Source: Deltaproteobacteria bacterium (lineage in GTDB: Bacteria > UBA10199 > JACPAL01 > JAHFST01). From it: a DNA stretch of 40,112 bases. Shown in pieces: positions 1 through 40,112 of this stretch. The translations under genes were made by a program, and so were the position numbers. Positions within the stretch are counted from its first letter, which is position 1; each line of letters starts with the position of its first letter. The DNA is taken from contig JAHFST010000018.1 of the NCBI GenBank assembly GCA_023265625.1, forward strand, positions 1 to 40,112, in the 5' to 3' direction. The notes beneath the pieces were generated by a model. That model did not search any database, was not told where the DNA came from, and worked only from the letters and a program-made list of their open reading frames with translations.

Positions 1-224
1 TGGATATCCGTAGGCTTAAATATATCGATACCCACGGAGGTGGTTGCTCCATAAAGAAGGTGAAATTTACTATCGGGATCCAGGAAACTCGGAATCGGAG
101 ATGTGTTATTTTCTTCAGGGACCAGGAGGGTGAGGTGTTTTTGATCTTCTGACTCATTTAACCTTGAGCAGAATAAGGCAGGGCTATCATTACCACTGGC
201 CTTAGGACAATCCGTGTCACCCAC
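1..224 (-). CDS. Partial hypothetical protein, cut by left window edge
   Basis: A minus-strand frame stays open from about 224 to the window edge (about 74 codons) and reads as plausible protein. It begins MGDTDCPKASGNDSPALF if the GTG at 222-224 is the start. A GAGG (complement of 233-236) lies 8 nt upstream of that GTG, which is why I chose it; the frame is also open further upstream, so a TTG start nearby is possible. It follows the beta-helix gene on the same strand after about 68 nt, so the two may be co-transcribed. The N-terminus (a Cys-containing segment, then acidic and proline-containing stretches) vaguely resembles the start of the 1007-residue gene at 2198-5221, but this is only an impression. 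No function can be assigned. Confidence 0.5.
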   Translation of the reverse strand, partial: MGDTDCPKASGNDSPALFCSRLNESEDQKHLTLLVPEENNTSPIPSFLDPDSKFHLLYGATTSVGIDIFKPTDI

Positions 225-292
225 AGTTTTAACCTCACGTTTCCATCCCCCGAACAAACTCGCTATCGTCAGTCTGCAAAAGAAGTTGCTTC

Positions 293-2089
293 CTATTTGC
301 AAATACCCGTGCTGCCGTCACAATCAAAAGTGGCGTTGTTGCCAAAGTCGTAGATTTTAGGAAAATCGGAAAACCCGATGTCATGGGGTGTGTTGCTCTG
401 ATTCCCGATACCCCAATTGGAATTAATGGAATGAAAAACTGCGGTACTATGAAAGTCGAATAACAGGCCACCAGTATTAATATCGCCCTTATTGTTGGTT
501 ATAGTACTGTCAATGAGTGAAATGTCTCCATGGTCGATCATAAGTCCCCCCCCTGACGAAAAAGTACCCAGCCCATTGTTGAAAGCCGTTACACGATTTA
601 AGATAGCAGAACCACTATCTTTATTATAGATCCAGATTCCTGCACCCTCATTCTCTTTAACATTGATATCAGTCATGGAGACCTGTGTAACATTTCCAAC
701 TATGATACCCGGAGAAGAAGCGCCAATTACGCTAACCGCACTCAAGATAGCGTTTGCGGCATGATGAATCTCAATATATCCGACGTGAGGATTAAGAGAT
801 AGGTTTTCTAAGGTAACGGTATTGTCATTATTGTTGCCAGTATTATTATGGAATGATACTGCGGGATTGTTTCCTAAAGCAATTGCCTCGTCTTTAGCTG
901 TGATAGTAGTATCTCTAATGGTTAAATTAGCCTGTCCTCCTCCAACGTCCATTCTAATGTTGGCACCTAATCCAAAATCGTTCAAGATGATACAATGATC
1001 AACGATGACATCTGTTTTCCCAGTGGTATGTTCATCATTTTCGATCAGTATTCCCCCTTCATGTCCATTTATTGTCATACTGCTAATCATTAGATTTTTG
1101 TTTTCTGAGGATGTGAATACACCTTTTATAGGATCATCATATTTGTCACATACAATGGTAGTAGTCTTAGGAGTACTGTTCTGTGACTTCAAGATCAGTG
1201 ACTTGCCTTTAATATCCAGGCATTCATTATAAGTCCCATCGCAAATTTCAATGACAGCCGAATCAGGGGCAGCATCGATTGCTTTCTGGATTGATTGATA
1301 CTGTGAATCAGTACAACCGACAGTTACCAGTTGGCCGGCCCTGAAGTTAGGAGGGATACCTCTAGATTCTTTGTATTCTTGGCATTTGATCCATGGACTA
1401 CCGTCATTGCAAGGATTCGATTCATATTGGGGAGATATTTCTCCATCTGCCCCTATACCATCCTGAGCATCCGGGTAGAGGTACCAATCCGGAAGTTGCA
1501 CCGTGCTATTGCACCCTATGACACTAAAGGGAGCACCTCCGATTTTATAAAATATCTGTGCCCAATGAGGTAAATCATCCTCATTAAAATCATCTGCCCA
1601 AGGCTTGTTTCCCGCCATTTCCCAACAGGCTTCGTGACTCATCCCCTCTTCACAGAAGGTTAACCTCGACCAGGTGATGTTCGAAGTTGAATGTCGTGCC
1701 GCCTCTCTTTGCAGCAGCTTGGCTAATTGCTCCCGACGCAAGGCAACAACCTCATTCTTGGTCAGAGTAGGGAACCAACCCCCGTCCATTTTAAGATACT
1801 GGCGTGAGGCATTCCCCTTCATGATAAACACATCTTCATTGGCATATTCGGGACGATCAGGGAGTTCACGAATCAGGATAATTTCACCGGTTTGATCATT
1901 AACTTGTGCCTTGGTAACAGGGGCATTCGGATGTTTGTAGTGATCCCGGTAAATACTATCAATGATCTGCTGGGAATCTTGTCCTGCTGGAATAGCTACT
2001 GCGGTAGGATCTTCAGAACAGGTATCCACTGGCACTGAGGCCAGGTTGACAACATCTATACCTGCGCGAGTCTTAAATTCATCAGACAT
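293..2089 (-). CDS. Right-handed parallel beta-helix protein
   Basis: This 598-residue protein starts at the ATG at 2087-2089 (MSDEFKTRAG), because AGAAGGAG lies 6 nt upstream; an in-frame start 36 nt further up has no such site. Residues from about 260 to the end look like a right-handed parallel beta-helix of the pectate-lyase/pectinesterase type. The entry motif is YQSIQKAIDAAPDSAVIEI followed by GTYNE, then many short rungs rich in N, G, T, I and V ending in DFGNN. The first 250 residues are not recognised and contain several Cys. No signal peptide or membrane segment is visible, so the location is unclear, although such folds are usually secreted. Enzyme activity cannot be claimed: beta-helices also serve as binding or structural domains. 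It lies between two other large unknown minus-strand genes and may form an operon with them. Confidence 0.85.
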   Translation of the reverse strand: MSDEFKTRAGIDVVNLASVPVDTCSEDPTAVAIPAGQDSQQIIDSIYRDHYKHPNAPVTKAQVNDQTGEIILIRELPDRPEYANEDVFIMKGNASRQYLKMDGGWFPTLTKNEVVALRREQLAKLLQREAARHSTSNITWSRLTFCEEGMSHEACWEMAGNKPWADDFNEDDLPHWAQIFYKIGGAPFSVIGCNSTVQLPDWYLYPDAQDGIGADGEISPQYESNPCNDGSPWIKCQEYKESRGIPPNFRAGQLVTVGCTDSQYQSIQKAIDAAPDSAVIEICDGTYNECLDIKGKSLILKSQNSTPKTTTIVCDKYDDPIKGVFTSSENKNLMISSMTINGHEGGILIENDEHTTGKTDVIVDHCIILNDFGLGANIRMDVGGGQANLTIRDTTITAKDEAIALGNNPAVSFHNNTGNNNDNTVTLENLSLNPHVGYIEIHHAANAILSAVSVIGASSPGIIVGNVTQVSMTDINVKENEGAGIWIYNKDSGSAILNRVTAFNNGLGTFSSGGGLMIDHGDISLIDSTITNNKGDINTGGLLFDFHSTAVFHSINSNWGIGNQSNTPHDIGFSDFPKIYDFGNNATFDCDGSTGICK

Positions 2090-2197
2090 CGTCAACTCCT
2101 TCTGTAAGAGTTTAGATTGACCCAATGCATCATTCTTACACCCTTGTCTTCGACGGCATGAGAAAAAAGTTGCGTAGGGGAGGTATTTTTTTTGGCG

Positions 2198-5100
2198 TTA
2201 GGGATTTACCGGACGATCAATGTTAGACCTAATAATGTTTAATAACTGATTGACCTGGTCAAGAGGGCCCTTCTTAATTGTTTCCAAAGCCCCATTTAAT
2301 TCTAAGTACTCTTTACTTCCCTGGGGGAGATGAGATGCTCTCACGAATTCTTGGATAGGGGCCATTGAGGTTCCTATCTCCTCTCTGATTTTTTCCAAAC
2401 GAGTTGTTATTGAGGATAATTTCTGTGGATCGGTCACTTTGTGAATCGATTCGATGGCTTGTTCGAAGCTGCCATTAAAAATTCTGAAGACACCGTCATC
2501 AGGGATACTATTAAGGATATCGGCAAAAATGCCTAAGCTTCCCGCCAACTCTTCTTTGAGGCGGGTTTGCAATTTTGCCAAGGTAGCGATATGGGCGTTC
2601 ACTTGACCTCGAAGTGCCACGGCAGCTTCGGCCTCGCGTGCGGCTTGTTGGGCCTGTTGCGCTGCCTCTTGGGCGGCTCTTTCATTGGCGATTCTCTCTC
2701 GTGTCTCTTGGGCTGCTCTGAATCCTTGGCTGAGCAGGCTTATTTGGCGACCGGCATATTCACCCCGTTGGACCTGCGCATGTAATGTTGGAATAGAGGG
2801 ATTATCGAGCGTTCTTAGTTGCGCTAAAGTTTGGCTGGCCCTGGACTGTATCCCATCCAATTGGTGGGCATAATTGATGAAATCTTGCTCACTCAGCTTT
2901 AACAAGGCGGTGCTGATTGTTGGAATATCCAGGTCACCTCCTGCGTTTGGTAAGGTGAGGCCCGCTATACTCAGACGGGCATTTAAGTAGGTTTCGATCT
3001 CTGTCGCTAAGGCGGTTGCATCACTGATCTGTTTCTGCAACGCGGGATCATTAGCCCCGGGTGTCTGAGGATTGATTTCGATCCCGTCAAGTTGGTGCGG
3101 TTGTTGAGGAAACCACTGCTCATGCAATTTTTGGGTTTGTTCCAAAAGATGATTGGTTGTTGCACTGTTTGTGACATCCTTAAAGGCAGGAGCCACATCC
3201 TTCATGATGAAATGCACATAGACGAAATCGATATCAGGTTCACCGACGACGGTGCTTTCTTTGGTTAACGAAAAATCGGCAGGAACCTTTATGGAGAAGG
3301 GAACGCCCGTGTCCGAGAAAGCCGGTGAGAGTTTATTGGCCGCTTGGGGATTGGTGATCACCACGATGCCCAGGAGGTTGTCCTTCAACTCTTTTTCTTG
3401 GAGTGATTCCAAGATTGGCTTCAGTTGTTCCTTGATTTTTTTGGGATCGCTTGCGATGCCTCGGTCAAACTTTAGTGCGACGATCACCTGATGAGAGTTG
3501 GCGCTGACCTTGCTGGGGTCCGGCAGGTGGCGTTGAATGATCTCTTCTGAACCTATTTGAGGTTTGGGCGCAGGACCTTGCAATTTTGTCTCGAGAATGA
3601 CCTGCAGCCCAACCAAAGGATCTTTCACTTGTTTTGCCAGGGCGAGGGCCTCTGAAGTGGTTGCATCATTGCCGCTTAGTTTCTCAATGGATTCACATGT
3701 TCTAATGGCCTGCTTCACTAACTCAAGGACATCCCGGAGAGTTTTTCCGGTTCCTTTCAAGGCATTCGGATCTTGGATCTTGCTCTCCATTTCACTGATC
3801 GAATCGACTATTTTTTCATCGAAGGGTTCTTGTAAGAGATGACAAAGTTCTTGCAGGGAGGCTTCCAGGGAATGGTACGCGGTCCGGGCCTGCGCGGCAG
3901 TATCGGGCGCGATCTCTTTCAGCGCTTTGTCAAAATCACTCAGCTTCCATGGGTAGTCGGGACTTTCCCCTAACAGGGCATAGAGCCCATGCAGGGCCCG
4001 GTCGTTTATTTTCAGTTGTTGGACGATGACTTCCGCCTGCTGTTTTAAGGAATCGATCGGCCCGGGACTTGGTTTTTCCAGCTCCGTGTGGATCTGCGCT
4101 ATTTTTTCTTCGAAGTTTCGGATCAGGACATCGGACCTGGTCTTTAAGTTTTCAACCGCCTCTTCCCGATGGAGCCGGAGATGTTCCGCGCTCGAGGACT
4201 CAGTGCCTCCCCCGAAGACGTAGCGGGCCACAAACCGGGGATTCCAGAGTAAGGATGCACCGTCCCCATTGGTGGGGAGGTTGACGGCAAAATCAAAGGG
4301 GTCGAGCTCCAAGTCTAAGGAATCGATCGGACGGTAACGGATGTTGCCAGCCCCCAAGGTGACATCGACATCGGTGCGTGGCGCGTCGTCTCCCAGATTG
4401 GTGCCGCGAATCCCAACTCCGGTATTCCATCCGATCCCGGTGCTGCGGTCTTGTGTGGTCCATTCCCCCTGGTAACCGACGGTCACTCCCCCCGAATGAT
4501 ACCCTTCCTGCGGTGGGACCCAAAAGGGGGAGACCCTAAGACCATGGCGTGTGACACCGGTACTCCACATCATGGTGGCATCCAAGGTTACGGCATGGCG
4601 GTTGTGCGATGAGGCTGGGGTAAAGCTGTCCGATGCCTCGGGAACGGTCGGAATAGATGGCGCAGAAGGTTCCGTTGGTGAGGATGGAGAGGCAGGCGCG
4701 GTAGCGGGGGAGTTGAGACAACGCTTCAACTCCCTCATATCTTTTGTTTTGGAACAATCTTTTTTAGCCGTTGAACTGGTTGGTTGCGATACAGAGGGGG
4801 TGACATAGATTTCAGGCCCTTTGGCAACTATAATGGACTGAGCTTTTCCACCCTGGAAGGTGTAACCGCCCCCCATCGAGAACTCTGGCCCAGCTTGCGT
4901 ATTTGAGGTCCCGGAATGAATTTTATTCAAATACCTTTGGATCTCCATTGGGTTGGCGGGCCGCACCGTGTCGTGGTCATCGACCAAGTAAATATTTCCG
5001 GAGGCATCCGGGGTGGGCAGCCGGAGTCCATTTTGGTCCATGCCGGTACCATGATGGAGGATATCCATGGATGTGTCCCCTGGACGAAGCTCAAAGGTCA

Positions 5101-5221
5101 TCCGGTCATCGTCGCATTGCACGGAAATTTTTCCGTCAGACGTAATCTGTTCCTGGCCGCACTCCAGGTTGTTCGTTAAGAAGGTGATTCCGCTCATAAG
5201 GGTACGCCCGTCATTTGGCAT
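2198..5221 (-). CDS. Large protein with beta-rich region and long coiled coil, unknown function
   Basis: This 1007-residue protein belongs to no family I recognise. Residues 1-170 form a small globular part with several Cys. Residues about 170-205 are a Pro/Ser/Thr/Ala linker. Residues about 209-340 are beta-rich with alternating polar and aromatic residues and Gly-rich turns (for example GVTVGYQGEW and FVARYVFGGG), reminiscent of outer-membrane beta-strands. Residues 340-1007 are mostly helical, with coiled-coil stretches including an Ala/Gln/Glu-rich run near residue 850. No signal peptide is visible from the ATG at 5219-5221. A second ATG eight codons in (MSGITF) is an alternative start; neither has a good ribosome site. 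It is divergent from the secreted Cys-rich gene at 5326 and upstream of the beta-helix gene. A surface-associated or scaffold role is an inference. Confidence 0.75.
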   Translation of the reverse strand: MPNDGRTLMSGITFLTNNLECGQEQITSDGKISVQCDDDRMTFELRPGDTSMDILHHGTGMDQNGLRLPTPDASGNIYLVDDHDTVRPANPMEIQRYLNKIHSGTSNTQAGPEFSMGGGYTFQGGKAQSIIVAKGPEIYVTPSVSQPTSSTAKKDCSKTKDMRELKRCLNSPATAPASPSSPTEPSAPSIPTVPEASDSFTPASSHNRHAVTLDATMMWSTGVTRHGLRVSPFWVPPQEGYHSGGVTVGYQGEWTTQDRSTGIGWNTGVGIRGTNLGDDAPRTDVDVTLGAGNIRYRPIDSLDLELDPFDFAVNLPTNGDGASLLWNPRFVARYVFGGGTESSSAEHLRLHREEAVENLKTRSDVLIRNFEEKIAQIHTELEKPSPGPIDSLKQQAEVIVQQLKINDRALHGLYALLGESPDYPWKLSDFDKALKEIAPDTAAQARTAYHSLEASLQELCHLLQEPFDEKIVDSISEMESKIQDPNALKGTGKTLRDVLELVKQAIRTCESIEKLSGNDATTSEALALAKQVKDPLVGLQVILETKLQGPAPKPQIGSEEIIQRHLPDPSKVSANSHQVIVALKFDRGIASDPKKIKEQLKPILESLQEKELKDNLLGIVVITNPQAANKLSPAFSDTGVPFSIKVPADFSLTKESTVVGEPDIDFVYVHFIMKDVAPAFKDVTNSATTNHLLEQTQKLHEQWFPQQPHQLDGIEINPQTPGANDPALQKQISDATALATEIETYLNARLSIAGLTLPNAGGDLDIPTISTALLKLSEQDFINYAHQLDGIQSRASQTLAQLRTLDNPSIPTLHAQVQRGEYAGRQISLLSQGFRAAQETRERIANERAAQEAAQQAQQAAREAEAAVALRGQVNAHIATLAKLQTRLKEELAGSLGIFADILNSIPDDGVFRIFNGSFEQAIESIHKVTDPQKLSSITTRLEKIREEIGTSMAPIQEFVRASHLPQGSKEYLELNGALETIKKGPLDQVNQLLNIIRSNIDRPVNP

Positions 5222-5245
5222 ATTATCGGTTCCACTAAGGAATAA

Positions 5246-5257
5246 GTTGCTAGCAAC
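5246..5257. promoter_or_regulatory. 12-bp perfect palindrome in divergent intergenic region
   Basis: GTTGCTAGCAAC is a perfect palindrome in the 104-bp gap between the divergent genes starting at 5221 (minus) and 5326 (plus). Its place between two divergent starts suits an operator shared by both genes. The T-run just to its right is short, so a terminator role is unlikely. The function is inferred from position only. Confidence 0.3.
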
Positions 5258-5325
5258 CTTTTAATCGATTTGCCGATAAGTAGGTATGAGGGAATATTGT
5301 TAATGCAGAATGGGGATAAGCAACC

Positions 5326-8300
5326 ATGAAAAACAATCAGTTGGTAGCATTTGTTATGTTCTTTTTGTTGACCGCCAGCGCGGGGAGTGTCTGGGCCGAT
5401 CCTTGTTATGTAACCGATTATGAGGACCATCCGGAACATTCACCGAACTCTTCCCAGAAGCATTATACCTTTCGTGACCTGATCAGTATTGTCAGCAATG
5501 CCGGAGTGATTGACTCTGGAACGGCGGAGGTTCCCTCCTGGGCCAAGCCATTTGCATCCTTCTGTGAGGATGGTGCGACACCTCAGGGGGGGAAGATCCG
5601 TCGTATTATTTTCAAGCCTACCGATGATGGGCAACCTGGTGCTATTGAATTAAAAGATTTTCTCCCAGGTTTGACCGTTTATAAAAATGAACAACTGATC
5701 GTGGAGGTGCCATCTGGTTACTCGGTGTTCCTAAAGCCTGCTGACAGTTTTCCATCGGGCAAGTGCGGTCTGATGATCGGGACTGATATTAGTTATCAAC
5801 CGAACGACATAGATCCGCAGACTTTTTTGGCTGACGCGACTTCGAATAGTACGGTGATCAAGGGTAGTCTGATTGTTCATAGTTTCCCCAGCGATGGTAT
5901 TTGTGTTGCCGCCAAATGGGTTCAGTTGAACGGTACCCAGTCTTATTTGAATCAAGGAAACGGTATCTCTGTCTCTAGCGATGGAAACCTTTTAAAAGGG
6001 GTTGCTAGTCTCCTGAACCAGGGGAAAGGGATCTTGATCCTATCCAAACAGAATAGCATCACCCAGTCAGAGGTAGCATTTAATCAGGGAGTGGGGATTT
6101 CGTTGGAGCCTAATGCGGAGCAGGATTTAATCTCCCAGACGGTTGTCCATGACAACAAAGGTGGAAAAGGGGGGGCGGGGATTGTCTTGGTGCAGTACGC
6201 CAACATCATGATGCAACCGCCTCAGGTGGAATTAACAACGACCCAGACAGGGGTGGTTCATGTTGTCGCCAAGGCTAAACCTGGAGTGAAGGATCCTGGA
6301 GCGACGGAACCTGAAAAAAAATACGGTCCCCCAATCAAATCAGTGGAGGTATATCTGGCCACTTCAAATGATTTGGCTGAAGGGAAGCCGACCCAGGGTC
6401 GGTTTTTTCTCAAGACCATTCAAATGAAAGCCGGTCAGGGATCAGAAGACATTTCGGACGAGACAATCAAACAGGTGACTGGGAAAAACTCGGTAGATCA
6501 CAAAGATACCTTTTTCACCTTTACGGCTCAGGATGAGTCTAAAAACAGCTCTGGTTATAGTACAGCCGTGGCTTATCCCGAACCGTCTTTTGTGTTTTTT
6601 ACGCCGATACTTTTCAACTGGGATGTTGTGGTCAATGTGATTAAGGCACTAGATCCCGATGGAGATGGCGTCTTGAATATTAGCCTGGCGGGCAAACCTA
6701 AGGATAATTGCCCGAATGATAAAAACCCAGATCAAGCCGATCACGACAATGATGGAGATGGTGATGTATGCGATAAAACTCCTTGCCCTAATGATGCCCA
6801 AGAAAACGAACAAGAATTAAAAGATGGGGTTTGTAAGGCGATAGGTCCCCTATGTTCCGATGGTCAGGTCAAGGTAGGAGACCAATGTGTTGCGGATCAA
6901 GACAAGGACGGGGTGGCGGATACGGCTGATAACTGTCCGGCTGTGGCTAATGCGGATCAAAAGGATTCTGATGGCGATAAGATGGGTGATGATTGTGATG
7001 CTTGCCCTGAAGATATTGGACAGGGGAACTCTTGCGGGGGGTGTGGAGTTTTGGCCCACCAACCCAATGACCCTTGTACGAACGGTGATGGGGCGTGTGC
7101 GGGTAGTGGCTTTTACCAATGTAATCCCGATAAAAAGTCGGTGAGTTGCAACGCCAAGGTACAACCGGATTTGACTAAGATTGCCGACGATGGCAACTCT
7201 TGCACTGAGGATGTGTGTGATGGGGGTAAGGAGATTCATCCACTCTGGGGAGACAATACGTCCTGCAATGATGCGGATGCGTGCAATGGAATGGAGTTTT
7301 GCCAGTCAGGAAAATGTGTGTCGGGCCCGGCGCTTTCTTGTGATGACGGCAATGCCTGCACCACCGACTCTTGTGATCCTAAGGGTGGGTGCCAGCATCT
7401 GGCCATTCCGAATTGTTGCCAGCAAAACGCGGATTGTAACGACAATAACTTCTGCACCACGGATAGTTGCGATGCGGGCAGCGGCAAGTGTTCCAATGTG
7501 ACGATCACCTATGTCGATGCGCCACCGTCGCTCTGTCAACAGTGGGTTTGTCAGGATGGGAACAAGACGGCGGTACCCGCCAATGAGGGGGGCGCCTGTG
7601 ACGATGGTAATGCCTGTAGCATGGCCGATAAGTGTTCCGGCGGCCAATGTTTGGGGAATGTTGCGCTCAGTTGTGACGACGGCAATGTTTGCACTACGGA
7701 TTCATGCGACCCCAATGGTGGGTGTCAACATACAGCCATACCAAATTGTTGCCAGCAAAACGCGGATTGTAACGACAATAACCTCTGCACCACAGATAGT
7801 TGTGATGCGGGCAGCGGCCAGTGTTCCAATGTGACGGTCACCTACGTCGATGTGCCACCGTCGCTCTGTCAACAGTGGGTCTGTCAGGATGGGAACAAGA
7901 CGGCCGTGCCTGCCAATGATGATGTTGCCTGTGACGACGGCAATGCCTGTACCGCGGATTCCTGCGGTCCAGGGGGTTGTCAACACGAGGCCATCGCTAA
8001 TTGTTGTGCCAAGGACTCCGATTGTAGCGATAACAATGCTTGCACGACCGACACTTGTAATGTTGCTACCGGCGCATGTCTCAATGCACCCATCACTTAT
8101 GACCAAGAAGCACCACCCTCCGCCTGTCAACAATGGGTTTGTCAAGAGGGCGCTAAGGTAGCAGTCCCTGCCAATGAAGGGATGAGTTGTGATGATGGTG
8201 ATCTTTGCTCGTCCAATGATCAATGTGTCCATGGTGACTGCAAGGGAATTGTGGTTGATGCCGATGGTAATGGGGTAGGGGATACCTGTCAGACGACGAC

Positions 8301-8871
8301 CTGCGCTGTCGGCCAACATGTGGAATCCGGCCAATGTGTTACCGATGTCCCCAACGTGGCGGTATGTACTGCCAATCAGATTGTCTCAGGCGATCTCTGT
8401 ATTACCTGCGGGACCGATGAAGAGGTGGTCAATAATCAGTGTGTTAAAAAAGCATCACATCCCGTTGACGTGTCCGCTAACACCGATACGGATGAAGATG
8501 GGGCGGTGGATAGTGTAGATAATTGCCCGACCGTGGCCAATCCCGAGCAGACGGATAGCAATGGCGACAAGGTAGGGGATGCTTGTCCGGCGAGTTCAGG
8601 TTCAACGGGCGCACCTCCTCCAACGTCAGGAGCCGATGCGGAGACTCCGGCTAATCCGGATCAAACGCCAACCTCGGACAATACGCCAAATACCGATATT
8701 CAAGACGCCGTCATTGAAACCGCTGGAGGTGGGGGCTGTAGCTTGATTTCTCCGGAAGGATCGAGCGCCTCGGTGCCGCTGTTCTTTTTGGCGGGGGCGC
8801 CGTTCCTGCTGATGGTTGGGGTGCGCCTGTTTCAATCCAGGGCGATCACAAGGATCGCCCCTACAGCCTAA
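5326..8871 (+). CDS. Secreted Cys-rich repeat protein with TSP3 repeats and C-terminal sorting-like anchor
   Basis: This 1181-residue protein has a clear Sec signal peptide (MKNNQLVAFVMFFLLTASA, with likely cleavage after VWA). Residues about 80-300 look like a parallel beta-helix. Calcium-binding thrombospondin type 3 repeats (DxDxDG with DNCP) occur near 442-485, 523-560 and 1054-1085. Residues about 650-980 are Cys-rich repeats with CDDGNACTTDSCD and NCCxxxxDC motifs, encoded by 333-bp direct repeats. The C-terminus has a Pro/Thr linker, GGGGCSL (Cys 1138), EGSS, a hydrophobic segment (about 1147-1165) and a short Arg-containing tail. That layout resembles MYXO-CTERM-like sorting signals. 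The last codons lie inside a GTAGGGGCG-type palindrome. GGGGA about 8 nt upstream of the ATG at 5326 may act as ribosome site. It is probably exported and anchored at the cell surface; its ligand is unknown. Confidence 0.88.
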   Translation: MKNNQLVAFVMFFLLTASAGSVWADPCYVTDYEDHPEHSPNSSQKHYTFRDLISIVSNAGVIDSGTAEVPSWAKPFASFCEDGATPQGGKIRRIIFKPTDDGQPGAIELKDFLPGLTVYKNEQLIVEVPSGYSVFLKPADSFPSGKCGLMIGTDISYQPNDIDPQTFLADATSNSTVIKGSLIVHSFPSDGICVAAKWVQLNGTQSYLNQGNGISVSSDGNLLKGVASLLNQGKGILILSKQNSITQSEVAFNQGVGISLEPNAEQDLISQTVVHDNKGGKGGAGIVLVQYANIMMQPPQVELTTTQTGVVHVVAKAKPGVKDPGATEPEKKYGPPIKSVEVYLATSNDLAEGKPTQGRFFLKTIQMKAGQGSEDISDETIKQVTGKNSVDHKDTFFTFTAQDESKNSSGYSTAVAYPEPSFVFFTPILFNWDVVVNVIKALDPDGDGVLNISLAGKPKDNCPNDKNPDQADHDNDGDGDVCDKTPCPNDAQENEQELKDGVCKAIGPLCSDGQVKVGDQCVADQDKDGVADTADNCPAVANADQKDSDGDKMGDDCDACPEDIGQGNSCGGCGVLAHQPNDPCTNGDGACAGSGFYQCNPDKKSVSCNAKVQPDLTKIADDGNSCTEDVCDGGKEIHPLWGDNTSCNDADACNGMEFCQSGKCVSGPALSCDDGNACTTDSCDPKGGCQHLAIPNCCQQNADCNDNNFCTTDSCDAGSGKCSNVTITYVDAPPSLCQQWVCQDGNKTAVPANEGGACDDGNACSMADKCSGGQCLGNVALSCDDGNVCTTDSCDPNGGCQHTAIPNCCQQNADCNDNNLCTTDSCDAGSGQCSNVTVTYVDVPPSLCQQWVCQDGNKTAVPANDDVACDDGNACTADSCGPGGCQHEAIANCCAKDSDCSDNNACTTDTCNVATGACLNAPITYDQEAPPSACQQWVCQEGAKVAVPANEGMSCDDGDLCSSNDQCVHGDCKGIVVDADGNGVGDTCQTTTCAVGQHVESGQCVTDVPNVAVCTANQIVSGDLCITCGTDEEVVNNQCVKKASHPVDVSANTDTDEDGAVDSVDNCPTVANPEQTDSNGDKVGDACPASSGSTGAPPPTSGADAETPANPDQTPTSDNTPNTDIQDAVIETAGGGGCSLISPEGSSASVPLFFLAGAPFLLMVGVRLFQSRAITRIAPTA
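7339..8180 (+). repeat. Intragenic direct repeats of 333 bp (Cys-rich modules)
   Basis: The codons for CDDGN begin at 7339, 7672 and 7930. Copies 1 and 2 are 333 bp apart and very similar at the DNA level, for example in the stretch beginning TGTTGCCAGCAAAACGCGG. Copy 3 follows after only 258 bp because the segment for the SMADKCSGGQCLGNVALS region, about 75 bp, is absent; copy 3 is also more diverged. This shows module duplication followed by an in-frame loss of one sub-module. Confidence 0.85.
8840..8864 (+). repeat. GTAGGGGCG-family palindrome at gene 3' end
   Basis: This is a 25-bp imperfect palindrome (GGGCGATC, then GATCGCCCCTAC). It is the exact reverse complement of the left arm of the element at 31094. 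It lies within the last codons of the Cys-rich gene and encodes its C-terminal residues (AITRIAPTA). Confidence 0.8.
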
Positions 8872-8878
8872 TGTGTCC

Positions 8879-8908
8879 TTGACAAAGGGTCGGCAACTCT
8901 GTTTTTAT
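8879..8908 (+). promoter_or_regulatory. Candidate promoter for tRNA-Ala
   Basis: TTGACA at 8879-8884 matches the -35 consensus. A weak -10-like TTTTTAT lies at 8902-8908 after a 17-18 nt spacer, about 55 nt before the tRNA. A 7-bp inverted repeat (GAAAATT 8940-8946, AATTTTC 8956-8962) abuts the tRNA 5' end. The -10 match is poor, so this is only a candidate. Confidence 0.4.
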
Positions 8909-8962
8909 CCGCCTCCTTATTCTCCTCATTTGCGGTAGAGAAAATTCGCTGCGCAAATTTTC

Positions 8963-9035
<73 letters not shown>

Positions 9036-9043
9036 CATTTTGG

Positions 9044-9078
9044 CCCCTGGGGCGGTCTCCGCGAGGAGGCGCCAGGGG
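9044..9078 (+). other. Stable hairpin downstream of tRNA-Ala
   Basis: CCCCTGG (9044-9050) pairs with CCAGGGG (9072-9078). Inside lies a second helix, CTCC-GCGA-GGAG, closed by a GNRA-type tetraloop. No T-run follows, so it is not a classic intrinsic terminator. It could be a processing or transcript-end structure for the tRNA. The remaining stretch to 9180 shows nothing recognisable. Confidence 0.4.
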
Positions 9079-9180
9079 AAATGGTAGGCAAGTGGGCAAC
9101 CTTGAGCCCTTCGGCACAAGGTAAACCACGCGGTACTATCCATTTTTTGCCCGCCAGCTGGAAGTTCGAGCCGATCTTTT

Positions 9181-10140
9181 TCAGGGGGCCGGATGAGATG
9201 CTCCTTGAAATTCTCTCCAGAAGGCTTGAATATTACGATCAAGCTGATCAACAAAATGCATGCGTTCACTGGGACCGAACACGCTTAATTTTGCCGCAAG
9301 AAAATCAACGAAGGCACCCAAGGCGGAATCTTCAAGGCCTTGTGGTATTCTGCCAGCCTCCCCAAGCTGATCGATTCTGTGGTAAAGGACGCCGCGCTCA
9401 CCGGTGCTGACCGTTCCAGACCCCTGACTGGCAAGAGGAACCGATACCGGTAACTTTTCTTTCACCACAATTCGGTCCATCCACCAAGCGTGGGTTTGAG
9501 TCGGCATTTCGGTCAGCATGTGCCTTAACCTTGGAGGAATAGTGGCCTCCTCAACTTCAAAATCGCGCAAAGCAACCTGCTTTCTTGGATAGGCAGCCAT
9601 CCCCCGGGCGCGTGTGTGATCATCAATCAACAATTCGTTACGCACCAGATGAACTTCGGCATCCCCAAATCCCTCCGCCGTCAACATGGATTGAAAGGCC
9701 CAGGGATTGATAATCTCAAGAATCTCGAAAATGCCACCGGCCTGATGAACCCCATGGATCAAGGCCATCAGAGCAGCTGTGCCTAATCCCTGACGTTGTC
9801 CAGGGCCTCCCAAAATGCCGATGAAGGGCAAGCCAAAATTGTTTTCACGCTGACCATAAAAAAGATAGCCAATCGGGCGATGCCCCAAGCGAAGACTGCG
9901 AAAGTGTGCCGCAGAACCGAACCCGAGTCTCTCCAAGGTCTCCCTGGATGAGCTTTGATGGGAACGAATGCCGTTTCCCCAGATGAGGGGCTCTGAGCGG
10001 TTTAACCCCAACACTTCTTCCCCCTTGCGTGCGAGAGGGATGCTGGATGCCGTCCATGGTTGTGCGGCAACGACCTCCCATCCGTGACGAGTCGTGTGGA
10101 CGATGGGTTGATCAAGCCAGGTAATTGGTATGCTTGCCAT
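9181..10140 (-). CDS. GNAT-like acetyltransferase domain protein
   Basis: This is a 319-residue protein from the ATG at 10138-10140 (MASIPITWLD). A longer frame starts at a GTG at 10209; neither start has a good ribosome site, so I took the ATG. Residues about 60-170 resemble a GNAT N-acetyltransferase: a beta strand (RPIGYLFYG), then GILGGPGQRQGLGTAAL at about 108-124 containing the Q/R-x-x-G-x-G acetyl-CoA pyrophosphate loop, and later an NPWAFQSMLTAEGFG segment as in the family's last helix and strand. The C-terminal 150 residues are not recognised. Substrate is unknown. The gene stands alone, convergent to the tRNA, in a stretch of unrelated accessory genes. Confidence 0.6.
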   Translation of the reverse strand: MASIPITWLDQPIVHTTRHGWEVVAAQPWTASSIPLARKGEEVLGLNRSEPLIWGNGIRSHQSSSRETLERLGFGSAAHFRSLRLGHRPIGYLFYGQRENNFGLPFIGILGGPGQRQGLGTAALMALIHGVHQAGGIFEILEIINPWAFQSMLTAEGFGDAEVHLVRNELLIDDHTRARGMAAYPRKQVALRDFEVEEATIPPRLRHMLTEMPTQTHAWWMDRIVVKEKLPVSVPLASQGSGTVSTGERGVLYHRIDQLGEAGRIPQGLEDSALGAFVDFLAAKLSVFGPSERMHFVDQLDRNIQAFWREFQGASHPAP

Positions 10141-10389
10141 GATAGCTTTTCGGTCGGGAGAGGTTTTTGTTGCTTCAAAAAAATAACTCCTCTTCTCGGG
10201 GTGAGGCACGCATCAAAGAAATCAGGGACGGGATAGACTGCTGGGTAATGGGCTATCGTTTCTTGCTTTTCTTAAAGACAGTCCTCTTTGCTTGGCAAAA
10301 AGAGTCCTTCGTCGAAGTGGTTTCAATGGGACAATGCCGAGGTGATATTTGAGCTCTCGGAGGGGGTGGTACACTTGGAGTGAAATCGA

Positions 10390-10845
10390 TTACCTTTCGG
10401 CTGGTGAGAATCCGATACGTTTTTTGGATGGCGGTGGTGGTGGGGTCATTAGTTTCCGAATGACGTCGAAGACATTCTTAAAATTGGCATCGTACTTCTT
10501 TTCTAATTCCTGAAGTTTTCTCGCCAAATCCCTGTGGCTTGCCAAAATTTCCCGGATGCGGATAAAGGCGCGCACCACCTGGACACTAGCCTGGACCGCG
10601 ACAGGGCTATTGAGAACGCTGGCCAGCATCACCGTTCCATGCTCGGTAAAGGCATAGGGCAAGTTCGGAGAAAACTTGAGACGGGTAAGGTGGTCGCAAT
10701 TCGCGACCACCTCGGTCTTTTCGTCTTCAGTCAACTGGAGCATAAAGTCGCTTGGGTCTTCGGCAGGTACCCAGGGACGAGTTGCTGAATTAGAAAAAAA
10801 TAGTTTAGACCGGGTCCGCCAACCCCTCGGCCAGGAGCTGGGCAT
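10390..10845 (-). pseudogene. 5'-truncated ORF6N-domain (KilA-N-like) remnant
   Basis: The C-terminal two thirds match the ORF6N family closely: DFMLQLTEDE, LPYAFTEHGTVMLASVLNS, VRAFIRIREILASHRDLARKLQELEKKYD, FDVIRKLMTPPPPP and a final KKRIGF. The N-terminal part of the domain, normally about 40 residues with LDxDLAxLYGV and the VKRNxxRFP run-in, is missing. It is replaced by an unrelated segment (about residues 1-28), and stop codons block the other frames upstream. I therefore call it a broken remnant, although a short expressed protein starting near 10845 cannot be excluded. ORF6N proteins are DNA-binding and common on mobile elements, which fits an old insertion scar. The neighbouring gap 10141-10389 holds no gene I can support. 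Confidence 0.65.
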
Positions 10846-10921
10846 TGAGAACTCTGGTCATTGAGAAACAAGCAACTAAAACCCATTGATTGCCGATAAC
10901 TAATAAAGGTAAGGGAACTTT

Positions 10922-11644
10922 ATGGGTATCGACAAAATTCAACTCTCGATGGCGGGGCCTTCCAACCGCCTGGCCCCTAAGGTTGGCGCTGGGGCGGGGG
11001 GCTCGCCGACCGAGGTGTTTCGGAAGAGCTTTGGGGAGCCTATCCCTAAGTTGGTGGATATCTCCAATAGCCCCTTTCTTCAGGCGTTGTTCTCACAACA
11101 GGGTGTTTTGGGGAGGATTCGGCGCAAATTGGTTTTGTTGTCCGGTAAAAAAGGACGCTTTGTCCCGGCCAAGGGGACGGTGGCCAGTGCCCTCTCTGCG
11201 TCGGAGGAGACCCAAGGGGAGGACCTGGTCTTTGTCGGGGTCGAGTTTTTGGCCGAAAATCATACTAAGGAAGATCTTCTGGCTGGGATCTTGGCCCACG
11301 AATGGGGGCATCTGGTGTCCGAGTTCCCCCATGGGATGGACCCTGACCAGTTGACCTGGGAAGAGATCTTCACCCTCCGGAAGGAGGAGGAGGCCGCGGC
11401 CGATGGTTATGCCGGTAAGATGCTGTATCGCATGAATAACAACCCCGAGGCCCTGATCCAGTTCTTCCTGGACCCCAAGAACCAAAAAGAGAGTACCAAA
11501 TATCACCCCGCCCCCACCCGAGTGGCCATCATCCGGGCCGGTTACCAGGGGGCCAAACAACTCACCCACCAAGCCCGCCGCCTCATCCACCCCGGGGCCG
11601 TCTACCACAATCCGATCACATCCCAGCTTATCGCTGTCATTTAA
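10922..11644 (+). CDS. M48-like zinc metallopeptidase, soluble
   Basis: This 240-residue protein has the zincin signature AGILAHEWGH, with H126, E127 and H130, followed 27 residues later by EEEAAADGYA (E157 and D161), the third-ligand motif of the M48/Ste24-HtpX type. Unlike HtpX or Ste24 it has no membrane segments, and no signal peptide is visible, so it should be cytoplasmic. The first 90 residues are rich in Gly, Ala and Lys and not recognised. The ATG at 10922 is preceded by AAGGGA. A hairpin at 11649-11670 follows the stop codon. The gene stands alone between a broken ORF6N gene and a small membrane protein. Its substrate is unknown. Confidence 0.8.
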   Translation: MGIDKIQLSMAGPSNRLAPKVGAGAGGSPTEVFRKSFGEPIPKLVDISNSPFLQALFSQQGVLGRIRRKLVLLSGKKGRFVPAKGTVASALSASEETQGEDLVFVGVEFLAENHTKEDLLAGILAHEWGHLVSEFPHGMDPDQLTWEEIFTLRKEEEAAADGYAGKMLYRMNNNPEALIQFFLDPKNQKESTKYHPAPTRVAIIRAGYQGAKQLTHQARRLIHPGAVYHNPITSQLIAVI

Positions 11645-11648
11645 TTCA

Positions 11649-11670
11649 GGGGGAGATACCACTCTCCCCC
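11649..11670 (+). terminator. Hairpin after the M48-like peptidase gene
   Basis: GGGGGAGA (11649-11656) pairs perfectly with TCTCCCCC (11663-11670) around a 6-nt loop, 4 nt past the stop codon. The U-tract is missing, so termination would be weak or Rho-assisted. Further right, TTAACCGG (11714-11721) and CCGGTTAA (11738-11745) form another 8-bp inverted repeat of unknown role. Confidence 0.5.
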
Positions 11671-11915
11671 CGAACCCCCCATCTGGTAGTCCCTGACTCA
11701 TCGTTCGCTCCGCTTAACCGGCCGGAGCAAGTCCGATCCGGTTAATGCTCGCTCTCTATCAATCATGACTTTAGTGCCAATTTTTTATTTAACTATATGT
11801 AATTATTTGTCTTTTTTGGTACTCCGTCTTCATCTCAAAAAACTGGTGTTTACGAAGCAACCTTTCTGCCGATGGGTCGATACTTCTAAGGTAGGGCTTA
11901 GGGGGAGGGATTTTT

Positions 11916-12101
11916 ATGATGAAGGAACTCTTTTTAACGATTGCCGCTGGAGGGGGGATTGGAGTCATTGTCATCACCCTGATGACCCTCCTAGGGGCCG
12001 ACTTTTTGGCGCCGCAACAACGCGGGATCTTCCTGATTGGGAGTATGCTTTTTGCCTTGACCTTTCGCTTGCTACTTTTGATCCGCGAAGAGAACGACTG
12101 A
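11916..12101 (+). CDS. Small two-TM membrane protein
   Basis: This 61-residue protein starts MMKELFLTIAAGGG. GGGAGGG sits about 6 nt before the ATG at 11916, a strong ribosome site that supports expression. Two hydrophobic segments (about residues 5-27 and 37-56) flank a short polar loop with QQR, and the tail is charged (REEND). No family is recognised. Its 3' 128 bp overlap the convergent gene at 11974-12795. Both reading frames look real over part of the overlap, but I favour this one because of its ribosome site and its coherent two-helix layout. Confidence 0.6.
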   Translation: MMKELFLTIAAGGGIGVIVITLMTLLGADFLAPQQRGIFLIGSMLFALTFRLLLLIREEND

Positions 12102-12795
12102 CATAGTAAGCCCCGCGTCCTTTTCCTTTTTTTTCAAGACCCTTCAGTAAAGACAAATCCTGCAATCCTTGTTGGCGACTGATGGCATTGTGGACGCATG
12201 TTAGGTAGTCGCGCAGCCGGAATCTTTTTTCGGTGCTTGCCAGTTCCCGCAACAGGGCGAGTCGGCTGGTTTGATCATAGAGATGGAGACGTCTGGTGTT
12301 TACCCTTTCCTTGAGCAACGGCGGATCGCCCGCCAAGAAACCCCATTTTTTGAAAGGCCACAGTGGATGTTGCAGGACCTCCTCCAATTTATGACTCCCT
12401 AGGGGATAGAGCTGTTGGTAAAAAAGCTGAGTGGGTACGGGTCGGGTCGATGCCTGCAGGTAGCGAAACAGATCCTGATTTTCTTCCGGGGCATCCATCC
12501 CGATGACGAAGGTGCCCAGGACGGCGGCGATCGGGAGTGCCTCTGCATCCTGCAGGGAGTGCTTGAACGAGATAGGTTCTAGCGCAATTAAGCGACGTGT
12601 AAAAAGATCGACCAAGATGGCCAGAAGACGGGGATCATGCCGGGATTGCAGCAGGGCTAGGGTGTAGAGCTCTTCCTCCGTCATGGGTGGATAAGGCCAG
12701 GGGGATTTTTCCCCGCGGCAGAAGGCCCCGCGCTGGGACAATTCTTCGTAGAGGCGCGCCGCATGGGCATCGCTGAGAGGCAGTTGGTGTCTCAT
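11974..12795 (-). CDS. Winged-helix-type protein, putative partner of nucleotidyltransferase
   Basis: This 273-residue protein overlaps the preceding gene by 4 nt (ATGA), so the two are almost surely translated together. Residues about 1-185 are helical and unrecognised. Residues about 185-230 look like a winged helix: FRLRDYLTCV, ISRQQGLQDLSLLKGL, then the wing KKGKGRGAYYV, as in regulators that bind DNA through a recognition helix followed by a GRG wing. The last 43 residues (Ser/Arg/Lys-rich) are antisense to the small membrane gene and look like a read-on tail, so the natural end may once have been near residue 230. It could be an antitoxin or regulator for the nucleotidyltransferase; that is inferred from pairing alone. 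Confidence 0.65.
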   Translation of the reverse strand: MRHQLPLSDAHAARLYEELSQRGAFCRGEKSPWPYPPMTEEELYTLALLQSRHDPRLLAILVDLFTRRLIALEPISFKHSLQDAEALPIAAVLGTFVIGMDAPEENQDLFRYLQASTRPVPTQLFYQQLYPLGSHKLEEVLQHPLWPFKKWGFLAGDPPLLKERVNTRRLHLYDQTSRLALLRELASTEKRFRLRDYLTCVHNAISRQQGLQDLSLLKGLEKKGKGRGAYYVSRSLRGSKVASERSRQKAYSQSGRSRVVAAPKSRPLGGSSG

Positions 12796-13322
12796 GCGGA
12801 CAACCCCAATTCACCGCAGAGGTCGTCAAAAAGGTCGGCGGCCTTTTGCGCCCCGGGAATTTTTTTCTCGAGTAATTCTTGCAGACGCTTGTCGATCACC
12901 TTGAGACTGGGCGATGTGCGCAACAGGGTACGAATATGGGGAATGTCCTTCTCGCGTCCGGCGAAGCATTTCATTAAGACCAATTCTTCTTTGCCCAGGG
13001 CTCGGACATCGAGATGTTTACCTTGATAGATGGCCACCAGGCGATCGCCATAGTCTCGAGGTAGGACAAAGAGAAACGGGGAGAAGTGGTCATTCAACCA
13101 ATTGGCCGCAATGCCAAGCTCAAGGCCGACCGCGGCGACCTCTTTGTGAAAGGTTGCGAGTTCGACGGTAGAGCGGTCAGGAACGGCATCGATATCCTCG
13201 GTGGCGATGGGAATATCATAGGCATAAGCCATCGCCGCCCCGCCTCCAATAATCACCCGGATGGCAGACGGGATGCGCTGGTCCAATAACTTTAGGGCAC
13301 TAACCATTAATTTTTTATTCAT
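12792..13322 (-). CDS. Nucleotidyltransferase-fold protein (DUF6036-like), putative toxin
   Basis: This 176-residue protein has the minimal nucleotidyltransferase pattern: IIGGGAAMAY (Gly 26-28) followed by TEDIDAV with the metal-binding pair D43 and D45. It also has a later Lys-containing segment (GKEELVLMKCFAGREKDIPHI) typical of DUF6036/AbiEii-like proteins. Such proteins often act as toxins that modify RNA or protein, though some are housekeeping enzymes. It is the first gene of a two-gene operon with the winged-helix protein. A good promoter lies immediately upstream, giving a predicted leader of only about 6 nt. An internal ATG at codon 6 is an alternative start, but neither start has a ribosome site. 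Confidence 0.75.
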   Translation of the reverse strand: MNKKLMVSALKLLDQRIPSAIRVIIGGGAAMAYAYDIPIATEDIDAVPDRSTVELATFHKEVAAVGLELGIAANWLNDHFSPFLFVLPRDYGDRLVAIYQGKHLDVRALGKEELVLMKCFAGREKDIPHIRTLLRTSPSLKVIDKRLQELLEKKIPGAQKAADLFDDLCGELGLSA

Positions 13323-13334
13323 AAAGTATTGTTT

Positions 13335-13381
13335 ACTATAGCACTTTTTATATTAATGACAAGTTTAATTTAATTGTCATT
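13335..13381 (-). promoter_or_regulatory. Promoter with overlapping inverted-repeat operator (nucleotidyltransferase operon)
   Basis: On the minus strand TTGTCA (13357-13362) and TATAGT (13335-13340) are separated by 16 nt, a near-consensus promoter. The -35 box lies in one arm of the inverted repeat AATGACAA (13355-13362) / TTGTCATT (13374-13381). A repressor bound there would block RNA polymerase, as in autoregulated toxin-antitoxin operons. Transcription should start near 13328, about 6 nt before the ATG. Confidence 0.6.
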
Positions 13382-13478
13382 AGTTGGAATGAGAGAAAAG
13401 TTTCTTTATTAAAAAAAATATTTAAAAACTCCGCAACTTTTTTATCGCATTGGTCGAAAGTGATCACATAAATTTTTT

Positions 13479-16400
13479 ATGGCCTCATTCACTATTACTG
13501 CGCAGATGGTAACACTGGCCAACACGATTGGCCTTCAGGGGATTCAAGCAGGGAAGACGCTTGGGACCTTGCGGGAACCATTGCGTCAGTGGTCTGAAGG
13601 CCTTTCGTTTAGTCATAGGGCCGATCAGATGCTGTGGCAGCAACTCAACGATTTCGTCGACGGTAATCCTTGCTCGCGAGCCGATGCGAGCAAACTCCTC
13701 AAAAACTTGGCGGGTTTGGATCGAGGTCAAGGTTTTCGCGTCAAGCCCATCCGTCGTATTTTTGTTCCCAACCGGGGCGAACCGGTCATGAGGCTCATTA
13801 CGGCGGCTCGTACCCTGGGTGCCGAGCGCGGCGAAAAGGTCGAGGTCGTGGTCATGTATCTGGAGCAAGATAAAAATGCCCCATGGGTCAAGGAAGCCGA
13901 TATCGCCATCCCGATTCCGCCGAAACGGCAAAAATTAGTTCCCGTCCTCGATGACGATGGAAATCCGGTCATGGTGGAGGATAAGGAAACCAAAGAGCTT
14001 AAACCGAAAATGAAGCGGTTGATCCCGTACCTCGACCTCGAGCTCATTCTTCAAGTGATAAAAGAGACAGATGCTGATTCCGTGTGGCCGGGTTGGGGAT
14101 TTATGTCGGAAAAAGAAGAACTCTCGGCGGGGGTGACTGACCTTGGCAAAACTTTTATTGGTCCGAGTCAAGAGGCGATGCGGGCCGTCGGAGACAAGAT
14201 TGGTTTCAAGCGATTGGCTGATCCGGAGAATCGCACTTGGAGCGGCGGGGCCGTGGCCACAGTGGAAGAGGCCCAGGCGGTTTGCGCCCGGTTGGGGTAT
14301 CCTTGTGTGATCAAGGCGACGGCCGGCGGCGGTGGGCGCGGTATTAAGTTTGTCAACAACGATGCGGAAGTTGTGGAAAAATTTCCAGTTGCGCAGCGCG
14401 AGGCCGGACGGGCCTTTGGAGATGCCACCCTGTTTGTGGAGCGGGCGGTACTCGGGGCGCGTCACATCGAGATCCAAATGATTGCCGATCAATACGGCCA
14501 TGTGGTGGCCGTGGGGGCGAGAGATTGTTCCGTGCAGCGCAACAATCAGAAATTGGTTGAAGAAGCCCCACCTCCGGGGATTAGCGAAAGACAGTTAAAG
14601 AAGATGTACCGTTTGGCGGAAAAGATTGTGCGGGAGGCGGGTTACGTCGGGGTGGGAACCGTGGAAGGGCTCTTCAAGGATGGCGAGTTTCAGCCCATGG
14701 AACTCAATGCCCGTCTTCAAGTGGAGCACACCGTGACCGAGGTGGTGACGGGTACGGACCTCGTCCAAGAGATGATTTGCGTTGCGGAAGGTCATCCTCT
14801 CTCCTTTCTGGAAACGCCGGCGGTTCACGGACATGCCATCGAGGTGCGCGTCAATTTTGAGGATCCTGATAAGGATTTTGCCCCTACCGCAGGTCGCCTC
14901 CACGTTTTTCGTCCTCCCACCGGACCGGGGATTCGTTTTGATTCAGGAGTACGCGAGGGGGACGAGATTGGTTCAGACTTTGATCCCATGGGGGCAAAAT
15001 TGATTGCCTGGGGGAGGACTCGTTCCGAGTCGATTGCCCGAACACGGGGGGCGATCGGGGACTTTGACGTCGATGGGGTCGCCACGAGCGTTGGTTTGGC
15101 CGGTGAGGTTGTGGCCCATCCTGATTTTGTGCAAGGAGGCATTTCGACTCAGTGGTTTCCAGCCTATATGAGAAAGCGCAAGGCCTGGGAAGTCAAACCC
15201 TACAATCTAGAGGGCTTGATGATTGCGGCGGTGTTGGCGTATCGGGGAGAGGCGGAGAGTTATCAGGCCGCCGTCCTGGGTGATTTGAAGAAAGGGCTTC
15301 TGCCATCCCTCCCGCCCCGCCCGGAAAATAATTTTCTCCTCTCGCTCTACGAACGTGAATATTCCTTGTCGGTGAGACAGGTTCGGCTCGGTAATTATGT
15401 TGTGTCTGTTGGAGGACGGGACTTCGAGGTTCAGGTGGAAGAGCGGGGCCGGAGCGAGTACCGCATGGTGGTGGATGGAAGACCGCTGAAGGTGATTGGC
15501 TCTGAGCAGGAGGGGACCTTCGGCCTCACCCTGGAAGAGGGCGTGGCCATTGCCGTCAAACGGCCCCCGGTCGGTGCCATCAAGTCTCCATCCAATGGTT
15601 CCATCCCCAAGATCCTGGTGAAACTGGGGCAAAAAGTGGCGGTCGGAGATGACATTGTTCTTTTTGAACAGATGAAGGGCGAAACGCCGTTGAAGGCCGA
15701 GGTCGCCGGTGAGGTGGAGGAAATTTTTATCCGGGAAGGGGATGCGGTCGAGAAGGGCAAGCTCCTGGTTCGCATTAACACCGATCTGGGGGAGAAGAAG
15801 CCGCCTGAGGCACCTGCATTAGTCTTTCGACCGCGCCATCAAGGGATCTTCTTTGACCTGACGAGGATTCGAAGGGAAGTTGATCAAAGGGTGGTGCAAG
15901 CCGCGTTGCATGCCATCGCGCCTTCTTGCCAACAACATTATTCGGATGGAATCCAGCTCCTGGAACAGGCCCTGTTGGGTTTTGATTCCCTGGGTCTCTT
16001 TACCCAGATGGTTAACCAGCTGGGTGTGACGGTGGGAGAATTAAGTCCCTTTTTGGACAGGATGCTCCAAGTATTTTCCATGGGAGAGGGGCTTTCCGGG
16101 GATCAGTTTAGTGAGACGGCTGCTTCGCTCTTGGAATCTTTCATTGATGTGGAGCTGCTTTTTCAGAAGGGATTGCGTCCCTCGCTCAGGGAAAAATCGG
16201 TGGCCGACCTATTGGATCAATTCCTCAAGACACGCCAGTCCCCCTCGAAGGAGTTTGAAGAGCTGTTGCTACGGGCCTTGCGGCATTATGGGGTGACCAG
16301 CCTGCAATCGTCGGTGGCCTTGGATCGGGCCTTACTCCGTATTGTCATTGCGAGGGAGGAACGCGATTTAAGACAGCGGTTGATTATTAAGTTTCTTGAT

Positions 16401-19400
16401 TGGTTGGCCGAGGTGGGAAAGAAGCGTGAGGGGACCTTAAATGGGAGACTCATGAGTGTCCTCGAGAGGTATGAACTTCCGGATCGAGAGGTCTATCCCG
16501 TGATTCATGCCGCTCAAGGCGTGCTATTTACCCTCCAGCAAGGCAAGATTAGTCGCAATAACCGAGCGGAGGCAAACAGGCGGGTGGATGATTTGATCAC
16601 GCAGGCCTTGTCCGAACCCGAGGGATCGGAGTCAAGGCGCGAAGCCATTCGAAGCATTGCCGCCCTGCCGGCCGTAACGGCCAATCCGCTCCTTACCCAC
16701 TTTGGCGGGGCTGATCAACCGCGTGCAGAGCTTGCCGCGTCGGCCCTCTTGGTGCGTTTTTATGGGAGTCCGCATCCAAGACGACGTCATCAAATCGTTG
16801 ACCACAAGTTAGTGTCAGATGTCCAGGGTCCAGTATCGGTGGGTCGATTTCGTGACGGGAAATCCAAGGTATTGCGAGGTACGGTGCGAATCATTGGTGG
16901 CGCACAGCCCTTATCCGGTAAGGACATTACCAATCTTGTCAGGAGGGGATTGAACCACCTGGAAGGACTGACCCAGACCAGGGGCAGGACGGCTTCGGAT
17001 TCTGCCGAACCAATCATGGATTGTACCTTGGAGGTGGCCCTCCCTGCCTTAGATGGGTCATTTGATAAATCTGAACCGAACAATCTGGCTGGGTTGATTG
17101 CAGCGTTGCCTGATGTGATTGGGTATGTGTCTCCTTCGCTCTCGATCAAGAGAATCATCTTCGCCGTGATGGGAGTCAGCGGCGGGGAAGAGGTGGCCTA
17201 CCTCATTTTTGAACGTTCCAACGAGACACCGTCTCGTTTTGTCGAGGATCCGCTCCGTCGTTTTCTCCATCCCTATCGAGCGGAAGAGATTGAGCTTTGG
17301 CGGCTGGCGAGACATTGGGACGTTGCGAAGATTGATACCGCGTGGGCCTGGAATCACCTCTTTATCGCCACTGAAAAGGGGGATGATCCAGGTAAGCCTG
17401 GTGACGGCAAGAAGAAGGACCCTGATCGACGCCTCTTTGCCTATTCCGTAGTGCCTCATCTCTCGTCACCGGCAAGGGATAGTCAAGGTAATCTCTTTTT
17501 TTCCGAGATTGATGTGGCCATGGGGCAGGCCATCCACGCGATTTACGATGCCTTGCAAAATGATGAGCGGGCCAAAGGGGCGGCTTCCCATCGGATCAAC
17601 CTTATCATTAGGCCCGAGATGACCGCGTCGGTGCAGGACCTCCAGGGGGCGGTGAATCGGCTCTATCCACGGATACGAGGGCGGGCGATTGGTGAGACCT
17701 CCATTCGGTTGCATCGGTGGCGTCCGTCGGAGGATCAACCTTATCGAGATGTTGTGATTCGTGCGCGGCGTGTGGGGGATTCGGGTCAGGTGCAGTTAGA
17801 AGTAATTGAACCCGCCCCGCCACCAAGTGGCTATATCACCCCCATGACCGCTCATCAACGACGCGTGCTCCGGAATCATCGTTCGGGTTACCTTGATCCT
17901 TACGAGTATCGGGACATGCTGGTGGCGGCCGGTCCATACGGCGAGGCAACCTTCCAGGAGTTTGATATTTCCCATGAAAAGGTGGTGGTGGATGGGTTGG
18001 GGCGTGACAACATCCAGTATGAACTTGATCAGAGAGTGGATCGTCCCGCGGGGCAAAACAGTGCCAAGGTGGTGTTCGGTCTGCTCAGGCGTCCCACTAA
18101 AAATCACCCCGAGGGGATTGAGGTGATGCAGATTATCAATGATCCCTCCATCGGGCTTTGTCCTCTGGAGGGACCGGAGTGTGCCCGCATCATGGCGGCG
18201 ATCAATTATGCGGAGCGCCAAGGTCTGGAGGTCGATTGGTTGACCACCTCCAGCGGGGCCGGTATCTCCATGACGAAGGGGACGGAGAACCTTGATTGGA
18301 CGGCCCGGGTGATGCGGCGTATCGGCGAGTTTGTCCGGCGCGGGGGACGGATCAATGTGATCGCCCAAAAGACCAATATCGGGGCGCAGTCCTACTGGAT
18401 GGCCAATGCGACGATGATGTTGGACAGCGGAGGGGTCTTGATCTCCACCCCGGATTCTTTTACGGCCCTGACGGGCAATGAGGCCCAAAAGATTTCGGGT
18501 TCCGTTCCTGCTGAAGACAATGTCGGACTAGCCGGCGCGGAGCGGATTACCGGTCCCAATGGCGAGACGCAGTTTTTGGTTGGTTCGATTGTCGAGGCGA
18601 CAGAGTTGCTTTGGAGGCGTCATGATTTGTTGGCACGGCCTAGCGGCGAGGTCTTGGCCTCGATCCGGCAGAGTGGTGACCCGAAGGATCGTGACATTAC
18701 GGCCTTTGTCTATGGGGAGAAGCCGGATAAGAGTCCGTTAACCTTGGCCGATGTCTTTGCAGACAAGGATCGAAAGACCGCCTACCCGGTCGAGGCCCTG
18801 ATGAGCGCGGTGCATGATCAGGATGGGCCGGTTTTTGAGCGTTGGTCTTCGTGGAGTCGAGACGGTTCGGATTTGGTCAAGGTGCACGAGACCAGGATCG
18901 GTGGCATACCCAGTATGCTGATCGGTGTTGAGGCCCGTCCGATGCCGAGGGAAGGCGAGATCCCCCCGGGATATCCTGCGCAGTGGTCCGGATCGACGCT
19001 CTTTCCCGAAGGTTCAAAGAAGATGGCGCGGGCGATCAATGCAGCCAGCGGCAACATGGATCTTGTCATCCTGGCCAACCTCTCCGGTTTTGATGGAAGT
19101 CCGGAGTCTCTGGCCAAATGCCAGCTCGAATGGGGCACGGCGATTGAAGAGGCGGTGCGGACATTCCAAGGGAAGCTCGTCTTTGTGGTGGTGACTCGCT
19201 ATCATGGCGGCGCCTATGTTGTCTTCTCCCGTGTGCTCAATCACCGCATGACTGTGGCGGCCGTGGAGGGCGCCTTCGCCTCCGTGATTGGGGGGGCCAT
19301 TGCGGTCAAGGTGGTCTTTAAGGGCGAGGTCAAAAAAGAGGTGAGTCGTCTCTTGAGGGAAGATGCTACGGTAAGAATGGAATTGAGTGCGGCTCGTAGT

Positions 19401-20624
19401 GAAGAAGAGCGGGTGGAGATTGAAAAAAGGGTTCGGGCCGAGGTAGAGCGAAAATTACGCAACAAATATGACGGATTTCACACCGTAGAACGGGCACGGG
19501 ATGTTGGTTCCGTCGAGGTCATTGTTCCTGCCAAGGGGCTGCGCCCTTGGATCATCGAAGAACTTCGTTCGGGACGCGAGGCGTATCGCGCGGAGCTCAC
19601 TGCTGAGTTAGAGTGTGCCCGTCAAATCGTGGCGGCGGTCCGTGGGGCAACTATTTCTGGGGGACTTGCGTTGTTGGAGGGTGCCTTGGGTGCCTCCCAC
19701 TTAGGACGACATCTCCATCGATTTGTTGACCCATTAGAACAAGGCACGGCATTAACGGCAGCGCCGGTACCTGCGATAAGAGCGACAGGCTCTCCTGCTG
19801 TCGATTTACGAGTGGAGTCTGGAGCATCAAGCTTAACAGATGATCAGCAGCAATTTGCCGCCACCTTAGGTCAAGATTTGCGTGTGAAAATGATAGGCGA
19901 CAGAACGGTACTTTCCTATAGCTCCGTAGAGACGACAATGGATGTGGCGCAGGCGCTTGCCAAGCAGGGTTGGAACCCTGGCAGTGTCGTGGTCGCCGAG
20001 ACCCAAACGAAGGGGCGCGGGCGTCCGGGAAAATCTTGGTTTTCCAGCGCGGGACAAGTGCTCTGCCTCTCCCTCGACCTCCCAACTACTTTGCCCGCTG
20101 ACCAGCACTACAAGCTTGGCTTTGCGGCGGCCTTGGCCGTGGCCAATGTGGTTGACGAGTTGGGATCGGATGTTGCCCAAATCAAGTGGCCCAACGACGT
20201 TTACCTGAAGGGAAAGAAACTGGCGGGCCTCCTCGTGGAAACGGTTGGCGACGGGAGGGTTGTCTTGGGTCTGGGACTTAACACCAATGCCGAGCGTTTT
20301 GAGGGAGAGCTCGCTGATACGGCCGTTTCGTTACGGATGACGACAAGGACCAGTTGGCCGCATGAGGAGATTTTGAAAAAATTATTCCCAAAAATTGCAG
20401 AGGTTTTGGCACAGCTGGAGCAGGGCGATTGGATGGATGTCTTGCAGGGAGTGAGGAGTCGTTTTTACCTGCGGGATACTCGTGTCCAAGTGACGCATGG
20501 GGATGATATCGTCCAAGGGGTGGTGAGGGACATGACAGGGGAGGGGCTTCTGGTGCTTCAGACAGACGATGGTGATTTACGCAGATTTGCCAGTGGCGAG
20601 GTGACCGTTGTTAGGAAACTCTGA
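13479..20624 (+). CDS. Single-chain acetyl-CoA carboxylase fused to a biotin-protein ligase domain
   Basis: This 2381-residue protein should make malonyl-CoA from acetyl-CoA, ATP and bicarbonate in the cytoplasm. Order of domains: an unrecognised N-terminal 90 residues; biotin carboxylase about 90-560 (PNRGE at 97-101, ATP-grasp loop KATAGGGGRG at 279-288, ELNARLQVEH ending at H417); biotin carrier about 695-770 with the acceptor Lys 733 in EQMKGE; a long region to about 1450 whose second half resembles the eukaryotic ACC-central domain (RRLFAYSVVPH, HRINLIIRPEM); carboxyltransferase about 1450-2060 (ANLSGF near 1866, RYHGGAYVVFS near 1907); and a biotin ligase domain about 2130-2381 (GRGRPGKSW from 2179, KWPNDVYLKGKKLAG from 2236). 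Typical bacteria split these activities over four or more genes. No ribosome site precedes the ATG. Substrate could be another acyl-CoA, but the layout favours acetyl-CoA. Confidence 0.9.
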   Translation: MASFTITAQMVTLANTIGLQGIQAGKTLGTLREPLRQWSEGLSFSHRADQMLWQQLNDFVDGNPCSRADASKLLKNLAGLDRGQGFRVKPIRRIFVPNRGEPVMRLITAARTLGAERGEKVEVVVMYLEQDKNAPWVKEADIAIPIPPKRQKLVPVLDDDGNPVMVEDKETKELKPKMKRLIPYLDLELILQVIKETDADSVWPGWGFMSEKEELSAGVTDLGKTFIGPSQEAMRAVGDKIGFKRLADPENRTWSGGAVATVEEAQAVCARLGYPCVIKATAGGGGRGIKFVNNDAEVVEKFPVAQREAGRAFGDATLFVERAVLGARHIEIQMIADQYGHVVAVGARDCSVQRNNQKLVEEAPPPGISERQLKKMYRLAEKIVREAGYVGVGTVEGLFKDGEFQPMELNARLQVEHTVTEVVTGTDLVQEMICVAEGHPLSFLETPAVHGHAIEVRVNFEDPDKDFAPTAGRLHVFRPPTGPGIRFDSGVREGDEIGSDFDPMGAKLIAWGRTRSESIARTRGAIGDFDVDGVATSVGLAGEVVAHPDFVQGGISTQWFPAYMRKRKAWEVKPYNLEGLMIAAVLAYRGEAESYQAAVLGDLKKGLLPSLPPRPENNFLLSLYEREYSLSVRQVRLGNYVVSVGGRDFEVQVEERGRSEYRMVVDGRPLKVIGSEQEGTFGLTLEEGVAIAVKRPPVGAIKSPSNGSIPKILVKLGQKVAVGDDIVLFEQMKGETPLKAEVAGEVEEIFIREGDAVEKGKLLVRINTDLGEKKPPEAPALVFRPRHQGIFFDLTRIRREVDQRVVQAALHAIAPSCQQHYSDGIQLLEQALLGFDSLGLFTQMVNQLGVTVGELSPFLDRMLQVFSMGEGLSGDQFSETAASLLESFIDVELLFQKGLRPSLREKSVADLLDQFLKTRQSPSKEFEELLLRALRHYGVTSLQSSVALDRALLRIVIAREERDLRQRLIIKFLDWLAEVGKKREGTLNGRLMSVLERYELPDREVYPVIHAAQGVLFTLQQGKISRNNRAEANRRVDDLITQALSEPEGSESRREAIRSIAALPAVTANPLLTHFGGADQPRAELAASALLVRFYGSPHPRRRHQIVDHKLVSDVQGPVSVGRFRDGKSKVLRGTVRIIGGAQPLSGKDITNLVRRGLNHLEGLTQTRGRTASDSAEPIMDCTLEVALPALDGSFDKSEPNNLAGLIAALPDVIGYVSPSLSIKRIIFAVMGVSGGEEVAYLIFERSNETPSRFVEDPLRRFLHPYRAEEIELWRLARHWDVAKIDTAWAWNHLFIATEKGDDPGKPGDGKKKDPDRRLFAYSVVPHLSSPARDSQGNLFFSEIDVAMGQAIHAIYDALQNDERAKGAASHRINLIIRPEMTASVQDLQGAVNRLYPRIRGRAIGETSIRLHRWRPSEDQPYRDVVIRARRVGDSGQVQLEVIEPAPPPSGYITPMTAHQRRVLRNHRSGYLDPYEYRDMLVAAGPYGEATFQEFDISHEKVVVDGLGRDNIQYELDQRVDRPAGQNSAKVVFGLLRRPTKNHPEGIEVMQIINDPSIGLCPLEGPECARIMAAINYAERQGLEVDWLTTSSGAGISMTKGTENLDWTARVMRRIGEFVRRGGRINVIAQKTNIGAQSYWMANATMMLDSGGVLISTPDSFTALTGNEAQKISGSVPAEDNVGLAGAERITGPNGETQFLVGSIVEATELLWRRHDLLARPSGEVLASIRQSGDPKDRDITAFVYGEKPDKSPLTLADVFADKDRKTAYPVEALMSAVHDQDGPVFERWSSWSRDGSDLVKVHETRIGGIPSMLIGVEARPMPREGEIPPGYPAQWSGSTLFPEGSKKMARAINAASGNMDLVILANLSGFDGSPESLAKCQLEWGTAIEEAVRTFQGKLVFVVVTRYHGGAYVVFSRVLNHRMTVAAVEGAFASVIGGAIAVKVVFKGEVKKEVSRLLREDATVRMELSAARSEEERVEIEKRVRAEVERKLRNKYDGFHTVERARDVGSVEVIVPAKGLRPWIIEELRSGREAYRAELTAELECARQIVAAVRGATISGGLALLEGALGASHLGRHLHRFVDPLEQGTALTAAPVPAIRATGSPAVDLRVESGASSLTDDQQQFAATLGQDLRVKMIGDRTVLSYSSVETTMDVAQALAKQGWNPGSVVVAETQTKGRGRPGKSWFSSAGQVLCLSLDLPTTLPADQHYKLGFAAALAVANVVDELGSDVAQIKWPNDVYLKGKKLAGLLVETVGDGRVVLGLGLNTNAERFEGELADTAVSLRMTTRTSWPHEEILKKLFPKIAEVLAQLEQGDWMDVLQGVRSRFYLRDTRVQVTHGDDIVQGVVRDMTGEGLLVLQTDDGDLRRFASGEVTVVRKL

Positions 20625-21381
20625 GATCCTTCATGTTGAGACAGTCGATTCTACCAATTCTCTTGTAAAGAAATTAATCCAAGAAAATTCCCAGCGTGCC
20701 CGGGACGGGCTAGTGGTTGTTGCCGATGCTCAGACGGCCGGTCGCGGACGTTTGACTGGCCGGACCTGGATCTCCCCGCCAAAAGCGGGGCTGCTCTGTT
20801 CCATCGCCATTCCAACCCATCGTTATCCGTGCCCGGGTACCCAGCCCCTGCCCTTGGTGGTGGGAATCATCCTGGCCAGGACGATAGAATCTCTCTGCAC
20901 GAAACAAAATCTTTCCGTCCAGGTGGAGCTAAAATGGCCCAACGATCTCTACGTTCAAGGACGTAAATTAAGCGGGATTCTGATTGAAACGGAGGGGGAT
21001 TATTCGATCATTGGGATCGGCATCAACCTCAACACCGAAGAATTCCCGCCGGAATTGCGTCACAAGGCGACGTCCCTGAAGATCTTGACGGGTCGCGATT
21101 GGGATAGCTCCCAGGTGTTGGCGGAACTCTTGCGCATGATGGATGAGACGCTGCATCACTGGCAGCAAACCTCTGGCCCCGCATGGGACTCCTTGCTGGG
21201 CGAGTATCGGCGGCGCGATTTTCTAAAAGGAAAGAAGCTCTCCCTGCTGGTGGGGAGTCAAGCAACGCAAAAGCCTGTTTCCGTCATGGCCCAAGGGATC
21301 GCTGACGATGGGGCCTTGATGGTTTGCGACCCGGAGGGGGTTAGCTCGAAGATTTATTCAGGAGAAATTTCTTTGGATTAA
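20608..21381 (+). CDS. birA: Biotin--[acetyl-CoA-carboxylase] ligase, stand-alone
   Basis: This 257-residue enzyme would attach biotin to the carrier-domain lysine through biotinyl-AMP. Family motifs are clear: VDSTN at 13-17, GRGRLTGRTW at 45-54, KWPNDLYVQGRKLSGILIE near 110, GIGINLN near 137, and a small C-terminal SH3-like domain. There is no N-terminal DNA-binding domain, so it is a group I ligase without repressor function. The start is a TTG at 20608, inside the end of the carboxylase gene (17-nt overlap), with GAGG 6 nt before it. This implies translational coupling. Its sequence differs from the ligase domain fused to the carboxylase, so it is not a recent duplicate. Its stop codon overlaps that of vapC on the other strand. 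Confidence 0.92.
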   Translation: MLGNSEILHVETVDSTNSLVKKLIQENSQRARDGLVVVADAQTAGRGRLTGRTWISPPKAGLLCSIAIPTHRYPCPGTQPLPLVVGIILARTIESLCTKQNLSVQVELKWPNDLYVQGRKLSGILIETEGDYSIIGIGINLNTEEFPPELRHKATSLKILTGRDWDSSQVLAELLRMMDETLHHWQQTSGPAWDSLLGEYRRRDFLKGKKLSLLVGSQATQKPVSVMAQGIADDGALMVCDPEGVSSKIYSGEISLD

Positions 21382-21776
21382 ACCGGTTCCAGTCGAATCG
21401 GCACCATCTGGCGGAGCCGCGTAAAATCATGGTCCGAGGTGAGCAGGGATAAATTATGATCCAACGCCGTTTTAATGATCAACCAATCGCCCAATTTTAC
21501 CAATTGAATGCCCTTACGGCGCGCGGCATGTAACAGGTAAATGAGTTTATCAAATCCGGCATGCAGAAATTCCCTTCGCTCCAGTTTTTCAAGGTCCTGC
21601 TGGATCTTTTTTCTCTGTAAGTCGTCAAAAACACCGCGCAAGACTTCGAAGTAGATGATGGAGTTGATGCATATTTCCGATGTCCAATGGTTTCGGATTT
21701 GTTCTAAGCGGCGTACGGCGGCGGTGCGGTTGCCTTTAAGCAGGTCAATCCAGACGCAACTGTCGACTAAAATCAT
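21378..21776 (-). CDS. vapC: VapC-type PIN-domain ribonuclease toxin
   Basis: This 132-residue PIN-domain protein carries the acidic metal-binding set expected of the family: D5 (MILVDSCVWIDLLKG), E44 (IYFEVLRG), D97 (KLGDWLI) and D115/D117 (LLTSDHDF). VapC toxins cut tRNA or rRNA when freed from VapB. It starts 2 nt after the vapB stop codon, the usual antitoxin-toxin order, and its stop overlaps the stop of birA convergently. It looks intact. Confidence 0.93.
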   Translation of the reverse strand: MILVDSCVWIDLLKGNRTAAVRRLEQIRNHWTSEICINSIIYFEVLRGVFDDLQRKKIQQDLEKLERREFLHAGFDKLIYLLHAARRKGIQLVKLGDWLIIKTALDHNLSLLTSDHDFTRLRQMVPIRLEPV

Positions 21777-21778
21777 GG

Positions 21779-21982
21779 CTAACGATACCGTTTGTAGGAG
21801 TATCCCCTGCTAAACCGGACCTTCCCGGCCAAAGAGAAGAGCGAGGAGAGGGCCTCGGAGGAGGCTGATAGGCGTCCCAGGGCGAAATCGACGACTTCTT
21901 TGGTTGTTTTAAGTCCCGTAATTTGCTTGGCTTTGATGACCTTGGCGGGATCTATCTCAATGTTGGTTCGGTGTAATCTCAT
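21779..21982 (-). CDS. vapB: VapB-type antitoxin
   Basis: From the ATG at 21980-21982 this encodes 67 residues beginning MRLHRTNIEID. The motif RTNIEIDPAKVIKAKQITG, then TTKEVVDFAL, is the ribbon-helix-helix DNA-binding part typical of VapB. The C-terminus (LFSLAGKVRFSRGYSYKRYR) should wrap around VapC. I chose this ATG over one two codons upstream because the promoter places the transcription start at about 21983, which makes the message leaderless, and because family members usually begin MRxxxxI. Confidence 0.88.
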   Translation of the reverse strand: MRLHRTNIEIDPAKVIKAKQITGLKTTKEVVDFALGRLSASSEALSSLFSLAGKVRFSRGYSYKRYR

Positions 21983-22017
21983 ACACATTATCGTAGCAAA
22001 ATGTGTATCAATGTCAA
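21981..22017 (-). promoter_or_regulatory. vapBC promoter with overlapping operator
   Basis: On the minus strand TTGACA (22012-22017) and TACGAT (21990-21995) have a 16-nt spacer. A perfect 9-bp inverted repeat, ATACACATT (21981-21989) / AATGTGTAT (22000-22008), encloses the -10 box. This is the expected arrangement for VapBC autorepression. The -10 box ends 7 nt before the chosen vapB ATG. Confidence 0.72.
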
Positions 22018-22040
22018 TGGAACATATGCCCGCTCAATGG

Positions 22041-22355
22041 TTACTCAAACCCCAACGCAAAAAGCATGGCAGCGAGCACATGATTCATCTTGTTTGGGGA
22101 AATCGATCCAAGAAAACGGTGCAAATTTGATTTTGAGATGGTTACCAAGTGATGGAGGTTGATGGCGGAAGTTTCTTTGAGACCTTCATCGATCCCCACC
22201 AAAACCTCACTCGGAACACTGCGAATGGTGCGGGTGATCGGTACTACGGTGACGGTGTCCAGGTAGGGGATGATCTCCTGACGGGTGAGAATGAGCACCG
22301 GCCGAGTCTTATCCGGATGCTTAAATTCAAAGGTCCAGATTTCACCGCGGTTCAC
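22041..22355 (-). CDS. mazF: MazF/PemK-family endoribonuclease toxin
   Basis: This 104-residue protein begins MNRGEIWTFEF and continues with the family motifs KTRPVLILTR, VTVVPITRTIRSVPSEV and SAINLHHLVTI. These form the SH3-like MazF core, an mRNA interferase. Its ATG overlaps the stop codon of the upstream antitoxin gene by 4 nt. The length is normal for the family and no defect is visible. Confidence 0.92.
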   Translation of the reverse strand: MNRGEIWTFEFKHPDKTRPVLILTRQEIIPYLDTVTVVPITRTIRSVPSEVLVGIDEGLKETSAINLHHLVTISKSNLHRFLGSISPNKMNHVLAAMLFALGFE

Positions 22356-22585
22356 GGAGGAAACTCCTGCGCCGCGAGCAAGGGGCCAAACTCATCCTGT
22401 GTCACCGGGTATTTCCGATAACCATCGATTTCTCGTTGGATTTCTTTCCGCTCTTTTTGATGTTTCAGCCAGTCTCGAATGGCCTGTCGGATCGCCTCAG
22501 AACGACCCTTGAGCGACATGGCTTTGATGCCTCGATCCAACTCTCTTAGCAAGGGTTCTTCGATGGTGATTGATAATGTTTTCAT
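22352..22585 (-). CDS. Ribbon-helix-helix antitoxin of the MazF-type toxin
   Basis: This 77-residue protein starts MKTLSITIEEPLLRELDRGIK, followed by GRSEAIRQAIRDWLK. This is a CopG/Arc-like ribbon-helix-helix, with a charged helix (KHQKERKEIQREIDGY) and a C-terminal tail for toxin binding. It should neutralise MazF and repress its own promoter. It is of the RHH rather than the AbrB-type MazE class. Its start lies only about 8 nt after the predicted transcription start. Confidence 0.88.
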   Translation of the reverse strand: MKTLSITIEEPLLRELDRGIKAMSLKGRSEAIRQAIRDWLKHQKERKEIQREIDGYRKYPVTQDEFGPLLAAQEFPP

Positions 22586-22595
22586 GTTATTTTTA

Positions 22596-22628
22596 TATTA
22601 TAATAATATTATAATAATATTTAGTCAA
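22596..22628 (-). promoter_or_regulatory. Promoter with two tandem 11-bp operator repeats (mazF operon)
   Basis: Read on the plus strand, TATTATAATAA occurs twice in perfect tandem (22596-22606 and 22607-22617). On the minus strand TTGACT (22623-22628) and TATTAT (22600-22605) form a promoter with a 17-nt spacer over these repeats. An 11-bp period puts two binding sites on the same face of the helix, as expected for a ribbon-helix-helix repressor. Confidence 0.6.
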
Positions 22629-22653
22629 GATAATTCACCGGGAGTTTCTTCGC

Positions 22654-23808
22654 TCACACCCGCTCAATGATCGTCGCCACCGCCATCCCCAATCCGATGC
22701 AGAGCGTGATCAAGGCGCGCTTCTTGTCGCGGCGTTCCAGCTCGTCGAGGACGGTGCCGAGCAAAATGGCCCCGGTGGCCCCGAGGGGGTGACCCAAGGC
22801 GATGGCGCCGCCGTTGACGTTGAGTTTGTCCCAGGTGGCGCCTTCGTCTTTAAATTCCCGGAGCCAGGCCATCGGGACCGGGGCGAAGGCCTCGTTGACT
22901 TCGTAGAGGTCGATGTCTTTCAGGTGGAGATCGGCCTTTTGCAGGACCTTGCGGGTGACCGGGATGACGCCCAACAACATGATGATCGGATCACTCCCCA
23001 CGATAGCCGTCGCAATAATCCGGGCCCGGGGTTTTAAGTTATGCTTTTTGCAGGCGTCCTTGGAGGCCAGCAGCACGGCGGCCGATCCGTCGACAATTCC
23101 GGAAGAATTACCCGCATGAATGACCCCATTTTCCTTAAAGGGAGGCTTTAAGGTTGCGAGGGATTCTGCCGTGGTGGAAGGGCGCATATGTTCGTCTCGG
23201 GCAAAGAGGAAGGGTTGGCCATTCTCGCCTTTGACTTGGATGGGCAGGATGCTGCGATCGAAGCGGCCTTCCGCCCAGGAGATCCCGGCACGGCGTTGGC
23301 TCTCGGCGGAAAATTCGTCGAGTTGCCGACGGGTGAAATCATACTTTTCCGCGATCATCTCTGCGGAGACCCCTTGGGAGACCATATTAGGATAACGATC
23401 GTAGAGGGCCGAGCCCGCGATCTTGAATTCGATCGACATGGGGACCCGGGTCATGTGTTCGGTGCCCCCGGCAATGACCAGGTCTTGCGCCCCCGCCATG
23501 ATGGCATGAGCGGCCATATTGACGGCGGTGAGTGCAGATCCGCAGAAGCGATTCAGGCTCACCCCCGGGACTTCAATCGGAAACCCGGCCGCCAACACCG
23601 CCTGACGGGTAATGATGTTGTCTTGTTCCTCGCGTTGGCTGACACAGCCAAAGATGACGTCGTCGACTAATTTAGGATCAATCTTGTTCCGTTGCACAAT
23701 GGCTTGCAGTGGAAAGGCCGCGAGGTCCACGGGATGGGTCCAACTCAGGCTGCCTTTTCGCTTGGCCCGCGGGGTGCGCACTGTATCAATGATGTATGAA
23801 CCGTTCAT
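22654..23808 (-). CDS. Thiolase (acetyl-CoA C-acyltransferase)
   Basis: This 384-residue protein has the complete thiolase active site: the acylated Cys 89 ([10 protein letters not shown]), the NEAFAP motif (305-310), His 340 ([16 protein letters not shown]) and the base Cys 370 (LCIGLGM). The length matches degradative and biosynthetic thiolases. It condenses two acyl-CoAs or splits 3-ketoacyl-CoA; the direction cannot be told from sequence. AAGGAG lies 5 nt before the ATG at 23806-23808. No fadB-like partner is next to it, so a role outside a classic fadBA operon is likely. The neighbours (carboxylase, PlsB) share an acyl-CoA theme, but it is not in an operon with them. Confidence 0.93.
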
Positions 23809-23889
23809 GTTGTCTCCTTCATTAAATGTGGGATGTACTTAAATACCAGTGGTTGTCTGGGGTCAATCTGATTTTTTTCATCATTTGCA

Positions 23890-23963
23890 TGTAGGGGCGT
23901 CCCGGTGGGACGCCCCCTTCGGATGATGCCGAGGTCCTGGGCGACCCACCGGGTCGCCCCCAC
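23890..23963. repeat. Composite GTAGGGGCG-family palindromic repeat
   Basis: A 74-bp element begins GTAGGGGCGTCCCGGTGGGA and ends GGGTCGCCCCCAC. The centre contains TTCGG-ATGATG-CCGA, which forms a small internal hairpin. It matches, with a few changes, the composite element inside mutL at 28573-28644. It lies in the gap between thiolase and plsB, next to the DnaA boxes. Confidence 0.8.
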
Positions 23964-23972
23964 ATATCCACT

Positions 23973-24120
23973 TTGTCCACAGAAACTGTGGATAATTCTG
24001 TGAATTACTGGGGTGATATTTTAGGAAGATTTAATAAAATTAATAAGTTGTGGTCGCATGCCTTATTTTTAGGCAGTAATTTTGACTACTTATCCACAGT
24101 TGTGAAAAACCTGTGAATAT
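23973..24120. other. DnaA-box cluster, candidate replication origin
   Basis: Two perfect DnaA boxes of the TTATCCACA type lie in opposite orientation at 23987-23995 (as TGTGGATAA) and 24090-24098. One-mismatch boxes lie at 23973-23981 (TTGTCCACA), 23999-24007 (TGTGAATTA) and 24112-24120 (TGTGAATAT). Between them is a strongly A+T-rich stretch (about 24016-24050) that could unwind. The 341-bp gap 23809-24149 has no gene. The cluster could be oriC, or a DnaA-controlled regulatory region; no dnaA, dnaN or parAB is in view. Confidence 0.5.
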
Positions 24121-24149
24121 ATATGGTCACCTATGGTCGTATTCGATTT

Positions 24150-26099
24150 TTAACCGATAGCAGTGGTGGAAAACAACGGGGTCGGGGGAGATTTAACCAT
24201 CCGCGCCGCCAAGAGGCGTTCGATGCGTTGCACGGTCTCGTCGCTCTTATTATCCGGGGAAATTAGCTCGTAGTAGGTCTTGCGCTTTTTATCCCAGCCC
24301 TCCGTGTCGACCTTGAGAAATCCCAGGCTCAGGTAAGACTGGAGGGCGTTTTGCAGGTTGAACTTGAAATTGGCCTCGGGCAGTTTGATCTCCTCGCGGA
24401 GCAGCAGGATTTCGCCTTTGTGGGTGAGGTATTTGAGCAATTCACGTTGTTCCCAGCGACTGTTTCCCAACAGCGGTAGGGTGCGCCAGACTAACCAATA
24501 ACTCTCGAAGAAATTTTGCAACAGGCTGGCGAAGGTCTTGAGTGGTCCGGAGCGCAAGATTTTTACCTCGGTATCCGAGACTTGGATCGCCTGTTTTTGT
24601 TGCAAATAGTTGAGCAGCTTTTCCAAATGTTCCGGCAGCGATTGGCGTGTGCTGAAGGTGAATTCATAACAAAACAATTGTTGCAGGAAGCGATAATCTT
24701 CCGCCAGTTGATGACGGGGGATGACGTCGGTGGGAATCGAATTACAAATACGACAGAGCACCGCCAAGGAGACAAAGAAGTGGATCGAGATGTTTTTATA
24801 ATAGTCCAGTTGTCCCCGCTTGGGTTCCAAGATATGATATAAAATCTCGCCTTCGTCTTCGTATTCTTCCAAAAATCCCTGGGTCTTGAATTGGCGCAAC
24901 GATTCATGGAAGGCGGAGACCTCGAATTTTTTCAAGGGTTCGGAGAGGGGGCACTCTTTGAAGCGGAGATAGTCCAAGTAAGTCTGCACCTTCAATGAGA
25001 GTTCCTGACGCGAGATCATCTTGCGCGGGTGACTTAGCAGGGCCATGGAGGTCAAGGAAATGGGCGTCACCAAGGAGGATTTGTTGATCCCGTAAGTGAG
25101 CTGATGGGCGAGCTCTTCCACCTTCACGCGCTTTTCCTCGGCCTTGGTGCCTTTCAGGCAATCCTGTAAGGACAGGGGTTCGCCAAACCGGATGTACACC
25201 TTGCCCTGGCGTTTCTTGAGGTATTTGCTGATCCGTAAAATATCCCAGATCGATTCTTCTTTTTTGACCGATCCCGATTGCTCCGCCAGGTAGGTTTTTT
25301 CTTCCAGGACCGATTCATAAGTAAAAGAGGTGGGGACAAACAAGACATCTTCCGAAACCCCTTGATAAAAAGCATCGACAATCGAAGAGAGGATGCCCAT
25401 GCGCGGGGGCAGGAGCTTGCCGGTGCGGGTTCGCGTGCCTTCGATGAAGAATTCCATCGGGTTATTGCGGCGCAAATGTTCTTGGATGTAAAATCGAATG
25501 CAGGCGGCGTAGAGTTTATTCCCCTCAAAAGAACGTCGAATAAAAAAGCATCCGGATTTGCGGGCAAACGGGCCGAAGGGCCAAAACGAGAGGTTGAGCC
25601 CCCCCACGATATGCGGCATCGGGATGCGATGATAATAGGTCACATACGAGAGCAGCATGTAATCCATGTGGCTGCGATGGTTGGGGACAAACACGATAGG
25701 CTTCTTGCCAAACAGCGGTTGGAGCCGGTCCAGGGCCTCGGTATCGACCACGATGCCTTCATAGATGGTATTCAAGGCCCAGGTGATGAGGAAGTCCCAA
25801 AAGGGAAAGGCCAGGTAGTTCATGTCGGCCGCAATCTCATCAAAGTAGCGACGGGCATTCTCTTCCACCTGGGCCACGGCAAAACCGGTCTCGCGGGCGT
25901 AGGCCGTGATAAACTCCTGAAAACGGGTGTTGGCCCACAGGGAATGGAGGGTCTCCCCTTTACCTGCCGGGATATGGCTCGGAAGGTCGCGTGTCTTGCT
26001 CCGGATATAATTGACGAGGGCGGTCAGGAGGCTTTGGCCGAAAGTTTTGATCCTTTGGTAGAGGGATTCAAAGAATTCGGTCAGGTGGTGGTAATCCAT
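24150..26099 (-). CDS. plsB: PlsB-type glycerol-3-phosphate 1-O-acyltransferase
   Basis: This 649-residue protein (from the ATG at 26097-26099, MDYHHLTEFF) carries the acyltransferase block I HX4D motif in PNHRSHMDYM (near residue 140), block II GCFFIRRSF, block III FFIEGTRTRTGK (near 215) and block IV VPTSFTYESV. The long C-terminal region is typical of PlsB rather than PlsC/PlsY. It transfers a fatty acyl group to the sn-1 position of glycerol-3-phosphate at the inner membrane. A longer frame starts at 26201 inside the upstream gene's end; the extra 34 residues include a duplicated 12-bp DNA segment and look non-coding. No clear ribosome site exists for either start. E. coli PlsB is about 807 residues, so this is a shorter member. 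Confidence 0.85.
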   Translation of the reverse strand: MDYHHLTEFFESLYQRIKTFGQSLLTALVNYIRSKTRDLPSHIPAGKGETLHSLWANTRFQEFITAYARETGFAVAQVEENARRYFDEIAADMNYLAFPFWDFLITWALNTIYEGIVVDTEALDRLQPLFGKKPIVFVPNHRSHMDYMLLSYVTYYHRIPMPHIVGGLNLSFWPFGPFARKSGCFFIRRSFEGNKLYAACIRFYIQEHLRRNNPMEFFIEGTRTRTGKLLPPRMGILSSIVDAFYQGVSEDVLFVPTSFTYESVLEEKTYLAEQSGSVKKEESIWDILRISKYLKKRQGKVYIRFGEPLSLQDCLKGTKAEEKRVKVEELAHQLTYGINKSSLVTPISLTSMALLSHPRKMISRQELSLKVQTYLDYLRFKECPLSEPLKKFEVSAFHESLRQFKTQGFLEEYEDEGEILYHILEPKRGQLDYYKNISIHFFVSLAVLCRICNSIPTDVIPRHQLAEDYRFLQQLFCYEFTFSTRQSLPEHLEKLLNYLQQKQAIQVSDTEVKILRSGPLKTFASLLQNFFESYWLVWRTLPLLGNSRWEQRELLKYLTHKGEILLLREEIKLPEANFKFNLQNALQSYLSLGFLKVDTEGWDKKRKTYYELISPDNKSDETVQRIERLLAARMVKSPPTPLFSTTAIG

Positions 26100-26166
26100 T
26101 GGCAACAGCTTAATCGAAAGGAGGTGGTTTCGCAAGGCCGTATCAGGATTCGTATCAGGATTCGTT

Positions 26167-27450
26167 TTAGAGAGAAAAGTGATCGGACATTTTGCGCACA
26201 AGGTCGAGGGCGCGATGGTGGTAGGTATGGTTGGCCAATACCCTGGCTTGGCCTTTTTGAATGACCTCGCGTCTCTCCGATTCGTGGGTCAGGTAGTAGT
26301 CGACCAATTGATCGGCTTCCTCGATGGAGTGGTAGGTGACAATCTCTCCAGGACGAAAGGAGTCGTCAATTTCTTCACGATGATCCGTCAGTGGGAAGCC
26401 GCCGCATACTAAAGTCATCAGGGGTCGGTCATGCACGGCCCCGTAATATTGCCATTTGGTTAAACAAAACAAAATTTTTGCGGCCCTGAGAAACTCCGGG
26501 AGTTCTGTGTCAAATGGCAGTCTGGGGTAGTGACTTTGATAATTTCCCAACCATATTGACCAATCAGGCCCACCGTACACCCGAATGCCCTTCTTCTTGA
26601 AATGCCATAGGCTTGTTATCAGTTGATAATAAGAGTAACGATAATCGATGGCGATGGGAAGTTTGGCAATGCCGGTGAGTTGATGAATGTTCTTTTCCAA
26701 TCGAGCGCGTTCCCGGTGGTACTCGACAGGCGCTATATGGAATGTGGTATAAAAATTGAAAAAGGCGGAGCCTATTTTTTCCAGAATCTGTGGTTGAGTG
26801 GGCGGGACATCATAACCTGAATTTTTCATGGCCACCATGACCTCAAACAGTTTTTGTCCGTCCAAATTAGCATAATAGGCTGCCACCGCTTGAGCACTTT
26901 GAAAAGAAATGGCCGCATGGCCGCTCGCGGGAGGGGGAGTGCCAACGAATGCCAGATCCGTTTGATAGTGGGTGAGCTTATCTTGATTCATCTGGCGGGA
27001 GATTAAGTCCCTTTCGGCCGCCATGGGCAAATGGGCGGTGGGTAAACTTAGTTTGTGGAAAAAAGACATGTCCTGTCTATCTGTGACAAAAAAGCAGGTA
27101 CCATTGGGTTGATAACCACTCAGCCATTTTTTTCTGAGGAATAAATTTCCGGACGCTGCGGGACTATCCAAATACCAACTGGCATGAGGTATCTGACTTG
27201 CTTCCAAAAGGTTTTTAAACTCTATCCCGGCTTCGTCGCTCCAGTTGTTGTGAAACGAAATAAAATCGTAATAGTTTCGACCTAAAGTGAAATCCGGTTT
27301 GAGACCCAATATTTTGTCTCGTGCGTCTTGAGGTTTGTGATAGGTGTTAATCTCAACATGATGGACCTCGTGTTTTAAATCGGCAAGGGCCTTGCCTAGC
27401 AGATCAATCCAAGGGTCATGAGATAAAATGGCAATGCGCAGGCTCTTCAT
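26167..27450 (-). CDS. CgeB-like glycosyltransferase
   Basis: From the ATG at 27448-27450 this encodes 427 residues beginning MKSLRIAILSHDPWIDLLGK, a Rossmann-like start. The C-terminal third has the pattern of spore-maturation CgeB-type glycosyltransferases (Glyco_trans_1_2): GAVHDRPLMTLVCGGFPLTDHREEIDDSF, then EIVTYHSIEEADQLVDYYL and a closing HTYHHRALDLVRKM. Such enzymes use nucleotide sugars; donor and acceptor are unknown. A start nine codons upstream is possible, and neither has a ribosome site. It is upstream of plsB on the same strand (67-nt gap) and divergent from mutL (57-nt gap). Confidence 0.78.
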   Translation of the reverse strand: MKSLRIAILSHDPWIDLLGKALADLKHEVHHVEINTYHKPQDARDKILGLKPDFTLGRNYYDFISFHNNWSDEAGIEFKNLLEASQIPHASWYLDSPAASGNLFLRKKWLSGYQPNGTCFFVTDRQDMSFFHKLSLPTAHLPMAAERDLISRQMNQDKLTHYQTDLAFVGTPPPASGHAAISFQSAQAVAAYYANLDGQKLFEVMVAMKNSGYDVPPTQPQILEKIGSAFFNFYTTFHIAPVEYHRERARLEKNIHQLTGIAKLPIAIDYRYSYYQLITSLWHFKKKGIRVYGGPDWSIWLGNYQSHYPRLPFDTELPEFLRAAKILFCLTKWQYYGAVHDRPLMTLVCGGFPLTDHREEIDDSFRPGEIVTYHSIEEADQLVDYYLTHESERREVIQKGQARVLANHTYHHRALDLVRKMSDHFSL

Positions 27451-27507
27451 ATTGGTAATAATCGATTGCCATTGCATTATTGTCTAAAGTAGGTTTCTTG
27501 ACAAGCG

Positions 27508-29295
27508 ATGTCTGATTCTACCCCAATGATTCGAAAGCTCCCCGAAGACCTGATCTGCAAGATCGCGGCGGGGGAGGTGATTGAACGCCCGGCCTCGGTG
27601 GTGAAGGAATTGGTGGAGAATGCCATTGATGCCGGCGCGCGAGAGATCCAGATCGAGATCGAGGACGGGGGGCGTCAAGGGATTTGCGTGGTGGATGATG
27701 GTTGTGGGATGAGCCCGGAGGGGGCGCGGTTGGCCCTAGAGCGTCATGCGACCAGCAAACTTCCCACCGACGAAGACCTGTTTCGGATCTGCACCCTCGG
27801 GTTTCGTGGCGAGGCGTTGCCGTCGATTGCGGCGGTTTCGTGGCTAACCCTGGAAAGTAGGGGCAGGATATATCCTGCCCCTACCGGAATATCGGAGGGT
27901 ATCCGTATCGAGATCGAAGGGGGCAAGATCGTCAAACAAGGCCCTTCGGCCCTTCCCGTTGGGACACGGATTTCGGTCCGCAATCTCTTTTTCAACACCC
28001 CGGCGCGGCTGAAATTCATGAAGGGGCGGGAGACGGAGTTTTCGCACATCTCTCACTGGGTCGAGACGATTGCGCTGGCCTATCCTCAGATTGGTTTCAC
28101 GCTAACGCATCAAGGAAAACGGGAACTTTTTTCACCGCCGCGCGCGAATATCACGGAACGAGTCAGGGATCTGCTCGGCGTTGATTTGGCGGGGGCGATG
28201 ATTTCCTTCCAGGGAGGGCGGGGCGGCTTGGAGTTGTTTGGTGTGTGCTCCCGTCATGATATTACGAGCGGTACTAGTCGCAGCCTGTATCTTTTTGTGA
28301 ATGGCCGCGCCGTGCGTGACCGTTTGCTCCAACACGCGGTGATTGCGGCCTACGAAAATTTGTTGATGAAGGGGCGCTACCCTTGGGTGGTGCTCTATCT
28401 GCAGGTTCCCCCTGATTTTGTGGATGTGAATGTGCACCCGACCAAAAATGAGGTGAGGTTTGCGCAATCGCAGGGGGTGCATGAGTTGGTGAGGGAGACG
28501 ATTCGCGGCATTTTGCAAGAAAGGGCGCATGTAGGGGCGCCGCTTGCTGCGCCCCTGCAGAATACCGTTGTGGGTAGGGGCGACCCGGTGGGTCGCCCTT
28601 CGGGTGATGCCGAAGTTCTGGGCGACCCACCGGGTCGCCCCTACAGTGACCTATCGGGTGGGGGCGTATGGCCATACGCCCCTACGGAATACCAGGAATC
28701 GTTTAAATCTTTTACCAGTTCTATTCGCGTGATCGGCCAGGTCCACCAGACCTATCTGGTCTGCGAAAACGACGACAAGCTCATCCTGATCGATCAACAC
28801 GCCGCCCATGAGCGGATCGGTTTTGAAAAACTAAAACGCCAATTCGAGGCGGAAGGGATTGCACGCCAAAGATTACTCATCCCGGAAAATTTTGACCTAA
28901 CCCCATCCGACGCGGAGATTTTAAAAAAATACCTCCCCGACCTGGAGCAATTCGGTCTCGAGGTGGAATTTTTTGGCGGGCATACCTTTATCTTGCGGAC
29001 CGTCCCGGTGCTGTTGTCAGACGCCTCGTGCGTGGCGCTGATTCAGGATCTGATTCAGGAGATCCAGGCCTTTGAAAAATTGACGCCGATCGAAGAGCGC
29101 GTGCATGAAATCCTGGAACGCATGGCCTGTCACGCCCAGGTGCGGGCGGGGGATCGTTTGACCCCGCTCGAGATCGAGGCGTTGTTGGCGGAGATGGAGC
29201 AAACTCGTTTTGCCTATAGCTGTCCCCATGGCCGACCGGCCTTGTTGCAAATCCCGTTTGGGGAGATTGAAAAATGGTTTCGTAGGAAAATTTGA
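27508..29295 (+). CDS. mutL: DNA mismatch repair protein MutL, endonuclease type
   Basis: This 595-residue protein has the GHKL ATPase motifs: IAAGEVIERPASVVKELVEN (19-38), VDDGCGM (62-68), RHATSKL, LGFRGEALPSI (97-107) and FFNTPARLKF. The C-terminal domain carries the latent nicking endonuclease motif DQHAAHERIGFE (from D429) plus ACHAQVRAG and CPHGRP, so it should nick DNA itself, as in organisms without MutH. Two regions are encoded by inserted palindromic repeats: residues about 117-126 in a loop of the ATPase domain, and about 342-393 in the linker between domains. Reading frame is kept in both. The stop codon overlaps the miaA start (TTGA). No ribosome site is evident at the ATG. Confidence 0.95.
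   Translation: MSDSTPMIRKLPEDLICKIAAGEVIERPASVVKELVENAIDAGAREIQIEIEDGGRQGICVVDDGCGMSPEGARLALERHATSKLPTDEDLFRICTLGFRGEALPSIAAVSWLTLESRGRIYPAPTGISEGIRIEIEGGKIVKQGPSALPVGTRISVRNLFFNTPARLKFMKGRETEFSHISHWVETIALAYPQIGFTLTHQGKRELFSPPRANITERVRDLLGVDLAGAMISFQGGRGGLELFGVCSRHDITSGTSRSLYLFVNGRAVRDRLLQHAVIAAYENLLMKGRYPWVVLYLQVPPDFVDVNVHPTKNEVRFAQSQGVHELVRETIRGILQERAHVGAPLAAPLQNTVVGRGDPVGRPSGDAEVLGDPPGRPYSDLSGGGVWPYAPTEYQESFKSFTSSIRVIGQVHQTYLVCENDDKLILIDQHAAHERIGFEKLKRQFEAEGIARQRLLIPENFDLTPSDAEILKKYLPDLEQFGLEVEFFGGHTFILRTVPVLLSDASCVALIQDLIQEIQAFEKLTPIEERVHEILERMACHAQVRAGDRLTPLEIEALLAEMEQTRFAYSCPHGRPALLQIPFGEIEKWFRRKI
27857..27884 (+). repeat. Perfect 28-bp palindrome inside mutL (ATPase domain loop)
   Basis: The sequence GTAGGGGCAGGATA is followed directly by its exact reverse complement. 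It encodes residues 117-126 (SRGRIYPAPT), in a loop that varies in length among MutL proteins. It shares the GTAGGGGC...GCCCCTAC ends with the other elements in the window. Confidence 0.88.
28531..28558 (+). repeat. GTAGGGGCG palindrome in mutL linker, copy 1
   Basis: GTAGGGGCGC and GCGCCCCTGC form 10-bp arms with one mismatch around an 8-nt centre. It encodes VGAPLAAPL in the linker between the MutL domains. Confidence 0.75.
28573..28644 (+). repeat. Composite palindrome in mutL linker, copy 2
   Basis: Two perfect 25-bp inverted arms (28573-28597 and 28620-28644) flank a 22-bp centre with TTCGGGTGATGCCGAA. Each arm is itself nearly palindromic. The peptide is of the type GRGDPVGRPSG...GDPPGRPYS. 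It matches the intergenic element at 23890-23963. Confidence 0.88.
28658..28685 (+). repeat. GTAGGGGCG palindrome in mutL linker, copy 3
   Basis: A 28-bp palindrome with one mismatch (GTGGGGGCGTATGG / CCATACGCCCCTAC) encodes GGVWPYAPT. It lies only 13 bp after copy 2, so three elements have accumulated in one linker. Confidence 0.85.
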
Positions 29296-30155
29296 AACCG
29301 AAAATTCACATTATCTGCGGCCCCACGGCCGTTGGCAAAACTGATCAGGCCTTGGCGTGGGCCCAGCAGCATGATGCGGAAATCATCAGCGCCGATTCCG
29401 GGCAGATCTATCGGGGCCTGAATATTGGCACGGCCAAGCCAACCCTGGAAGAGCGGCAGGGGGTTCCCGTTCATCTGATGGATATCATCGATCCCAATGA
29501 GCGGTTCAGCGCGGCCCAGTTTGTGGAGCGGGCGGCCGTGTGTATCGAAGAAATTCAGGCGCGAGGAAAAAAAGTGGTGGTGTGCGGCGGCACCGGTCTT
29601 TATATCCGCGCGTTGTTGGGAGGGTTGTTTGCGGGGCCGAGCGCGGATGAGGCCTTGCGCCAGCAACTGGAGCTTCGCGCCGCGTCGGAAGGATGGCCTG
29701 CCTTGCATGCGGCGTTGCAACAGGTTGATCCGGTTGCGGCCGCGGCCATTCCCGAAAATAATCGATACCGCTTGATCCGCGCGCTAGAGGTTTATCATCT
29801 CACCGGTCGTCCCATCTCGGCATTTTGGCAGGAACACCAGTTTCAGGAACAGCCGTATGATGATGAGTATCAATGGATGGAACTGCCTCGCGATCAGCTG
29901 TACCGCAGGATTGAAGCGCGGGTCGATGGGATGATCGCTCGTGGGTTGATCGATGAGGTGAAAGATTTACTCAAGCAATGGGGCGCCGAAGCCCCTGGTT
30001 TGCAGATTATTGGTTATAAGGAAATGGTGGCGTACCTGAAAGGCGACATTCACCTCGATGAGGCCATCCGGCTCATCAAACAACACACACGCAACTATGC
30101 CAAGCGACAGCTGACTTGGTTTAAAAAATATCTTATTAAGGAGCGGAAAGGTTAA
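29292..30155 (+). CDS. miaA: tRNA dimethylallyltransferase
   Basis: This 287-residue enzyme adds a dimethylallyl group to A37 of tRNAs that read UNN codons. Visible motifs are the P-loop GPTAVGKT (10-17), ISADSGQIYRGLNIGTAKP, HLMDIIDPNERFSAAQF, GGTGLYIRALLGG, NNRYRLIRALEVY and a closing KRQLTWFKKY. The start is a TTG overlapping the mutL stop by 4 nt, so the genes are translationally coupled; the mutL-miaA order is common in bacteria. Its 3' end overlaps the convergent lipoprotein gene by 20 nt. It is slightly shorter than E. coli MiaA (316 residues). Confidence 0.95.
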   Translation: MKPKIHIICGPTAVGKTDQALAWAQQHDAEIISADSGQIYRGLNIGTAKPTLEERQGVPVHLMDIIDPNERFSAAQFVERAAVCIEEIQARGKKVVVCGGTGLYIRALLGGLFAGPSADEALRQQLELRAASEGWPALHAALQQVDPVAAAAIPENNRYRLIRALEVYHLTGRPISAFWQEHQFQEQPYDDEYQWMELPRDQLYRRIEARVDGMIARGLIDEVKDLLKQWGAEAPGLQIIGYKEMVAYLKGDIHLDEAIRLIKQHTRNYAKRQLTWFKKYLIKERKG

Positions 30156-30432
30156 TGCCGTGACACTTGGCCACATTGGTGGCGATGGCATTGGCCGCCT
30201 CCGTCATGGTTTCTATCTTTGTTTTTTGCCGAAATTGCATGATCTCGTCCTGGGTGATCCCCATTTTTTGATAGAGCTCGGCGGCCTCCGGACTCGTTTC
30301 GCTGAGCATGCTGCAGCCCAACTCCGACATGGCCTTGATGTATTGTTCCTTGGAAATACTGGGTCCGCAACTTGTCAAAGAAATCGACAACAGGACTGCG
30401 AGTACAAACGTTAACGAATGTCGAATACGCAT
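30136..30432 (-). CDS. Small putative lipoprotein
   Basis: This 98-residue protein begins with a lipoprotein signal (MRIRHSLTFVLAVLLSISLTSCGPS), with lipobox LTSC and the lipidated Cys at 22. The mature part is a short helical domain with two further Cys (ELGCSM and AKCHG). GAGGAGG lies 4 nt before the ATG at 30430-30432, a strong ribosome site. Gly and Pro follow the Cys, with no Asp at +2 to suggest inner-membrane retention. No family is recognised. It is convergent with miaA and divergent from the respiratory operon. Confidence 0.82.
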   Translation of the reverse strand: MRIRHSLTFVLAVLLSISLTSCGPSISKEQYIKAMSELGCSMLSETSPEAAELYQKMGITQDEIMQFRQKTKIETMTEAANAIATNVAKCHGINLSAP

Positions 30433-30496
30433 CGTTCCTCCTCAGTTTGGTTGTGTCACCTACCAAACATTTTGTGATTAGGCAACTTGCTTTTCC

Positions 30497-30526
30497 TTGA
30501 CAATCGGTCGTGACTTGTTGAATATT
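30497..30526 (+). promoter_or_regulatory. Candidate promoter of the bc-complex operon
   Basis: TTGACA (30497-30502) is followed after 17-18 nt by GAATAT/AATATT (30520-30526). Transcription would begin about 28 nt before the Rieske start codon. No ribosome site precedes that ATG. Confidence 0.45.
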
Positions 30527-30560
30527 CACGCGCCTTTACAAATTTACAAAAAAATTATCC

Positions 30561-31097
30561 ATGTCATCGACGATACCAGAGAGTGAACGATTAAAGCCGG
30601 TGGAAAATCCCGCGAACCTCTGGACGCGCCGGGAATTTTTTGGTTTTGCCGGCTGGGCCGCGTTTCTCAGCGGTATCGGGCTTGGGTTGCTTGGCTTTCT
30701 ACGTTTCATGTTTCCTCGGGTTCTCTTTGAACCCTCTCCCTTTTTTCAGGCCGGTAAACCGGATGAGTATGTCGATGGAGAGGTGAGTGAGAAATATAAG
30801 GAGAGCCAGCGGGTCTGGATCTTGCGGCAGGGGGCAAAGATTATTGCCATTCAAGCGATCTGCACCCATCTGGGTTGCACCCCGCGTTGGCTCTCCCTGG
30901 AGGTCAAGTTCAAATGTCCTTGCCACGGGAGCGGTTTCACGAAGGAGGGTGTCAATTTTGAAGGCCCGGCCCCTCGACCCCTGGAGCGTCTTAAAATCAC
31001 ATTGAATGATGAGGGAATGTTGCTGATTGATAAGAGTAAGAAATTTCTTTGGGAAAAGGGACAGTGGGACGATCCGGAATCGTTTGTGACGGTGTAG
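30561..31097 (+). CDS. Rieske iron-sulfur protein of a bc-type complex
   Basis: This 178-residue protein binds a 2Fe-2S cluster through C101 and H103 (CTHLGC) and C119 and H122 (CPCHGSGF); C106 and C121 can form the stabilising disulfide. The N-terminus has a twin-arginine motif (TRREFFGFAG) followed by one hydrophobic segment (about 30-50), so it is probably a Tat-exported, membrane-anchored protein. It passes electrons from quinol at the Qo site to the cytochrome c side. Its stop codon TAG is part of the palindrome that begins at 31094. First gene of a five-gene operon. Confidence 0.94.
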   Translation: MSSTIPESERLKPVENPANLWTRREFFGFAGWAAFLSGIGLGLLGFLRFMFPRVLFEPSPFFQAGKPDEYVDGEVSEKYKESQRVWILRQGAKIIAIQAICTHLGCTPRWLSLEVKFKCPCHGSGFTKEGVNFEGPAPRPLERLKITLNDEGMLLIDKSKKFLWEKGQWDDPESFVTV

Positions 31098-31156
31098 GGG
31101 CGATCCTTGTGATCGCCCGGTCCGGGACAAGGGGCGAATACAAGATTCGCCCCTAC
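31094..31156 (+). repeat. GTAGGGGCG-family palindromic element between Rieske and cytochrome b genes
   Basis: The 63-bp element runs from GTAGGGGCGATCC to GATTCGCCCCTAC. Its first TAG (31095-31097) is the Rieske stop codon. It ends just before the GAGG ribosome site of the next gene. Its left arm recurs in reverse complement at 8840-8864. In the transcript it would fold into a strong hairpin that might stabilise or separate parts of the operon message. Confidence 0.85.
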
Positions 31157-31166
31157 GAGGAAAATT

Positions 31167-31970
31167 ATGAATTTAATTAAAATTAAAGCGCAATACGAAG
31201 AAGTCAGAAAGCAGATCGTTGATTCCTACGTTTGGAAATCGATCTTTCGGCATGGTTATAAGGATATCCCCCGAAACCGCGTCTTGATGACCGCTTCCAA
31301 TGTCTTTCTCCATCTCCATCCTTCTAAGATGCGGCGTCATGGGATCAAAGTTTCTTATACCTGGTGTGCCGGTGGATTGACCTTTCTGTTCTTTTTGATC
31401 CTGACGGTGACCGGCGTGATCTTGATGTTTTATTATCGCCCCGTTGGAGAATATGCCTACGTCGATATGAAGTACCTCCAGTTTGACGTCCCGTTTGGGA
31501 TGATTATGCGAAACATGCATCGCTGGTCGGCCCACATCATGGTTATCTTGGTCATGTTGCACATGTTCCGGGTTTTCTTAACCGGTTCTTACAAACCGCC
31601 GCGTGAGTTTAATTGGGTCATTGGGGTCATTCTCCTCGTCCTGACCTTCTTGCTCAGTTTTACGGGTTATTTGCTCCCGTGGGATCAGTTGGCGATCTGG
31701 GCGGTGACGGTCGGAACCAACATGGCCCGGGCCACCCCCTTGATGGGCAATGAGGGACCGCTTGCCGAGCAGATGCGGCAGCTGACCGGTTTGATCACCC
31801 CGCGGTACGATGCGCGTTCTCTCTTGACGGCTGGTACCATCGTCGGCGCACCGACTTTGTTACGATTTTATGTGTTACATTGTATCTTTATCCCCATCGC
31901 CACGGCGGTGCTGATCATCGTGCATTTTTGGCGGGTGCGTAAGGATGGGGGAATTTCGGGACCGTTATAA
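31167..31970 (+). CDS. Cytochrome b, N-terminal (b6-like) subunit
   Basis: This 267-residue membrane protein carries the four haem-b ligands in the usual spacing: H118 and H132 on one helix ([20 protein letters not shown]), and H238 and H253 on a later helix ([20 protein letters not shown]). Four main hydrophobic helices are visible. A cytochrome b split after the fourth helix is the b6f-like arrangement. GAGG lies 6 nt before the ATG. The next gene starts 2 nt after its stop codon. Confidence 0.94.
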
Positions 31971-31972
31971 TT

Positions 31973-32776
31973 ATGGCCGAACCACACAAAAAAGCAGAAA
32001 AAATAGTTCCAGCCTCCTCGCTGACCCCCGACAAGATTCATACGTGGCCGTTTTTGGTGCGTAATGAATTTATCATGGGTGTGGTGACGCTGATCGCGGT
32101 CACCGTTTGGTCCATCCTGATTGACGCCCCGTTGGAATCGCCGGCGAATCCCGCCAGGACTCCGAATCCTTCCAAGGCGCCTTGGTACTTCCTGGGTCTG
32201 CAAGAAATGTTGGTTTATTTTGATCCCTGGATGGCCGGGGTGGTGCTCCCGAGCTTGATTATCGTGGGTCTCATGATGATCCCCTATGTGGATCTTAATC
32301 CCAAAGGTTCGGGTTATTACACCTTTCGCGAGCGTAAATTTGCGGTCTCCGTTTTTTGTTTCGGTTTTTTAATCCTCTGGATCTTCCTGATCTTTGTCGG
32401 TGTTTTTCTGCGCGGACCGGGTTGGAACTTTTTTGCCCCATGGCAGGAATGGGATCCGCACAAGGTGGTCGCTTTGACCAATGTGGATCTCAATATGTTC
32501 CTCGCCCAGCATTTGGGGATCGATATGTTGCGCGATACGGTCGTGCAGGCCGTCTTTGGCACGGCCTTGATCGGGGCGTATTATTCGCTCATTGGTGTTT
32601 TTTGGAAATGGAAGTCCAAGACGATCGAGGCCTTGCAAGAGTTGGGTGTGATTCGTTACGGCATTGTCGCCTTTTTGTTTCTTACCATGATGGCCCTGCC
32701 CATTAAGATGGTGCTGCGCTGGACCTTAAATATTAAATACATCGTCAAGTTTCCCTGGATTGGACTCAATATATAA
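31973..32776 (+). CDS. Cytochrome b, C-terminal (subunit IV-like) subunit
   Basis: This 267-residue membrane protein supplies the rest of cytochrome b. The Qo-site PEWY motif is represented by APWYFLGLQEML (69-80), so the Pro-Glu pair of the canonical motif is replaced by Ala-Pro. Several hydrophobic helices follow, with a conserved-looking DLNPKGSGYYTFRERK segment after the second. It is longer than chloroplast subunit IV (about 160 residues) and has extra helices. Its stop codon overlaps the next ATG by one base (TAATG). Confidence 0.9.
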   Translation: MAEPHKKAEKIVPASSLTPDKIHTWPFLVRNEFIMGVVTLIAVTVWSILIDAPLESPANPARTPNPSKAPWYFLGLQEMLVYFDPWMAGVVLPSLIIVGLMMIPYVDLNPKGSGYYTFRERKFAVSVFCFGFLILWIFLIFVGVFLRGPGWNFFAPWQEWDPHKVVALTNVDLNMFLAQHLGIDMLRDTVVQAVFGTALIGAYYSLIGVFWKWKSKTIEALQELGVIRYGIVAFLFLTMMALPIKMVLRWTLNIKYIVKFPWIGLNI

Positions 32777-35346
32777 TGGCTGAAAAAGAAACAGATCCGT
32801 TGGAGGGCACGTCCTATTCTAAGATCCTCTTCATTGTTGGGTCTCTTTTTGCGCTCGTGTCTCTTTGGGCCTTTGTCGACGAGTTTATTGTGCGCCGGTC
32901 TTGGATCGGATTTCAATTCAAGTTTAACAGCATGGAGACGCAAAAACTGGATGAGGAGTACAAGCAGGCCAAGACGCAGATTGATGCCAACCAACTAAAA
33001 GATGTCCGACTCCACATCGAGCAGGCGGAGGCCAAGCTGGAGAGCCCCGAGGTCAAGACGTTGCGCAACGAAGTCGCCAAGCGGAATATTGTCCTCGTGG
33101 ATGCGAAGCAACACTTCGGTTTTGCCAAGGCGGATCAGGACGAGGTGTTTTACGAGTGGAAGCATCATCAGCTTGAAGGCGGGGATTTTGCGCATTACAA
33201 GGAAAAGTATCTTGAACTGGATGATAAGCTGAAAGAGTTGAAGCAGGGCGTTGAAAAAGCCGAGGTCTCTGCGAATGAGATCCAGGATCAAATTAATCAG
33301 TCTGAAGACGAGAAGAAGAAGTGGCAGGGTGAGGAAAAAAAGCTATTGGCGCCCCTGGCGGTGTTGGAACGAAAGATGAAAGGGGTTGCCGAGCGGCCCA
33401 TTGAAATCAAGCAAGTGGTCATCGACGATTTGGGGAAGGGTGGCCCTGCGGTCAAGTGGGGCACGGTAGATCGTTGCGAGTCTTGCCATATGGCCGCCGA
33501 TCGGGCGGGCTTTGAGGATTTTTCCCAACCCTTTAAAACGCATCCGCATCGCGATGAAATCTTTAAAGATCACCCCGTGGAAAAGTACGGTTGCACCACA
33601 TGCCATGGCGGCGATGGTCGCGCCACGCAGATCAAGGGAGAAATTTTCGGCGAGCAGGATTTTGTCCATGGGATGGATCACCATTCTAGCAGCCCGCTGT
33701 TGCGGGGGGATGCGGTGCAATCCTCTTGTACCAAGTGTCATTTAGAACAGTTTCATTTGCCGAATGCCCCGACGGTTGAGTTGGGGAAGAAGTTATTCAT
33801 GAGCCGTGGTTGCATTGGTTGCCATGTCATCAAAGGATACGAAGACTACCCCAAGGCGGGTCCGGCATTGACCAAGGTGGCCGGCAAGGTGGATCCTGAA
33901 TGGCTCTACGCCTGGATCAAGGATCCTACCCATTACTTGCCGGAGGCCAAGATGCCGACGATCCCCTTGGATATTGAGTCGGCGGGTCAGACCGAAAAAG
34001 TCATGTCTTACATCCTGCAAAACTCGCAGCCCCTGACCTTCAAGTTTGGTTCCTTCCCCGGTGGCAATGCCGTGGCCGGAAAAGAGACCTTTGAACGGGT
34101 CGGTTGTATCGGGTGTCATACCATGGGCGGGAAGGGCACCGGGTTGGCGGTGGCGTTGGATCGAATCAATGAAAAGACCGGCGCCGATTGGATTTATAAT
34201 TGGATTCAGGATCCCAAGGCGATCAGTCCTGAGGCGCGCATGCCTTCGCTCCGGCTCAGCCCGGAAGAGGCGGCCAATATTACGGCTTACCTGATCCAAC
34301 AAGGGGGCGGTAAAGCCGCGACAGATGAGGCCTTGCGGGCCAAGCTTGCCGATCCGGAAAACGCCAAGGAGGGTTTTCTGATTATTTCCCAGTTCGGTTG
34401 CTACGGGTGTCATACGATCAAGGGATTTGAGTCGATGGGTCGTCTCTCGGTGGATCTGAGCACCTTTGGCAAGAAGGACATCCATGAGCTTGATTTTGGT
34501 GATACGCATATCCCAGAGACTTGGGATGATTGGACCCACGGTAAGTTGAAGAATCCTCGGGTCTACCTGAATGAAAAGACGTCCTCCAAAATGCCCAACT
34601 TCCGTCTCAAGGACGAGCAGATCAACGCCCTGACCCTGTTCCTCAAGGGCATGAAGGGTGAAGAGGTGCCGGATCGTTTTGTCGAGACCCATGTGCGCGA
34701 CCGCCAGAAGGAAATCGATCAAGGCCGTCGCTTGGTGGAGCGTTCCAATTGCAAGGGTTGTCACTTGATTGAAGGGGAAGGGCGTTTGGTCGAGCAGGTG
34801 ATTGGCCCGGAAAAGTCACCGCCCAATCTGATGGGAATCGGTGCCCGGGTGAGTCCTGACTTTATGTTCCGGTTCTTAAAAGATCCGGGGAGCATGAAGG
34901 TTCGGCATTGGCTGGATATTCGGATGCCCACCTTCGGGTTTAACGACCAACAGATTAACGCGATCATGGCTTACTTTTCCGCGTTGGACCATGTGCCTCC
35001 GACCTTTACCTCCGTGCCGGATAAGAAACCTGATGCTGAGTCGTTGGCCGCGGGTGCCTCTTTGGCCTCTTCCGATTATTTTAGTTGTTTCTCCTGTCAC
35101 TTCCAAGGGGCGCAAACCCCGGCCAGTCCGCCCAGCCAATGGGCGCCGGACTTGGCCCAGGCCAGAAACCGCATCCGTTATGATTTCATTCCCAAATGGG
35201 TTCAGGACCCGCAGAAGTTCACCCCCGGAGTGGGTATGCCCGGTTTTCTCCCGAATGATGAATCCGCTCCTAAGGATGTGTTGGGCGGGGATCACCTGAA
35301 ACAGGCGGATGCGATTCGGGATTATATCTTTAATCTTGGTCAATAA
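32776..35346 (+). CDS. Membrane-anchored octaheme cytochrome c
   Basis: This 856-residue protein has eight CxxCH haem-binding motifs, with first Cys at residues 234, 273, 318, 346, 444, 542, 659 and 771. Residues about 15-38 are one hydrophobic anchor (ILFIVGSLFALVSLWAFVDEF). Residues about 55-210 are a long charged coiled coil. The haem part contains repeated cytochrome-c-like modules, each closed by a Met-containing segment (for example EAKMPTIP, EARMPSLR, DIRMPTFG and GVGMPGF), which suggests several His/Met haems. In the operon it takes the place of cytochrome c1 or f and would accept electrons from the Rieske protein on the periplasmic side. The coiled coil may hold the haem head away from the membrane or oligomerise it. 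Confidence 0.93.
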   Translation: MAEKETDPLEGTSYSKILFIVGSLFALVSLWAFVDEFIVRRSWIGFQFKFNSMETQKLDEEYKQAKTQIDANQLKDVRLHIEQAEAKLESPEVKTLRNEVAKRNIVLVDAKQHFGFAKADQDEVFYEWKHHQLEGGDFAHYKEKYLELDDKLKELKQGVEKAEVSANEIQDQINQSEDEKKKWQGEEKKLLAPLAVLERKMKGVAERPIEIKQVVIDDLGKGGPAVKWGTVDRCESCHMAADRAGFEDFSQPFKTHPHRDEIFKDHPVEKYGCTTCHGGDGRATQIKGEIFGEQDFVHGMDHHSSSPLLRGDAVQSSCTKCHLEQFHLPNAPTVELGKKLFMSRGCIGCHVIKGYEDYPKAGPALTKVAGKVDPEWLYAWIKDPTHYLPEAKMPTIPLDIESAGQTEKVMSYILQNSQPLTFKFGSFPGGNAVAGKETFERVGCIGCHTMGGKGTGLAVALDRINEKTGADWIYNWIQDPKAISPEARMPSLRLSPEEAANITAYLIQQGGGKAATDEALRAKLADPENAKEGFLIISQFGCYGCHTIKGFESMGRLSVDLSTFGKKDIHELDFGDTHIPETWDDWTHGKLKNPRVYLNEKTSSKMPNFRLKDEQINALTLFLKGMKGEEVPDRFVETHVRDRQKEIDQGRRLVERSNCKGCHLIEGEGRLVEQVIGPEKSPPNLMGIGARVSPDFMFRFLKDPGSMKVRHWLDIRMPTFGFNDQQINAIMAYFSALDHVPPTFTSVPDKKPDAESLAAGASLASSDYFSCFSCHFQGAQTPASPPSQWAPDLAQARNRIRYDFIPKWVQDPQKFTPGVGMPGFLPNDESAPKDVLGGDHLKQADAIRDYIFNLGQ

Positions 35347-36022
35347 ATTTCATTTTATTTTTATCGGATTGTTTTTTGCCGCACCATTGTATGCCGGCGG
35401 TACCATCCAAGGCATCGTGACCCTTCGTGGTAATCCACCCCCGGCGCAAAGGCGGGCGATTGTTTCCGAGCATGTGGTGTGCGGCACCCGCCATACGGAT
35501 GATGATCTGAAGGTGGATAATGGCCACATCGAGAACGTCGTGGTCTATCTGGAAGGTCCGATGACTCAGGGAAAGGCCTTGAATCTTAATGAGCCAAAGG
35601 TCGTCGAACAAAAAGGCTGCCAGTTTGTCCCACACTTAACCCTCTTGCCTGCGGGTGCCCCCCTGTTGATCAAAAACAGCGATGGTATCCTGCACAACTT
35701 TCGGACCTTGAGTCGTGCGAATCCGCCGCAAAATCTTTCTCAAATGGCCGGGGGTCCTCCCCTGAGGCTTATCTTGGAGCGGCCTGAAGTGATTGAGCTG
35801 GCCTGTGATTTACATCGTTGGATGCAGGCCTGGGTGGTGGTGATGGGGAATGCCTACTATGCCCTTAGCGATGCGGCGGGTCATTACCAACTGACGGATG
35901 TGCCTGCGGGAGATTATCGATTGGTGAGTTGGCAGGAGCGTCTGGGGCGCATGGATAAGCGAGTGGTGGTTCACGAAGGAGAGGTTGCGAACCAGAATTT
36001 TATCTTTGTGATGAAGCCATAA
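35309..36022 (+). CDS. Secreted cupredoxin-like protein with carboxypeptidase-regulatory-type fold
   Basis: This 237-residue protein has an export signal (NKFHFIFIGLFFAAPLYA). The ATG at 35309 overlaps the octaheme gene by 38 nt; a TTG at 35336 would give a cleaner signal peptide, and neither has a strong ribosome site. After GGTIQGIVTLRGNPP (a carboxypeptidase-regulatory-like strand) comes a cupredoxin-like section: ILHNF, then CDLHRWMQAWVVV. A His followed by Cys-x2-His-x2-Met resembles a type 1 copper site. The end (GHYQLTDVPAGDYRLVSWQERLG) is again regulatory-domain-like. It may be a periplasmic electron carrier for the bc complex, which is inferred from ligands and operon position. Its end overlaps the convergent giant gene by 52 bp. 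Confidence 0.78.
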   Translation: MRFGIISLILVNKFHFIFIGLFFAAPLYAGGTIQGIVTLRGNPPPAQRRAIVSEHVVCGTRHTDDDLKVDNGHIENVVVYLEGPMTQGKALNLNEPKVVEQKGCQFVPHLTLLPAGAPLLIKNSDGILHNFRTLSRANPPQNLSQMAGGPPLRLILERPEVIELACDLHRWMQAWVVVMGNAYYALSDAAGHYQLTDVPAGDYRLVSWQERLGRMDKRVVVHEGEVANQNFIFVMKP

Positions 36023-39000
36023 AGAACGCCTATCTGATGCTGCCAGAAATCATGGGCCGATGTTGTGGAGGATCCCTCAGTAGGCATCAGCGAGCATCCG
36101 CCGCCGCCTTCCGTACCGACCTTCGGCCCCACCACGACAATTGCATCCGCGGGCATGCCCAGGGCCAAGGTTTGCGCGCTTGCCGCGTCAGAGGTCTGTT
36201 GCAGGACTTCCGCCAAGGTCTCATTGGTTGCAGTGGATGAGGTGCTTGAGGTCTTTGTGGCCTCCACAACCGTGTTGGAGAGGCTCAAGGCCTTGAGTTT
36301 TTCACCCTTCTTGGTGACGATCTTGCCCTTATCCGCATTTTTTTCCTTAGGTTCCTGTTGGGAAGGTGCTTCGGGTTTGGTTGGAATGGCTTCCGGTTGG
36401 GTGCCTGGCTCGGGACTATTGGGAGCGGGTCCTGTTTGATCGGTGCCCGCCGCGGGTTTCTGTTCCGGAGCCGCCGGTTTTTCCTCACCCACATATCCAA
36501 CGGTGTAACACTTGCTGGTGCCACCGGCGGTGCACGGAACTGAACAGTTGAAGACATTCGTGGCGCACTTATTCGGTGTTTCTTCTTTGCTCTCAACAGG
36601 TTTTTCTTGGATGTGTTTTTCAGGTTCAACCGGTTTCTTTGTTTCAACGATGTCGCCAGGTTTTGGTTCCTCGGGTTTGGTGTCATCCATCTTCTCCACC
36701 GGTGCCGTGGGATTGGCTGGTTCACTGGGCTTTTGCTCTGTGACATCCTCCGGGGATTTTGGTTGATCATTCGCCGGTGTTAGCGGAGTTGCCGCTACTG
36801 GCGTTGCGGTGACCGGTGTGTCGCTTGGCTTCTCAGGGATGGGAAGAGGTCTCTCTTGAGGCGTTTCCTTGACGGGTTTTTGCAGCTTGATGGTGCCATC
36901 CGCCTCCATCTCAATCTCACCGGTCTTTTCGTTCATGACTTTCTGCGAAACCGTTTTCTTGACCTCGGGGGTAAATACCTGGTTGCGTTCCCAGACCTTG
37001 CCCATGATTGCGCCGTTTCGAGGCAAGGACACCGGCATGACCGGGATATTATCGTCGCCTTTCAAGAATTCCCCAAACGCCTTGTTGGTCAGCTCACTCA
37101 GAGATTTCATGTTGGCCTGACTGTGATCATGCTCGATGTCATGATTGGTGATTTCGCGAACCGTCTTATTCTTCAGGGCGGCGCGGAATTCCTGCTCGTT
37201 GAGTTTGCAAGGGGCGTCGAGCGTGATTTCCTCTCCCATCCTGGGACCCGCGGTGATAAAGGCCCGGGTCGAGCCTTCTTGGCAGGCCAGGTTCATGATC
37301 CCGGTGTTTTCCACGCCCCCCGTATCGCTGCCCTTATTGGTTTTAGCTTCCACCTGCGGCGCCGCCGGATCACAACCGCACTTGGGCAGGTCAAAATTGT
37401 AGTAAGACGATTGGATATGGCACATGCGGGTTTTTTCATCACAGGCGACCGTGGGGTTCTGCCCCTTGTCATCCTTGAATTCGGCGCGTTCCGACAAGTC
37501 TTTGACCTGTTCGTTGGTCAGGCAGCTCATGCAGTTGAGACTCCAAGGATTCCCGGTGGCGCACTTATCGTTAAAAGCAGCAAACTGCGGTACTGGACAG
37601 GCACAGCTGGGGAGACTGACCGTATCGGCCACCTGATCTTCCTTCTTCATGATGAACTGGGTGCCGGTGGCATCCTGTTGCACCATGATGCTGATCTTTT
37701 TCTCCTGCAGGAGATTGGCATATCGTCCCACATAGTTGGTCATGTCGGAGACCTGTTGCGGTGCGGCGCACGAGAAACAATTCGCCATGCCCATGCTCTT
37801 GGCGCAGGTGTCGGTGCTGAAGAACATCGAGGACATTTCGTTGGGTGCTGCAGGCGCGGCGGGTTTTTCCGGAGTGGCGGGGACTTCATAGGGCTCGTCC
37901 GGTAGTTCTTTCGGAGCTATTTTCTTGCAATCCTGACTGCAGAGGTTGTCCGGCTTGCCATTTTCGTCACCCGCGTCACAGTCTTCTCCAGCGTCAATTT
38001 GTTTGTTGCCGCAAGTGACACTCGGCTTGCAAGTGAGTTGGATGGGGGAGCAAAGGCTGAGCAGGCCGTCCTTGGTTCCTTTGTCCGGGTCCTGGCTGCC
38101 GTTCTTGCTGACAAAGGGTTTGAATTCGGTCTCAGGGGGTGTGCAATTGACCGTGAACAAGGCGTACCCACCCGACAATTTTTTGCAATTGCCGGTGGCC
38201 AGGCAGGCCTCATCGCCCACTCCGGAGATCTTGACGGTGGTTAGTCCATTGGCCTCCAGATCCGATTGGCTGGCCTCCGCCAGGGTGCAGGTCGCCTCTG
38301 TCAAACACTGGCTGTTACAGCCATCGCCGCTGATGGTATTGCCATCATCGCATTCCTCTTGAGCGACATTTTTCAGGCCATCGCCACAGATGGGCTTTTT
38401 ACAAGCATTTGTGCAATGATCGAGTTCCCCATTGAGTCCCTTGTTGAGGTTACTTCCTTCGTCGCATTCTTCATCAGAGCGATTCTTTTCCCCGTCACCG
38501 CAGATCGGTTTTTTACAAGCTTGTGTGCAGGTATCGCTGCCATTATTTTTACCGTCATCGCATTCTTCATCTTTATCCGCATTCCCATCGCCGCAGGTGG
38601 CCGGACCTTGCACGGTCAATTTGCCCGTGCAAATAGCCTCCTTGGTCCCGGGCGCCCCTTGGAATTTACCCTCGACGGTCACTTCCCCTTGGGCATTGGG
38701 GGTGAGGGCCATGGTCGTGTCGATGGTGTAGCCTTGGCCTAAGACTGATGGATCGACGGCTTGACCGTTAATGGTACCGGTCAGGGTGTTGTAGACCAGG
38801 TACGAGACGGTGTAAGTTCCCGCCGTATCCGTTGGATAGATTTGGATGGGCAGGCACTCAGCGGGCGGTGCCACCACAGATAACGCATCGGCACATTCAA
38901 AAGTTTTGTTATTCAAATTACATTGGAAGCCCACTTTTTTGTTCTCAACGGGGCCACTGGCCTCGAATTCCAGCTTATCGTTGTTGACCTTGAGGTCGGG

Positions 39001-40112
39001 GCTTAACGGCTCGCAACTGAGGGTATTGGGCTTGAAGAAACTGCAACTTGCCGTCCCGGTGCCCTGGAAATTTTTACTGCCGTCCGCTTGTAAGCAACTG
39101 ACACCACATTCGCTTGTTTGAATATTGGTGGAACAACTGGTCTTCTGCTTTGTCTTGGTGTTCATGTAGGCGCAGCTGATGGTACTGGTCTGATCAATTT
39201 TTTCGACAAAGAACTTGGCACCCTTGGAATCGATCGGTTTGGCAAAATTATTTTCCGGAATCAGTTCCCCGCCTTCCGGTGGTACTTTTTGGCAGGACCA
39301 ATCGCCGTTTTCCCCGTACTTCTCTGTCAGGTCGATATTCTGCCCGGTCAAGGTACAATCGGCATTGTCACCCTTCAACACCGTCCCATCGCAAACCAAT
39401 TCACAATTCATCGCGGGGGCGGGGGTGATGATGCAAGCCTTGTCGACTAATTCACAGGACTCGCCTGGTTTTAAGCTGGGGTCATCCTTCCCTTCACACT
39501 TGGACCCACCGAGGGTGTACATGGCCTCGCCAGTGCTGGGATTGCAGAGGGCGGTCATGCAGGGGTTTTCGGAGGTGAAGACCTTTTCAGTGTTGACCTT
39601 GGCTCCGTCGACGCAAGTATCGTTGGTGCAGGGGTTGTTGTCGTCGGTGACTACGCCGTCACAAGGGTCGGAGGGAGCTTTGGGTTGGTCTCCCTGTTTG
39701 CAAGTGGGGATGGAGGTATGGATAGCCTTGCCCGTAGCCTTGTCACAAGAGTCAGTGGTGCAGGCGTTTTTGTCATCAAGATCGGCCGGAGGGCTATCGG
39801 TGTGAACGGCTAGACCTGTAGCCTTGTCACAAGAGTCAGTGGTGCAGGCATTCTTGTCATCAAGATCAGCTGGGGGACTGTCGGTGTGAACAGCCAATCC
39901 AGTTGATTTGTCACAAGAGTCAGTGGTGCAGGCATTCTTGTCATCAAGATCGGCTGGAGGGCTATCGGTATGAACTGCCAGGCCTGTGGCCTTGTCACAA
40001 GAGTCAGTGGTGCAGGCATTCTTGTCATCAAGATCGGCTGGAGGGCTATCGGTATGAACTGCCAGGCCTGTGGCCTTGTCACAAGAGTCAGTGGTGCAGG
40101 CATTCTTGTCAT
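35971..40112 (-). CDS. Giant Cys-rich surface-type repeat protein, 5' end outside window
   Basis: The frame is open from the right edge to 35971, at least 1380 codons; the true start lies beyond the window. From the N-terminal side it has tandem 28-residue repeats (AVHTDSPPADLDDKNACTTDSCD), then Cys-rich sections, then myxobacterial cysteine-rich repeats of the DUF4215 type (CGDGxxNxxEECDDG, about 38600-38300 and 37990-37920). A long Pro/Glu/Lys/Thr-rich stalk follows (about 36880-36300). GGGGCSLMPTEGSS appears near the C-terminus (Cys codon at 36094-36096), as in the gene ending at 8871. There, however, the hydrophobic anchor is absent, and the remaining 27 residues partly read the opposite strand of the cupredoxin-like gene. 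It is probably exported; if so, anchoring may have been lost. Confidence 0.85.
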   Translation of the reverse strand, partial: DKNACTTDSCDKATGLAVHTDSPPADLDDKNACTTDSCDKATGLAVHTDSPPADLDDKNACTTDSCDKSTGLAVHTDSPPADLDDKNACTTDSCDKATGLAVHTDSPPADLDDKNACTTDSCDKATGKAIHTSIPTCKQGDQPKAPSDPCDGVVTDDNNPCTNDTCVDGAKVNTEKVFTSENPCMTALCNPSTGEAMYTLGGSKCEGKDDPSLKPGESCELVDKACIITPAPAMNCELVCDGTVLKGDNADCTLTGQNIDLTEKYGENGDWSCQKVPPEGGELIPENNFAKPIDSKGAKFFVEKIDQTSTISCAYMNTKTKQKTSCSTNIQTSECGVSCLQADGSKNFQGTGTASCSFFKPNTLSCEPLSPDLKVNNDKLEFEASGPVENKKVGFQCNLNNKTFECADALSVVAPPAECLPIQIYPTDTAGTYTVSYLVYNTLTGTINGQAVDPSVLGQGYTIDTTMALTPNAQGEVTVEGKFQGAPGTKEAICTGKLTVQGPATCGDGNADKDEECDDGKNNGSDTCTQACKKPICGDGEKNRSDEECDEGSNLNKGLNGELDHCTNACKKPICGDGLKNVAQEECDDGNTISGDGCNSQCLTEATCTLAEASQSDLEANGLTTVKISGVGDEACLATGNCKKLSGGYALFTVNCTPPETEFKPFVSKNGSQDPDKGTKDGLLSLCSPIQLTCKPSVTCGNKQIDAGEDCDAGDENGKPDNLCSQDCKKIAPKELPDEPYEVPATPEKPAAPAAPNEMSSMFFSTDTCAKSMGMANCFSCAAPQQVSDMTNYVGRYANLLQEKKISIMVQQDATGTQFIMKKEDQVADTVSLPSCACPVPQFAAFNDKCATGNPWSLNCMSCLTNEQVKDLSERAEFKDDKGQNPTVACDEKTRMCHIQSSYYNFDLPKCGCDPAAPQVEAKTNKGSDTGGVENTGIMNLACQEGSTRAFITAGPRMGEEITLDAPCKLNEQEFRAALKNKTVREITNHDIEHDHSQANMKSLSELTNKAFGEFLKGDDNIPVMPVSLPRNGAIMGKVWERNQVFTPEVKKTVSQKVMNEKTGEIEMEADGTIKLQKPVKETPQERPLPIPEKPSDTPVTATPVAATPLTPANDQPKSPEDVTEQKPSEPANPTAPVEKMDDTKPEEPKPGDIVETKKPVEPEKHIQEKPVESKEETPNKCATNVFNCSVPCTAGGTSKCYTVGYVGEEKPAAPEQKPAAGTDQTGPAPNSPEPGTQPEAIPTKPEAPSQQEPKEKNADKGKIVTKKGEKLKALSLSNTVVEATKTSSTSSTATNETLAEVLQQTSDAASAQTLALGMPADAIVVVGPKVGTEGGGGCSLMPTEGSSTTSAHDFWQHQIGVLYGFITKIKFWFATSPS
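39740..40112 (-). repeat. 84-bp in-frame tandem repeat array
   Basis: The marker TCACAAGAGTCAGTGGTGCA recurs starting at 39743, 39827, 39911, 39995 and 40079, exactly 84 bp apart. Units near the edge are almost identical; those toward 39740 have a few changes (for example one Lys-Ser-Thr-Gly variant). Each unit encodes 28 residues with two Cys. The array continues past the window. Confidence 0.95.

Follow-up and report, generated by a model that had tools for sequence, protein, structure and literature searches.

Among described one-chain carboxylases, SACE_4237 of Saccharopolyspora erythraea, reported in 2019, is a homodimeric acyl-CoA carboxylase that carboxylates both acetyl-CoA and propionyl-CoA; it is essential and provides malonyl-CoA, and such enzymes have already been argued to bear on the origin of eukaryotic acetyl-CoA carboxylase (ACC) (PMC6491548). 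The single-chain long-chain acyl-CoA carboxylase (LCC) has its carboxyltransferase (CT) at the N-terminus and its biotin carboxylase (BC) and biotin carrier (BCCP) at the C-terminus (PMC6491548). As a rule a biotin ligase is a protein of its own, and a genome usually encodes just one, which serves all biotin enzymes of the cell (PMC3199775). A fusion is known from archaea, where Methanocella PycA is joined to a biotin ligase (PMC11237513).

Here we analysed a 40,112-nucleotide stretch of DNA from an uncultured Deltaproteobacteria bacterium (contig JAHFST010000018.1; hereafter the window), which contains no N. An open-reading-frame check showed that positions 13479-20624 of the forward strand, on which all parts described below lie, are open throughout for 2381 codons and then reach a stop. 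The encoded protein combines a one-chain ACC, the enzyme that opens fat synthesis, with a C-terminal biotin-protein ligase (BPL), and Pfam gave the order BC, biotin carrier, ACC central, CT and BPL, every domain scoring above its own curated cut-off. The chain begins with an N-terminal extension (aa 1-94; 13479-13760) that has no family match: Pfam found nothing before aa 169, and no homologue matched the first 90 residues in phmmer. This is followed by BC (about aa 95-566; 13761-15176), with Biotin_carb_N at aa 169-234, CPSase_L_D2 at aa 252-442 (193 bits) and Biotin_carb_C at aa 455-560, and by the biotin carrier domain (Biotin_lipoyl, aa 701-766, 48 bits; 15579-15776), in which Lys733 (codon 15675-15677) was located by its motif, EQMKGET. 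The central domain (about aa 770-1500; 15786-17978) contains an ACC_central match (PF08326, aa 1222-1402; 17142-17684) of 33.1 bits against a cut-off of 23.2 (E 2.4e-8). CT (about aa 1500-2035; 17976-19583) has its Carboxyl_trans match at aa 1569-1974 (69 bits), and a linker (aa 2036-2129; 19584-19865) leads to the ligase (aa 2130-2381; 19866-20621), with BPL_LplA_LipB at aa 2150-2262 (63 bits) and BPL_C at aa 2335-2375. An earlier note on this DNA had claimed one uninterrupted 2381-codon frame with BC, BCCP (Lys733), central region, CT and ligase, an ACC_central match and a complete C-terminal ligase with two quoted motifs; frame, domains and match were borne out, both motifs are present and the ligase domain is apparently intact. 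The note had named the lack of an above-threshold ACC_central match as a refuting outcome, and the 33.1-bit match runs counter to it.

Relatives were gathered by an alignment scan with the CT domain, taking one genome per GTDB species. This gave 45 loci, nearly all from Actinobacteria (Blastococcus, Kribbella, Amycolatopsis, Saccharopolyspora, Propionibacteriaceae and others) and four from records named Deltaproteobacteria. Identity of the fused protein to the actinobacterial type was 42-45% in BC, 42-46% in CT and 17-25% in the central region. All 36 full-length homologues terminate 0-15 residues past the equivalent of aa 2035, whereas the window protein runs on for ~345 aa. Since every one of them stops at the end of CT, the linker, which is absent from all homologues, and the ligase are an addition. 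The frames of five orthologues, from a sample of 385 diverse genomes, span 1861-1963 aa, likewise too short for a ligase, and the large frames initially inspected in relatives all lacked one. The earlier note had suggested looking for the same fusion in related genomes; a ligase search across 46 genomes of the class found one other BPL in a long frame, in genome G013, on a different carboxylase. Outside the class, long-frame BPLs were sought among the matches listed, where weaker ones may be missed, and a candidate of 2928 aa in G180 was rejected because it falls within 8000 bases of masked N. In the open-access literature we found no report of an ACC-ligase fusion, and an earlier mention elsewhere is possible. 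A ligase built into an ACC appears to be new, and this exact fusion is known from one genome, as assembled sequence.

The ligase domain comprises 252 residues behind the ~95-residue linker. It scored 151 bits with the NCBIfam model birA_ligase (cut-off 83), has sequence matches in the PDB and is predicted to adopt the BPL fold (pLDDT 91), with the BPLs of P. horikoshii and M. tuberculosis as best PDB fold matches. As in class I BPLs, a catalytic domain with conserved motifs is followed by a C-terminal cap, and neither Pfam nor NCBIfam matched an N-terminal DNA-binding domain anywhere in the fused chain. By motifs, cap and predicted fold, it looks like an intact BPL without DNA-binding domain (class I).

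The role of the carboxylase was considered in the light of the gene content of the genome. No AccA or AccD proper was found in it, three PCC-beta-like CTs being present instead, nor was any other dedicated ACC; the genome is 95.6% complete, so that these absences are not proof. Two of the three CTs belong to gene clusters of known type: one carboxylase set adjoins methylmalonyl-CoA mutase, which identifies it as propionyl-CoA carboxylase (PCC), and another adjoins enoyl-CoA hydratase and HMG-CoA lyase, which identifies it as methylcrotonyl-CoA carboxylase (MCC); both types lie in catabolic clusters. The sole FabD-kind acyltransferase domain of the genome sits inside a 3789-aa type I fatty-acid synthase (FAS-I; L163:7455-18824 on contig C6, with Fas1-AflB-like helical, MaoC, acyltransferase and ketoacyl synthase domains), and the genome search showed no free-standing FabD-like acyltransferase. 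In two other genomes of the class, G025 and G036, the gene directly upstream of a one-chain carboxylase encodes FAS-I. Given the missing AccA and AccD, the catabolic setting of PCC and MCC and the presence of FAS-I, the fused protein is by elimination the best candidate for the source of malonyl-CoA; PCC might also make it.

Our preferred reading, to which we assign a probability of roughly two in three, is that a BPL without DNA-binding domain was joined in frame behind the CT of a SACE_4237-type ACC, giving a self-biotinylating enzyme that makes malonyl-CoA. The fused ligase would form biotinyl-AMP and, held on its linker, would biotinylate Lys733 of the same chain or of the homodimer partner; every copy of the enzyme would bring its own activator. 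The carrier would move CO2 from BC to CT, which would produce malonyl-CoA for the giant FAS-I, and a free ligase encoded by an overlapping gene would serve PCC and MCC. We infer both activities, the dimer and this division of labour between ligases, and consider self-biotinylation plausible, from the domains above their cut-offs, the CT tree, the central fold, the ligase motifs and the gene content. The reading also draws on the second carboxylase-ligase fusion of the class (G013), on Methanocella PycA-BPL (PMC11237513) and on the activity of SACE_4237 as a producer of malonyl-CoA (PMC6491548).

The free ligase gene (20608-21381, forward strand) had been overlooked by the earlier note. It starts with TTG at 20608 and overlaps the fused gene, including its stop codon, by 17 bases; a GAGGTGA stretch ahead of the TTG could be its ribosome-binding site. 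Its presence makes it harder to argue that the organism needs the fused ligase, and with a free ligase encoded next door, Lys733 need not be the substrate of the fused one. The genome search found these two ligases and no third. They are ~30% identical and mutually nearest in the ligase tree, with weak support (83/79), and the pair likely stems from an old tandem duplication. The biotin site itself departs from the family pattern, which the earlier note had also missed: MKM is present in 36 of 36 homologues, and both other biotin carriers of the genome carry EAMKME. The codon after Lys733 is GGC, three base changes away from ATG, so that QMKGE is hardly a sequencing slip. A non-MKM motif was rejected as a hallmark of proteins with a fused ligase, as L056 (MKA) and L057 (MKS), two large carboxylases of the class in which no ligase was seen, also lack MKM. 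We put forward tentatively, as a possibility on the doubtful side, that the QMKGE site and the fused ligase co-evolved, the fused ligase serving its own carboxylase only and the free ligase the two EAMKM carriers.

The alternative that survives best is an incidental fusion, in which loss of a stop codon, probably after tandem duplication, joined the ACC gene to the ligase gene that followed it; the fused ligase would act as a general ligase of the cell that does not favour its own carrier. It is consistent with the tandem arrangement and mutual, weakly supported proximity of the two ligases, and with genome G026, where a one-chain carboxylase gene is immediately preceded by a ligase gene. However, the biotin site beside the fused ligase is unlike those of the other two carriers, and a second, differently built carboxylase of the class also ends in a ligase; both hint at use of the tether, and we regard an incidental fusion as unlikely.

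The second substitution that had escaped the earlier note lies in CT. All 36 homologues have SGA followed by Arg or Lys, whereas the window protein reads SGAG (Gly1595, codon 18261-18263); this codon, GGT, is a single base from Arg. The Met residues flanking the biotinyl Lys are strongly conserved and not strictly required for biotinylation of every carrier, and the oxyanion loops of CT rely on main-chain amides, so that neither substitution proves that function is lost; the absent Met after Lys733 and Gly1595 may each reduce activity. The two changes, together with a CT terminal branch of 1.36 that far exceeds all others in its clade, would fit a carboxylase that has diverged so far that it uses a different acyl-CoA or works poorly, the protein being kept for another reason. 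We consider this quite improbable, since the remaining CT motifs (ANLSGFDGSPES, RYHGGA-VVF) and the BC motifs match those of the homologues and the genome search found no other dedicated ACC. Loss of the Arg at yeast CT position 1954 was rejected as a mark of a dead CT, as the inspected homologues also have Ser there.

Slightly less probable again is a non-catalytic ligase domain, a structural or biotin-sensing appendage beside a free ligase that does the work. The overlapping free ligase gene and the biotin-binding segment of the fused copy, which reads ETTM in contrast to the STN, STH or STQ of other ligases in the class, would agree with it, but GRGRPG, KWPND, KKLAG and the GxGxNxN segment have been retained after long divergence, which counts against it. 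An assembly error joining two genes is very unlikely. The assembly is metagenome-like (37 contigs), the fusion is known from assembled sequence and third-position GC falls to 0.44 in the linker; yet the join is in frame, mid-contig and without N, the ligase part (GC 0.55, third-position GC 0.62) is like the rest of the gene, and the stop codon lies within an operon-like overlap with the following gene.

Elsewhere in the window, two lipid genes lie near the ACC gene on the reverse strand, a thiolase (acetyl-CoA C-acyltransferase; 22654-23808) and a glycerol-3-phosphate acyltransferase (24150-26201). A 610-aa frame of lower GC (0.43; 293-2125, reverse) has no family match, and the sole match of an 1181-aa frame (5326-8871, forward) is a below-cut-off one to an Omp28-related selenoprotein domain. 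Of two adjacent forward genes (31167-31970 and 31973-32776), one has a clear cytochrome b match and the other a below-cut-off match to the model of ExtQ, a b-type cytochrome of selenite/tellurite reduction operons.

The Pfam ACC_central match is limited to the C-terminal part of the central region, and phmmer with this region alone found no match among PDB sequences, whereas fold comparison did. The structure of aa 770-1500, predicted from 29 aligned central regions (mean pLDDT 74, pTM 0.75), aligned with ACC central domains across nearly its whole length, and all 31 PDB fold matches at E <= 0.001 were eukaryotic ACCs. Among them are 5i6e, a central domain on its own that aligned over 732 columns, and yeast ACC domains AC3-AC5 (5cs4, TM by target 0.70). 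The rmsd over the whole region was large, 13-18 A, so individual domains agree better than their relative orientation. The region is thus predicted to have the fold of eukaryotic ACC central domains.

In the CT tree, the window protein clustered with actinobacterial multidomain ACCs (support 93/98; best identity 46%), and human and yeast ACC joined three other proteins of the class, L055, L056 and L057 (100/99), apart from it; branches are long and bootstrap has not settled, and the two groups are nonetheless clear. Identity to L055, the closest eukaryote-type relative, was 33% in BC and 23% in CT. By descent, as judged from these comparisons, the carboxylase is of the actinobacterial (SACE_4237) kind and departs from it in its chain end and two motifs. 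The description 'eukaryote-style' in the earlier note therefore stands for domain order and central domain and fails for CT. Acquisition from a eukaryote of a true eukaryotic ACC, which the shared order and central fold might suggest, is extremely improbable given this tree and the lack of any match to the BT domain PF21385 in the fused protein up to E 1, a domain that L055 and L056 do match.

The class holds further large carboxylases. L055 (G017:C29) runs off its contig end; L056 (L056:3017-11428, G012:C31) lies on a 128-kb contig with lysine-fermentation genes adjoining, and L057 (L057:3804-11915) is on G032:C53. ACC_central scores reach 449 bits in L055 and 326 bits in L056. The earlier note had held that the ACC_central match of the window protein bears on the origin of the eukaryotic enzyme; by the CT tree, L055-L057 bear far more directly on that origin, or on transfer from eukaryotes. 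L059, L060, L061 and L063 (frames of 1937-2460 aa) and L058 (3819 aa) make up a sister clade; in these large BC/ACC_central/CT-like proteins a biotin carrier domain is not recognisable and the MKM motif is absent. The genomes G019, G024, G029 and G042 also hold a second one-chain carboxylase or fragment, with a biotin carrier where covered (L064, L066, L067). The proteins of the sister clade may be non-biotinylated partners.

Taken together, these results show that the actinobacterial type of one-chain ACC also occurs beyond Actinobacteria, here in a genome that encodes a giant FAS-I. A carboxylase fused to its ligase would be a naturally occurring example of a modifying enzyme tethered to the protein it modifies, and if the dedicated pair holds true, ACC activation would depend on a ligase at one copy per active site. 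This makes it testable whether tethering takes the place of carrier recognition, and whether the MKM motif is thereby free to change.

Among known systems, LCC has the opposite domain order. The nearest fusion found, Methanocella PycA-BPL, likewise joins a biotin carboxylase subunit to a ligase, but belongs to a two-subunit pyruvate carboxylase, not an ACC, and its chain has neither central domain nor CT. The G013 fusion (L075:7633-15009, 2458 aa, biotin motif AMKSE) resembles the window protein in having BC, biotin domain, CT and a C-terminal BPL in one chain; unlike it, it has no ACC_central match, and its CT (207 bits with Carboxyl_trans) is placed apart from the window CT in the tree. Because the two carboxylases have different backbones, separate fusion events are the simplest interpretation, a point on which the ligase tree (p-AU 0.48) does not discriminate. 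The G013 genome also holds a truncated separate BPL (L077). Eukaryotic cytosolic ACCs (yeast ACC1, human ACC1/ACC2) share domain order and central-domain fold with the window protein, but their CT lies in the other branch, their ligase is a separate protein, and the BT domain finds no match in the window protein. The SACE_4237 kind shares the BC-BCCP-central-CT order, the CT clade and the CT motif ANLSGFDGSPES; identity to L130 of Saccharopolyspora soli is ~44% in BC and CT, SACE_4237 itself being compared by description. Whereas chains of that kind, at ~200 kDa, finish after CT, the window protein continues for ~345 aa, adding linker and ligase as well as a 94-aa N-terminal extension, and it carries QMKGE in place of MKM and Gly1595 in place of Arg/Lys.

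Follow-up and report, generated by a model that had tools for sequence, protein, structure and literature searches.

The mutL gene and its inserts

The window, as we call the whole stretch of 40,112 nucleotides analyzed here, contains a mutL gene with palindromic DNA inside its reading frame. The features concerned are as follows.

27508 to 29295, plus strand: mutL open reading frame, host gene of the four inserts, 595 aa (Pfam MutL_C, E = 4e-47; DNA_mis_repair, 2e-34)
27857 to 27884, no strand assigned: P1, perfect 28-bp palindrome GTAGGGGCAGGATATATCCTGCCCCTAC, 14/14 pairs
28531 to 28558, plus strand: P2, imperfect 28-bp palindrome GTAGGGGC...GCCCCTGC, one end degenerate
28574 to 28644, no strand assigned: P3, 71-bp head-to-head REP dimer (REPIN-like), in the linker
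28658 to 28685, minus strand: P4, near-perfect 28-bp palindrome GTGGGGGC...GCCCCTAC, 13/14 pairs, one mismatch

Both the listing of open reading frames and the translation show mutL to be uninterrupted across 595 codons. The product contains the Pfam domains HATPase, DNA_mis_repair, and MutL_C, and its translation retains GFRGEA, DDGCGM, DQHAAHER, ACHAQVRAGD, and CPHGRP, which bears out the first-pass annotation in its view that the gene stays open and keeps its catalytic motifs. The same annotation described four palindromes with common ends within the frame. All four lie where it placed them, but only P1 and P3 have exact ends on both sides, and P2 and P4 do not; the 3' end of P2 is CTGC, and P4 is a member of the GTATNGCNATAC subfamily. 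The outer arms of P3, 25 nt each and spaced by 21 nt, are 100% complementary. Because each arm is a GTAG-tagged hairpin on its own, GGGCGACCC ggt GGGTCGCCC, P3 is a head-to-head dimer and not one simple palindrome.

The predicted peptide of P1 is SRGRIYPAPT (residues about 117-126, in a loop of the ATPase domain), and those of P2, P3, and P4 are VGAPLAAPLQ, GRGDPVGRPSGDAEVLGDPPGRPY, and GGGVWPYAPT, respectively, all in the linker. In the AlphaFold model, P1 forms the loop joining strands 112-118 and 131-137 (pLDDT about 58), and P2-P4 fall within a disordered linker stretch, residues 341-400. Coordinates and model thus agree with the distribution proposed earlier, with one perfect 28-bp palindrome in an ATPase-domain loop and three palindromes in the linker. 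P1, P3, and P4 are read in a common phase (x-RG-x or a variant) and P2 in another (VGA); none of the four uses the phase that would turn GTAG into a stop codon.

A genome-wide population of GTAG-tagged repeats

The genome (2.93 Mb in 37 contigs) is the sole member of its family within the genome collection. Palindromes of the form GTAGGGGC-N0-30-GCCCCTAC occur in it 25 times, versus one occurrence of the reversed pattern. Full-length 71-bp dimers number seven, two of them in the window, and are accompanied by single half units; the six besides P3 show 89-93% identity. The second copy in the window is intergenic.

23891 to 23963, no strand assigned: further member of the 71-bp dimer family, intergenic, 89% identical to P3

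Hairpins led by GTAGGGG were counted in 1.21 Mb of sampled stretches of this genome. There are 121 of them, versus 0, 0, 0, 1, and 5 for five scrambled 7-mers, and therefore their abundance is not due to chance. The elements come in three forms, namely tagged hairpins on their own, full palindromes of 28 bp, whose commonest inner stems are GTATTGCAATAC and TTCAAAATTTTGAA, and head-to-head dimers. Head-to-head GTAGGGGC pairs, 46-83 bp in size, were found 42 times in 815 kb. The GTAG tag is unpaired at one end in dimer halves and single units, and pairs with CTAC in 28-bp full palindromes such as P1. Since the base outside GTAG is T at 79% of ends, the palindromy of a 28-mer usually extends to 30 bp (TGTAG...CTACA). 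The elements are clustered, with at least two in each of 11 genes versus 1.9 such genes expected, and the median spacing between neighbors in five fully listed contigs is 1.5 kb versus the expected 4.5 kb.

Position relative to genes

The first-pass annotation had proposed a search of the whole genome for further copies and a count of those in coding and intergenic DNA; repeated copies were indeed found. With genes called by our own hexamer model, 45 of the 121 GTAGGGG hairpins (about 37%) are inside genes and 76 outside, 41 of the latter supplying the TAG stop codon of a gene and 35 lying elsewhere. In an 815-kb set, partly picked around known copies, 43 of 107 GTAGGGGC elements (40%) are intragenic, versus 90% coding sequence (p about 2e-36). 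This strong depletion is as expected from purifying selection on intragenic insertions. In 400 kb chosen regardless of copies, 7 of 10 elements are intragenic versus 84% coding sequence, too few for depletion to be assessed. The length of intragenic dimers is 1 mod 3 in 12 of 15 cases; the corresponding count outside genes is 13 of 27. Two elements at gene ends are present in the window.

31094 to 31156, no strand assigned: 63-bp head-to-head dimer, its GTAG forming the TAG stop of a Rieske-like gene (30561-31097)
8837 to 8864, minus strand: single GTAGGGGC hairpin over the final codons of ORF 5326-8871 (...ITRIAPT)

Insertion into pre-existing GTAG stop codons was considered as an origin of the gene-end copies and rejected. 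In the sample, 61 of 117 GTAG stops are element ends, and the 56 others already match the numbers of TAG stops following T, C, and A (62, 52, and 42, respectively); hence the GTAG seems to arrive with the element. One subfamily, GTAGGGGTTCAAAATTTTGAACCCCTAC, is represented 30 times in 1.21 Mb; in about half of these cases it provides the TAG stop of a gene (e.g., C20:8002-8184, C25:130095-131399, and C3:3713-4453 in the same genome, G000); its peptide VGVQNFEPL is also observed inside iPGM.

Several other features of the window were recorded. ORF 5326-8871 and ORF 35971-39897, near the two window ends, are long, cysteine-rich, and repetitive, with CDDGNACTTDSC-type repeats. ORF 13479-20624 is a single frame of 2381 aa that, by its sequence, resembles an acyl-CoA carboxylase fusion with a C-terminal biotin-protein-ligase-like region. 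It is followed by a separate ORF, 20608-21381, which appears ligase-like from its translation.

Other host genes

In-frame elements are present in 32 of 1085 sampled genes (about 3%, in a sample partly picked around known copies), with up to four per gene. About two dozen conserved genes besides mutL are affected, and most of the insert-bearing ORFs are real enzymes as judged by Pfam. The hosts identified in this way include PrmC, BioA, LD-carboxypeptidase, an Opp-type ATPase, RsmA, MetH, an M20 peptidase, and an RluD-like synthase, as well as TruA, UDG, a NadB-like protein, Dus, and others. Multiple inserts were found in MutL (four), in MetG, MutY, iPGM, and MurD (three each), and in an AccC-like carboxylase and Ppx/GppA (two each). 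The inserts do not appear specific to repair genes, since most hosts are metabolic, translation, or envelope genes.

Sequence alignment with solved homologs shows gaps at the insert positions in all seven proteins checked (BioA, AccC-like, iPGM, MetG, RsmA, MutY, and OppD-like). The net gain relative to these homologs is about +5 aa for a 10-aa insert in the AccC-like protein and +6 to +7 in BioA. A fixed net insertion length was discarded, as the gain spans about +4 to +20 aa with no constant rule. In many cases the gain falls short of the length of the element, and thus neither the precise unit ends nor a target duplication can be read from these alignments.

MutL of relatives and palindromes of the class

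According to the first-pass annotation, the insert peptides have no counterpart in ordinary MutL, and close relatives sharing them without DNA palindromy would instead point to ordinary linker evolution. The close MutL relatives do not have these peptides. The P1 segment has no counterpart in six close MutLs (five from the same order and one further; 53-62% identical), and the linkers of the same six proteins lack these palindromic units. With the nearest MutL 62% identical, the empty sites are those of homologs and not of an exact filled/empty DNA pair.

Palindromes of the GTAGGGGC type with genome-specific inner stems are found in 20 of the 46 genomes of the class, a set identical to that of the phylum. 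In two other genomes (G016 and G043) some of them lie inside long ORFs; in G013, none of the nine palindromes read is inside a long ORF. Inserts in mutL are not confined to the present genome. In another family of the class (G027, L033), the mutL linker contains GTAGGGGC-type units, the same unit type as P2. In G032 (L053), CCCCCTTTGAAAAAGGGGG lies in frame in the same mutL ATPase loop as P1; repeats of this type have about 45 copies, with up to one mismatch, in each of G032 and G027. In G023 (L036, G023:C147:2989-3010), the in-frame insert in the mutL linker is ATTCCCGCG-N3-GCGGGAAT, with 29 copies in that genome. The mutL gene of G039 (L037) has insert-like segments in both the ATPase loop and the linker that are rare in its genome. 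A further reading, possible but less likely than not, is that GTAG palindromes of the class are spread by an agent other than RAYT, with the mutL linker and ATPase loop being recurrent targets for several unrelated palindromic families across the class. Exact GTAGGGGCGTATTGCAATACGCCCCTAC was observed in five IMG/VR viral contigs (L223-L227), a possible vehicle between hosts.

Relation to known repeats

Of the repeats already described, the GTAG-tagged REP superfamily (Di Nocera, De Gregorio, Rocco 2013, PMC3733652) comes closest. The main text of that paper describes GTAG and CGTC REPs in >80 species, including in-frame intragenic copies, often in repair genes for the GTAG REPs, and REP ends that give TAG stops. 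The shared properties are the GTAG terminus, a short hairpin, frequent head-to-head dimers, several families per genome, a location mainly outside genes, gene 3'-end copies giving TAG stops, in-frame intragenic copies (the published dimers add 20-30 aa), and copies in DNA-repair and pseudouridine-synthase genes. Unlike the repeats described there, many units here are full palindromes of 28 bp in which the terminal GTAG and CTAC pair with each other, and no association with RAYT was found. The comparison with its 24 GTAG families is based on the main text, in which mutL and mutY are absent, and the present units may match one of these families.

P3 resembles REPINs (PMC3116915, 2011) in consisting of two inverted REP hairpins with a short spacer and in having several near-identical genomic copies; unlike REPINs, the elements are also found inside genes and no cognate RAYT was found. 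The first-pass annotation had drawn a parallel with the palindromic elements of Rickettsia. These RPEs (Ogata et al. 2000; reviewed in PMC2229807) are palindromes of 105-146 bp in frame in protein genes. The parallel holds as an analogy, as in both cases palindromic repeats are tolerated in frame in many conserved genes, but not as the nearest kind: the units here are 28-83 bp long and have GTAG ends. There is no evidence of common descent.

Origin of the inserts and alternative explanations

Very likely, P1-P4 derive from very short GTAG-tagged palindromic repeats, a non-autonomous population that multiplies in this genome and in the class, and they survive as neutral in-frame inserts. The earlier suggestion, that a palindromic element spreads and that flexible loops tolerate it, is upheld by the genome-wide copies, the in-frame copies in conserved genes, the gaps in homologs, and the loop or disordered positions of the inserts. 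Mobility of the elements is suggested by their copy number, by the existence of subfamilies, and by the empty sites in homologs. An enzyme acting in trans would transpose or copy the hairpin, single-stranded DNA being the probable source. Insertion would be widespread, and selection would then purge gene-breaking copies. The presumed survivors are intergenic copies, gene-end copies with GTAG as the stop, and frame-keeping copies in surface loops and linkers. The frame is presumably kept by selection on phase, with the TAG phase excluded, and on length. In mutL, one such survivor would occupy the flexible ATPase-domain loop and three the disordered linker. Translation of the mutL insert peptides is probable, and most likely they are neutral.

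A natural candidate for the enzyme is a RAYT (Y1) transposase. The inserts would then be GTAG REPs of an ordinary REP/RAYT (REPtron) system of the class, which is the same explanation with a named mobilizer. The GTAG ends, the hairpin halves, and the head-to-head dimers fit GTAG REPs and REPINs, and the genome itself contains 10 matches to Y1_Tnp, the majority within ORFs 250-342 aa long. However, the search for a RAYT transposase proposed in the first-pass annotation revealed no link. A GTAGGGG hairpin within about 1.5 kb of Y1_Tnp was seen at none of the 37 loci examined across the class. Five genomes carrying 8-35 palindromes, including G002 (98% complete), have no Y1_Tnp match, with the caveat that gaps in metagenome-type assemblies could hide a transposase. 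Palindrome and Y1_Tnp counts are, if anything, weakly negatively correlated (rho -0.23, p 0.12). Moreover, eight Y1_Tnp loci were read in this genome, and five of them (L016 and L020-L023; e.g., L021:1951-1971 and 2632-2656) adjoin a different palindrome, ACCGTCCGAAATTCGGACGGT, which may be a partner family of the transposase distinct from the GTAG units. RAYT is thus not supported as the mobilizer, and its involvement seems doubtful.

Alternatively, the inserts could alter MutL function, for instance by weakening mismatch repair and producing a mutator state, and be kept by selection. In this genome MutL, MutY, and UDG all carry inserts, the linker or the ATPase loop of mutL also holds palindromic repeats in other families of the class, and many repair genes are among the REP targets in the main text of PMC3733652, whose authors speculated about a functional effect. 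This explanation is nevertheless unlikely given the predominance of metabolic, translation, and envelope genes among hosts, and, in MutL, the modeled placement of the inserts in a loop and a disordered linker with the motifs intact. Still less probable is action at the RNA level, with hairpins skipped or removed by translational bypass or serving as mRNA structures. Each copy can form an mRNA hairpin and many are at gene 3' ends, but within genes the copies leave the frame open and stay out of the TAG phase, and dimers there favor one length class; bypass would require neither. Ordinary evolution of the linker and loop without a mobile repeat is hardly credible: MutL linkers do vary in length and sequence among all relatives, but this would account neither for DNA palindromy whose unit types recur at other genomic sites, unrelated genes included, nor for an ATPase-loop segment missing from close relatives.

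In summary, palindromes that code for protein, familiar chiefly from Rickettsia and a small number of REP-rich genomes, are now seen in an uncultured lineage as well. The common ends with many inner-stem subfamilies, the absent RAYT link, and the repeated hits in mutL make this a system in which to test both the agent that moves REPs lacking a RAYT and the effect, neutral or mutator, of inserts in repair genes.
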